Source of the DNA: Alopecurus myosuroides
Taxonomy: Eukaryota; Streptophyta; Magnoliopsida; Poales; Poaceae
Assembly (NCBI GenBank): GCA_028641055.1
Contig: CM054062.1
Coordinates: 141,402,682 to 141,466,681, forward strand
Length of the DNA stretch: 64,000 bases
Direction of reading: 5' to 3'
A program made the translations under genes and the position numbers. The notes beneath the pieces were generated by a model. It was given only the letters and a program-made list of their open reading frames with translations. It was not told where the DNA came from and did no database searches. Positions 1-64,000 of this stretch are shown here, piece after piece (the stretch's first letter is position 1; the number at the start of each line of letters is the position of its first letter).

Positions 1-2749
1 CTAAATAAGATGAACTTTCTAAATATGCCATTTGTTTACTGTTTTGAGCATTTCAAATGTTTTCAAAATTCAAATTCAAACAACTAATTTCAAATTTGGT
101 CAAATTCATAACTATTTCAAATTTAATTCAAATGTCACATATAAAATATGTTTTCCATGCAAAATTGAACCACCTTTCCAAATATAAACTTTGTTCCTGT
201 TTTGAATAATTAAAATTGGTTAAATAATTTAAACCTTGTTTAAATCATTTAAAATTGCTAAATTCATAACTTGGTCAAATTATTTTCTTTTTGAACATAT
301 AAAATATGTTTTCAAACCAGAAAAATATAATCTTTTCAAATATGAATTTTGTTTAATGTGTTGAACAAATAAAAATTCAAATAATTTCATAATTGAATTA
401 AATTCATTTAAATCTTGTTTAATCCTGTTTAATTCATAATTAATTCATTCTAATTCCTTTTTCAACAAATGAAACATGTATTCCACCTAAAATTTTGTGT
501 TCTTTCCAAATATGAATTTTGTTATCTTTTTTGAACAATTAAAATTGGTGAAAACAACAAATGCTTGTGTAACTCCTTTAAGAAGCCAATTGTCATAACT
601 TAATAAATAAAATTTCAAACTTGGTAAACACCTTTTCAAAATTGAAGCTATTGTTGTTTTCTCCTTGTTTTCTTCATCCATGCATCATTCTAATCAACTT
701 TCACATGATGGTTAGTTGTAGATCATTTAATTCAACCTTAATTCATGGGATTTCTATAAGCAATCCAAATTGCATATGGGTCCATTTAATTATGTTACCA
801 TGTCAACTAACTTATCATTGATGCATCAATTAAATTGTCATGCATCATCCCATGTTTGTGCATTATGCCATGTTATTGATTGTTTGTCTCTCTGCGTTGT
901 TTGTTTGCTTCTTCTCGAATAGACGACGACGTTGAGACAGACGAGGTTTACGACACTACTTCAGAGGAGTTAGCCCAGTACCAGGCTACTGAGTTTGCAG
1001 GAAAGTATTCACTCACATGAACCATTGTGTCCTTTCCACACTGGATATCGATACTTTCCGTTGTCTATTCTGCTAGCCTTAAGTTTCGTTGCTTGTGTTC
1101 GATCCTATCACATGTTATCCTGTAACCCTGATATAGCTTATCCTCCACACCTAAAACCCCGTTGCTTGTTGCCTGTGTCTTACTAGCATGATTAGGGTTG
1201 TTTATGTTCGAGTCTGTTGTTCGTTCTTTCTGTTACCATATTTATTATGTTCTGGGGGCTCGATGTTTAAACAACAACCTGTTAATGTATGAGGTAATGC
1301 TAATTTGATGTTAAGGCACCGGCAGGAGGCCGGGTATGGTTTTGAGGCCTGCTAGTGTCGAACTCAGGAAAAGTTCTTGTCCTCTGGATCCATGTTGAGC
1401 GCGCTAACCGCATGTGGGAAGCATGTATGGGCGCCCCCCGCAACTCTGATTCGATTCGCATCACGTCCAAATCGCCACACTTAGTTCGGGCTTTCCATTT
1501 GATGCACGCATATGTAGGTACGAACCCGAGGCCAGGGTGGAAACTTTTGTAGTCGGCATTTAGGGCGGCGTGGTCTTCCAGTGTTATGAGGGTCCCCCTT
1601 TTCTTCGTGGGGGCTCGATTAGCCGCGCACGCACAACACGTGGTTCTTTGGGCTTGATGCGAAGAAGAGTTGGGTTGTATTGAGTGCCTCGCTTGGTGGG
1701 TTTGATCCCCGTCTGGCGGGGTATTCTTACGTGTACGGCCAAATTGGTGCACCCCTGCAGGGTTAAAATCTTCTCGAGAAGCCGTGTTGTCCGCGGTTAT
1801 GGATGACTTGGTGATAGGACTGGCTAACAAGGATTAGACAACTTACATCTAACTAATGATAACTTGACTAGTAATAGGCTTATTGACACAATAACTGGAA
1901 CCTTCACTAATCCAACTGTGTGAGTTATCCTCGGATTGCTTCTTCGGATAAGGGGCGAGATCCAGGATGGGTTTGTTTGAGGTTAGTGGTAGTTGGTTCT
2001 GATACGCTATCTTATCCCCTTCTTTTAGCCGGAAGTTGTAGCGTGTTTTCTGTAGTTGGTTAGAGCAGCCTGCTGTCGCACTTTTGTATCACCTATTCTT
2101 CCGTTGAGCCCAAAGCATCTGTACTTGGTGTTGCCGGGTACACTTTGGTATCTTGTGAGTCTTGCTTGCCAGTACTTGTCTGTACTGACCCCTTTGGGGC
2201 TGTGGTTTCCGCAGACTACGTTTCCGAGGATCCCCATGGTGTCTACTACGTGGAGTATGACGAGGCTGCTGACGAGTAGATAGCGGACCCGGGCAGGATC
2301 CGAGACATCGTGGATGGGCTCCGTCTTTTCGTTTCCGGCCTCTTAGGCCTATTTGGATCTTGTCTGTACTCAGACACTTTGGATGCTTCCGCTGTGATGT
2401 AATGATGACTTGTTGGGACATGTGTCCTCTGGATGATTGTATTTGCTATCTCTGCTCTAGTGAGAGCTATTTGCCACTTATTTCTATTTCTTTGTGTCTT
2501 AGAGATTTGTTGTGATATCACTTGTTCACATGCCGTTGACGTACCATGTGTGTATGTTATGAAGTACGTCAATGGAAGTAGTCGGATTTCTATGGGATGG
2601 TTTACGCAGACGATGAATAGTAGAGGTTGGTTGTCACACGTTTACGTGTTGGCCTACTCATATTGAGATGCGGGTGCCGGTAAGCCCCGTAAGCCAATTA
2701 TCTACTGTTTAGCGGGCTGTGAGTATCCTCTAGAAGTCCGGGTGCGACA
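1..2749 (+). repeat. E1 5' LTR (3' portion)
   Basis: Matches 10253-12999 almost base for base, with a few substitutions and small indels. It ends GTGCGACA just before the PBS. The first ~1.5 kb of this LTR lies upstream of the window. Content is AT-rich up to about 900, then mixed. ORFs on either strand here recur in the other LTR and have no recognisable domains, so I do not call them genes. Confidence 0.95.
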
Positions 2750-2751
2750 AA

Positions 2752-2763
2752 TGGTATCAGAGT
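2752..2763 (+). other. E1 primer-binding site
   Basis: TGGTATCAGAGT lies two bases after the LTR end. It matches the usual PBS complementary to the 3' end of initiator-methionine tRNA (TGGTATCAGAGC) except for the last base. From here to 3289 is an untranslated leader with no feature that I recognise. Confidence 0.9.
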
Positions 2764-3289
2764 CGGTCTGCCTGTAGGATCCCTTTTACTGGTCGCAGTT
2801 GAGTCTAGAAACTATTTTGTAGCTATATAGGAAAAATGAAATGTGAGAGTAGGAATTCTGTTCTTTTATTTCTTTCCCCACCCACCTTCCCTTTTCTGGT
2901 AAGGAAGTGCAACGTTGTTTTCTCTCCTCATCTAAACTTTCAAGTTAGGATTTCACGTATCCTGGTTTCTCTAGGATAGTTATATCTACTAGACCATAGG
3001 AAGGGAGGTGGTTGTGACATGATTTATCATGTTGCCTACTCACGCTTGAGAACGGAGGCGTGTAAGCCCCGGAAGCAGATCCTCTATTCCTTAAGCAGTA
3101 GATATTGATCCTTTAGAAGCCCGGATGGGTTTTCCGTAGTACCTCAGGAGTGTTTGGTCTCGTGTTTCCCGATGTTGCTTCAATATCATGTTCTTCTCAA
3201 CATCCTTTTCGTCCGTTGAAACCTTGTTGTTGCTTGCCACTTCAGTTCTTCTACCGGCGTCTAATCAAAACTTTCCCGATCATCTGCAG

Positions 3290-4105
3290 ATGGATCTCAG
3301 GTTCTACCCGCAGGTGGTTCGTATGACTCGTTGCGAGAGCACTGCCGGTTATCCGGAGATGCTGAGAGACATGGTCACTTTTCTAGGGTTCCGTTGGGCA
3401 CCAGAGTACCAGGTCTACGAGCAGAAGCGATAGTTTGACCAGACCTACTACCAGGCTATCGTCTACATTCTGTCAGATGATGGCATGAGCGTAGTCCACC
3501 GCTACGAGGCAGTAGGTTCCACAGTGGATATGGCTGTGCAGCAGGCAGCTTATGTGAGTCTCACCGTCCTTCGTGCTGACTACTGGGGATTTGACGATTC
3601 TATCTATCGCCACATCCCCCGTGGTTACATCACTTCAGAGGGAGCTCACTTCACTCTCTACGACAACTTGGATGTTTACGAGCATGATAACTCCAGGTTG
3701 CACACCACCGCTCAGTTTGTGAGGCACAGTGACGCAGTTGCCAGCACACAATCTCAGGAGTTGGCTTCAGTCAGAGAGCAGCTCTACCTTGCTTTGACTC
3801 GTCTGGCGACTTACACCACAGACTTTAATGGAGACGAGCGCTTTGCACGTTTCGATCAGCCAGTTGGTCGTCGTCTGCCAGATGCTGGAGGTTACGAGCC
3901 GATCAGAGGTCCACTCCTTAACCTCGGTGCTGGTTACACTGGGATTCCACGCTTTGGAGCACAGGGAGTCGACGCTATGTACTTCACCACACCTAGAGTC
4001 GCTCTCAGACCACGTCAGATCTATGTGGATCGTCGTTCTACCTACTTTCGTGGGCGTGCTCCTCACCGTACCTCTCGCCGTACTCCTAGCCGCCGTCCTG
4101 CGTGA
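3290..4105 (+). pseudogene. E1 extra ORF upstream of gag, one in-frame stop
   Basis: A reading frame between leader and gag, same strand as pol. The frame is open from 3188; I take the ATG at 3290 because CTGCAG, an acceptor-like site, directly precedes it. One TAG at 3431-3433 splits the frame; both halves are in the same phase, so it is a point nonsense change (CAG or CAA to TAG would be the simplest). Length would be about 271 residues: an N-terminal part with MDLRFYP and RWAPEYQVYE, a middle with HRYEAVGST, and an Arg-rich basic tail (RGRAPHRTSRRTPSRR). No gag, protease or chromodomain motif is present. Extra ORFs before gag are known in some plant Gypsy elements, but their function is unknown. 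I recognise no enzymatic domain. Confidence 0.7.
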
Positions 4106-4314
4106 TGAGCATAGGAGTACCGATGTATCCATTCTTAGCTATGTTTAGTTATCCTTTGGCATTCGAACCATTTATGGTGTGTTGGATATCCTGATGTATT
4201 TGAACATGTGATGATGTACCTGTTGGTTATCTATTCATGCGTCGGAATAATATCTCTTTCGGTTGCCAAGTCTATCATTTTCTTTTGTTGTGCTAAAATG
4301 CATTTCCATTCAGG

Positions 4315-5010
4315 ATGCCGCCAACAAGGAACAACGCGCATGAGCCACCGCCAATCGCGAAGCTGTTGACTCAGATGACCCAAGTCATGGCGCAGATGGC
4401 CCAGTTTCAGACTAATCAGCACAACAACCAGACAGCTCCACGGGTCAGCATCAAGGAGTTTCTCAGTCTGGGCCCAAGAGCTTTCGTGGCCACACGCGAG
4501 CCTCTGGACGCTGATGACTGGATCCGTGAGATAGCTAAGGCTCTGGAGATTGCTCACGTTGCTGAGGAAGACAAGGTCAAGTATGCCTCCTATCTGCTGA
4601 AGGGCCAGGCAGCTACTTGGTGGGAGAACTTCCAGGCCATGAGAACTGGCATACCAGTCACGTGGAATTGTTTCAAGGAAGCATTCCTGAAGCACCACAT
4701 TCCAGATGGTCTCATGGAAAGGATGCGTGAAGAGTTTTGCTCACTCAAGCAGGGCAAGTTGGACGTCATCGGCTATCAGAGTGAGTTCAATCGCCTCGCT
4801 CGTTACGCTGGTGATGAGGTGTCCACTGAAGCTAAGAAGATGGCAAGGTTCCGCAGAGGTTTTAACCCGGAACTCAAGTATGCCCTCACAACATCAAGGC
4901 CAACAGCTTCGAGGATCTCGTTAACACCGCGCTCAATGAAGAAAATGGGCGCAAGGCGTTCGAGGAGTCTCGCAAGCACTCGCGTGAGGGTGGTTCCTCC
5001 TCCAACATGA
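4315..5010 (+). pseudogene. gag: E1 gag, N-terminal part, before frameshift
   Basis: Capsid region of the polyprotein. Starts ATG 4315 after a long non-coding stretch following the upstream ORF. It contains a Gln/Met-rich N-terminus and the Retrotrans_gag fold region (DADDWIREI, WWENFQAM, FLKHHIP, FNRLARY). The sense frame is lost near 4888-4892: a single missing base moves the sequence to the frame read by the next ORF, where the gag C-terminus, a Cys knuckle and pol continue. Residues after about 190 in this frame (SRPTASRIS onward) are therefore out-of-frame. Before the indel, gag and pol probably formed one continuous frame from 4315 to 8705. The break is old-copy damage and I do not read it as a programmed frameshift, because no slippery heptamer is evident there. 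Confidence 0.85.
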
Positions 5011-8000
5011 CCACCCCTCCGCAAAAGCGCCGCATCTGGGTGCCAAATGGTGCTGTCACTCGGGCTCCATACGCCCAAACTACTCCAGGCTTCGCTCCCC
5101 GCCCACCCAACCCTGTTCAGATGCATGATCCAAGGGCTTCGATGGGGCAGCCAAGGCCAGGGCCTCCTCGTGTCGTCACTTGCTACAAGTGCAAGCAGAC
5201 GGGGCACTACGCTGACAAGTGCATGCAGAGGCAGCTACCTCCACCACCACCTCGTCCCAACACCAACCAGGCAATGGTGCGCGCTCCCCCGCCTAAGGCC
5301 TTCAACTCCAACAACAGGCCTATCGGGAGGACCGCAAGGGTGAATCATGTCAAGATCGACAAAGCTGAGGAAGCTCCTGACGTCGTTCTCGGTACATTTC
5401 CCGTAAACTCTATTACAGCTAAAGTGTTGTTTGATACCGGAGCATCACATGCTTTCGTGTCAAAGATCTTTGCGACAACAATTAAACTCCCTTTTGTTGG
5501 TTTGGGTTCCCCGCTAGTGGTCAACTCCCCTGGAGCGACTATGCAAACTTCCAAGATCAGTCACAAAAATCAAATTCAAATTGGAGGCCACATATTTCTT
5601 GCTTCTCTCATACTGCTTGGCAATTCTGACATTGATGTCATTCTTGGTATGGATTGGCTGAAGGCCAATAAAGCAAGAATTGACTGTGCTCAAAAGTCAA
5701 TAACTCTGTCCCTCCCTTCTGGCCAGATAATCTATTCTCCGAATGAATCAAGTTCCATTCAGCTATGCACCCTCGATGCAAAACCTCTACCTTCACTTGA
5801 AAATGTTCCGGTGGTTTGCGAATTCCCTGACGTCTTTCGAGAAGAGTTGCCAGGGATGCCTCCGGACAGAGCTGTTGACTTCGTGATCGAACTTGAACCA
5901 GGTACTGCTCCAATCTCTAAGCATCCCTACAAGATAGGAACTCCCGAGCTGAAGTTGTTGAAGGAACAAATTGATATGTACATGGAAAAAGGTTACATTC
6001 AACCTAGTTCCTCGGCTTGGGGTTGCCCAACTCTGTTCGTTGCGAAGAAGGATCACACAAAGAGACTCGTTGTTGACTATCGTCCTCTTAACGAGAAAAC
6101 CATCAAAAACAAGTATCCAATTCCTCGTATTGATGATCTTTTTGATCAACTTGCTGGAGCCTCAATATTCTCCAAGTTGGACTTGAGAATGGGTTACCAT
6201 CAAATAAAGATCAGAAAAGAGGATATTCGAAAGACAGCCTTCACCACTCGCTACGGTCTATATGAATTCACCGTCATGTACTTTGGTCTCACCAATGCAC
6301 CGGCGACATTCTCTCGACTCATGAATTCTGTCTTCCATGAATACCTCGACAAGTTCGTTGTGGTATATCTTGATGACATTCTTGTCTACTCAAAATCCGA
6401 GGAAGGGCATGAAGAACACCTTCGTCTCACTCTCATGAAGCTTCGCGAGCATCGTCTTTATGCCAAGTTCTCCAAATGTGAGTTCTGGATTTCAGAAGTT
6501 GCTTACCTTGGTCATGTCATCTCAGCCAAGGGCATAGCCATTGATCCAGAAAAGGTTAAAGCAATTGTAGATTGGAAACCTCCAAAGACGGTGAAGCAAG
6601 TAAGAAGTTTTCTTGGCTTGGCTAGCTATTGCCGTCGTTTCGTCCAAAACTTCTCCAAGATTGCCAAACCTCTCACTGACCTCACAAAGAAGGACAAGAA
6701 GTTCGTTTGGTCTCCACAATGTGATGAAAGTTTCAATCTCCTGAAGACTAAACTCACTTCTACACCAGTTCTGGTTGGCCCAGATCCTTCAAAACCTTTC
6801 CAGATATTCTGTGATGCTTCTCTCCAAGGTCTAGGTGCAGTTCTTATGCAAGAACGTCAAGTTGTGGCTTATGCTTCACGTCAGTTGAACGCACATGAGC
6901 TCAATTATCCCACTCATGATCTTGAACTTGCATCAGTTGTGTTTGCCCTCAAGAAATGGAGACAATACTTGTTGGGTAATCGCACTGAAATCTTTTCCGA
7001 TCATAAGAGTCTGAAGTATATCTTCACTCAACCAGATCTAAACCTCAGACAAAGGAGATGGATTGAAAAGATCAAAGACTTTGACCTTACCATTTCTTAC
7101 ACTCCAGGCAAGGCTAATGTTATGGCCGATGCTCTCAGTCGCAAGTCGTATTGCAATAATCTCATGATCGTGGAAAGCCAACCTCCTCTTCATGAAGAAT
7201 TCCAGAAGCTGAACCTTGGTCTTGTTCCTCAAGGCTATCTTGCAAACTTGACAGCCAGTCCAACTCTCGAGGACAAGATTCGTTCTGAACAACTTCGTGA
7301 TGCTGAAATCAAGAAGATGGTAGAACACATCAAAGAAGGCAAGGAGAAATTTAAGTCCTTCTCAATTGATGACAAGGGAACTGTGTTCTTCGAAGGACGC
7401 ATTGCAGTTCCTCAAGTTCAAAGTCTCAAATATGTCATTCTCAAGGAGACTCATGAAACTCCTCTCTCCATACACCCTGGAAGTACAAAGATGTACCAGG
7501 ATCTCAAGACACTGTATTGGTGGCCTGGCATGAAACGTGAAATTGCTCAATACGTTTCTGAATGCGACGTTTGTCAACGTGTTAAGGCAGTCCATCAGAA
7601 AACAGCCGGTCTTCTCCAACCTCTGAAAATCCCTGAGTGGAAGTGGGACATGATTGAAATGGACTTCGTCACTGGTTTTCCAAAGTCCAAGAGGGGCAAC
7701 GATGCAATCTTCGTTGTCATTGATCGTCTCACTAAAGTAGCTCACTTCTTTCCTGTCAAAGAAACAATCTCAGCTAGTCAGTTAGCAGAGCTCTACACAG
7801 CAAAGATTGTTCCTCTTCATGGTGTCCCATTGGAAATAAGCTCAGACCGTGGAAGCATATTCACTTCTCATTTCTGGAAAAGCTTTCAAGAAGCTTTGGG
7901 CACCAAACTTCTGTTCAGCACAGCTTATCACCCTCAGTCTCAAGGGCAAGTCGAAAGAGTCAATCAGATTCTCGAGGATATGCTCAGAGCATGTGGTCTC

Positions 8001-8465
8001 TCCTTTGGCATGAAATGGGAGGAATGTCTTCCATATGCTGAATTCTCCTACAACAACAGCTTCCAGGCAAGCCTAGGCATGGCACCATTTGAGGCTCTCT
8101 ATGGCCGCAGATGCAGGAGTCCAATCAATTGGTCTGGAGCTGGTGAACGTTCACTCTTAGGCCCTGAAATTGTTAACGAGGCCGAAGAGAAAGTTCGCAT
8201 CATTCGTGACAATCTCAAGATTGCTCAGTCTCGTCAGAAAAGCTACTATGACAGCAAGCACAGGGATATGGTCTATGCACCTGGTGACAAAGCATATCTC
8301 CGTGTAACTCCCCTCAGAGGCACTCATCGTTTTGGTGTCAAAGGAAAGCTTGCACCAAGATATATTGGTCCTTTCAACATTCTCTCAAGGCATGCAGAAA
8401 ATGCCTATCGTCTTGAACTTCCAGAAAAGCTATCCAAGGCGCACGATGTGTTTCACGTGTCATAG
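5007..8465 (+). pseudogene. pol: E1 gag C-terminus and pol: zinc knuckle, protease, RT, RNase H, integrase
   Basis: A 1152-residue frame. In order: a CCHC zinc knuckle ([14 protein letters not shown], near 5181), aspartic protease with [10 protein letters not shown] (about 5427), RT with YLDD (6365-6376), RNase H with [10 protein letters not shown] (about 6811), integrase with an HHCC-like segment ending CDVCQ (about 7564), and the catalytic D, D, E at about 7662, 7845 and 7953, the last pair 35 residues apart. The C-terminal GPF-like module is [10 protein letters not shown]. It ends at TAG 8463-8465 straight after FHVS, where family members read on into the chromodomain. It would act in the cytoplasmic particle (protease, RT, RNase H) and the nucleus (integrase). 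The upstream frameshift and this stop make the copy defective. Confidence 0.95.
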
Positions 8466-8705
8466 CTCAAGAGGTGCTTCAAAGATCCAGGTCGTGCAGT
8501 TGATCATGATTCCATTGATCTGCAAGAGGACCTATCTTATGAAGAGCATCCAGTTCGAATTCTCGATGAGACCGAGCGTAAAACTCGCAACAAGGGCACC
8601 AAGTTCTTGAAAGTGCAGTGGTCTCATCATTCCGATAAAGAGGCAACATGGGAGACCGAAGAGGATCTTCGCAAGAAGTACCCGGACCTTTTCTCTTCTC
8701 AGTAG
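8466..8705 (+). pseudogene. E1 chromodomain tail after premature stop
   Basis: The pol frame stays open for 79 codons beyond the TAG at 8463 and then stops at TAG 8703-8705. It contains LKRCF, EEHPVRILDETER, KFLKVQWSHH, EATWETEEDL and KKYPDLF, the pattern of an integrase-linked chromodomain. In chromoviruses this domain directs integration to marked chromatin (family knowledge). Being open throughout, the domain was probably lost by one nonsense change only. Confidence 0.85.
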
Positions 8706-8744
8706 GAATCTCGGGGCGCGATTCCTTCAAGGGGGGGGGCGTTT
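8705..8744 (+). other. E1 hairpin and polypurine tract before 3' LTR
   Basis: 8705-8725 can form a 9-bp stem with one T-C mismatch and a GGG loop (GGAATCTCG / CGCGATTCC). It is followed by TTCAA and a run of nine G (8731-8739), the plus-strand priming PPT, five bases before the LTR. A matching hairpin occurs in E6. Confidence 0.7.
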
Positions 8745-11700
8745 TGTAACATCCCAAGTATGAAAAACTCCATTAGAATGTTTTCTTTTTGTTAATTTAT
8801 GTTTTGCATCATGTCATCATAAGCTTTGCATTTGTTTTCCATTTGTTTTCCTTTGTTTTCATTTGTTTTCCCTTGTTTTTCAATTTGAATTTCAAACCAA
8901 ATTTCAAAATCCTTGTTCATACTTGTTCTGTTACAATTTTCAAATGAAATATTCAAATCAAAACCTCAATTTGTTTCCAATAAACTAGAAAGTTCAAACT
9001 ACTTAAATTGCTTCTTTTCAATAATTTAATTAATACCAAATCCACTCAAATTCAATTATATTATAAACAGCAACACAATTTGAAATTTTTGAAAAACAAA
9101 AGCTTGCACATTTGTGCTGTTGCAATAACTAACCTATAACATTTATTCCCAAATTTTAAACCCACAAAAACCCTTCTTTTATCCCCCTTTTTCTTCCTTT
9201 TCTTTTTCTGCAAAAAAAAACAGAATCAGTAAACAGAAAAAACAAAAAGAAAAACGGAGAGAGAAGGGGGCAGGCCAGCCCAGCCCACCAGCCCACGGCC
9301 TGCTACCCCTTCACCCCTTACCTCTGTACGGCGCGCATCGGCGCTGCCCACGTCGGCAGGCAGAGGAGGCAACGGCCACAGCGGCTCCTCCTCCTCCTTT
9401 TAACCACACCCCCGAGCTCCACCCTCTTCCCTAAACCCTCCTCCTCCATCTCTCCCTCACGCCGCCGCAGTTTTCCTTTCTCCTCCTCCCTCTGCTTCCC
9501 TCTCTGTCTCTGTACCCACCTCCACCGAACGCCACCGCCACCAATCCCGGCGATCGCCGTCGCCATGCTGTGCCTCCGCGCAGGTTAGGCACGGGAACGA
9601 GTTCCCCTCTGCTTCCTCTTCCTCCTCGACGCCGTAGCGAGGACGGGGAGCTCCCGGATCGCCGCCGCCGGCCACCTCCCCGCACCGAGCACCTCCTCCA
9701 TCCCTCTTCCCCGGTGAGCACCTCTCCCTCCTTCTTTTCCCTCTCGCTCCCTCCTCTCCTCCTGGCACTTGCGCACATGAGCACGCAGCAGCAGCAGTGC
9801 AGCAGCCGCCGCCGGCGACTGCCTCCTCGTCGGGGTTCAGATAGCTGAAACGAAATTCAGTTTCGTCAGGCTTATGTCGAATTTGAACCACAAAACCGTG
9901 CGCACATCTAACCTATCACAAAACGTTTCAGTAGCGCAGTGGCAACGCACGGCGCACGCGCACCCGAGGGCTTGGGTTCGAGTCCCCCCTCGCGGAATAA
10001 ATCCAACCTTTTACCACGCTAGCTGACAGGTAGGGCCCGTTGTCAGCGACCCCACACTGCCACGCAGCGCCACCGTGGCCAGGACCCCCTTGTCAGTGGC
10101 CTAGGCTGGGCCACTGCGAGGTGATTTTCGTTCTGGCCCTTTTCTTTTTTAAAATCCAGTCCTTTTTTGTTACAGATTAGTCCCTGGTTTTCAAACCTCT
10201 ATAAAAATTGCAAAACACATCCAAATTCAAAATGTAAGACATGTAAACCACTCTAAATAAGATGAACTTTCTAAATATGCCATTTGTTTACTGTTTTGAG
10301 CATTTCAAATGTTTCCAAAATTCAAATTCAAACAACTCATTTCAAATTTGGTCAAATTCATAACTATTTCAAATTTAATTCAAATGTCACATATAAAATA
10401 TGTTTTCCATGCAAAATTGAACCACCTTTCCAAATATAAACTTTGTTTCCTGTTTTGAATAATTAAAATTGGTTAAATAATTTAAACCTTGTTTAAATCA
10501 TTTAAAATTGCTAAATTCATAACTTGGTCAAATTATTTTCTTTTTGAACATATAAAATATGTTTTCACACCAGAAAAATATAATCTTTGCAAATATGAAT
10601 TTTGTTTAATGTGTTGAACAAATAAAAATTCAAATAATTTCATAATTGAATTAAATTCATTTAAATCTTGTTTAAACTTGTTTAATTCATAATTAATTCA
10701 TTCTAATTCCTTTTTCAACAAATGAAACATGTATTCCACCTAAAATTTTGTGTTCTTTCCAAATATGAATTTTTTTATCTTTTTTGAACAATTAAAATTG
10801 GTGAAAACAACAAATGCTTGTGTAACTCCTTTAAGAAGCCAATTTTCATAACTTAATAAATAAAATTTCAAACTTGGTAAACACCTTTTCAAAATTGAAG
10901 CTATTGTTGTTTTCTCCTTGTTTTCTTCATCCATGCATCATTCTAATCAGCTTTCACATGATGGTTAGTTGTAGATCATTTAATTCAACCTTAATTCATG
11001 GGATTTCTATAAGCAATCCAAATTGCATATGGGTCCATTTAATTATGTTACCATGTCAACTAACTTATCATTGATGCATCAATTAAATTGTCATGCATCA
11101 TCCCATGTTTGTGCATTATGCCATGTTATTGATTGTTTGTCTCTCTGTGTTGTTTGTTTGCTTCTTCTCGAATAGACGACGTTGAGACAGACGAGGTTTA
11201 CGACACTACTTCTGAGGAGTTAGCCCAGTACCAGGCTACTGAGTTTGCAGGAAAGTATTCACTCACATGAACCATTGTGTCCTTTCCACACTGGATATCG
11301 ATACTTTCCGTTGTCTATTCTGCTAGCCTTAAGTTTCGTTGCTTGTGTTCGATCCTATCACATGTTATCCTGTAACCCTGATATAGCTTATCCTCCACAC
11401 CTAAAACCCCGTTGCTTGTTGCCTGTGTCTTACTAGCATGCTTAGGGTTGTTTATGTTCGAGTCTGTTGTTCGTTCTTTCTGTTACCATATTTATTATGT
11501 TCTGGGGGCTCGATGTTTAAACAACAACCTGTTAATGTATGAGGTAATGCTAATTTGATGTTAAGGCACCGGCAGGAGGCCGGGTATGGTTTTGAGGCCT
11601 GCTAGTGTCGAACTCAGGAAAAGTTCTTGTCCTCTGGATCCATGTTGAGCGCGCTAACCGCATGTGGGAAGCGTGTATGGGCGCCCCCCACAACTCTGAT

Positions 11701-12999
11701 TCGATTCGCATCTCGTCCAAATCGCCACACTTAGTTCGGGCTTTCCATTTGATGCACGCATATGCAGGTACGAACCCGAGGCCAGGGTGGAAACTTTTGT
11801 AGTCGGCATTTAGGGCGGCGTGGTCTTCCAGTGCTATGAGGGTCCCCCTTTTCTTCGTGGGGGCTCGATTAGCCGCGCACGCACAGCACGTGGTTCTTTG
11901 GGCTTGATGCGAAGAAGAGTTGGGTTGTGTTGAGTGCCTCGCTTGGTGGGTTTGATCCCCGTCTGGCGGGGTATTCTTACGTGTACGGCCAAATTGGTGC
12001 ACCCCTGCAGGGTTAAAATCTTCTCGAGAAGCCGTGTTGTCCGCGGTTATGGATGACTTGGTGATAGGGCTGGCTAACAAGGATTAGACAACTTACATCT
12101 AACTAATGATAACTTGACTAGTAATAGGCTTATTGACACAATAACTGGAACCTTCACTAATCCAACTGTGTGAGTTATCCTCGGATTGCTTCTTCGGATA
12201 AGGGGCGAGATCCAGGATGGGTTTGTTTGAGGTTAGTGGTAGTTGGTTCCGATACGCTATCTTATCCCCTTCTTTTAGCCGGAAGTTGTAGCGTGTTTTC
12301 TGTAGTTGGTTAGAGCAGCCTGCTGCCGCACTTTTGTATCACCTATTCTTCCGTTGAACCCAAAGCATCTGTACTTGGTGTTGCCGGGTACACTTTGGTA
12401 TCTTGTGAGTCTTGCTTGCCAATACTTGTCTGTACTGACCCCTTTGGGGCTGTGGTTTCCGCAGACTACGTTTCCGAGGATCCCCATGGTGGCTACTACG
12501 TGGAGTATGACGAGGCTGCTGACGAGTAGATAGCGGACCCGGGCAGGATCCGAGACATCGTGGATGGGCTCCGTCTTTTCGTTTCCGGCCTCTTAGGCCT
12601 ATTTGGATCTTGTCTGTACTCAGACACTTTGGATGCTTCCGCTGTGATGTAATGATGACTTGTTGGGACATGTGTCCTCTGGATGATTGTATTTGCTATC
12701 TCTGCTCTAGTGAGAGCTATTTGCCACTTATTTCTATTTCTTTGTGTCTTAGAGATTTGTTGTGATATCACTTGTTCACATGCCGTTGACGTACCATGTG
12801 TGTATGTTATGAAGTACGTCAATGGAAGTAGTCGGATTTCTATGGGATGGTTTACGCAGACGATGAATAGTAGAGGTTGGTTGTCACACGTTTACGTGTT
12901 GGCCTACTCATATTGAGATGCGGGTGCCGGTAAGCCCCGTAAGCCAATTATCTACTATTTAGCGGGCTGTGAGTATCCTCTAGAAGTCCGGGTGCGACA
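8745..12999 (+). repeat. E1 3' LTR (4255 bp)
   Basis: Begins TGTAACATCCC and ends GTGCGACA. The first 450 bases are AT-rich. A GC-rich, pyrimidine-rich block at about 9245-9850 looks like a promoter/5'-leader region; several long frames there are only a by-product of its composition. A tRNA-like Pol III module sits at 9922-9995. From 10253 on it duplicates the 5' LTR. Confidence 0.95.
9922..9998 (+). repeat. tRNA/SINE-like Pol III promoter module inside the LTR
   Basis: TAGCGCAGTGG (about 9932) fits a Pol III A box, and GGTTCGAGTCC (about 9975) is a perfect B box. Spacing is that of a tRNA or tRNA-derived SINE head. The grass Au SINE has a similar head. No full tRNA cloverleaf or Pol III terminator is clear, so I treat it as a SINE-like fragment rather than a tRNA gene. 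The matching position in the 5' LTR is outside the window. Confidence 0.5.
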
Positions 13000-13542
13000 G
13001 CGCGTCCCTGGCTCTGCCGGCTCAAACATATCAAAAATTCTTTTTTCACCTTAAACCCTCGTGCAAGTGAACTAGTCGCCGAATCTGGGGACAACATCAT
13101 CATTATCATCTAGATCATGTGCCATGTTGAAAGCTTCTTCATGTGCTGGATGTGCTGCCTCCGCGGTGATAATGTTGGGATGGGGGTCCTCATCTGTCCC
13201 CAAATGGATCTGGCTCTTCGGCATAGGAACAAGTAACCAAAGGCAGTATCGAGGACCGCCGCCGGAGCGTCATCTTCCCATCCCAAAGGTTGCGAGGGAG
13301 GTTCCAATTGCTCGTATCCGGATATCACCATATTGATTTGGACCCTCATCATGTCGGGTGGTATTGTGGTAGTGTGCCATGTGCGGTTATCCGGTCTAAT
13401 GATGGATCCCATGGCAACATCCTTCAGCTAGCCGCCCACCTAGTGCATTAGAGTGCAAGGAGTGTCTTCCTGCGAAAGACATGCAGGCCCGACGTCAGTA
13501 AAACAGAGATCAAGTCATCGGTATGGTTGAGCCTCCCAACTC

Positions 13543-16347
13543 TCAATTTAATGACTTGGTAATTACCTTGAGGGCGTCGAACGCGGCCAATGGCGAGGGA
13601 CCGCCACCGACAGGCTTGAGCGCGCAAGTGGCGGACTGGCTGCCTGATGGACGAGCGGTGGTGCGGGTCGGCGCCTTCGCCACAGCGACCTCCGGAGCTG
13701 GAGGAGTGTCCACCAACACCCGTCCCGCTAGAGGAGTCACCAGCACCTCCGGCCGCGGCATGTTGTCCGATTGGGTGTTGCCGATCGCGAGGTCGGGAAT
13801 AGGTGGTGGCCCCTTCTTACCACTTCTCTCCCACCTCTTGTACCTCTCCATGTAGATGGGAAGGATGGTGATGAGCTTCTCGTTCAATTGCGACTGCATT
13901 TCTGTCTGGACTTGTTCTTTGAACTTTGTCTCGGCAGTTGTCACAGCCCTGGTTCGCAGGAACGGAGGACCGAGCTGGACGATATCTTCCACGACATGGA
14001 GAAGCAGATGAAGCATGACGTCGAAGAAAGCGGGGGGGTGGGGGATACATCTCGAGCTCGCATAGTATCACCACGATCTCCTCCTGTAGCCTTGTGAGCT
14101 CCTTAATGTCTATGGACTTCCGAGAGATGACGTCGAGAAAATTGCAGAGCCCCCAAAACGTTTCACGGACGTGATGGTCCATTATACCTCGGACCTCGAC
14201 CGGGAGTACCTGCGTCAACAGCACGGCGACGTCGTGAGACTTCATCTCGCTGAAGCGCTGCTTCGCCTAGTCTAGCCACCTGCTTATCTTCCCGTCGTAG
14301 CCGTTCGGAAATTTGACACTGAGGAGGCACTTCATAAACTGTATGGCCTCCTGCTTACTCAGGGTGAAGCACGCGGCCTTGAGCTTGATCACACCCTTCT
14401 TGACCTTTTTTTCCTTGCGACGACGACGACTATTCTGCGTTTCCGTCTCCTCTGGCTCCTGATCGTCCTCCTCCTCGTCGTCATCGCTAGATGGTGGTTG
14501 AGGCTCACTCCTGATGCCCATATGCTTCAGGTCGTTCCTTGACTTCGGCCCATCTTTGGTCTTGTCGGTGTTTAGGAGGGTGGAAAGCAGACTCTCGCCA
14601 ATGTTCTTCTTTATATGCATGATATCGAGGCTATGAGGAGCGCGGAGGATCTTCCAGTATGGCAAGTCCCAGAAAACAGACCTCGCCTTCCATACCATCA
14701 GCAGCGGCTCTGGCTTCTTCTGGGTCTTTCCCGGCGCTGTGCACTCCCAGTTATTCAACAGGTCGCAGATTTCCGCGCCGCTCCTCTGGTCCGGTTTTTC
14801 TCGGCGCTCGACCGTCCCATCGAACAGATGTGCTAGTTTTCTCCATTGGTGATTCTTGGGAAGCCACCTCTGAGTCCCAAGGTACACAGTTTTCCCGGAC
14901 CCAGGATCTTTCTGTAGCTGGTGGTACGTTGTATTATCCTTGCACCTAACGCACCCATAGAATCCTTGGGTCACCTGGCTCGAGAAGTATCCGTAACCTG
15001 GATAGTCCTGCACCGTCGTGATCACCACCGCTCTCATGTCAAAGTAGTCCTGTCTCGAGGCATCCCATGTACGGGCTCCTTCTTCCCACAACATGGCCAG
15101 CTCCTCTTTCAACAGCGTGAGATACAGATTGATGTCTGTGCCGAGTTGATTCGGCCCTTGAACCAACATACTCATGGTTACGTACTTCTTCTTCATGTAG
15201 AGCCAGGGGGAGGTTGTAGATCCATACAAACACGGGCCAGGTGTTGTGCGTGCTACTCTGGCTTCCGAACGGATTGAGCCTATCGGTGCTCACGCCCAGC
15301 CTTAGGTTCCTTGACTCTTTCCCGAAATGATGGTGATATTGGAGGTCCAACACCTTCCACTGGCAAGCATCCGAAGGGTGCCACAGCATTTCGTCCTTCT
15401 CCGGATCATCATCCTCCGGCCTCTTTCTCTCCGCGTGCCAGCGCATGAGCTCTGCTTCCTTAGGGTCCGCGAAATACCGCTGCAGACGAGGAGTTAGAGG
15501 AAAGTACCACATCACCTTTCTAGGAGCTTTCTTGATCCCCATCTTGTATTGAGATGCCTTGCACACCGGGCACGCGGTCTTCTCCGCGTCCTCGCCTTGG
15601 TAGATGATGCAATCATTTATGCAGACGTGGTATTTCACGTGCGGTAGATTGAGAGAGTACGCGAGTTTCTTGGCCTCAGCGATACTAGTCGGACACGTGT
15701 TCCCCTTCTTTGGAAGAATATCGTGCCAGAATCCCATGAAGTCGTCGAAGGATTTGTCGGTCATTTATGTGTTTCTCCTTCATCTCCAGAGCCCTGAGCG
15801 TTGCATTCAGACGGGTATCCCCGTCGTTGCATCCGTCATACAATGGAGTGACCGCGTCTTTCTCCATTTGCGCAAGCTTAGCTTTCTCTCTGGCGGCGGC
15901 TCTAGCGTTACTCGTCTCCTTAAGAAGCAGATCTTGGTAATGAGGGTCTCCCAGACAGCTCGAATCATGGCCGGAGCCACCTTGATCATCCTCGTGCCCA
16001 TGCCCGGCACCACCCTGCTCATCCTCGTGCCCATGCCCGACGCCACCCTGATGACCATCTTCATGATCGTCATCACCTGCCCCGCCGCTGGCGTCCATAT
16101 ATTCACCGTTATTGACATCCTCCTCGTCACCATCTTCGCCATCACATATCCAATGAGTGTAGCCATCCATGAAATCACGTCGGAGAAGGTGCGACTCCAT
16201 CAATCCGGAATCGTGCCTTATCAGGAACATCAGCTTGCAGTCGCGACACGGACATCTTATCTCCGTCTTGTTTACGGATGCCATATCGGCCCTCGCGCAT
16301 GTCATCCACCTATCCACGAGGGCTTTGTTCACCAGTTGTCGGACCAT
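13543..16347 (-). pseudogene. CACTA TNP2-like transposase, several frameshifts, a stop and a deletion
   Basis: Minus-strand pieces in family order. 16347-15685 carries the Transposase-associated domain (RWMTCARAD, CPCRDCK, YTHWICDGE). 15764-15039 and 15229-14267 carry the TNP2/Transposase_21 core (KYHVCINDCIIYQGE, CPVCKASQY, MLWHPSDACQWK, YGYFSSQVTQGFYGC, DIMHIKKNIGESLL). 14245-13817 and 14016-13543 carry the DUF4218-like region (IMDHHVRETFWGLCNF, LQEEIVVILCELE, LHLLLHVVEDIVQLG). Breaks: frame changes near 15755, 15198 and 14030, a TAG at 14267-14269, and an apparent deletion after VQLGPPFL joining to a C-terminal coiled segment. It would have cut and pasted the element by binding its subterminal repeats; this copy cannot encode a working enzyme. 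Confidence 0.88.
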
Positions 16348-16859
16348 GATCGCCTGCGCGGTACAAAAGACCAAGAAGAACATAATTAGAGCATATATGG
16401 ATGAGGATCTCGCCGGAAAAAATCGGCATGACCTCCCCTAAAAAGAGCACATCCACGAGTGCCAGAAATTCGCCGGGAAAGAAATGAATCGACTTCCCGA
16501 CGAAACATTGGCATCTCAAAATGAAATCCCTGCACAAAAAGAAGCACCACAACACAATCACATAGTCGGTGCCGCCGACAACGCGCATACATGCAAGCAA
16601 CTCATTCATGCTTACTCCAACAATGGCTTGCGCAAGAGAGCCGAACAAGAAATAAAGGACATGTTGTAGATCTAGAGGAGCAAGCGACTTCACTTACATA
16701 TGAGGGTCAACCAACGGAGGTTGAGCAAGCTTCTATGCTGAATTAATGAGGGAAATAAGGTGGGGAGAAGGTTGGGAACGATCTGATCTAGGTTTGGTGA
16801 GGAGGAAGAAGTGAGGCATGTGAGTGGGGTGGTAGTGGCTCCCATGTGCTCAAAAGCAG

Positions 16860-17261
16860 CAAAAAAACATGTTGCAGATTATAGGAGGCGCATATAGCTC
16901 AATATACGCCTCCTATACCTCTAACTATAGGAGGCGCATAATACCGTATGCGTCTCGCCTTCGCTGCCACCGACGCCACCTGTGCCCACTTAAATTATAA
17001 GAGGCTCATTGCACCTAAGTGCGCCTCCTATACATGCATTATAGAAGGCGCATAACGCCATATGCGTCTCACATAACCTGGGGACGGGAGGGTGTGGTAC
17101 CCACATAAAATATAAGAGACGCATATTGGGCACGTGCCTTCTATACATGCATTATAGGAGGCGCATGTTTGCCGTGTGCCTCGCATAATGTATAGGAGAC
17201 GCATTATACCATTATGTGCCCCGAGCCCTCATTTCCTCCTATAGGCTTTTCTCTAGTAGTG
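16860..17261 (-). repeat. CACTA subterminal repeats and terminal inverted repeat
   Basis: A motif close to TATAGGAGGCGCAT occurs in both orientations at about 16880, 16907, 16926, 17040, 17152, 17195 and 17237. It ends in the CACTA terminus at 17261. Such arrays are the transposase-binding sites of CACTA elements. Confidence 0.85.
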
Positions 17262-18208
17262 AGTATCTAACCTTTGTTGCTTGTGAACTATTTATTGCTC
17301 GCCTCTTCGCCTGTGCAGGAAGAAGGAGCGACTGTGGGCGGGTGGGGAAGGGGTAATATGTTCCCGCCGGCGCTGCTCCTCTCCTGATGTTCTCTTTTTT
17401 TCCCTTTCGGATGCATGACTGCCTGTGGACAATGCCCTGCAGGCGAAGGCCACAGAAAGCCACAAAGGCGTTTTGGATCACAGGTGGAGGCATGACACCC
17501 TCTCTTCCTCCGTTGATATTGCTTCACTCGTGTTTCTTATTGGGTTTGTTGGCACAGCGAGTTGGCATTACTTTTTTTGTTAGCTATGCCTATAGAAAAT
17601 CCTATGTCGATCAAAGAAATTCTCTTATCATTGTACTGGACCTTTACAAGATTGATTTAAGCTCTGGATAGGTAAAATTTGGAGTTATTGCCTCAACACC
17701 GTCAGAGTTATTGTAGATCCGTTTATCTTTTACATTTTAGTATTAGCCTCTTATATTTTGCCAGGTTGTCCCAAGCATATAATTTACCTTTCTGCAGGTT
17801 GGTCTTTCATTTTTTGGAGGAATAAAATGACGAGGATCAAATGAAAGGGTATTAAAATGTTTTTAGTTCTCCCACTCTTTTTAATTTTTGGCTACCAAGT
17901 TATGTTTATGATGCACTGATGCTTCTTGTGCAGGTTGAGCACCCATTTGCCGATGATAGGGAGGGGCAGGCTGCACCGCGTCCCTTCTCGGTCACTCAAG
18001 ACAGTCTCTGCTCCTTACATTGTTTTGTCCCAAATTTTTTCCCTAAGTTTAATAAAGTTTCAGGTTCAGTTAAGTATATAGTTGCCATTCCTTGTGGGTT
18101 AAGCTTTGGTTTGCTTGTATTGATAATTCTCTTAATTTATAGGTGGATTGCTCAGAGTGGAGAAGGATCTTTGTTCAACAACATCTTGAAGGTGTTTTCC
18201 CTTTGGTC

Positions 18209-18209
18209 G

Positions 18210-18258
<49 letters not shown>
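18209..18258. repeat. (CT)n(CA)n microsatellite
   Basis: About 14 CT repeats run directly into about 11 CA repeats. Confidence 0.97.
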
Positions 18259-18259
<1 letters not shown>

Positions 18260-18556
18260 CTTTAGATGGTTGGTTCTTGGTGTTTCTGTACGCATGATAG
18301 TTCTAACTAACTTTTTGCTACCTAACTTGAATTGACATTTCTACTGTGTGCATAGATACGATCCTTATGCAAGTTCTCGATAACAGGAATATATATAGGT
18401 AGCATAGATGACAAGAACACATTCTCATTAGTTTTATTCTGTAAAATTATTAAATTTACTTCCATTCCGATCAATGCAATATTCTAAATTCTTGATAGTT
18501 CCTAATATTTTTGACGAGCTGAAAACCCTCTTGCTCAGGTCGACATTGCCCCAATG

Positions 18557-18764
18557 CAGGGCCGGCCCTGACATGCAAGGGCCCCGGTGCAAGACAGAAA
18601 AAAGGGCCGAGACTTGTATGTATAGGGCCCTAAGCTACTACTAGATACGTCGGTTAGCTATTTTTTTCTAACCTAATGTGGGCATATACATACCTAGGTG
18701 GGGCCCTGAGAAATCGAGGGCCCTGTGCGGCCGCACATGCTGCACATGCTCAGGGCCAGCCCTG
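18557..18764. mobile_element. hAT-like MITE, 208 bp
   Basis: The ends are CAGGGCCGGCCCTGA and the inverse of CAGGGCTGGCCCTGA (14 of 15 match). Each end is itself nearly palindromic. Flanking octamers CCCCAATG (18549-18556) and CGCCAATG (18765-18772) match 7 of 8, the 8-bp TSD of hAT elements. There is no coding capacity. Confidence 0.85.
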
Positions 18765-20170
18765 CGCCAATGCTGGTACATCACAACACCATGGTAGTTT
18801 AATTGACTGTGGAATGTTGCTAGAGGGTGTGAAATATGGAGTAGATTTTGTAGGGACATCCACAAATAATTTTACAGTTGTAATTGGCTAACGAGAAATG
18901 ACAGGTACACTTATTGTTATGCTAGATTATCAGGTCATGCCTGCTGTTTAGATACTTATGGTCTTTTGTTGTTACTAGATGGTGATAAAGGCAGCGAGTG
19001 GGTCATCATCACTATCAAAAAGGATGGTGGATTAGGTAGGCACAGAGGTCGTCAATGGGGAGTTTGTGGCCAAAAAGGTTGGTGGATTATCAGATCATGC
19101 CGGCCGTTTAGATATTTGTAGGTTAATTCAGCAATGACCTTCAGCTGTAGACTCAATGAGTTGTTAATTAGCGACGGTGATAAAGGAAACACAGGTTACA
19201 TGATGGTTAAGCTAGAAAACATTTACAAGAAATGTCAACTATGAGTACTTTTCTCCTCGTGTATCATATTAGTTAATTATGCAGCTCGTCTTACTTGATC
19301 ACGCATTACTTATTTCATTGACAGGATCTATCTCTTTGTTTCTCGAACCAACCTACTATTTGAACCATTCCATCTTGAAGTGTGCTACTAGATCTTGCTA
19401 AATATTTCGGTTGGAGGATTCCTCAAGTATAAGGTAGAAAAATATTGTTGTTGTGTAGGTATTGAGTTAAATCATTTATTAGTATCAGCAACTTCATATA
19501 ATTACGTATCGAGAATACAAAACTGAATTTTATCTGCATTTATTTAGATGTAGACATAATTTCTGTACATGTGTTATGTGGTTCACACTTCCATATGCTT
19601 GATCGCTTCCCTGAAGAATGTATTGTTTCTGTTTCACCTGTATCGCTACAGATCTAGGATGAAGGTGTATGGTATCTTGTTCTGATTTTCTTATCTGAAA
19701 ATAAGATTTGATTTGGATTAGATTGCATCATACAAGTCTCACCGTCTCCATAACACCAATTACATCATTTGTGTCTGGTTACCATTCGTGCCTAACAATG
19801 CTGCAAATTTATTAGTTTGACTAGGCATCATCATGTATGTACTGTATCATTTTTTGCATAGAATTAATGCCAACCTTTGGTTAACGTTACTTTTCTAAAT
19901 AAATTTTGGTTCAAGATGCCGTTTTGCCTGCTGTAATACCTTCGGCAAAGAAGAGTTCTGCTACCCCAAATATCTATAGCTCATGCATGTCTCTGATTAT
20001 TTCAATTCTCCAATATATTTGCTTTTCCTGTGAGATGTGAGCTATTTAGTATTTAATGCTAAAAGGCGGAAATATACACTTCTCCTATGTTCATGTCAAA
20101 CCCCTTGCACTAATAAAATTTTCTTGTGCGGGATCATTTTCCAATTTTAGTTTACTGTCTTCACATTATT

Positions 20171-21070
20171 TGATAGGGATATCATAGGGGTCCATGGTGA
20201 ATGTACATGCTTGAGCTGGAAGGAAATATGGAGCCTCACTGATGTTTATTATAAGGTGAATTCTTTCCTAATAATAAATAATGTTTGTGTTTATGAGAAT
20301 GTTATACTATCTAAGCCTATGAATTTATGTATGATTAGGTTTATTAATAACACAAACATGGATGGAGAAAAGGAATCAAGGAGCAAAGGAAGGAGGCATG
20401 GAAAACAACAACAAGGAAACAGTGTTTCAGTTCGGACTGGCAGGAGTCCCGAATTTGAAATAGTCATGGATTCTTCATACAGGATCCAAATACAGCAAAC
20501 GAGCACAATCCGATTAGGAAATTTGAAGAGCTTTCCAATGTATCCGTCCCCGTCAATAAATTCGACTCGTGCAAGCCGTGGTGGACGAAACAATCCACGA
20601 ATAGTTTTCTGCCAGTTTCCAAATGGAGTCCAATTGGCTGCACCCATGTTGGGTCAGTTTGTATCCGAGTTGGAGGAGTCCAAACGAGTAGGAATAGGTC
20701 AAATTTTGTGGTGAACATCCCCTCCCTCATATATAGCTACCACCTGCGTGTGGAATAGATTAGAACAAGTTTAAACCAAAACCAACAAAACCCCAACCTC
20801 TAGTGTGTATTGCTGCTAAGCATACTACTTGAAGTTTACCCTGCAAAGTTGCGTGATATCTTGTTATTCCATCTGGGAATAGGGGATACAGGACCACTTG
20901 TGATCTTTGATTACTTGTGCAAGAGTGTGTAGTTGAGAATATCCAAAGAGCTTGATTGTTGTTGCATCTGGCAACAAGGTTCTGCTAAGTGAGAGGTCTC
21001 AGTGTAGCACTAGTTATCCAATTATCAGAAAATACACAAAAAGAGAGAGAAGCTCATTGAGAAGATTGGG
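20171..21070 (+). repeat. E2 LTR copy A (+), truncated at its 3' end
   Basis: Starts TGATAGGG and is about 900 bp. It matches LTR C in inverse orientation but lacks the last ~16 bases (CCACCCCATATCA region). At about 21070-21072 it is joined directly to the minus-strand RT fragment. A decayed relative of the pol tail (VNSFL, CMIRFI) lies at about 20250-20345. Confidence 0.8.
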
Positions 21071-21072
21071 TC

Positions 21073-23259
21073 CAAGCTCTCTTGGGGATTTCTCCTATAG
21101 GGAGCGCGGTTTGGTAATGAAGATCCAGGAATTAAATCAATTTGATGCTCTATCCCTCTCAATGGTGGTAAACCCGAAGGCACTTCTTCTAGAAATACAT
21201 CATCAAATTCCTGCAAAACATTAGAAACACCAATAGAAAGATGAGTCATGTCATTAGAAACTAAAATTTTCCCCTTGTGCATGAGCACTATAGGTAGTAG
21301 GCTAGGATCATCCTCAAACTCTCTCAAATCCTCTTTGGTGGCTAACATTGTCAAAAGGCTCACTCCCTTATTTTTTCCACTCGGCCTAGGTTTGTTTTCA
21401 CCCATAGAAGTAGTGTTTTCGCTCTTATCTTCTCTCTCACTCTCCTTCTCAAGATTCACTTCAACTTTTTGTCTTGATTCATTCACTATTTGTTGGGGTG
21501 TCATAGGCCTCAATATGATATCCTTATTGTTCCAATTCAATTGATAAGTGTTTGCTCTCCCATTATGTATAACTTTTCTATCAAATTGCCATGGCCTTCC
21601 AAGCAATAGATGGAAAACCGACATGGGAACCACATCACACTCAATTGTATCCTTGTATGGTCCAATTTGGAACTCCACTCTCACAATTTGGCACACTCTT
21701 ATTTCCTCCTTGTCATTGAGCCATTGAATATAGTATGGATGTGGATGTGGAATATATCTCAATCTTAGCTTTGCACATAAATCCTTGCTTGCTAAATTTC
21801 TGCAACTCCCTCCATCAATAATCACCTTGCAAGCCATTTGAGGACCAACAATTGCTTTGGTTTGAAATAGGTTGCATCTTTGGCTCTCATCACTAGGAAC
21901 AACACTCAAAGCTTGTGTGCACACAATGGTTGGATAGTGTGTAGCAAAAGCATCAAGAGGACCATCATCATCATTATCATATGTATCCTCCTCATTAGGA
22001 TCAGCATCATATCCAGTCTCATACTCATCATTAGCATTGAGAAACATAACTTTCTTGTTTGGGAAATCCCTCTTAAAATGATCTTTACCTCCACAAGTAT
22101 GGCATGTCATGTCTCTATTTCTTGGAGGAGGTGTAGCACCACTAGAACCCGAAGTAGATGGTGTTCTTTTCTTGGAACTTGTAGTATTGGTCTCGGGTTT
22201 GGTACTAGGATTCCCATGGGTTGTAGTACTTGGAGGTGTAGGTGATGAGAAATTTGATTTTTGTGATGGAAAACTCCTCCTTGCACTCACTTGTAGCTCC
22301 TCATTCAACCTCCTTTCAGCCTCCCTTGATTGAGGCAATAATTCACTCATATTGGCATATTGGACATGCCTCGCAATGCTTCTAATTTTGAATTGCAATC
22401 CACTCAAAAATCTTTGCATAGTTTGTTCAGGTTCTTCTCTAACCCGAGCCCTTTGAATGATTAATTCCATCTCCTTTTAATAAGCATCAACTGTTTTTGA
22501 GCCTTGCTTCAATTGTTGTAACTTGTCATAGAGAGTTCTAATATAATTCTTGGGAACAAATCTGTCCCTTAGCAATTGTTTCATCTCTCTCCATGTGTTC
22601 ACCTCTTCCTCTTCATTTTCTTCTCTCAATCTTGTAATGCCATCCCACCACAAGAGAGAATAGCCATCAAATGAAGAAGATGCAAGTTTCAGTTTCCTCT
22701 CCTCGGGGTACTCATGGAGTCTCCATAATTTCTCAATTTTTAGCTCCCACATCAATTACTCTTCCACATCTTCAGAATCACAAGCAAGACTAGGGATAGA
22801 GAATTTTGGTTTTCCCAAGCCATCATCCTCTCTATTATTTTCCAATGGTACTCTTCTTGCCAATCCTCCACGGCCTCCATTGATATTTCCTCTCCCATCA
22901 TCAATTGGAGCAATAGCTTGAGGTCTTTGTTGTAGTTGTTCCACTATAGTTGATAAATTTGTCATTTGTTGTGTCAAAGTCCTCAAAGTGTCTTGATTAT
23001 TATTGACAGATTCTTGTGATGCACAAGCATCTATCCTCAAATCAAGAGTAGTCATCTCCTTTCTCAAGTCTTCATCATTCTTATCAACTTCACTAGTAAT
23101 CCTTTTGTACATGACATCTCTCAATGACTCATACTCATTCCACTTGACAATGTCCTCGGGTTTGTTCTTTGCCTGCACATCAACATCACTAGGAGAACTC
23201 ATGATTAACTTGTTAGTAACAAAATAATCAATGGGTTTGTGGTGCCTCTCACAACTCAC
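21073..23259 (-). pseudogene. E2 gag-protease-RT(N-term) polyprotein, two nonsense stops, truncated
   Basis: One minus-strand frame from 23259 down to 21073 with TAA at 22756-22758 and at about 22477-22479, each replacing a probable Tyr codon. Order: a coiled N-terminus; the Retrotrans_gag region (YSLLWWDGI, LRDRFVPKNY, LYDKLQQLKQGSKTVDAY); a zinc knuckle CHTCGGKDHFKRD with the last Cys replaced by Phe (RDFPN); protease with IIDGGSCRNL; and the start of RT (GLPPLRGIEHQIDLIPG, NRAPYRRNPQE). It stops there because the sequence joins LTR A in inverse orientation. RT core, RNase H and integrase are absent. The gag type resembles Reina/CRM-like chromoviruses, but I do not assign a clade. Confidence 0.85.
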
Positions 23260-24715
23260 TCAAAAACCAAGCAAAGATGGCTTCACTTAATGTTCCAAGA
23301 GTGAAAAGGATCAACTTACCAACAAGGAGCAATGAATAATGTGTTTTGGTGTGAGAAGATAATAATCGAGGTATCAAGTATCACAATGCAAATAGGGTTT
23401 TTTGGTGGGGTTTGGTTGGGTTTCCTAACAACACCAAAATAGCAACTCCAATGCACATCTTAATGTGATGAAAAATACTAAAGGAAATACACTCACACTT
23501 GGAGACAAATGTGGCTTAGCAATTATATGGTAGAGATATTGCAAGCACTAGAAATACACTAGCAAATACTCAATGAAACAGGCACAAGATTGCTCAATTT
23601 GTCCACAAAAATATCCAATATGATAAGCTTCCACTAGTGATAATGTAGCACGGCCTCTTTTGATTTTTCTTTATTTCTATTTTTTTATATTTTTTCCTTT
23701 TTCTCAAATTTTTTGATTTTGTGAATGGCCTTTGAATCAACTAGGAGCAACAATATGATGGAAAACAGAAAAGTTTGGACAGATTTGATCAAATGAGCAG
23801 CCTGCAGAGCAATTAAACAGCTGGTCTTATGGGTTTTGGTACCTAAAGTTTGCTGTAGAAAGGCAGTGGCTAAGGCTTATCAAGGATCAGAACAAGAACC
23901 TAGAGATAACAGGAAGAAAAACAAAAGAAAAACTATGAAAATTGGTGAAGAAACGGTTCACGGCAGGATTTTTGGCTCACGGCAGAGAAAAGTGGTCACG
24001 GCAGGCATACAGCAGCGTGCGGTGGCTCGCGACAGCATCTTACGGCAGTGCGCGGGTGGCTCGGTGATGTGCTGCATTATGGTGCGGGCGGGTGATTTTG
24101 TAAGCGCGTGTAAGGGGGAAATCCGAGTGCGGCTAGGTGGTGCGGGATGGCAGCGGCGGCAGCGTTTTTGCGCAAAACCCAAGCCACGGCAGGAGTCCGA
24201 GATCGGGTAGGAAACCGAGTGCGGTAAGGAGCAGGGCGCGCGCTGGTAAGGAAATTTTGGCACCGCGGGGTGGTTTGGTAACGTGGAAACCGAGTGTGTC
24301 AGGGAATCGGTGGCGGCGGCGATATGAGGTGTGTTTTGTAGCGTGGCAGCAAACGTGTTGGAAACCGATTGAAGCTAGGAACCCGTGGCTATATGGAAGT
24401 GGATTTTCGAGATCAAAATCAACTCACCCAAAGGCAAGTTGTAGGTCTTGAATTCTCGAGATGAACACAAACGGCAGCACTATATTTTTGTGAGATTTTT
24501 TCATATAGATGAAACAAAAGATAGCTAGATGAACCCTAAGCTTAAAAGATGAAAAACTAAAAACAGAAACACAAATCAACAAAAAGCAGCAACTATGTAG
24601 ATGTAAATTGGTGTTGATCTAGACTCTGGCAAAATCTAAACCTTATATTTTTGGTTTTTTCTGGATAGTAATAAAAACAACTAAAAGTAAAGATAACTTG
24701 CTCACCGAGGCAACC
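23260..24715 (-). other. E2 untranslated leader between PBS and gag
   Basis: About 1.46 kb, non-coding, GC-rich at 23960-24330 and AT-rich elsewhere. No ORF here has a recognisable domain. Confidence 0.6.
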
Positions 24716-24731
24716 TGAGAATCTGATACCA
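24716..24731 (-). other. E2 primer-binding site
   Basis: On the minus strand TGGTATCAGATTCTC follows the LTR B end (CATATCA) after three bases. It matches the initiator-Met tRNA type in its first ten bases and fixes the orientation of the element. Confidence 0.85.
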
Positions 24732-24734
24732 AGA

Positions 24735-25674
24735 TGATATGGGGTGGCCCAATCTTCTCAATGAGCTTCTATCTCTTTTTGTGGATTTTCTGATAATTGG
24801 ATAACTAGTGCTACACTTAGACCTCTCACTTAGCAGACCCCTGTTGCCAGATGCAACAACAATCAAGCTCTTTGGATATTCTCAACTACACACTCTTACA
24901 CAAGTAATCAAAGATCACAAGTGGTCCTGTATCCCCCTATTCCTAGATGGAATAACAAGATATCACGCAACTTTGCAGGGTAAACTTCAAGTAGTATGCT
25001 TAGCAGCAATACAAACTAGAGGCTAGGGTTTTGTTGGTTTTGGTTTAAACTTGTTCTACCTATCCCACACGTAGGTGGAGGGATTATATAGGTGGTGGGT
25101 GCGGCCACAAGGGGTTCCTTGCGCAAGTCCCCACCTCCTACTAGGACTAGGGCTCCTACTAGGACTAGGAGTTTAACTATGACTCAAAGAGAGATACAAA
25201 CCGATCCACCATTAAGGGATTCGGCCAATTATGGTATACAAACCATACCTATTCGAAATAGGATTTTCTATTGCGCATTTGACTTGGTGGAGGCGCCTAT
25301 CCCCTTGTCTTCATGAATAACAATTGTTTTCAATGAAATAACAATTATTATTTAATTGTTTTCACGATCTTGGACACTTGTTTTCACCATGGAAATATTG
25401 TTTTCACCATGTTCTAGCATTGTTTTCACCATGGCTCCTTTGCTTTCACCACTTGTATATTGGTATTCTAGCTCCTCTTGATTGTTCTCCTCCATCATGT
25501 TTGTGATATCAATAAACCTAATCATACATAAATGCATAGACTTAGGTAGTATAAAATTCTCATAATCACAAATGGCATAATCAATAAGGAGTGAATTCAC
25601 CTGTTGTTCTAGTAGCTTGGTCCTTGATCTTGTCATGGGTCCAAGTCTCACTTCATCTTGTTTCAAACCAAAGA
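24735..25674 (-). repeat. E2 LTR copy B with intact pol C-terminal tail
   Basis: The minus-strand end CATATCA at 24735 abuts the PBS. Bases 24735-25060 match LTR C (25675-25990). 25674-25352 reads a pol-tail frame (GLKQDEVRLGPMTRSRTKLL, ENFILPKSMHLCMIRF), as in grass Gypsy elements whose pol runs into or up to the LTR. The middle differs from copies A and C. Its start is not a clean TG; it is fused to the end of LTR C. Confidence 0.65.
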
Positions 25675-26573
25675 TGATATGGGGTGGCCCAATATTCTCA
25701 ATGAGGTTCTCTCTTTTTGTGGATTTTCTGATAATTGGATAACTAGTGCTACACTGAGACCTCTCACTTAGCAGACCCATGTTGCCAGATGAAACAACAA
25801 TCAATCTCTTTGGATATTCTCAACTACACACTCTTGCACAAGTAATCAAAGATCACAAGTGGTCCTGTATCCCCTATTCCCAGATGGAATAACAAGATAT
25901 CACGCAACTTTGCAGGGTAAACTTAAAGTAGTATGCTTAGCAGCAATACAAACTAGAGGCTAGGGTTTAGGTTTAAACTTGTTCAAATCTATTCCACGTG
26001 CAGGTGGTAGCTATATATGAGGGAGGGGATGTTCCCCACGAAATTTGACCTATTCCTACTCGTTTGGACTCCTCCAACTCGGATACAAACTGACCCAACA
26101 TGGGTGCAGCCAATTGGACTCTATTTGAAAACTGGCAGAAAACTATTTTTGGATTGTTTCGGTCACTGCGGCTTGCACGAGTCAAATTTATTGATGTGGC
26201 CGGATCCATTGGAAAGCTCTTCAAATTTCCTAATCGGATTGTGCTCGTTTTCTGTATTTGGATCCCGTATGAAGAATCCATGACTATTTAAAATTCGGGA
26301 CTCCTGCCAGTCCGAACTGAAACACTATTTCCTTGTTGTTTTCCATTCCTCCTTCCTTTGCTCCTTGCTTCCTCTTCTCCATCCATGTTTGTGTTATTAA
26401 TAAACCTAATCATACATAAATTCATAGGCTTAGGTATTATAACATTCTCATAAACACAAACATTATTTATTACTAGGAAAGAATTCACCTTATAATAAAC
26501 ATCAGTGAGGCTCCATATTTCCTTCCAGCTCAAGCATGTACATTCACCATGGACCCCTATGATATCCCTATCA
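25675..26573 (-). repeat. E2 LTR copy C (-), full length
   Basis: 899 bp from the minus-strand start TGATAGGG (26573) to CATATCA (25675). It is an inverse copy of A over A's whole length. It is followed, without a PBS, by the pol tail of copy B, so internal sequence was deleted between C and B. Confidence 0.8.
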
Positions 26574-26647
26574 AATAATGTGAAGACAATAAACTAAAAC
26601 TGGAAAATGATCCCGCATAAGAAAATTTTATTAGTGCAAGGGGTTTT
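26574..26647 (-). repeat. Inverted copy of left flank, part 1
   Basis: The inverse of about 20098-20170, nearly identical. Continues at 37331 after the E3 insertion; together the two parts copy 19664-20170. Confidence 0.9.
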
Positions 26648-27125
26648 GATGGGGAGATAATAACCCGGTAGGCCAATTCCATGGTATAACCCGGCCTAAA
26701 GGACGTTGTGCAGGATCCGGCTAAGGATAAAGGCGCTTCTGGAAGGCCCAAAGTTTGTAGGCTTCGTAATCCGGATTGTAGGTTGTGGTAAGGAAAGCTA
26801 GGGTTTGTAAGCGGTGTTCGGGTAGGACTCAAGTTGTGCCTTGGAGGGCAAGCCAAGTAGGGGTGCGGGTGTTTTATAAACCGGCTCCTAGGCTTAGTTT
26901 AAGAGAGATCCAAGTAGTAGTCATATCGCCGAATATCGAGTATCCATTGTACACAAAGAGATCGAGTTAATAAAGCGAGATTGGAGACTCGGCGACTTCA
27001 TCGCCGGCTACCAGATTGAATTCCATCATGCTTTCCTCTGAGCTAAACCCTCTCCCAAACGCCTGTGTCGACTTGCCCCAAGATCAGTTACCCCTGGTAA
27101 CATCTGCCGTGATCATCCCATGACA
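26648..27125 (+). repeat. E3 5' LTR (478 bp)
   Basis: Contains a probable TATA box TTTTATAAA (about 26872-26880) and a downstream AATAAAG (about 26967), the expected U3-R arrangement. It ends CCATGACA. Confidence 0.95.
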
Positions 27126-27127
27126 GT

Positions 27128-27145
27128 TGGCGCCCACCGTGGGGC
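27128..27145 (+). other. E3 primer-binding site
   Basis: TGGCGCCCACCGTGGGGC lies two bases after the LTR. It is the PBS type common in grass Tat elements; TGGCGCC matches the 3' end of tRNA-Asp, but I cannot fix the tRNA for the full length. Confidence 0.75.
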
Positions 27146-27189
27146 CTGCGTCCAAAGGTGTTTACATCACGGGAGAAGCTCGGAAAAGC

Positions 27190-30100
27190 ATGGGGAACCT
27201 CGTCGTCGGAGAGATCTACGACGACCACAAAGGAGAGAAGGTGGTGGACGACTCCGGCTGGGGGCCAGAATCGGATCACCTCGAATCCGGATCTGTCGTG
27301 ACAATCGGCGAGATCAACATCTTCGTCGGTATGGTACGTACGTTTGACTTAAAAGGAAAATATCATGTGCATGTTACAGGAACTTCTAGCAGGGATAAAG
27401 AAACACCAAAGCAAACGGTAAATTCGGCTCCCTCGGCCGTTCCGGGATACCTGAGATGGGCGGAACAGGAAGTAACGTGGAGCAGAAGGGATCACCCGGA
27501 AGGAATAGAACGCCCAGGAATCTTGGCGTTGGTGGTCGCACCGCAGGTCAATGGTTACGAGTTGAAAAAAGTCTTGATGGATGGGGGAAGCAGTATTAAC
27601 ATCTTGTATTGGGAAACCTTCTTACGCATGAACCTCAAAGAATCCCAGCTGCAGAAAAGTTCAACAGTTTTTCACGGAATTGTGCCGGGTCACTCAGCGC
27701 GCCCTGAGGGAAAAATCGCATTGGAGGTCGCTTTTGGAGAATCAGTGGATAATTATCGAGTTGAGTGGCTCACGTTTGAGGTGGTCAAGTTGCGTAGTCC
27801 TTATCATGCGTTGTTCGGAAGACCGGCCTACGCTCAGTTCATGGCCAGACCGTGTTACGTATATTTACAGCTAAAAATTCCGGGTCCTAAGCAGACCATC
27901 ACCATACAAGGAAGTAGGGATATAGCGGCCGAGTGTGATGAAGGAGATTCAGTGATGGCTGAGCAAGCTTGCAGAAAAGAAGAACTCAAGTATTACCGAT
28001 CCCAGGTGGATCCGGATGATGGAACAGCATTGAGAAGGCCGGATTCTGAGGATGAAAGAGTGAAATTCAAGGCAGCACAGGACACCAAGAAAGTAGATTT
28101 TGTTGAAGGTGATCCCACCAGGCAGTTTACTATAGGGTCTAATCTGAAAAGCGGGCAGGAAAGGGCGCTGGTGGAGTTCATTCGTTCTAATGCGGACGTA
28201 TTCGCTTGGACACCCAGCGACATGCCGGGTATCCCTACGGAGTTGGCGGAGCATAGTTTGCATGTAGATCCCAAAGCCAGGCCCGTGAAGCAGGGCTTGA
28301 GAAAGATGAATGAGGAAAGAAGGAAAGCAATAGGCGAAGAAATTGCGCGGCTATTAACAGCAGGCTTCATCATGGAAGTGTTCCACCCGGATTGGCTGGC
28401 AAATCCGGTTCTAGTAATGAAAAAGACCAACGAGTGGAGGATGTGCATCGATTTCACAAGTCTCAACAAGCATTGCCCGAAGGATCCGTTCGCACTACCA
28501 AGGATAGACCAAATAATAGACGCAGTAGCTGGGAGCGACTTGCTGTGCTTCCTGGACGCATATTCGGGATATCATCAGATTAAACTCAAAAGGGAGGATT
28601 GGGAGAAAACATCGTTCATAACCCCTTTTGGAGCCTTCTGCTACAAAACAATGACGTTTGGACTGAAGAACGCAGGCGCAACCTACCAACGGTGCATTCA
28701 GAAGTGCTTCGAAGACCAAATTGGACACAATGTCCATGCTTACGTGGATGACGTGGTTGTCAAGACCAGGAAGGCAGAGACATTTATAGACGATCTAAAG
28801 GAGACGTTCAAAAATCTAAGGAGATATCAGATGAAGCTCAACCCGACAAAATGCGTATTTGGGGTTCCAGCTGGGAAGTTACTCGGCTTTATCGTTTCCG
28901 AGAGAGGAATTGAGGCAAACCCGGACAAGATCAAAGCTATCCAAAGTCTGAGAAAGCCGGAAAATCTGAAACAGGTCCAAAAGCTTACGGGCTGCGTAGC
29001 AGCCTTGAGCCGGTTTATATCCAGGTTGGGAGAAAAGGCAATGCCCCTGTACCGGCTCTTGAGGAAATCCGACAAATTCGTATGGGATCAAGAGGCGGAT
29101 GAGGCGTTCGAGGCACTAAAAAAGCAGTTATCTGAAGCGCCAGTATTAGCAGCCCCGGGCCCTAAAGAACCTATGTTGTTATATGTTGCGGCTGGCCCCA
29201 AAGCCGTCAGTGCAGTAGTGGTCGTGGAACGCAAAGAGGACGGAAAGGATTATCCGGTTCAGAGGCCGGTTTACTATGTCAGCGAGGTATTGTCTGAGGC
29301 GAAACAGCGTTACCCGCATTGGCAGAAGCTGGTTTTCGGGGTCTTCATGGCCAGCCGGAAACTAAAGCCGTACTTCCAGGAGCACCCTATAACAGTAGTT
29401 AGCTCAATACCAATGGCGGATATCATCAGAAACTCGGATGCAACCAGAAGAATAGCCAAATGGGCAATAGAGATGGGGGACTATCACATCAGCTACGAGC
29501 CTAGGTCGGCAATCAAATCACAGGCCTTGGTGGACTTTGTCAATGATTGGACACACACAGGCATGGCTACCATAGTTCCAAACTCCGAGTCATGGATCAT
29601 GCATTTCGACGGATCGAAACAGTACGAGGGTTCAGGAGCTGGAGTAGTGCTAACGTCACCCAAAGGAGACAAGTTGAGTTATGTATTACAGATTCACTTT
29701 GATTGTTCCAACAATGTAGCCGAGTACGAGGCCCTATTGCATGGCTTAAAAATAGCTAAGGAGATGAACATCAGGAGGATACGATGCTTTGGAGATTCGG
29801 ATCTTGTGGTACAACAGGTATCAGGAACTTGGGATAGAAAGGATGCAACTATGGCAGCATACCGCAGAGAGGTCGATAGGGTAGCCGGATGTTTTTCCGG
29901 GTATGAGGTGGAACATATAGACAGGAGAAAGAATGAGGCAGCCGACGCCCTAGCCAGACTCGGCTCGCGCAGAGAACCGGTTCCACCTAACGTATTTTTG
30001 GACGAATTATGGCGACCATCAGTTAAAACAGAGTCTGAGGAAGAGCTAGCAAATCAAGACCCGGGCTTGGAGCTCGTGGCCACTGTACCCGCTATTCCCG

Positions 30101-31383
30101 AGTGGACAGAACCTTTTTTGGCCTACCTATCACGAGGCGAGTTGCCGCAGCAGGAGGTATTGGCGAGGCAAATTTTGCGACGAGCAAAGGGATATTCTAT
30201 TATTAATGGGGAGTTATATAAGAGAAGCGCCACGGGGGTCTTCCTGCGCTGTGTGGCACCAGAGGAAGGCCGACAGATCCTCAAGGAGATTCATGAAGGC
30301 GATTGTGGGCATCACGCGTCTACAAGGTCACTTGTGGCCAAGGCTTATCGACACGGGTTTTTCTGGCTCACGGCTCTGGCAGATGCGGAACGATTGGTAG
30401 CAAGGTGTGACGGATGTCAAAGGTACGCCCGCCAAATCCACGTACCGGCTATGGAATTACGGACCATCCCGCTAACTTGGCCGTTCGCCGTCTGGGGTAT
30501 GGACATGGTTGGCCCCTTTCATATGTCACCTTGCAAAAAGACACACCTGTTGGTAGCTGTCGATAAGTTTACCAAGTGGGTAGAAGTTATGCCAGTCACT
30601 AATTGTGAAGCAGCTACAGCAGTCAAGTTCCTGAAAAGAATTATCTATCGGTTCGGGTACCCTCACAGCATAATCACCGACAACGGAACCAACATGTCCC
30701 TTGGCGAGATGGAGAAGTTCTGTGGTAACAACGGAATCCGGCTTGACGTAGCATCGGTAGCTCATCCACAGGCCAGTGGACAAGTAGAAAGGGCGAATCA
30801 AGAACTGCTTCGCGGACTAAAGCCACGTCTACGAGTCCCCTGTATCAGGGCTGCTGGAGCATGGGTCGATGAACTTCCTGCTGTGGTTTGGGGTATCAAT
30901 ACAACACCTAACAGATCCACTCAAATGACGCCGTTCTTCATGGTATATGGCGCGGAGGCAGTGTTACCGAGTGACATTATTCATGATTCACCGCGAGTGT
31001 CAGCTTACGTTGAAGTGGAGAACGAAAAGAGCCGGCAGGACGCCGTGGATATGTTAGAAGAACAAAGGGAACAAGCTCTGGAAAGATCAGCAATATATCA
31101 GCAGGATCTACGGAGGTATCACAGCCGGCGTGTGAAAACCCGGGTCTTCCAGGAAGGAGACCTAGTTCTGCATCTGGTTCAGTCAAACGAAGGAAAACAC
31201 AAGTTATCACCACCATGGGAAGGACCATTTATCATAATCAAGAACTTGCACAATGGATCATATTACTTGGTAGACGCAAGGGAAGAGTCGGCCACGGTTA
31301 ATGACACCGCTCATACCACTTCGTCTATGCGAGAAAGAGACAGAACGTGGAACGTGGCCCAGCTACGCCCGTATTATACTTAG
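27190..31383 (+). CDS. pol: E3 pol: protease, RT, degenerate RNase H, archaeal-type RNase H, integrase (intact, no gag)
   Basis: An uninterrupted frame of about 1397 residues. The frame is open back to the PBS (27127), but the first ATG is 27190 (MGNLVVGEIYDD). Order: about 130 pre-protease residues (PGYLRWAEQ, GILALVVAPQVNGYEL); protease with MDGGSSINIL (D at 27580); RT with HAYVDDVVV (28741-28752); a first RNase H-like segment lacking the usual catalytic Asp (LLYVAAGPKAVSAVVV), as is typical when it becomes a connection domain; an archaeal-type RNase H (MHFDGSKQYEGSGAG at about 29600, AEYEALLHGL, CFGDSDLVVQQV, ADALARLGS); and integrase with GDCGHHA...CDGCQ, D at 30502 and 30679, and E at 30787 (D-35-E). 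It ends RPYYT. No stop or frameshift is present. Gag capsid and zinc knuckle are missing, so particles would need Gag in trans. Confidence 0.95.
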   Translation: MGNLVVGEIYDDHKGEKVVDDSGWGPESDHLESGSVVTIGEINIFVGMVRTFDLKGKYHVHVTGTSSRDKETPKQTVNSAPSAVPGYLRWAEQEVTWSRRDHPEGIERPGILALVVAPQVNGYELKKVLMDGGSSINILYWETFLRMNLKESQLQKSSTVFHGIVPGHSARPEGKIALEVAFGESVDNYRVEWLTFEVVKLRSPYHALFGRPAYAQFMARPCYVYLQLKIPGPKQTITIQGSRDIAAECDEGDSVMAEQACRKEELKYYRSQVDPDDGTALRRPDSEDERVKFKAAQDTKKVDFVEGDPTRQFTIGSNLKSGQERALVEFIRSNADVFAWTPSDMPGIPTELAEHSLHVDPKARPVKQGLRKMNEERRKAIGEEIARLLTAGFIMEVFHPDWLANPVLVMKKTNEWRMCIDFTSLNKHCPKDPFALPRIDQIIDAVAGSDLLCFLDAYSGYHQIKLKREDWEKTSFITPFGAFCYKTMTFGLKNAGATYQRCIQKCFEDQIGHNVHAYVDDVVVKTRKAETFIDDLKETFKNLRRYQMKLNPTKCVFGVPAGKLLGFIVSERGIEANPDKIKAIQSLRKPENLKQVQKLTGCVAALSRFISRLGEKAMPLYRLLRKSDKFVWDQEADEAFEALKKQLSEAPVLAAPGPKEPMLLYVAAGPKAVSAVVVVERKEDGKDYPVQRPVYYVSEVLSEAKQRYPHWQKLVFGVFMASRKLKPYFQEHPITVVSSIPMADIIRNSDATRRIAKWAIEMGDYHISYEPRSAIKSQALVDFVNDWTHTGMATIVPNSESWIMHFDGSKQYEGSGAGVVLTSPKGDKLSYVLQIHFDCSNNVAEYEALLHGLKIAKEMNIRRIRCFGDSDLVVQQVSGTWDRKDATMAAYRREVDRVAGCFSGYEVEHIDRRKNEAADALARLGSRREPVPPNVFLDELWRPSVKTESEEELANQDPGLELVATVPAIPEWTEPFLAYLSRGELPQQEVLARQILRRAKGYSIINGELYKRSATGVFLRCVAPEEGRQILKEIHEGDCGHHASTRSLVAKAYRHGFFWLTALADAERLVARCDGCQRYARQIHVPAMELRTIPLTWPFAVWGMDMVGPFHMSPCKKTHLLVAVDKFTKWVEVMPVTNCEAATAVKFLKRIIYRFGYPHSIITDNGTNMSLGEMEKFCGNNGIRLDVASVAHPQASGQVERANQELLRGLKPRLRVPCIRAAGAWVDELPAVVWGINTTPNRSTQMTPFFMVYGAEAVLPSDIIHDSPRVSAYVEVENEKSRQDAVDMLEEQREQALERSAIYQQDLRRYHSRRVKTRVFQEGDLVLHLVQSNEGKHKLSPPWEGPFIIIKNLHNGSYYLVDAREESATVNDTAHTTSSMRERDRTWNVAQLRPYYT

Positions 31384-32538
31384 CAAGGATCACATTGGCA
31401 CGTGGAATTAAATGATGTAACAGGCAGCAGGTTTCAGACGCACTCTTTTCCTATCCAGGGCACCCTTGGGGACCGGACGGGTTTTTAATGAGGCGGCTTG
31501 CTGACCTAATTTTTCATATCAAATAAAGAGGTGATTATCGAGAATAGAGGTGATTATAAATTGAGTCTTATACTTTCAGCATGATGCGTATATCTAGGTC
31601 TTGAGGGCTGGTTGCTTGGATAAGCGCAGTTGCAAACTCAAAAGACCCGGCCTCGATGCCTATGAGTTATAAGGGCCGATTACTCGCAAACGAGTACGGC
31701 TGCAATCTTATAATCGGACAAAGAAGTCCAAATTTCTTGGCTATTCTTACTTAAGCTCGATGTGACTCGCACTAAAGTGGCATGATTTGTTCGCTTACGA
31801 TTACAGGCAGCCATGAAGCCCAATGGGACTTGCCTGACCTCGTTTTCGTATAGATGTAATAACATGGTATCCACGCGAAAGCCGGCTTACATTACAAGAT
31901 AGTCAAAAGGGTCATCTAAACCACAAGTTATGTAGAGTACAAGGCTAATAGCCGGAAACTCAATGATTATTAAGCATAACTTCAAACCCCATGTGAAACG
32001 ACTCTGGGGCCTTTGCGAATTTAGCAGTAGGCAATTTGTTCTCCTCCAAAAAATCACGTGCCCTAGACCCGGAAGACCGGGTCAGGGGGACTTGGGTCTT
32101 GGAAGGGAAAAATTGCTTAGTTGTTTAATTTCCAACAAACCCAAACATCCGGGTCTTGGGGACTTGGGGACTTAGAAGCAAGTCCGCTTGACAAACACCC
32201 ATATAACCCGGATGCCGAGTCTCACAAAGGGAAAAATAAAGAATGTTGGATATCAAGAAAAAAGAAAGTTGCATATCAAAAGTAAAAGAATTTCGGATAT
32301 CAAGAACAAAGAAAGTTGCATATCAAGGATAAAGAAGGTTGGATATCAAGAGCAAACGAGTTCAAAAGTAGATAGATTTCAGCCAGAAGAGGCACAAGGC
32401 GCATCAGGAGCTTAGAGTGCATTACAAAATTTCACCAAAGAGTATCAAAGGCGCACAAGCGCACCATTCAAATAATAATTGTTTCAACGGCACATCAGCC
32501 GACTAACGAGTACGAAGTGGCAGATATTACTCGGTACT
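31384..32538. other. E3 convergent spacer between pol and the antisense gene
   Basis: Non-coding; pol ends at its left edge and the minus-strand gene ends at its right edge, so it holds both 3'-UTRs. An AATAAAG at about 31521 is a possible poly(A) signal for the sense transcript. A minisatellite lies at 32246-32360. Confidence 0.75.
32246..32360. repeat. 23-bp minisatellite, five copies
   Basis: Unit close to TTGGATATCAAGAACAAAG plus AAAG. Copies start at 32246, 32269, 32292, 32316 and 32339, with GGATATC and GCATATC alternating. Confidence 0.85.
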
Positions 32539-35500
32539 CTAGGCCGCCGGGTCCATCTTGGCCTTACCCTTGCCGTCACTTAGGGTAGCAGCCCTACTCG
32601 GATCAGTAGCACCGCCGGCTCGCGCTGGTGGAGGGACGATAGGTGTTGAGGTAGCGGGCGCAGAGTCGGCTTCAGCCTTCTTGTGTGCAGCTTCTTCTCG
32701 CATCTTGGCAACGTCTTCCTTCCATCGGGCAAGCATATCGAATGGCTTGGGGCGATCTGCTTTAATGACTTTGTCGTTAGCATCATATGCAGGAAGAATA
32801 GTGTCAATGACCAGGCTATCGGCGATCACACTGGCCGGGTGACGAACTTCCTTTTCAATGGCTTTGAAATCCTTCGGCGAAAACTTGGACCCGTCCTGAT
32901 TGAACTCCGGAAACCCGGCTATCATTTTGGCCGGTTCTAGCTTTGGAACATAAGCTTTAGCCAGGGCGAGTCCCCGGGTTACCCCAAAACGGCAGGATGA
33001 GCGCTTCCAATGCCAAATCCATTCAGGAATGGTGGAGCAGGCCTCCAGCAACTTTTTCATGCTACCCGGCGCAACGCACGGCAGTCGAAGCTCATCAAGA
33101 ATCCATCCAACGCCGGCGCCAAGTTGCCGGATAGTATCTTTAATCAGTTGCAGTTTGGCGGTATCATCTTCTTCTTCAGGGGCAGCTTCACCCGGACCTG
33201 TTGAAAAGCAAGGAAAGTAACGAGTAAGAAATCCGGTTATCCAACCAAATGAAACATGGGTCATAATCGCCAAGGTTCAGAAATTGTACCAGTTGCGACG
33301 CGATAGATATCAGCAATCTGCACTGAAAGAGTCGCCAGCCTATCTTCAGCTATATGAGCCCTTTTTCTGTATTTCCTTGTGATTTTTCCGCTTCTACGCG
33401 CTTCAGCTTCCGCTGCTTCGCGCAGAGCGGTCTCCTTCTCAATACGTTTGGCAGCTTTGGCCAGTTTCTTCTCAGATTGCGCAGCAAAGTCCTAGATGGA
33501 TAACACAAGGAAAAAGGGTTAATTGGAGCCATTGCATAAAGTTCCAAGCAAATCAATCAGTAATTCACTCGGAACTTGGGGACTATACAAGGATGCAGAT
33601 GGTATTACTCGGGCTTACCTTGTGCTTGGTTATCAAGGCGTCTAAAATATTTTCTTCGTCGGACCTCAAGGTGTAGAGGGCGTCAAGAATTTGGGCAAAC
33701 GTCATGTCTTCAGGACGAAGTCGTGAAGGACCGGCAGATTGGTCTTCTGGTTGAAGGAGTTTTTCGGCTTTTGGGGTCGAAACCCGGATCGTCTGGGTAT
33801 CCGGGTTAGGAGAGCCCGGCTTGGTCTCTAAGATAATGTCCTCATCTACCTCTTCAGAGGATTTGGGGGATGCGGTCTTCGGCTTAGCTGGGTCCTTGAA
33901 GGGGTCTTGTTCTTGCACGTCCTCAACCTCGTCGTCAGCTTCAACATTCGTGTTGATGTGCGGCTCCTCCCCGCCTTGCCTTTTTGCTTCAGGAATTTCC
34001 AGGTCATCAGTGGTCACTTGGGCGCTAAAAGGGGAAAAAGGAAAGAGTGGTCAGTAGTACATATCAAAGAGTTAACAAGTGTAAAAGGATATCAAGTAAA
34101 ACACCTTTACCCGGTGTTTATGGCATAATCCGGCGGGAGCTCGCTGCTGGAGGCGGACGAAGTTGTCAATGGTACCGGCTGCGGTACCCGGAATTGCCCC
34201 GCGCGTGGGTGGTTAGGAGATGGATGGCGCTGAGGTGGAGGAATGTTGGCTCGGTGAGCAGGGGAAGTGGGGATACCCGGGTTAAGGGGATTGTCCCCCG
34301 GGGAACTCCGGGTTACCCTGCGCTTAGCCGAGAGGAGATCCTTCAAGAGTGGTGAGTGTGACAACCGGTCGTTAAGGATGCGCATAGTTTCGAAGGAGTA
34401 AGGCTCAGAAGACATGAAGGAGAAAGGAACCTTTGCAATCACCCCTCTGGCTTTCCTCTTGTTTCCGACTGTGACTTCCTGGTCGGATTCGGTGGCCTCC
34501 GGGTCATCCTCTTCTTTTTCTTCCTCGTCCTCCAACCCTGAAAGTCGAGTATGTATCAGACAAGAAGAAATATGGGCGATAGGAAAGTAGTATAGGTAAA
34601 AGGCTAATGTAAGATTTGGGAAAGCACCTTCGTCGTCATCGGCCGGTTCGTCCTCTACTTCTGGGTCTTTGGACGGGGGGGAGGTTTCGATCCTCCAGAA
34701 GGGATCTTCAGCCTATGATTGAGGAGATGAAAGCAGAAGTCATAGGCAGTATCAAGTTAAAGTATTGAAATAAGTTGTGGGGACCGGGTCTTACTGCTGG
34801 AGCCGGGTTTTCTCGAGTGAATGGGGGTAACCCGGCGATATTCCTTATCACCTCTAGCTTCTCTGTCAGGAAGCCTTTGATGGTCTTGATGGTGTCGCCG
34901 GTTGCGAAGTTCTTAGTGGAATATCGGAGCGCGTCTGTGGTGTGCCCAGAGTACTCGTGCATCAACTTGGAGCGAATGGAGTTGGGTTGGATCCAGAAAT
35001 CCACCCAGGTCTTCACCAAGTTGAGCCCAAGAAGGCCTTGGGCCGAGAAGACAGCCAACTTAGCCAGCAAAGGCTGGATCGCCTCCCTGTCCGAGTCAGG
35101 GGCAAAGGCGCTGAAAGATTCAGAAGGCTCGAGGAGACTCTCCGAGTAACCCGGTAGCTTCCTTTCGCCGTCCGGGGAGGTATCATGGCAATAAAAGAAA
35201 GACAATTGCCAGTTTTTGACGTGGGAGTTTAAGTTGAGAGTTGGCATTAGTGAGTGCTTGCGGCGCTGGATGGATACCCCGCCGCAAGTAAGAAGTGTTC
35301 CGTTACTGCTTTCGCAGCACGGCTTGCACTGGAATAGTTCAACAAAAAGGGTCAAACTTGGCGGAACGCACAAGTATGATTCCGATAGAACGATGAAGTG
35401 GGTAATATTTAGCATAGAATTGGGCCCTATGTCAAATACCCGGAGACCGTAGTAGTTTAAGACCTCTCGGAAGAAAGGGTGACCCGGAGGACGGAATCCC

Positions 35501-35724
35501 CGGGTCACGTGCTCAATGGAGCAAATTACCTCACTGTCGGCAGGAGTGGGACGGGTCTCGTCGCCTGGTGCTCTCCAGTGTATGTCCTTCTGAGCGGGGA
35601 GGATTCCTAATTCGGCCAGCTCGTCCAACTTGGCCTTTGTTACTATGGATCGACCCCAATTGGCTGATATGGCTTGGGTAGTCTTTACCGGAGTCGGCTG
35701 TTTCCCTTGCCTTTTTGGAGCCAT
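32539..35724 (-). CDS. E3 antisense accessory gene, six coding exons, Transposase_28-like N-terminal region (intact)
   Basis: Minus-strand exons: 35724-34795 (within exon 35733-34795), 34712-34628, 34537-34111, 34024-33619, 33491-33290 and 33197-32539 (stop TAG 32541-32539). Lengths sum to 2709 nt, about 902 residues. Each intron starts GT and ends AG, with phases 0, 1, 2, 0, 1, and no exon has an in-frame stop. Exon 1 (GFRPPGHPFFREVLNYYGLR, FDIGPNSMLNITHFIVLSES, LFQCKPC) resembles the 'putative gypsy type transposon' family PF04195. Exons 2-4 are acidic and Pro/Ser-rich, with KRKARGVIAKVPFSFMSSEP and a conserved PEDMTFAQILDALYTLRSDE block. Exon 5 is a charged probable coiled coil. Exon 6 has TIPEWIWHWKRSSCRFGVTR and a Lys-rich tail. 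Function unknown. Extra ORFs of this kind are known in Tat elements; the exon map here is my reading, supported by the same junctions in E4. Confidence 0.85.
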
Positions 35725-36248
35725 GGGGTTAACCTGCAAAACGCGAGGAAAAGAGGTGCAGGAAATAAGACTCGGAAGTGTTGGATTACCCGAGTTTCAA
35801 ATATTCGGAAAGTGTGAAGACTAAAGATATCTGGGTAACGCATCCCGGAGCACAGATTGCGAGGTGTCCGGGTATCGAGTACGGCTGTGGAAATCATTGG
35901 TCACTTACGTGTTGAGGTGAGTTTGGGGCGCACGGATGATTGCCCATGTCTCTACTGCAAGCAAAATAACTGGAAAAGGAGGATTTTCCGGGTGTTAATG
36001 ATACGCGCGGAAGTTTGGACGAAATGGATCTAGGTTAGGAGAACTCGCGAGTGATTTTACGAAGAAATTGGAGATTAATGGCGGTAGGGGGTGGTATGAG
36101 ATCATCCAACAAGTTATTGAAGGAGCTAGCAAGTATCTAAGCGGTTTAAATCAACGCGGTAAGAACAACGGCTCGCGGATCGACCTAGATCCAATCTGGA
36201 GTGAATCTAGAAATTGCAAGGCCAAATTGCTGGGTGCGAGAAGCTTAC

Positions 36249-36480
36249 CAGAGGGGATCGGAGTAACGCGTGGCGGCGGTGAATAGCGTGATAAAAATGC
36301 TCCTTTGTGATTGCCGGCCAGACACTCGCAGATGCGTCGGTAAGGGTCGACGGCGGCGCGGGACCAATTGCAGCGGAGCGCGGCCTGCGATAGGATGGAT
36401 CCAAAGACGAGCGCAGGGTTTCTGTGGTGGTGCTCCATGGGTTCGAGCACGGAAGCGAAGAGAAGAAGGAGGAGAAATGA
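36249..36480 (-). other. E3 antisense gene: non-coding leader exon
   Basis: Transcription should start about 30 bases below the TATA box (near 36480). The leader runs to a donor CTCTG|GTAAGC with GT at 36248-36247, and splices to the acceptor TTTTGCAG|GTTAAC at 35733, nine bases before the ATG (35724). An upstream ATG is present in this exon but is not conserved in E4. The first intron would be about 515 bp. Confidence 0.65.
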
Positions 36481-36510
36481 GCCGTTGGGATTAGGTTAAC
36501 CCCTAAGTGC

Positions 36511-36520
36511 TTATTTATAG
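36511..36520 (-). promoter_or_regulatory. E3 antisense gene TATA box
   Basis: CTATAAATAA on the minus strand, with CACACTC just upstream. The equivalent position in E4 has CTATAAATAG, and the downstream AACGGCTCATTTCTCC segment is shared, so the promoter is conserved in both copies. Confidence 0.8.
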
Positions 36521-36851
36521 AGTGTGACACGATAAGCCTAGGCAGCGGGCGAAATCCGGGAATTGCGGATAAAACGTGTCTGCCCGGATTTTTCGAGATA
36601 TACGTTAAATGTTAGACGAGATTTCCGGGATGGATGTGACCTAAATCTCTTCCGTGATTACCGGATCGGAAAAACGAGTAATGGGTTTGGAGAAAAGCCG
36701 GGTTGCTATGTGGCCACCATGGAGTTAGGCCTAGTTGTTTATCAAAGCAACCTAACCCGGCCCCAGTGAAGTGGTGAGTTTGGTATTTTTGCAGGGAATA
36801 GCGTGCGCTTCAAAGAAAATCTCGAGAAGCCCAAGCTATTCTGGGGACTAC

Positions 36852-37330
36852 TGATGGGGAGATAATAACCCGGTAGGCCAATTCCATGGTATAACCCGGC
36901 CCAAAGGACGTTGTGCAGGATCCGGCTAAGGATAAAGGCGCTTCTGGAAGGCCCAAAGTTTGTAGGATTCGTAATCCGGATTGTAGGTTGTGGTAAGGAA
37001 AGCTAGGGTTTGTAAGCGGTGTTCGGGTAGGACTCAAGTTGTGCCTTGGAGGGCAAGCCAAGTAGGGGTGCGGGTGTTTTATAAACCGGCTCCTAGGCTT
37101 AGTTTAAGAGAGATCCAAGTAGTAGTCATATCGCCGAATATCGAGTATCCATTGTACACAAAGAGATCGAGTTAATAAAGCGAGATTGGAGACTCGGCGA
37201 CTTCATCGCCGGCTACCAGATTGAATTCCATCATGCTTTCCTCTGAGCTAAACCCTCTCCCAAACGCCTGTGTCGACTTTCCCCAAGATCAGTTACCCCT
37301 GGTAACATCTGCCGTGATCATCCCACGACA
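36852..37330 (+). repeat. E3 3' LTR (479 bp)
   Basis: Preceded by the purine-rich TGGGGACTAC that serves as PPT. Nearly identical to the 5' LTR. Ends CCACGACA, followed by the TSD GGTTT. Confidence 0.95.
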
Positions 37331-37767
37331 GGTTTAACATGAACATAGGAGAAGTTTATATTTCCGCCTTTTAGCAGTAAATACTAAATAGCTCATATCT
37401 CACAGGAAAAGCAAATATATTGGAGAATTGAAATAATCAGAGACATGCATGAGCTATAGATATTTGGGGTAGCAGAACTCTTCTTTGCCGAAGGTATTAC
37501 AACAGGCAAAACGGCATCTTGAACCAAAATTAATTTAGAAAAGTAACGTTAACCAAAGGTAGGTATTAATTCTATGCAAAAAATGATACAGTACATACAT
37601 TATGATGCCTAGTCAAACTAATAAATTTGCAGCATTGTTAGGCACGAATGGTAACCAGACACAACTGATGCAATTGGTGTTATGGAGACGGTGAGACTTG
37701 TATGATGCAATCTAATCCAAATCAAATCTTATTTTCAGATAAGAAAATCAGAACAAGATACCATACA
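37331..37767 (-). repeat. Inverted copy of left flank, part 2
   Basis: Inverse of 19664 to about 20102, roughly 98% identical by eye. At 37764-37767 it meets the inverted LTR start, with the shared bases GGTG (minus strand) at the join. Confidence 0.9.
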
Positions 37768-37794
37768 CCATGGACCCCTATGATATCCCTATCA
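37766..37794 (-). repeat. E2 right terminus: ~29 bp of inverted LTR start
   Basis: The exact inverse of the first 29 bases of LTR A, followed by TSD TTATT. The rest of an LTR is missing here. Confidence 0.85.
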
Positions 37795-37799
37795 TTATT

Positions 37800-40690
37800 T
37801 GTTCCGATAAAATCCAGTCAACTGTTTTGGGGGTGGCTGCGATATGTAAATGCTAGTTACGGTTGGAAAATTGTTTCCTAAGAGCACGTACTGAAGCGAT
37901 TATTGTGTTCTTTATGTACTAACCAGTCTAACATATACTGAAGGAATTGTTGTGTATCTTTAATACCAATTACTCTTTCCCTGATGTACAGTTGGCCCGT
38001 TGATTTGTGGATGCGAGACATGTGTAGCTTGTTAAGGTGGAGAGTGATATGATGAACATTCTCAAAATTTGAGATATGTAGTACTACTGCCAAGAATTTC
38101 CTAAGGTACACCAAAAATGAATTCTTTGATTTGTTATTGACATCCTTGCTTGTTGGCATAAATCTGTTGCTTAATCTGATGTCATGTTTGCTTCCTTTCA
38201 CTCTTTTAGGTTGTTCATCAGATTTGTCTAAGAAGAGCATGGTAATAATGCTCACCTTTTAGAGTTTCTACCATTTAGATGTGATGTCATTTCTAATAGA
38301 ACATCTGCCAATAGTAAAGATTCCTTGTGATTACGTATTCAATTTTGTTTGAGCTCATGTAAAAAAGGGATTTGGAACCAGAGCAACCATGTGTCTTCTC
38401 CCAAGGATATATAGGCAATTATTTGTCGCAACATTGAATTCGATCTATGTAATATTGTATAGGCAAACAAATAGTGTATACTTATTTGCACTACACCACT
38501 TCTTTAGCCCACTGCCAGGTTTTAGCACCTCACATTGGTATGTATTGTCAAATGAACTAAAAACTGAGACAAAAGAACATTTATTCTTCCAATTTCAGTT
38601 TGCTTGGACATGCTACAAATATATTTCTTCAGATCACAAATACATGTTGCGTTTATAGTAAAGTTCCGGAGTATCGGGCGTTGTTTTAGGCCATTCGTCT
38701 ATTTTTTTACCTTAAAAAGAACGCTTGGAAGTTTATATGGATCCTCAAAAGAAGAAAATTACCTAGGCATTAATTGATTGTAACGCCAAGATGTTTCTAT
38801 TTCATTTATACTGACGGGGAGAAGAATCAGAACTAATCTTTTGCTACATTCATTTGTCCGTACCCACCTATTCCTATGCTTCTTTCATTCAAAAAGGAAA
38901 AAAGAATTCATACACAAATAAATGAGCAAGGGTCCATTTAGTTTGGCTTCTAAGATTCTTGGAGGACTATGCAGTATTGCAAACCGTTGTTTTTTTGTTT
39001 AGATAAGTAACCACGCTATTTCTGGATTGACTAATTGACTCCCTTTTGATGGATATTATTTCACATTGGATTACTTTTGTGTTGGTCCGGCGTACAAAAA
39101 GCTCTATGCAGGAATTTGATTTTCCAACTCATGGGCAGTAATATTTTCAACCCTATTGCCTAAGTGAGCCCTTGGTTTTGAACTTTATTGAAAATTCACG
39201 ATTCTTAGCCTCATGTTGTTATTATATTGGCAAGAAAAATCCTCCCTCACATTGTGAGATGCATAATTCAGGTGGAGTGATAATCCACACTTATGGTATT
39301 TTTTTAGGTAGGCAGAATCCTCCCTCCCCTACATCGTTGTCCGAGAGATTGAGAGTTCATAAGGGGAAGAAGGATTTCCGGAATTAAGAACTTGAACGTA
39401 AGATTCATTACTCGTAGCAGTTAACAATTACAGATGCACTTCATCTAGCAATTTTTTGGGAACTGAATATTTGATTCTAGGATGTAATAGATACCACATG
39501 TTGAGATTATCTATTTCCTTAGATTGTCTATTTGACATTGAGACACTTCACTCCAGTGGATGCCAAAGGACATGGTGAATACCCTGAGCTGATGTTGCCA
39601 ACCTCCACAACCTCCTGTTGCTCGTCGCCTGCCTCCCCAAGCTGTGGATCCTTTCGCCGGCTACCTCCCCAACATGCTGCTTTAGGCCACCATGTCAGAG
39701 GCCTCTAGAAGGTCTGCAAGGCCGGCAGGGCATCTCCAGCCTCGTCGCTAGGGTGCGGCAATGTATGCACCCACCAAGATGATGACTCCCAGGTACGTGC
39801 GCACACATGACCAACAGCAACTTGATCGCCCCTATTTTCCATCCAGATGTACAAGCTTCCAGTTGCAGATTACATGTCAGAAACTTATAACAAGAAAAAC
39901 CAATTTTTTTGCTTTATTATTTTCTCAATTGGATATCTAAATTGATTTGTACGGATGTCTCTTTGCTTTTTATTGTGGCAACACGTTAAATTATAGTTTT
40001 AGTGGTACCTTCTGCTGGCATAACCATTCAATTTCAAGATACATATGCGACAATGTAGTGGAAAGATCTATTGGGCCCCGAACGCCCATTATGCTGTGAC
40101 CATACGGGCGATTATTACTCCAGCTGTGCAATGTCACACCAGCCATTAGAATTTCAAGATACGAGAATGGCAGGGGTGCAAGAGACGGCTGGTTTTTTCA
40201 ATATCATTGGAACCCAAGGAACATGGCATTGCGGTGGGATGAGCTTGTAATCCTAACGTGTTAGAGTATATAGAACTTATGGAATTGCCTTGCAGTAATT
40301 CTTACTCTTTGGGCAGGGCATACAGTTGTATGGTTATGCCTGCAATACACTACTTGTTCTTTCATTTATTTTTTCGTGAATCATTTTCTTGTTCTGAAAC
40401 GAAATTTCACTAGGAAATACTATAGAGCTTGTACAGTGGAAGGATGCCAAACAGTTGTAAATGAAGTGAACAAACAAATATATGTTCACAGAGTTCCCAC
40501 TTTGATTTGAGTCAACAGCAAGAAAAGTTTATTGTACAATACAATACCCGAACTAGCTCGAAGAATGTTTATATGTGCAGTTTATGGCTCTTGTGTTGAT
40601 CATGAAATCTCTAATCTTCTATCATATGGGACGACGATTAGCATGCAGATGACCAGCTAGGAGGCACCCCAAGGGGCGCCCAGCCTCTAG
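37800..40690. other. Accessory DNA right of E2, ending at a Helitron-like terminus
   Basis: AT-rich, with no ORF of recognisable function. A GC-rich patch at about 39540-39793 looks like a gene fragment: a long codon-like stretch ending in a donor-like CCCAG|GTACGTGC. It has no frame I could assign to a family. Confidence 0.45.
40664..40690 (+). mobile_element. Helitron-like 3' terminus
   Basis: A hairpin GCACCCC-AA-GGGGCGC (40664-40679, one mismatch) is followed seven bases later by CTAG (40687-40690) and a T, the standard Helitron 3' end inserted between A and T. Sequence of a different character (E5, with CCGGGTTA motifs) starts at once. No 5' TC terminus or Rep/Hel ORF was found. Confidence 0.5.
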
Positions 40691-43599
40691 TAATAGGCTA
40701 GATAAACTGTTTTATTTCTAGCTCAATTTTTTGAAAGTGTGCATGTGCACTGATGCTACATTTGGTGTGTAATAACTCGGCTTTCTTGCTAGGTTATGCA
40801 AAAAAATCCGGGTTACCTTTTATTCATAATTTTGCAACTTCTTTATTTGGTAATAGAAAACTTATTTGACTTGGTTTATCTTTGCTATCTAGCTCAGCCG
40901 GTTTATCACATGACTTATTCTAGTGTTTCTAACTCTGGCGAGTTCAGGGTCATAATAACCCGGTTTTGCCAGGTTATAACATCATTGACTCGCCCAGATT
41001 AAACATCTAGGTCGTAAAAATTGCGTGTAACCATTGAATGATAGGCAAGTATAACCAATATAATTTGTCTTATGCCAGATTCTTGAGATATAAACTATGT
41101 TCTAGCATCAGCCCCCAAGTAATCATATAAGAAAAGTTTAACTTCCTGTGACAATGATGACAATGATAAATTTCTGGAACAAACTTCAATAACTCAGATT
41201 TTCCAGGTATGTCCTTTATTACAATGATAACATAGTGATTACAATGATCCTATGTGTAATATGGCCTTAACCGGGCTATATTCCAAGGTCTTCCAGTTTC
41301 TTCCTCAGATGTTCGTGATTTATCACCATCACGCATATCAATGAGGTAATATGACCCGTTGTGTAGTTTCCTTCTTACCACAAACGGTCCTTCCCATGAT
41401 AGGCTTAGCTTGTGTATCCCATCCTTTTTCTGGACCAGGCGTAACACTAAGTCTCATTCCTGAAAACTTTGAGTTTTAATCATGTGGCTATGATAGCGAC
41501 GCAAGTCCTGCTGGTATACGGCTGACCTGGATGCTGCGAGTTCGTGTGCTTCTTCCAAAGCATCAAGCGAGTCTTGACGAGCTATCTCATTCTGGGTTTC
41601 CACATAAGCAGCTACTCTTGGTGAATCGTGACAAATATCACTTGGTAAAACTGCCTCAACTCCATAAACCAGAAAAAACGGTGTGTAACCCGTTGACCTG
41701 TTTGGGGTAGTTCGTATGCTCCACAAAACAACAGTTAACTCTTCAACCCAGCAAACTGCAGTTTTTTCTAAAGGAACTTGGAGCCTAGGTTTAATACATT
41801 TCAGTATTTCTTGGTTAGCTCGTTCTGCTTGTCCATTAGACTGTGGTTGTGCCACTAAAGCAAGGTCAAGTCTTATATGATTCTGGTCACAGAACTTTTG
41901 CATTGCTCCTTCTGAAAAGTTTGTCCAATTGTCTGTTATAATGCTATGTGTGTAACCAAACCTGGAAATCAGTTTTTTCAAAAACTTGACTGCCGTAACC
42001 GCGTCACATTTACTGATTGGTTTTGCTTCTACTCACTTTGTAATTTTTTCAACTGCTACCAATAAGTGAGTCTTTTTATTAGACGACTTTTTGAAAGGTC
42101 CCACCATGTCTAGCCCCCAGACTGCGAATGGCCAGGTTATGGGAATCATGCGCAGATCCTGAGCTGGCATATGATCCTGCCTTGCATACCTCTCACACCC
42201 TTCACATATTCGTACTATTTGTTCTGCATCAGCATTGACAGTTAGCGAGAAAAATCCAAGTCTGAAAGCTTTATTCACCAAAGATCTCGAACTTGCATGG
42301 TGACCACAATCTCCTGAATGGATTTCATTCAAAATATGACACCCTTCTCTGGAGCATCGCATCGCTGAAAAATTTCAGTTGCACTTCGCTTGTATAAATC
42401 AACGTTGATGATTGTATATGACTTCAATCGTCTTATAACCTGGCGGGCGATAACCTCGTCCTGCGGGAGCTTGCCCCTTGTGAGATAAGCCAGATATGGT
42501 TCAGTACACTCTGGAATTGTGTGTAGAGCAGCTACCAGTTCTTACTCAGGATCCGAATTTGGCAAATCTTTTTCTGTAGGAACTTTTACTGACGGGCAAT
42601 GGATTTCATCCAAAAAGACGTTGGGTGGAACCTGTTTTTTCTGAGAACCTAGACGAGACAATGCATCGGTTACTTCATTGAGACGTCGATCAATATGGTC
42701 AACTTGATATCCCTGAAAATGTCCTGCCAGGAGGGTAACTGCTCGTCTATAAGCTGCCATAACTGGGTCTTTAGAATCCCAGGTTCCTGTAACCTGTTGA
42801 GAAACAATGTGTGAATCTCCCAAACATCGAATCCGGGTTATACTCATCTCCTTTGCGATTCGAAGCCCATGAAGCAAAGCCTCATATTCTGATGCATTAT
42901 TAGTGCATTTAAACGAAATTTGTAGGACATATCGAAATTTATCACCTCTTGGGGATGTTAAAACTACACCAACTCCTGACTCTTCCACTTGTCGTGACCT
43001 ATCAAAATCCATGGTCCAATATTTAGTGTCTGGCTTATCTGGTGGGACTTGTAACTGTGTCTAGTCATTGATAAACTCGATGAGTGCTTGAGTCTTGATA
43101 GCAGTTCTTGGTTCATACTTGATGTGATATGGCCCCATCTCAGTAGCCCACTTTGCAACTCTCCCGGTTGCTTCCCTATTCTGAATAATATCAGACACAG
43201 GTGCTGAACTGACCATAGTAATGGGATGTTCTTGAAAGTAATGTTTCAATTTTCAATTAGCCATGAACACCCCGAAAACCAATTTTTGTCAGTGTGGGTA
43301 CCGTTGTTTTGACTCTGTCAAGATCTCGCTCACATAGTAAACCGGCCGCTGTACTAGACCCTCCTTTCCTTCCAGTTTACGTTTCACAACCACAACTGCA
43401 CTTACAACCCTATTGTTGGCAGCACTATATAATAACATGGGCTCTTTTTTCTCAGGTGCAGCCAATATAGGTGCGTTGGAAAGTTGTTTTTTCAAGGCCT
43501 CCAATGCCTCATATGCTTCTTGATTCCAAACGAAATTGTCAGTTTTCTTCAAAAGCCGGTATAAAGGTATGGTTTTTTCACCCAGTCTGCTTATGAACC
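40691..43599 (-). mobile_element. E5: Tat-type Gypsy fragment
   Basis: Minus-strand element cut on the left by the Helitron-like end and on the right by E4. It contains the C-terminal two-thirds of pol and about 550 bp of 3' sequence (40691-41249) with scattered CCGGGTTA-like motifs but no gene. Confidence 0.8.
41250..43599 (-). pseudogene. pol: E5 pol fragment: RT end, RNase H regions, integrase, decayed
   Basis: Homologous to the last ~850 residues of the E3 pol. From 43599 downward: end of RT (LKKTDNFVWNQEAYEALEAL), the connection-type RNase H (SAANNRVVSAVVVV), the archaeal-type RNase H (MDFDRSRQVEESGVGVV, where the catalytic Asp segment FDGS reads FDRS), integrase zinc region (GDCGHHASSRSLVNKA, CEGCERYARQ), a first catalytic Asp in GLDMVGPF, DNWTNFSEGA (usual DNGT) and QAERANQE. 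It ends RPYYT at 41250. Stops or frame changes occur near 43255, 43060, 42540, 42365, 42030 and 41450. It is upstream-truncated because E4 inserted within it. Non-functional. Confidence 0.9.
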
Positions 43600-44087
43600 T
43601 GTCGTGGGATAATCACGGCAGACGTTACCGGGGGTAACTTGTCTTGGGGCAAATTTACTCTGGTGTTTGGGAGAGGGTTTAGCTCAAGGAAAACCATGGT
43701 GATATGCGATCTGGTAGCCGGCAATCAAGTCGCCGAGTCTACGATCTGAATATACTATCTCGATACTCGTGTTACAATGGATACTCGATACTTCACAATC
43801 TCTATCTCGTAAACTTGTGTCTCTTGTGAACTCGTCGATCTAACCCTAGGGGCCGGCTTATATAACCCCCGGATCCCCTGGCTTGCTATCCAAGGCGTAC
43901 TCGGAATCCTACCCGGACACTACTTACAAAACCCTAAACTTCCTTATCAGAACCCACAATCCGGGTTACGAGGCCTACACTCCTGGGCCTTCTAGAAGCT
44001 CCTTTTCCCTAAGCCGGGTCTTGCGCATCGTCCTTTGGGCCGAGTTAATCCTTGGCGTTAGCATACTGGGTTATCATCCCTCCATCA
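43600..44087 (-). repeat. E4 3' LTR (488 bp)
   Basis: Minus strand: starts TGATGGAGGGATAACCCAG (44087) and ends CCCACGACA (43600). Diverged relative of the E3 LTR. The preceding CTCGGGACTAC is the PPT equivalent. Confidence 0.9.
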
Positions 44088-44474
44088 GTAGTCCCGAGAA
44101 TAGTTTGGGCTTCACGGAATCCTCCTTGAAGCGCATGTTATTCCCTACAAAAATAACAAACATACAAATTCATAGAGGCCGGGTTAAGTTGCTTTAATAA
44201 CAGCTAGGCCTAACTCCATCGGTGGTCCATATAATAACCCGGTTTCCTCTGAATCCATCCTTTACTTTTCCGGGTCAATGCCCTGATGAGAATGCCAAAG
44301 ATCCAGCTTATTTCACTCGTTAATTGGTCCAGATATCGCGGAAGAGATTTGCTTCCTGTCCATTCCGGATATCTCGTCCAGTACTTAACGCGTATCCCAA
44401 AAAATCAGGACGGGTATCTCTTATCCCGAAATTTTCGGTTCCCGCTCGCCGGCCTAGGTTTCCCCACCCGCATC

Positions 44475-44482
44475 TATAAATA
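44475..44482 (+). promoter_or_regulatory. E4 antisense gene TATA box
   Basis: TATAAATA in the context CATCTATAAATAGACG, about 30 bases before AACGGCTCATTTCTCC, which is shared with E3. Confidence 0.8.
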
Positions 44483-44506
44483 GACGCGCTAGGGGGTAAC
44501 CTAGCT

Positions 44507-44753
44507 TAACGGCTCATTTCTCCCATCTCCTTCTTCCTCACCAGTGCTTCCTCGTCCGAGCTCACAGAGCGCCACCACGGAGACCTCGTGCACGCCGCCG
44601 GAGCAAAGCCGCCGCAAGCTACGCTCTTCCACGGCTCGCCCCGCGCCGCCGCCAATCTCCACCGCCGCGCCCTTGACCTGCCCGCCGGGAGTCGCAAGGG
44701 GACATCACGACTGCGCCATCTGCCGCCGTCGCGCCCTTCTCCAACCCACACCG
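44507..44753 (+). other. E4 antisense gene: non-coding leader exon
   Basis: GC- and pyrimidine-rich leader without an ATG. It ends at donor CACCG|GTAAGCTTCTC, the same donor sequence and position as in E3. It splices to TTTTGCAG|ACC at 45274. Confidence 0.65.
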
Positions 44754-45282
44754 GTAAGCTTCTCACTTTCATTGATTCAACTTCTAATTTCTCCGTTTGA
44801 ACTAGATTGGATCTAGGTCCGCCGCGAGTCATCTCTTACTTCACGCCGGATTAGGTCGCATAGCTCCATCCTAAATCGTCCAATCGCTTAATAGATGACC
44901 ACACATCGCTCCCCTATCGCTTGTAACCATTAATTTCTCGACGAAATCATCCACAAATTTTCCAATCTGGATGCAGGTCGCCCAAACTTCCGCGGCTGCT
45001 CTTGATACCCGGAAAATCCACCACTTCCGGTTCTTTTACTTGCACTAGACATAGGCAATCAACCTTTTTTCATAACTGCCTGTCGATACGTAGATATCCC
45101 ATAATTTTTGTACTGCTCGTCAATACCCGGGTAGTTTGTAATTTTTGCTCTGTCTAGTGATACCCGGACAATTCATAGTTTCCACGCCTCTTACTGATAC
45201 CGCTTGTGAATACTCGGATAGCTCATGATTTCCGAGTCTTAATGTTTCGTGCATTTTGCTTTGTATTTTGCAGACCGTACCA

Positions 45283-47177
45283 ATGGCTCCTAGGAACAAA
45301 GGGAAGCAGCCGGCAAAAACAAGGACGACCCAGTCCATATCTCCCAATTGGGCGCGGTCTTCCGTGACCCAGGCCAAACTGGAAGAACTGGCCGAGTCAG
45401 GCATCCTCCCTCCTCAGAAGGAGATTCATTGGAGGGTACCGGGTGATGAGACCCGGCCTACCCCCAATCCCGACGAGGTAATATGCTTTGTCGAGCACGT
45501 GATCCGGGGGTTTCGCCCCCCGGGTCACTCTTTCTTCCGTGAAGTCCTCAGCCACTATGGCCTCCGGGTGTTCGACATAGGGCCTAACTCTATGTTGAAC
45601 ATAACCCAATTTATAGTCCTCTGCGAGTCTTACTTGTGCATCCCGCCAAATTTGGTTTTATTTATCGAGCTCTTCCAATGCAAACCGTGCCACGAAAGCG
45701 GTGACGGGGCTCTTTTGGCCTGCGGCGGGGTTTCCATCCAACGCCGCAAAAATTCCCCCATGCCGACTCTAAACCTAAACTCACATGTTAAGCACTGGCA
45801 GCTTTCCTTCTTTTATTGTCGGGACACCTCCCCACCCGGCGAGAGGAAGTTGCCGGGTTACTCGGAGGGTCTCTTAGATCTTTCCGATACTTTTAATGCC
45901 TTTCCCCCTGAGTCGGACAGGAAAGCCATCCAGCCCCACCTGGCCAGAATAGCCGTCCTTTTCGCCCACGGTCTCGCTGGGCTCAACCTGGTTAAGAGTT
46001 GGGTAGATTTCCGAATCCAACCCAACTCTATTCGCTCAAAGCTAATGTGCGAATAGTCGGGACACGTCACGGACGCGCTCCGCTATTCCTCGAAAAATTA
46101 CCCGGCCGGCGATACCAACAAGACTATCAAGAGCTTCCTGACTGAGAAGCTGGAGGTGATCAAGAACATAGCCGGGTTAGCGCCGTTCACCCGGGATAAC
46201 CCGGCTCCAGCGGTAAAATCCGATACTTATCCACTTATTCCCGTACTTCGACTTGATACAACCACTAACTTTCATTTTCATGTTTTATCTTAGGCCGACA
46301 ATGTTTTCTGGAGCATTGAGACCCCTCCCAACTCCGGGAACCCGGAGGAAGAAGAAGAAGAACTGGCCGACACCGACGAAGGTATCACCCGGATTCCAAT
46401 CACCTCAACCTCTGTTACTTTGCTTTCCCATTTTTTCTCTTTTTCCAACTATATGCTTGCACCTTTCAGGGATGGATGATAAGGGTGACAAGGACGACCA
46501 GGGAGACCCGGAAGAGACTGAGAGCGACAAGAGCGAGATTGAGCCGGAAGTCGAGGTCGGAACCAAGAGGAAAACCCGCGGGGTCGTCTTCAAGGTTCCC
46601 TACTCTTCCATGTCCTCCAAACCCTACTCTTTTGATAATATGCGCGAACTTAACCGACAGTTATCAAATTCACCACACTTGAAGGATCCGCCTCCGACCA
46701 AGTGCAGAGTAACCCGGAATTCCCCGGGCGAGGATCCCCTCAACCCGGGTATTCCTACGTCCCCGGCTCGTCGTACTGGTATTTCTCCATCTCATCCCAT
46801 CAACTCACCTCAAAAACATCCTTCCCCCAATCATCCATTAGCCGGACAGATCCGGGTCTCACTCTCGGATTCTGTGACAGCCTCATCCACGTCTAGCAGC
46901 TCGCTTCCGGCAGATTTCGTGGTGAATGCCGGGTAAATCATATTTCCGGCTAAGCAATACTCTAGTCCTTTTGATAACCTTCAATTTTCGTTGCTAATCT
47001 CTTCTCTTTTCTTTCCTTAGAGCCCAGGTCACGATCAGTGACCCGGATATTATGGACACGGACAACCGGGAGACGGAGGGGCCGACTGATGATATGGACG
47101 CCACGACTGGCGGTGGTGTTGAAAACAACCAGGAGCAAGACCCCTTGGCTGACTCGGCTCGGCAGGAAGCCGGGTCT
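45283..47177 (+). pseudogene. E4 antisense accessory gene, exons 1 to 4 (5' part), broken
   Basis: Exons: 45283-46212 (ATG at 45283), 46294-46381, 46470-46932, and 47021-47177 up to the E6 insertion. Exon 1 is 930 nt to the donor, exactly as in E3. Phases 0, 1 and 2 at the first three junctions equal those of E3, although exons 2 and 3 differ in length. The protein is clearly homologous to E3 (FRPPGH, FDIGPNSMLNIT, KRKTRGVVFKVP). It carries an in-frame TAG at 46054-46056 where E3 has Tyr (LMHEYSGH). The damage lies in the first coding exon, so no full protein can be made. Confidence 0.85.
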
Positions 47178-50100
47178 TGTAACATCCCAATTTTGGAGTA
47201 CCTGATAACACTGTTGTTTTGCTAATTGCTTGACTAATAAACCTTGGTTGTGTTTGTTGGTGTTTGTTTAAGTGCAACTAAACAAACTTAAAAAGGATAG
47301 CAAGCAGTAAACTAAAAATATTCAACATATTGTCCAATGATAAACATATTCAACATATTGTTCCAATGACCTTGGCAATATTTTCTAAAGTAAATATTGA
47401 TCAAAGAGTTTTCCAAAAACATCTTATGAATCTCATACTTGTTGAATATTATTCCAAGACCTAAATTAAGAAAGAGGAAACACTTAATAAAATTTCCCTA
47501 AAAGATTATCAGAAAAAGAGGCATTCTTAAATGCTTCACCAAAATATTTATCAAATGTTTTTCCAACCTTGCAAGATTAAAAACAAAGGTATTGGATAGC
47601 ATTGACTTGCTATCTCTAGTCATATAAATATTTTGGCAAAGCATTGCTAAAGAAAAGCCAAATGCTTTATTAAATAGAAATTCCAATATTTCCAGAAACA
47701 GAAAACTAAAACAAGTTACTATTGGAAACTTTCTTAAAATGATTTGAAATTCATACCATTTCTTCCTTATATCAAATAAGGAACACACACAAGAGGAGAC
47801 CAAAAATTGAATCCATTAAAGTCCTGAAAACATGAGTTTTCTCCACAGCAACATTTGGGATTTTGAACAAGTTTGTTCTACAAACTTTTTCCAAATGCCA
47901 TGAAATAAATACCACATTCTCTATATCATAAATAAGGATGAAAACCAAAAGGGCACAAGTTTTTGAATAATTTAAGTTGCCAAAAAAACCCTGTTTTCTT
48001 GACAGCACCTTTTAGAAATTTGAACAAGTTTGTTCTATGAAGTAACTCAAAATGACTTGAATTTTCTACCACATAAGGAACACATCAAATAAGAAATGTG
48101 TGCCAAAAATTATCATTTTTGGAAGCTCCTAAGTAGGTTAATAAATTCAATGTCCATTTATGTAAGAATTCAAATTTGAACAACTTTGAATTATAAAGTT
48201 TATCCAATTGAGCCAATTTTCACATATGTTGTGTATCTTAACTAATTAGAATTTTGGGCAAAAGGGTTTCAATTTTTAACTTTGTTTGCCTAGTGAAAAC
48301 ATCATTTTACAGAGAGGAAAAGGACCTAATTGTAATTGCTAGGGACCTAAATGTTATCCTAGTCACACATGTCCTTCTTCTTCCTGTAGATGATGCAATA
48401 GAGGGCATGGCTGCCCATGCCCATTTCCTTCGAGTGGAAGAAATCTTGATGGTTAACACCCCATGTGCACCTCTGTGGTCTCTACCTGCTCCCTCTCTCC
48501 CCCCCCCACGAGTTCTTCTCTCTCTGCTCAAGAAAAACTCCAACCCGAAACCCTAGCCCATAAGGTCGCCGTCGTTCCGGCCGATGCAGAGCTCGCCGCC
48601 GGCAGCCGTGGGCTCCATCACCTCCACCTCGTCGAGTAGGCCCTCGGTGCCGAAGGAATCGAGGCGATTCGACTCGAGGAGGCCGCGCCATCCCGTTCCC
48701 TTCTCCGACCCCGACGGACTCCGGCGATGAATTGCCGCCGCCTCGCTCATCCTCCTTCTTCTCCGAGCATCCGTGCGCATTTTTGGTGAGCAGGGGAATC
48801 CCCCCGTCGCTTTTCCCCCCTCCCTAACCCCCTAAATCGCCGCCGTCCCGTGCGTGTTTCCGGCCGCCGCGCGCGCCTCGTCGCCGCCGCTTTCCGGCGT
48901 CTCCCCGGAAACGAGGTTGTGTTCGTTCGCTTCCCCTCGTCGTAAGAAACGTATTGCTGCTGGTTAATCGATGAACGGTGGACGTTTTGCGTGAGATTGG
49001 AGCTCACCGGAGAGCCCTCCCGCCGGCGTGACGTCGTGGTGACGCGCGCACGATGTCACCGCCTCCTTGACCCGCGCTTAGGAGTCAAACCTGCAGGTGG
49101 GCCACGGATTCGCCCGCGTGGCTGCCCGCGTGGACCGCTGGCCCGCATGTGAGCGTCATTAGCTAGATCCCGCCGCGGTAACCGTAGATCTGGCCGGCCC
49201 GTTTGTAGATCTGGCCCAATAATGTGTTGTTTCCCTTTTATTTTATTTTCAGAAACATCCATGTTTACTTTTGGGCTTAAAAGGCAACCAAAACAATGAA
49301 TTTGACCAAACTAAAAATCACAGTGGTACCTAAACAAAATCTAAACCACCTCCAACTTGTAGATCTACAATTGGATGATTACTTTTGAAACTAAAAATGA
49401 TTTGGCAACAGGTACCAGAAACACCAAAATGAGCACCATTTTTATTTCACAACTCAAAATGAAGTGAGGCTAATTGCATTGGAAAGCCCTTGAAATTACC
49501 TAAAAGGAGCAATTAACCTTGCTTCCAAATTCCAAGTATTTTTGAAATGGCATGCAATTTGGTAAAACACCAGAGAGCACTTTGGTGATTTTTATAAATT
49601 AATTAAAGATGAAAATTGATGCAAACCAAATTGGATGGTCTTGTAAATGTTTAGGACTATCCAAACCTAGAAGGGTTTAATTTTTAGAGCATCATAGAAA
49701 ATTTGGTGGACAGATCTTTAAAATGCTTATTTCTGCCATTTTGGCATTTTAAGTAATTAAATTGAGTTATTATATTTTTTGTGTTGCAATGATGTTTTCT
49801 AGCATGTATAAGTGGTGTGAACTTGTTTTCTAAGTTTTACTTAGCTATTTTATCATGTTATATTGTGTGGACTTGAGTGGAGAAGAAATATGATATTTGT
49901 TAGTAGCATATGTTTATCTCTAGTTTATAGTTGCATATAGATTTTGAGTGTTAACTTTATGTGCAAACACTTGGATTTTTGAGTGTATCCAGTACCATAT
50001 TGGTACTTAGTTTGGGTTGTTATCACCTCTGCTAGCTTGCATTTGAGTTGGTAGAAAAGCATGAATAGCTTTGTGGTGACTATGAATGTTTTGGAAAAAT

Positions 50101-53100
50101 TCCCTCATGTGTGGAATTTTTGACATGAACATTTGTGATTGTGTAGCCACATATTTTTGTGTTGTATTCATAGGACCAGTAGCATATTTTTTATGTTCTT
50201 ATGAGTACTTGATCCCTAGAGTTTTCACTTGTGTGAAAACAATAACATGAGTAGCATTATCTTACTTATTTTTGCATCCTATTATTTTCTACTAGTATGG
50301 TTAATGAGATAGATGCTAGTTTAGTTTTTTGTTAATTTTTAGCAAGTGGACCAGAGGCATTGTGACCTCTTAATGCTTTGTTATGCTAGTGGAACAACCA
50401 CTGGTTTAATTGCATTTTTGGTGGAAACATTATTTCCCCCACACTAGATGTGTTTCTTTTATGTAGTTCTCTAACTAATGAGTGCCTAGTATTTTTGCTT
50501 TGGGAATTTTTGTGCTAAACAAAAATGGGTATGCTTCTGTTTGTAAGTGGTTGTAATCATGTGTGGCTTGCTAGGAAAAAAATCCATCCTTGGAGTGTTG
50601 ATTGATTCCTCTAAGTAATGCCCTTTTTGTTACCACTAGTATGTAGGAGTTGCCCTGCAAATTGATGCATTGTTTTATCAAATGGGATATTTTTGTTATA
50701 GCAAGTATAGATGTTTTTCACTACTGTTTTTATGACATGGACCCTCTGGTTGTATTTCAATTACTTGATTGAAATTCATCCATTGATTCTTCATGTTTGA
50801 GTAGTACTAGTTTCCTTAGCAGTTTTTGTGTTGAATTGTTTTTCCTGCCAATTTGTGTTTGGTAGATAATTGTGTATCCTTGCATGAGGACATGTTTTCA
50901 TTCCCATTATGATAACATGGTTCCTTGTTTGCATTTTAGTACTTTACTTATTATGCATGCTTGCATAGAAAACCCTTAGTAGAAACATGTCTATAGGATT
51001 CCTCCTTTTTCAGTCATTGTTTCTATTGTTCTCACTATGAGAAATTGTGTGTTTTGTGATGAGTCTATTACCTTGTTACACTTGTGTAGGCTCACTGATT
51101 TGTAAAAGTAACTTTCGCAAATCATGTGTCTCATTTATTCATGATGAGAATTTAGACTTAGTAGCTTAGCTACCTTATTCTTTTTGTTGTTTTGTTGATA
51201 GACCCATTGCCATGATTATTATTGTGCATGTTTTATACACTTTTAGTAGTCTCACCCTTGTGAAACTAAGTGTATTTTGGGTTTATTAATATCTTGGTAT
51301 GAGAGTGGCACACCCACTGAGTCCATGATATTGAGGTTGTGAGATATGTTCCTCCAACCTTAAGTTGTCTTATTAAAGGGCATTTCTGCCAAGTGTGTTT
51401 GTTTGATTGTTTGCCTAAGTTAATAATTGTGTGATTAGTTATTATTAGATTTCCTTGCTGTATGTATTGTTATGTATGGTTGCTTGCCTTGATTGGTTCT
51501 GAATGTGTGTCCTTTATTCCTTTTACGGCGTTAGAAAACGAAGAGGAAGGAAGTGTCGGGAAGCGGTGTTTCAAGTTCCAGTCACTCCAAAACCAGGGAC
51601 ACAAGAGATACCAGGCAAGCCATCCTGATGCTTGCTGATACAATACTTACCATTATCTATCATGCATGTTTTACCTCTGAAGTTTTACAAAAACTTGATT
51701 ATCAAAACTATTTTTGATGTGGAATTTACTACTATACTATATTATAAGTTACTATCATGCCAATAGTTAAACTTGGTAATACCAAGCCCATAAGCCACCC
51801 TATGGTATTTATTACCATCAAATATACTAGTCCCTAAGTGGACACCCTAAAATTGTGAGTCTACAAAACAAAGGCTTTACGGAAAAAACCGGAGAAAAGG
51901 CGGATCCTTGTTCTCCGGAGGAATGTGGAAGTGGTCATTTTTGAGAAAGTGGTGTTTTCAAAAATGACACATAACCTAGTCTTCGCCGGACAACCTTTAC
52001 CGTACTGCCACCCTACCCCAACATGGGCACGGGGCTTAACTTGAAGTTTGTTCTTATTAGTGTGTGCTATCTCAATCGCTATAAGGGACGTCGTACCCTC
52101 GAACCGAATGTCGCGGAGACATATAAAGTGTGGGATTAATTTTCCCTCCGGTCGCATCTGTTGAGGCATCCTGGCTTGGCGGGGATTAGCTCGGTGCCGG
52201 GGATATGGTAAAACTCAACTGAGAGATAGGCATATACTAGCTTGAACATAGTGGATGGTTATGATCATATACCTGATGTTTACATACTGTTGTTACAGTC
52301 CGTGATTGTTCACGGGAGGTGTACTGGATCTGGTGGATGTGTACACCTCTGCAGAGTATAACTTTTTCGAAGAAGCCGCGTCCTCGGATATGGACAGTTG
52401 AATGGCCATGTAGCTAGCATTGTGTCAATGTTTTCAAAAAGGAGTTTTGAAAGGGAAATTTTGGAAAGGAAGTGTTGAACTTGTGAAGTTCGGAAAGGAA
52501 TGGAAACTTATACCGTGGAGGTATCGTCGATGATGAAAAGCCAGATGCTGATATACAAAACAAAATGTTTTGCAAAGAAAACCTCTTCTACTCTAAGCAA
52601 GAATTCTGGAAACTGATTCCAATAAGTTTTGCAAAGAGAAAATATTCTTTAACAAAACTTTACAAAACCTCTTGTACATGTGAGATCTACAAGAGAAATA
52701 AAACTATATATTATTTTTCTTCTGAAGTATCTTCTTCAACGAAGATACAGATAAACCTGACTGCAACTATGGTGTCATCATATATGAACACCATTGATAG
52801 TGAACCCTATTTATAGCCTACCTATTCCACCATATAAGCATATTTGCATGTTGGTAAGTGACATGATGGATGTCTTGCTGAGTACATTCAAATGTACTCA
52901 TTATGGTTTCGCCCCTGGTATCTACTTGCCAGACTTTGAGAAGGAGCCTCCGAAGGATATCTATGAAGAGAAGTACGGAGCTGACGGCTTTGCGAACTAG
53001 GATCGTCTCCGGGTCAGCAGCCTGTAGGTTAAGGCGTGACTTGGGCTCAACTACGTTGTGTTTTATTTGTCTTCCGCTGTGTTTGATAAGTTGCCTGCCC

Positions 53101-53277
53101 CATGTGGCAGTTGTGTTAAACTTGATCATGTGATATTTGTGTAATACCTTTGTGTATTCGTGTAATGGATGATGTATTTCTGTGTGCCAACTGTGTATGT
53201 TGTTCACGACTGATCTTTCTGGGATCGTGAATGTATGCATACGTAGGGTTTCAGACTGCCGGTCTGGGGTCCTTACA
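47178..53277 (+). repeat. E6 5' LTR (6100 bp)
   Basis: A GC-rich block at about 48540-49200, with a pyrimidine-rich lead-in, is the likely promoter and leader region. AT-rich elsewhere. A 68-codon frame at 52794-53000 (GFAPGIYLPDFEKEPPK) is identical in the other LTR, but overall LTR identity is so high that this says little. Confidence 0.95.
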
Positions 53278-56200
53278 GAGTTGGTATCAGAGCCATCCTG
53301 ACCTTAGGAGACCTTAGTTAGCATGGACGTCAGATAGGAAAGAAAAGTATTTTCGAGTAAAAACCTATTTACTATCTAAATTATTTTTATCCAAGGGAAT
53401 TTTAGTATATTTTCCCTCCTTATTATCTTTTCAAAAGATTCTAAATGCATATCAAGGGCGTCCTTGAACAGTGGTTCGAAGGGCGGGCCTTACAAAGTTA
53501 GTATCTCTCTCGGTTAATAGTTTATTTCTTACTTGTTTGCAACTGCTCCGCTCTGTTTTTGAAACATCTCTCGTCTTTGAAGTTTTCTGTCCAGAAAATA
53601 GTTGGAGTTTCAAAAACAGATTGTTGCATAAAGTTTTATCAAAACTTTACTTCTATTTATCTTTTTTTCATACAAAAACTTGTATACTTGCCGATGTCCC
53701 GAGAAGACCAAAATAATTGCCTAGCTCTACAGTGATGATGGTCAGAAGTAGATATAGTTCTTCAGCCACTTCTAGGATTTTTGGATCAGTCTAGTTTGGA
53801 GTAATTTAGCGATAACTCCATGAGTCGTCTCCCCTGACGTAGCTCCAATGGAGCCTTGCTTGTGTGTTTTGGCTTGTTTATGTGTGTCCGTAGGACTTTG
53901 TGCTATTGTGTGGTGTAGAATTTGGTTCATCTAGGCTTCTTTATGTTTGTGGGGTGCTCAAAATTTGCATATTTGTGCTTGCCCCGCTCTTGTTTTTGAA
54001 TCGCCTCCTGTTAAATTTTTTGCAAGCAAAAATGTTGGTATAGCATTCAAAAACAAGAATTTGTTGCTTAGACTTATACTTGTTTTCGCTTCATAATGCA
54101 ACCCGTCGTGAACCACCACCATCTCCCTCACAATCAATGAAAGCACCGTTGTGCCTAATAATAGAGGACCATCAAGCCACACGAGCTGATAGCGTTGCTA
54201 CCAGTGATGCAATCCAACAGATAAAGCTCCAACAACGAAAACCCTCAAAGAAGAAAAGGCGTGAAGAAAATCCAACCAATACTGACCAAAACCTCTATGT
54301 TTTGTCTGTTTGCAAAAGACTCTTTTTACCCTGTTGGCTAAATGTTGCACATTTTTTAGATCCCCTTTTAAAAGTTATATACCTCCCTCCTCTGGAGAAA
54401 GGTGCAAAAGAAGTCTTCACATGCCATGATGCGCAACCCCCTCAAAAGCCAATCCGAAGAGCACAATTCATTTTCGACGTACGATGACTCTAGTCGTATC
54501 TTGTCGGACAGACATGATTTAATAGAAAGCTAACAAGACTAACATGCTTGGTCTAATCTTAGGTTGACACCTAACCAAATCATGCAAACTACTAACAACT
54601 CTTTCTAAACAAAAGAATTAAGTGGCTTACGACACTTTTTAATCTAGTTGGTAAAAAGGAGAAGTCACGAGAAAATAAGATGATGACCTATTCGTTTACT
54701 AGTCAATAGGATATCATGTGTATCTAATTTGGAAACCAAATTTTAATAAGACATTGTGTTTACTATGAAATTCGGGGTTTAGAAATTAAGTGAACGATGG
54801 AACGGTTGTGATAGATATAGGAAACAACAGTTTTCCTGTTTTAGTCTCTTTGTGTGCTCTTGACTGAAATAAATTTGTGTTTTATTCAATCTTGCTTCCT
54901 AACTTATATGGAGTTGTTAGGACTTGTTATTATGTTGTTTTATTACAATAAATCTACCCTAGAAAGTGTGTGCATGATTGAAAACTCGAATAAAAATGAA
55001 ATAACATTTGTCACCTTCTAGTTTATTAATTGGAAGTATTGTGAGAGCTAGATCTGTGTATACTTTCTTAGTAGATTTTGTGCTATGTTTTCTTTGAGTC
55101 CAGTACCATTTAGGTACTGTTATTTTGATGCTTGTACCTATGTTAGCTTGCATGTCTCTTAATAGTAAAGCATGTGTAAGCATTACTATCAGTATGCACT
55201 AGTATTGCTTCACTAGATTAAATAGCCTTATATTTTTATCTTGTATGCAAAGTTTTTCATGAGTAACCAGAGGTTTAGTACCTATTTTGCCTTGGTATTA
55301 GTAGGCCATAGCCCACTGGTCCCATTGCATTTTTGGCTTGAGGATGAAAATCCCCAACCATACACATGTGTGAAAATAGCATGTTTCACTATGTGATTGA
55401 TTTCTATTTCCCACCATGGAAAATATAATTGTTTGTTTTCACTTATGCAAGTGAGAAGTTTATTTCTTATTAGTAAAGACTAATATGTTTAGGTGTGATC
55501 CATTTGTTAGCATAATATTCCTTAGGGGTATCATGTTAAGAAATGTTTCACTATCGTGTGCTGAAATTAAATTGTTCGCAAATAAAATAAATTCCTCTTG
55601 ATTGGTAGATTGTTTGTGAATGATTTTAAATTGAGTGTATGGATTTTTGAAAAGGTTTAGATAAATTTTAATTAATTACATAGCTACTGGTTGTGTGAGT
55701 TATACCTTGCTTGTTTGCTAGTAATTGTTTAAGAAAAACATAAATTGCTAGAATTAATTTATGCATGTTTAATAGTTGTCTCATGGGATTGTTTTGATGT
55801 TTGTGCTTACTAGCATGAGTAAGTTTTGTGTACTGTTATTAGGTACATTTAAGTTCATGTCTTGCTTTTTTAGATTTAAACATCATAATAGCATTGTTTG
55901 CTTCTCTAGTATTGAACTAGTTCCACCACTAGAAAATGGTGATTTTTGCTCTAGTATTACACTCTTTTATTTTATGAGTATATGTGTTGACATAGCATGT
56001 TTAGGAAGTTATTACTTCTGTTATCATGCCATGAATTATTTAGTTTCATGTTCTATGTTTATAGGATATGATTATCTCTTATAGCATGCTGGTGTAGATT
56101 TTTCATAACTAGTGTGTTATTTGTGCAGTCCTGTTTTTATGCCTGTGTAATAGGAGTTTTATCTTGTGTGAAGATGGTGTTTTAGAGTACCTTTATGATT

Positions 56201-56887
56201 GTATTCATTGGTTTTTAGCTACTGGTTGTTTGCTAATTGTTCATGATTGATGGATTCCAAAACCTCTAATAAACAATAACCTAGTGAATAAATAGTCTAT
56301 TCATCTGTGGTGTTGTTTGCTTGCTTATTGGGTTTTGTTTAAATGTTTTACCTTAGCATGAGTTTATACTTGTGTTATGATTGTGCTTAAGAGTATCTTA
56401 AGAATCTAAAACATCCAACTAAAATCATGAACACATTAAGTGATAATTGCTTGTGTGATGCTAATATCCACTGCCATGGGTATTATTCTGTCTGTTTATT
56501 TTACCTTAGCAACCTAACCTTTGCACCCACAAGCTATATTTTTAGCTTCTTATATACCTTGTTATGAGAGTGGTACACCACTCCATATGTGGTATGTAAT
56601 ATGTGGGATATAGCTAGGAACTCCTGTAAATAATTGACGGTACATTTCCAAGTAATTCTGCACTAACCTTAATTTTTGTTCAAACTAGGAAACAAAAGTT
56701 TTGGACTTAAAATAGTACTGGTGTGCTTTTTAAAGTGAATTTACTAAATTAGGGATGTACACCACCTCCCAAGAAAAGTAAAAGGGGGGAAGCACCTGCA
56801 CTCCCAAGAAACATTGTGTTTGTTGGCCCTCCCTTAGTCCTCGCTTGCGAATCTCGGGGACGAGATTCTTTTTAAGGGGGGAAGACC
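53278..56887 (+). other. E6 internal region
   Basis: The PBS TGGTATCAGAGCC is at 53282-53294. A 135-codon frame at 54080-54487 starts near RREPPPSPSQSM, vaguely gag-like at its first residues and then unlike any family I know; I do not call it a gene. 54500-56840 is AT-rich with no coding sign. Confidence 0.8.
56849..56887 (+). other. E6 hairpin and polypurine tract
   Basis: GAATCTCG-GGGA-CGAGATTC (56849-56868) is a perfect 8-bp stem with a four-base loop. It is followed by TTTTTAAGGGGGGAAGACC, the PPT, directly before the 3' LTR. Confidence 0.8.
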
Positions 56888-59800
56888 TGTAACATCCCAA
56901 TTTTGGAATACCTGATAACACTGTTGTTTTGCTAATTGCTTGACTAATAAACCTTGGTTGTGTTTGTTGGTGTTTGTTTAAGTGCAACTAAACAAACTTA
57001 AAAAGGATAGCAAGCAGTAAACTAAAAATATTCAACATATTGTCCAATGATAAAAATATTCAACATATTGTTCCAATGACCTTGGCAATATTTTCTAAAG
57101 TAAATATTGATCAAAGAGTTTTCCAAAAACATCTTATGAATCTCATACTTGTTGAATATTATTCCAAGACCTAAATTAAGAAAGAGGAAACACTTAATAA
57201 AATTTCCCTAAAAGATTATCAGAAAAAGAGGCATTCTTAAATGCTTCACCAAAATATTATCAAATGTTTTTCCAACCTTGCAAGATTAAAAACAAAGGTA
57301 TTGGAGAGCATTGACTTGCTATCTCTAGTCATATAAATATTTTGGCAAAGCATTGCTAAAGAAAAGCCAAATGCTTTATTAAATAGAAATTCCAATATTT
57401 CCAGAAACAGAAAACTAAAACAAGTTACTATTGGAAACTTTCTTAAAATGATTTGAAATTCATACCATTTCTTCCTTATATCAAATAAGGAACACACACA
57501 AGAGGAGACCAAAAATTGAATCCATTAAAGTCCTGAAAACACGAGTTTTCTCCACAGCAACATTTGGGATTTTGAACAAGTTTGTTCTACAAACTTTTTC
57601 CAAATGCCATGAAATAAATACCACATGCTCTATATCATAAATAAGGATGAAAACCAAAAGGGAACAAGTTTTTGAATAATTTAAGTTGCCAAAAAACCCT
57701 GTTTTCTTGACAGCACCTTTTAGAAATTTGAACAAGTTTGTTCTATGAAGTAACTCAAAATGACTTGAATTTTCTACCACATAAGGAACACATCAAATAA
57801 GGAATGTGTGCCAAAAATTATCATTTTTGGAAGCTCCTAAGTAGGTTAATAAATTCAATGTCCATTTATGTAAGAATTCAAATTTGAACAACTTTGAATT
57901 ATAAAGTTTATCCAATTGAGCCAATTTTCACATATGTTGTGTATCTTAACTAATTAGAATTTTGGGCAAAAGGGTTTCAATTTTTAACTTTGTTTGCCTA
58001 GTGAAAACATCAATTTACAGAGAGGAAAAGGACCTAATTGTAATTGCTAGGGACCTAAATGTTATCCTAGTCACACATGTCCTTCTTCTTCCTGTAGATG
58101 ATGCAATAGAGGGCATGGCTGCCCATGCCCATTGCCTTCGAGTGGAAGCAATCTTGATGGTTAACACCCCCATGTGCACCTCTGTGGTCTCTACCTACTC
58201 CCTCTCTCCCCCCCCCCACGAGTTCTTCTCTCTCTGCTCAAGAAAAACTCTAACCCAAAACCCTAGCCCATAAGGTCGCCGTCGTTCCGGCCGATGCAGA
58301 GCTCGCCGCCGGCAGCCGTGGGCTCCATCACCTCCACCTCGTCGAGTAGGCCCTCGGTGCCGAAGGAATCGAGGCGATTCGACTCGAGGAGGCCGCGCCA
58401 TCCCGTTCCCTTCTCCGACCCCGACGGACTCCGGCGATGAATTGCCGCCGCCTCGCTCATCCTCCTTCTTCTCCGAGCATCCGTGCGCATTTGTGGTAAG
58501 CAGGGGAATCCCCCCGTCGCTTTTCCCCCTCCCTAACCCCCTAAATCGCCGCCGTCCCGTGCGTGTTTCCGGCCGCCGCGCGCGCCTCGTTGCCGCCGCT
58601 CTCCGGCGTCTCCCCGGAAACGAGGTTGTGTTCGTTCGCTTCCCCTCGTCGTAAGAAACGTATTGGTGCTGGTTAATCGATGAACGGTGGCCGTTTTGCA
58701 TGAGATTGGAGCTCACCGGAGAGCCCTCCCGCCGGCGTGACGTCGTGGTGACGCGCGCACGATGTCACCGCCTCCTTGACCCGCGCTTAGGAGTCAAACC
58801 TGCAGGTGGGCCACGGATTCGCCCGCGTGGCTGCCCGCGTGGACCGCTGGCCCACATGTCAGCGTCATTAGCTAGATCCCGCCGCGGTAACTGTAGATCT
58901 GGCCGGCCCGTTTGTAGATCTGGCCCAATAATGTGTTGTTTCCCTTTTTTTTCAGAAACATCCAGGTTTACTTTTGGGCTTAAAAGGCAACCAAAACAAT
59001 GAATTTGACCAAACTAAAAATCACAGTGGTACCTAAACAAAATCTAAACCACCTCCAACTTGTAGATCTACAATTGGATGATTACTTTTGAAATTAAAAA
59101 TGATTTGGCAACAGGTACCAGAAACACCAAAATGAGAACCATTTTTATTTCACAACTCAAAATGAAGTGAGGCTAATTGCATTGGAAAGCCCTTGAAATT
59201 ACCTAACAGGAGCAATTAACCTTGCTTCCAAATTCCAAGTATTTTTGAAATGGCATGCAATTTGGTAAAACACCAGAGAGCACTTTGGTGATTTTTATAA
59301 ATTAATTAAAGATGAATTTTGATGCAAACCAAATTGGATGGTCTTGTAAATGTTTAGGACTATCCAAACCTAGAAGGGTTTAATTTTTAGAGCATCATAG
59401 AAAATTTGGTGGACAGATCTTTAAAATGCTTATTTCTGCCATTTTGGCATTTTAAGTAATTAAATTGAGTTATTATATTTTTTGTGTTGCAATGATGTTT
59501 TCTAGCATGTATAAGTGGTGTGAACTTGTTTTCTAAGTTTTACTTAGCTATTTTATCATGTTATATTGTGTGGACTTGAGTGGAGAAGAAATATGATATT
59601 TGTTAGTAGCATATGTTTATCTCTAGTTTATAGTTGCATATAGATTTTGAGTGTTAACTTTATGTGCAAACACTTGGATTTTTGAGTGTATCCAGTACCA
59701 TATTGGTACTTAGTTTGGGTTGTTATCACCTCTGCTAGCTTGCATTTGAGTTGGTAGAAAAGCATGAATAGCTTTGTGGTGACTATGAATGTTTTGGAAA

Positions 59801-62800
59801 AATTCCCTCATGTGTGGAATTTTTGACATGAACATTTGTGATTGTGTAGCCACATATTTTTGTGTTGTATTCATAGGACCAGTAGCATATTGTTTATGTT
59901 CTTATGAGTACTTGATCCCTAGAGTTTTCACTTGTGTGAAAACAATAACATGAGTAGCATTATCTTACTTATTTTTGCATCCTGTTATTTTCTACTAGTA
60001 TGGTTAATGAGATAGATGCTAGTTTAGTTTTTTGTTAATTTTTAGCAAGTGGACCAGAGGCATTGTGACCTCTTAATGCTTTTTTATGCTAGTGGAACAC
60101 CCACTGGTTTCATTGCATTTTTGGTGGAAACATTATTTCCCCCACACTAGATGTGTTTCTTTTATGTAGTTCTCTAACTAATGAGTGCCTAGTATTTTTG
60201 CTTTGGGAATTTTTGTGCTAAACAAAAATGGGTATGCTTCTGTTTGTAAGTGGTTGTAATCATGTGTGGCTTGCTAGGAAAAAATCCATCCTTGGAGTGT
60301 TGATTGATTCCTCTAAGTAATGCCCTTTTTGTTACCACTAGTATGTAGGAGTTGCCCTGCAAATTGATGCATTGTTTTATCAAATGGGATATTTTTGTTA
60401 TAGCAAGTATAGATGTTTTTCACTACTGTTTTTATGACATGGACCCTCTGGTTGTATTTCAGTTACTTGATTGAAATTCATCCATTGATTCTTCATGTTT
60501 GAGTAGTACTAGTTTCCTTAGCAGTTTTTGTGTTGAATTGTTTTTCCTGCCAATTTGTGTTTGGTAGATAATTGTGTATCCTTGCATGAGGACATGTTTT
60601 CATTCCCATTATGATAACATGGTTCCTTGTTTGCATTTTAGTACTTTACTTATTATGCATGCTTGCATAGAAAACCCTTAGTAGAAACATGTCTATAGGA
60701 TTCCTCCTTTTTCAGTCATTGTTTCTATTGTTCTCACTATGAGAAATTGTGTGTTTTGTGATGAGTCTATTACCTTGTTACACTTGTGTAGGCTCACTGA
60801 TTTGTAAAAGTAACTTTCGCAAATCATGTGTCTCATTTATTCATGATGAGAATTTAGACTTAGTAGCTTAGCTACCTTATTCTTTTTGTTGTTTGGTTGA
60901 TAGACCCATTGCCATGATTATTATTGTGCATGTTTTATACACTTTTAGTAGTCTCACCCTTGTGAAACTAAGTGTATTTTGGGTTTATTAATATCTTGGT
61001 ATGAGATTGGCACACCCACTGAGTCCATGATATTGAGGTTGTGAGATATGTTCCTCCAACCTTAAGTTGTCTTATTAAAGGGCATTTCTGCCAAGTGTGT
61101 TTGTTTGATTGTTTGCCTAAGTTAATAATTGTGTGATTAGTTATTATTAGATTTCCTTGCTGTATGTATTGTTATGTATGGTTGCTTGCCTTGATTGGTT
61201 CTGAATGTGTGTCCTTCATTCCTTTTACGACGTTAGAAAACGAAGAGGAAGGAAGTGTCGGGAAGCGGTGTTTCAAGTTCCAGTCACTCCAAAACCAGGG
61301 ACACAAGAGATACCAGGCAAGCCATCCTGATGCTTGCTGATACAATACTTACCATTATCTATCATGCATGTTTTACCTCTGAAGTTTTACAAAAACTTGA
61401 TTATCAAAACTATTTTTGATGTGGAATTTACTACTATACTATATTATAAGTTACTATCATGCCAATAGTTAAACTTGGTAATACCAAGCCCATAAGCCAC
61501 CCTATGGTATTTATTACCATCAAATATACTAGTCCCTAAGTGGACACCCTAAAATTGTGAGTCTACAAAACAAAGGCTTTACGGAAAAACCCGGAGAAAA
61601 GGCGGATCCTTGTTCTCCGGAGGAATGTGGAAGTGGTCATTTTTGAGAAAGTGGTGTTTTCAAAAATGACACATAACCTAGTCTTCGCCGGACAACCTTT
61701 ACCGTACTGCCACCCTACCCCAACATGGGCATGGGGCTTAACTTGAAGTTTGTTCTTATTAGTGTGTGCTATCTCAATCGCTATAAGGGACGTCGTACCC
61801 TCGAACCGAATGTCGCGGAGACATATAAAGTGTGGGATTAATTTTCCCTCCGGTCGCATATGTTGAGGCATCCTGGCTTGGCGGGGATTAGCTCGGTGCC
61901 GGGGATGTGGTAAAACTCAACTGAGAGATAGGCATATACTAGCTTGAACATAGTGGATGGTTATGATCATATACCTAATGTTTACATACTGTTGTTACAG
62001 TCCGTGATTGTTCACGGGAGGTGTACTGGATCTGGTGGATGTGTACACCTCTGCAGAGTATAACTTTTTCGAAGAAGCCGCGTCCTCGGATATGGACAGT
62101 TGAATGGCCATGTAGCTAGCATTGTGTCAATGTTTTCAAAAAGGAGTTTTGAAAGGGAAATTTTGGAAAGGAAGTGTTGAACTTGTGAAGTTCGGAAAGG
62201 AATGGAAACTTATACCGTGGAGGTATCGTCGATGATGAAAAGCCAGATGCTGATATACAAAACAAAATGTTTTGCAAAGAAAACCTCTTCTACTCTAAGC
62301 AAGAATTCTGGAAACTGATTCCAAGAAGTTTTGCAAAGAGAAAATATTCTTTAACAAAACTTTACAAAACCTCTTGTACATGTGAGATCTACAAGAGAAA
62401 TAAAACTATATATTATTTTTCTTCTGAAGTATCTTCTTCAACGAAGATACAGATAAACCTGACTGCAACTATGGTGTCATCATATATGAACACCATTGAT
62501 AGTGAACCCTATTTATAGCCTACCTATTCCACCATATAAGCATATTTGCATGTTGGTAAGTGACATGATGGATGTCTTGCTGAGTACATTCAAATGTACT
62601 CATTATGGTTTCGCCCCTGGTATCTACTTGCCAGACTTTGAGAAGGAGCCTCCGAAGGATATCTATGAAGAGAAGTACGGAGCTGACGGCTTTGCGAACT
62701 AGGATCGTCTCCGGGTCAGCAGCCTGTAGATTAAGGCGTGACTTGGGCTCAACTACGTTGTGTTTTATTTGTCTTCCGCTGTGTTTGATAAGTTGCCTGC

Positions 62801-62979
62801 CCCATGTGGCAGTTGCGTTAAACTTGATCATGTGATATTTGTGTAATACCTTTGTGTCTTCGTGTAATGGATGATGTATTTCTGTGTGCCAACTGTGTAT
62901 GTTGTTCACGACTGATATTTCTGGGATCGTGAATGTATGCATACGTAGGGTTTCAGACTGCCGGTCTGGGGTCCTTACA
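56888..62979 (+). repeat. E6 3' LTR (6092 bp)
   Basis: Near-identical to the 5' LTR, with scattered substitutions and short indels (for example one fewer T at about 57259 and a shorter T-run at about 58945). Confidence 0.95.
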
Positions 62980-62984
62980 GGTCT

Positions 62985-64000
62985 CCCAAGCCATCTAAAG
63001 AGGCTGAGGACGACGATGTCGAGATCCTGGACACAAGGATGGGCTCTCCCAATCCGGACACCCAGACAATCCGGGTCTCGACCCCAAAGTCGGAGAAGGT
63101 TCGCCCACCGGGTGATCAAGCTGCCGACTCTTCCGGTGTCAGGCCCGAAGATATGACTTTTCCCCAGATGCTTGACGCCCTGCACACCTTGAGGGCTGAT
63201 GAAGAAAATATCCTAGAAGCTTTGATAGCCAAACATGAGGTAAATCCGAATAACATTGCCTGTATCCTTGTCTAGTCCCCAAGTTCCAAGTGAACTTATT
63301 GATAATTTGCTTGGAACTTTCTAGTATATCCGACTGATAGCTTGCTTTTTATCCGGCTAATCCTTCCTTGTGTCTTCACGCAGGCCTTCGTGACCCACTC
63401 TGAGAAAGCATTGGCGAAGGCCACCAAGCTCCTCGAGAAGGAGGCGACTCTGCGTGAGTCGGCTGAAGCTGATGCCAAGAGGAGCGGGAAAATCACAAGG
63501 AAATATAGAAGGAGGGCTCATGCAGCAGAAGATGAACTGACCAAGCTTTCCGTTCAGATTGCCGACACATATCGTGCTTTGACCGGTATGATTCCTAACT
63601 TGACAATTATAACCCGGATTCTCATTCTGATAAATAGTCGGATTTCCTTACTTACTGCTTTTTCCTATTTTCTGCAGGTCCGGATGATGTAACTCCGGAC
63701 GAAGATGATGTCGCAAAGCTGAAAACCATCAAGAGCACGATCCGGCAGCTCTGTGCCGGAACCAAATGGATCCTTCAGGATCTGAAGTGGCCGGGTGTCG
63801 GGCATGGCAACCTGAAGACGCTGCTTGACGCGTGCTCCATTATCCCCGAGTGGATTGAGCATTGGAGACGCTCGTCCTGCCGGGTTGGAGTAACCCGGGG
63901 GCTTGCGCTGGCTAAGGCGTATTTTCCCAAACTCGAGCCGGCCAAGCTTGTAGGCGGGTTTCCGGAGTTCAACCACGACGGGTCCAGGTTCTCAGTGAAG
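62985..64000 (+). pseudogene. E4 antisense accessory gene, exons 4 (rest) to 6 (partial)
   Basis: Resumes in the same frame as at 47177. Exon 4 runs to 63239 (donor GAG|GTAAAT), exon 5 is 63384-63585 (202 nt, the same length as in E3), and exon 6 starts at 63678 and is open to the window end. Motifs shared with E3: GSPNPDTQTIRVSTPK, RPEDMTF, LDALHTLRADEENIL, SGKITRKYR, IPEWI.HW, SCR.GVTRGLALAKAY. The reading frame is intact in this part; the copy is disabled by the TAG at 46054 and by E6. Confidence 0.85.

Follow-up and report, generated by a model that had tools for sequence, protein, structure and literature searches.

The question raised by this locus is whether the strand opposite pol in an LTR retroelement carries a genuine multi-exon gene and, if so, how its introns survive the passage of the element through RNA. 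In this study, we address it in a window of 64,000 nucleotides (the whole stretch of DNA analysed) from Alopecurus myosuroides, which contains the element E3 and part of an older, diverged copy, E4. The spliced antisense frame of E3 is open, its codons are under constraint and its splice sites are conserved, and no intronless copy is present among those examined. We consider it very probable, on the evidence of the sequence, that the antisense strand of E3 carries a real multi-exon gene with a TATA box outside the LTR, a spliced leader and a TRP28 protein of 902 residues as its product.

The host element and the antisense gene model

E3 is bounded by two plus-strand LTRs of 479 bp, the 5' LTR (TG...CA) at 26647..27125 and the 3' LTR at 36852..37330. 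The pair shows 4 differences in 479 bases, which at a rate of 1.3e-8 gives an age of ~0.32 My and bears out the prediction that the host Gypsy element is young. The 5-bp TSD GGTTT lies just before the 5' LTR (26642-26646) and just after the 3' LTR (37331-37335); paired LTRs and a TSD are features by which Retand elements are recognised, a TSD of 5 bp being usual for plant LTR elements (PMC11963269). The pol ORF (27127..31383, plus strand) encodes RT, RNase H, a second RNase H (RVT_3) and then integrase. RVT_3 occupies 827-944, between RT_RNaseH (to 786) and Integrase_H2C2 (from 1046), and a second RNase H between RH and integrase marks the Tat clade, Ogre/Retand type (PMC6317226), to which E3 belongs on this feature. 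The domain search found no gag domain in the pol ORF, and pol directly adjoins the 5' LTR in E3, as it does in all five other copies (of 39) whose 5' part was examined; with the LTR followed by pol, E3 lacks the gag of an autonomous Retand element, a point absent from the original prediction. A tandem repeat (23 bp x 4.9 copies, 32238..32351, unstranded) separates pol from the antisense gene, and the position of that gene, with its TRP28 domain (PF04195), between pol and the 3' LTR is again as in Retand elements. These features mark E3 as a young Ty3/gypsy element of Retand type that is without gag.

The original prediction placed on the minus strand of E3 a gene of six coding exons and about 902 codons, and every coordinate of that model was confirmed on checking. 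The spliced frame comprises 2709 nt (902 codons and TAG). Coding exon 1 (35724-34795, 310 codons) is followed by exon 2 (34712-34628), exon 3 (34537-34111), exon 4 (34024-33619), exon 5 (33491-33290) and exon 6 (33197-32539), all on the minus strand; the frame, including exons 2 and 4, is joined across introns of 82, 90, 86, 127 and 92 bases, each GT-AG. The T content is 35.4% in introns (leader introns included) and 20.0% in coding exons.

Upstream, a TATA box, CTATAAATA, is found at 36520-36512 (minus strand) in the internal region, ~330 bases from the 3' LTR. Its ATAAATA is present in 37 of the 39 other genomic copies described below, and the box is kept in E4; the TATA box is the evidence on which we name a candidate promoter belonging to the antisense gene itself. 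Retroviral negative-sense promoters are described within the 3' LTR (PMC10186651), whereas the TATA box of E3 stands outside it. The leader exon (36249..36490, minus strand; the start is approximate, being placed from the TATA box) has a donor after 36249 that can join the acceptor before 35733 either directly, through a 515-base intron, or via a possible second leader exon at 35954-35909 (minus strand), with an in-frame ATG at 35947. The latter has its AG, GT and ATG in all but one of the 37 close copies, but is poorly conserved in E4; either route may be used. The gene had been called intact, which holds for the open spliced frame of 902 codons and is less true of the leader, since an out-of-frame upstream ATG lies there in E3 that is absent from all 37 comparable copies, so that translation from the E3 copy may be weakened.

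PF04195 (Transposase_28, TRP28) had been proposed as the profile to search, and a match at residues 67-134, within exon 1, bears this out (E=1.5e-20; 73.6 bits, cut-off 26.2). Further along, the protein has an acidic segment (301-360), clusters of basic residues, among them KRKAR at 365, and a charged, proline-free stretch (601-660). Exon 3 runs from acidic through basic (KRKAR) to proline-rich sequence, and exon 5, charged and without proline, is coiled-coil-like as judged by eye only. Exon 6 matched no Pfam model with an E-value of 1 or less. Structures predicted with AlphaFold were too poor to use both for exon 1 (7 sequences, mean pLDDT 38.9) and for exon 6 (3 sequences, 42.5).

The surroundings of E3 are rich in other repeats. 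A large inverted repeat (19664-21074 and 25685-37769, 94-97% identical) contains E3 within one of its arms, and the two arms resemble oppositely oriented copies of a single older element. Another LTR element probably occupies 1-12999, where there are direct repeats of 2.75 kb (98.9%), one of them at the edge of the window, and ORFs for gag and pol at 4297-8462. Minus-strand ORFs at 14270-16437 match Transposase_21 (tnp2) and a transposase-associated domain, indicating a DNA transposon remnant, which we take to be of the CACTA type.

Constraint on the frame and on the splice sites

A longest-frame scan, in which no more than five GT-AG introns were allowed (70-150 bases each), gave a best spliced frame of 976 codons on the antisense strand, against 403 on the sense strand and 338 without introns; as the scan maximises length, the figure of 976 overshoots and differs from the 902-codon model. 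In 60 dinucleotide shuffles the best spliced frame reached 271-499 codons. The idea that unrelated open stretches line up by chance, for which we found nothing in favour, is countered by this shuffle control, by the frame-specific constraint against E4 and by the genomic copies, and its probability is vanishingly small.

The older copy E4 is interrupted by a nested element and truncated where the window ends, and the two plus-strand pieces of its antisense gene were aligned separately, the first from the promoter side to exon 4 (44258..47177) and the second covering the rest of exon 4, exon 5 and part of exon 6 (62981..64000). Out of 903 codons, 726 could be paired with E3 and 723 were used, exon 4 contributing 74 and exon 6 103. 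These 723 codons gave pN 0.168, pS 0.609 and dN/dS 0.15, with per-exon dN/dS of 0.11-0.29 across the six exons and one in-frame stop in E4. In the parts compared, the lengths of all six exon indels are multiples of three, as are those of 2 of 11 indels in coding introns, and the splice dinucleotides GT and AG are kept at all six introns, the leader counted as one. The pN/pS of the antisense gene (0.276) resembles that of pol (0.266) compared with the pol remnant on the E4 side (784 codons, 6 stops left out, 9 overlap codons counted twice), a likeness that is only rough since the pol pS of 0.80 is saturated, and the remnant may belong to another element. Across 41454-44258 the order on the E4 side is antisense gene, LTR, pol remnant, which suggests that recombination has left two elements with a single LTR in common. 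The nested element (47178-62980), which sits inside exon 4 of the E4 gene, has unusually long direct repeats (~6.1 kb, 99% identical) and is flanked by GGTCT; the sole stop-free stretch of at least 200 codons that touches it crosses its right end.

The genome measures 3.57 Gb, with numbered contigs (C1-C7) of several hundred megabases each; the search in it scored the best 40 of 12153 candidates, E3 and the 39 copies closest to it in exon 1 (at least 97%). Homology extends over the whole antisense gene in 37 of the 39; the other two diverge from exon 3 on, and only their leader and introns 1-2 were therefore judged. No intron is missing from any of the 37 whole-gene copies, the largest gap amounting to 7% of the leader intron. 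Their coding introns are GT-AG throughout, except for intron 3 (GT in 36), and the leader intron has GT in 37 and AG in 36. A stop, a frameshift or at least 60 missing bases disrupt the spliced frame in 24 of the 39 copies, and the frame of the remaining 15, which have none of these, is open. Multiples of three make up 24 of 112 exon indels (three copies account for 75 of the 112) and 3 of 38 indels in coding introns. With indels mostly frameshifting and frames broken, most copies are, to judge from their sequence, decaying like old insertions. Among the 16 open-frame copies including E3, the 120 pairs give a mean pN of 0.0137, a pS of 0.0538 and an intron difference of 0.036, a ratio limited by the choice of open frames and by the counting of related pairs; when all 39 copies are pooled and compared with E3, the two non-homologous tails included, pN/pS is weaker (0.48).

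Proposed passage of the introns through the RNA stage

The retention of the introns had been explained by their orientation, and the argument is sound. In the sense RNA of E3 the introns would be reverse-complemented and so escape recognition by the spliceosome; because they would stay unspliced, each new copy would inherit them. The antisense mRNA would be spliced and translated, would be without what copying needs, and would not be copied back. In keeping with this, intronless copies number 0 of 37, and a 43-base word across the exon 1-exon 2 junction, which probes that junction only and copies close to E3 there, has no site genome-wide at up to 3 mismatches, as against 147 sites for a 42-base word across the exon 1-intron 1 boundary at the same tolerance (reversed controls, 0). 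From the indel pattern and the splice sites kept in E4, and from the introns kept in the copies, we infer that the antisense strand is probably transcribed and spliced in vivo.

Ogre and EVADE are also plant LTR elements with introns (PMC12786077); in these it is the element's own transcript that is alternatively spliced to subgenomic RNAs, whereas the introns of E3 are on the antisense strand. The passages of PMC12786077 and PMC7765848 available to us contain no antisense gene with introns. HBZ of HTLV-1 is likewise a spliced antisense gene in a retroelement, though the likeness is one of analogy only (PMC2099442, PMC6237760).

Relation to Retand TRP28 genes and possible function

The original prediction that such a gene is far beyond what an LTR element needs goes too far. 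According to the available text of PMC11963269, antisense TRP28 ORFs are found in 97% of Retand clusters (all but two of 63), which makes an antisense PF04195 gene regular in this lineage, and PMC7264820 reports for gene23 of the maize element Grande its own promoter and a nuclear protein. The two clusters that lack TRP28, both from Helianthus (PMC11963269), indicate that it is not indispensable. From its domain and position, the E3 gene belongs to a kind already known, the TRP28 (PF04195) accessory genes that Retand elements carry in antisense. E3 is close to the gag-less A. myosuroides clusters 7a-c (PMC11963269) in its LTR (479 against 477-481), its internal region (9726 against 9671-9685) and its pol-3' LTR interval (5468 against 5427-5433), and in having an antisense PF04195 gene and no gag. 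It differs in its short tandem array, none being given for those clusters in the available text, and in the six-exon gene that we deduce, where PMC11963269 presents ORFs. By its description in PMC7264820, gene23 is similarly antisense and located between pol and the 3' LTR; the promoter and nuclear protein just cited are those of gene23. What is added here is that the gene is built of several exons, that this structure is conserved and that the junction probe has no match. The structure seems to be little described: the word 'intron' does not appear in the available text of PMC11963269 and PMC7264820, and an earlier description in the primary papers on Grande gene23 or on the extra ORFs of gypsy elements is possible. 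PMC7264820 itself calls for work on antisense and spliced transcripts.

Relatives of the joined protein bear on how the exons should be read. Two protein searches, one over the best 7995 candidates by shared words, gave five wheat proteins with PF04195; residues 600-860 had no relative among the best 7996 candidates so chosen, and exon 1 had none in the IMG/VR and GTDB contigs scanned. Exon 6 is homologous to the C-terminus of wheat P0004, with a score of 161 (1000 shuffles: mean 33, sd 5.1, maximum 60). At the position of intron 5, P0004 proceeds towards its exon 6 match and P0005 runs into other residues, a difference that, as read from the proteins, fits a spliced and an unspliced model of one site.

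It could be argued that the antisense strand holds several separate small ORFs that are never spliced, since exons 1, 3, 4 and 6 are separate ORFs in a mechanical listing and the ORFs of PMC11963269 were predicted with ORF Finder. Against E4, however, frame-breaking indels account for 9 of 11 in coding introns and none of six in exons, the GT-AG sites are kept and the introns are T-rich; moreover, all four aligned wheat proteins cross junction 1 ungapped and P0004 is a single protein with both TRP28 and the exon 6 region, which leaves separate ORFs with a very low probability. Scarcely more probable is a recent capture of a host gene, which introns and a promoter of its own would resemble: the gene is present in E3, in E4, in at least 39 other copies and among wheat PF04195 proteins, and the available text of PMC11963269 reports no similarity to TRP28 outside TEs. 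We therefore reject recent capture; an ancient one may have occurred. Somewhat less improbable, and still unlikely, is that the antisense transcript acts as RNA (dsRNA, siRNA or transcriptional interference) and that the protein is incidental. The layout implies convergent sense and antisense transcription, and the dsRNA idea has been raised in PMC7264820, but the amino-acid constraint in all six exons, the third-position excess and the in-frame exon indels against E4 speak for a protein, to which an RNA role may be added.

Under the preferred reading of a spliced, protein-coding gene, the product is probably nuclear, given its TRP28 domain, acidic segment, basic clusters and charged, proline-free stretch; DNA binding is predicted for TRP28 (PMC11963269). 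Its likeliest function, put forward as a tentative suggestion, would be that of a DNA- or chromatin-associated accessory protein that regulates the expression or integration of the element, with preference for its own. Table 1 of PMC11963269 has eight rows with GAG NO, all eight with TRP28 YES (the text counts nine), and the retention of the gene where gag has been lost suggests that the protein benefits its own element; the gag of gag-less elements would have to come from elsewhere. A case, which nevertheless falls short of even odds, can be made that grass Retand elements have ancestrally carried a complete, intron-rich antisense gene through RNA with no loss of introns, thanks to its strand, that its product is a nuclear factor with a preference for cis and is kept more strictly than gag, and that at least intron 5 predates the split between the families of E3 and of the wheat sequences.

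Where ORFs are surveyed unspliced, genes of this kind show up as separate antisense ORFs, and both their short exons and the way the exons are joined would be overlooked. Should the spliced model be correct, TRP28 proteins would be far larger, with a conserved C-terminal region that has no Pfam match, and searches for the function of TRP28 would best be done with the joined protein. If it is true, the antisense gene of E3 would also offer a clean example, found in nature, of a cargo with introns that crosses the RNA stage intact.
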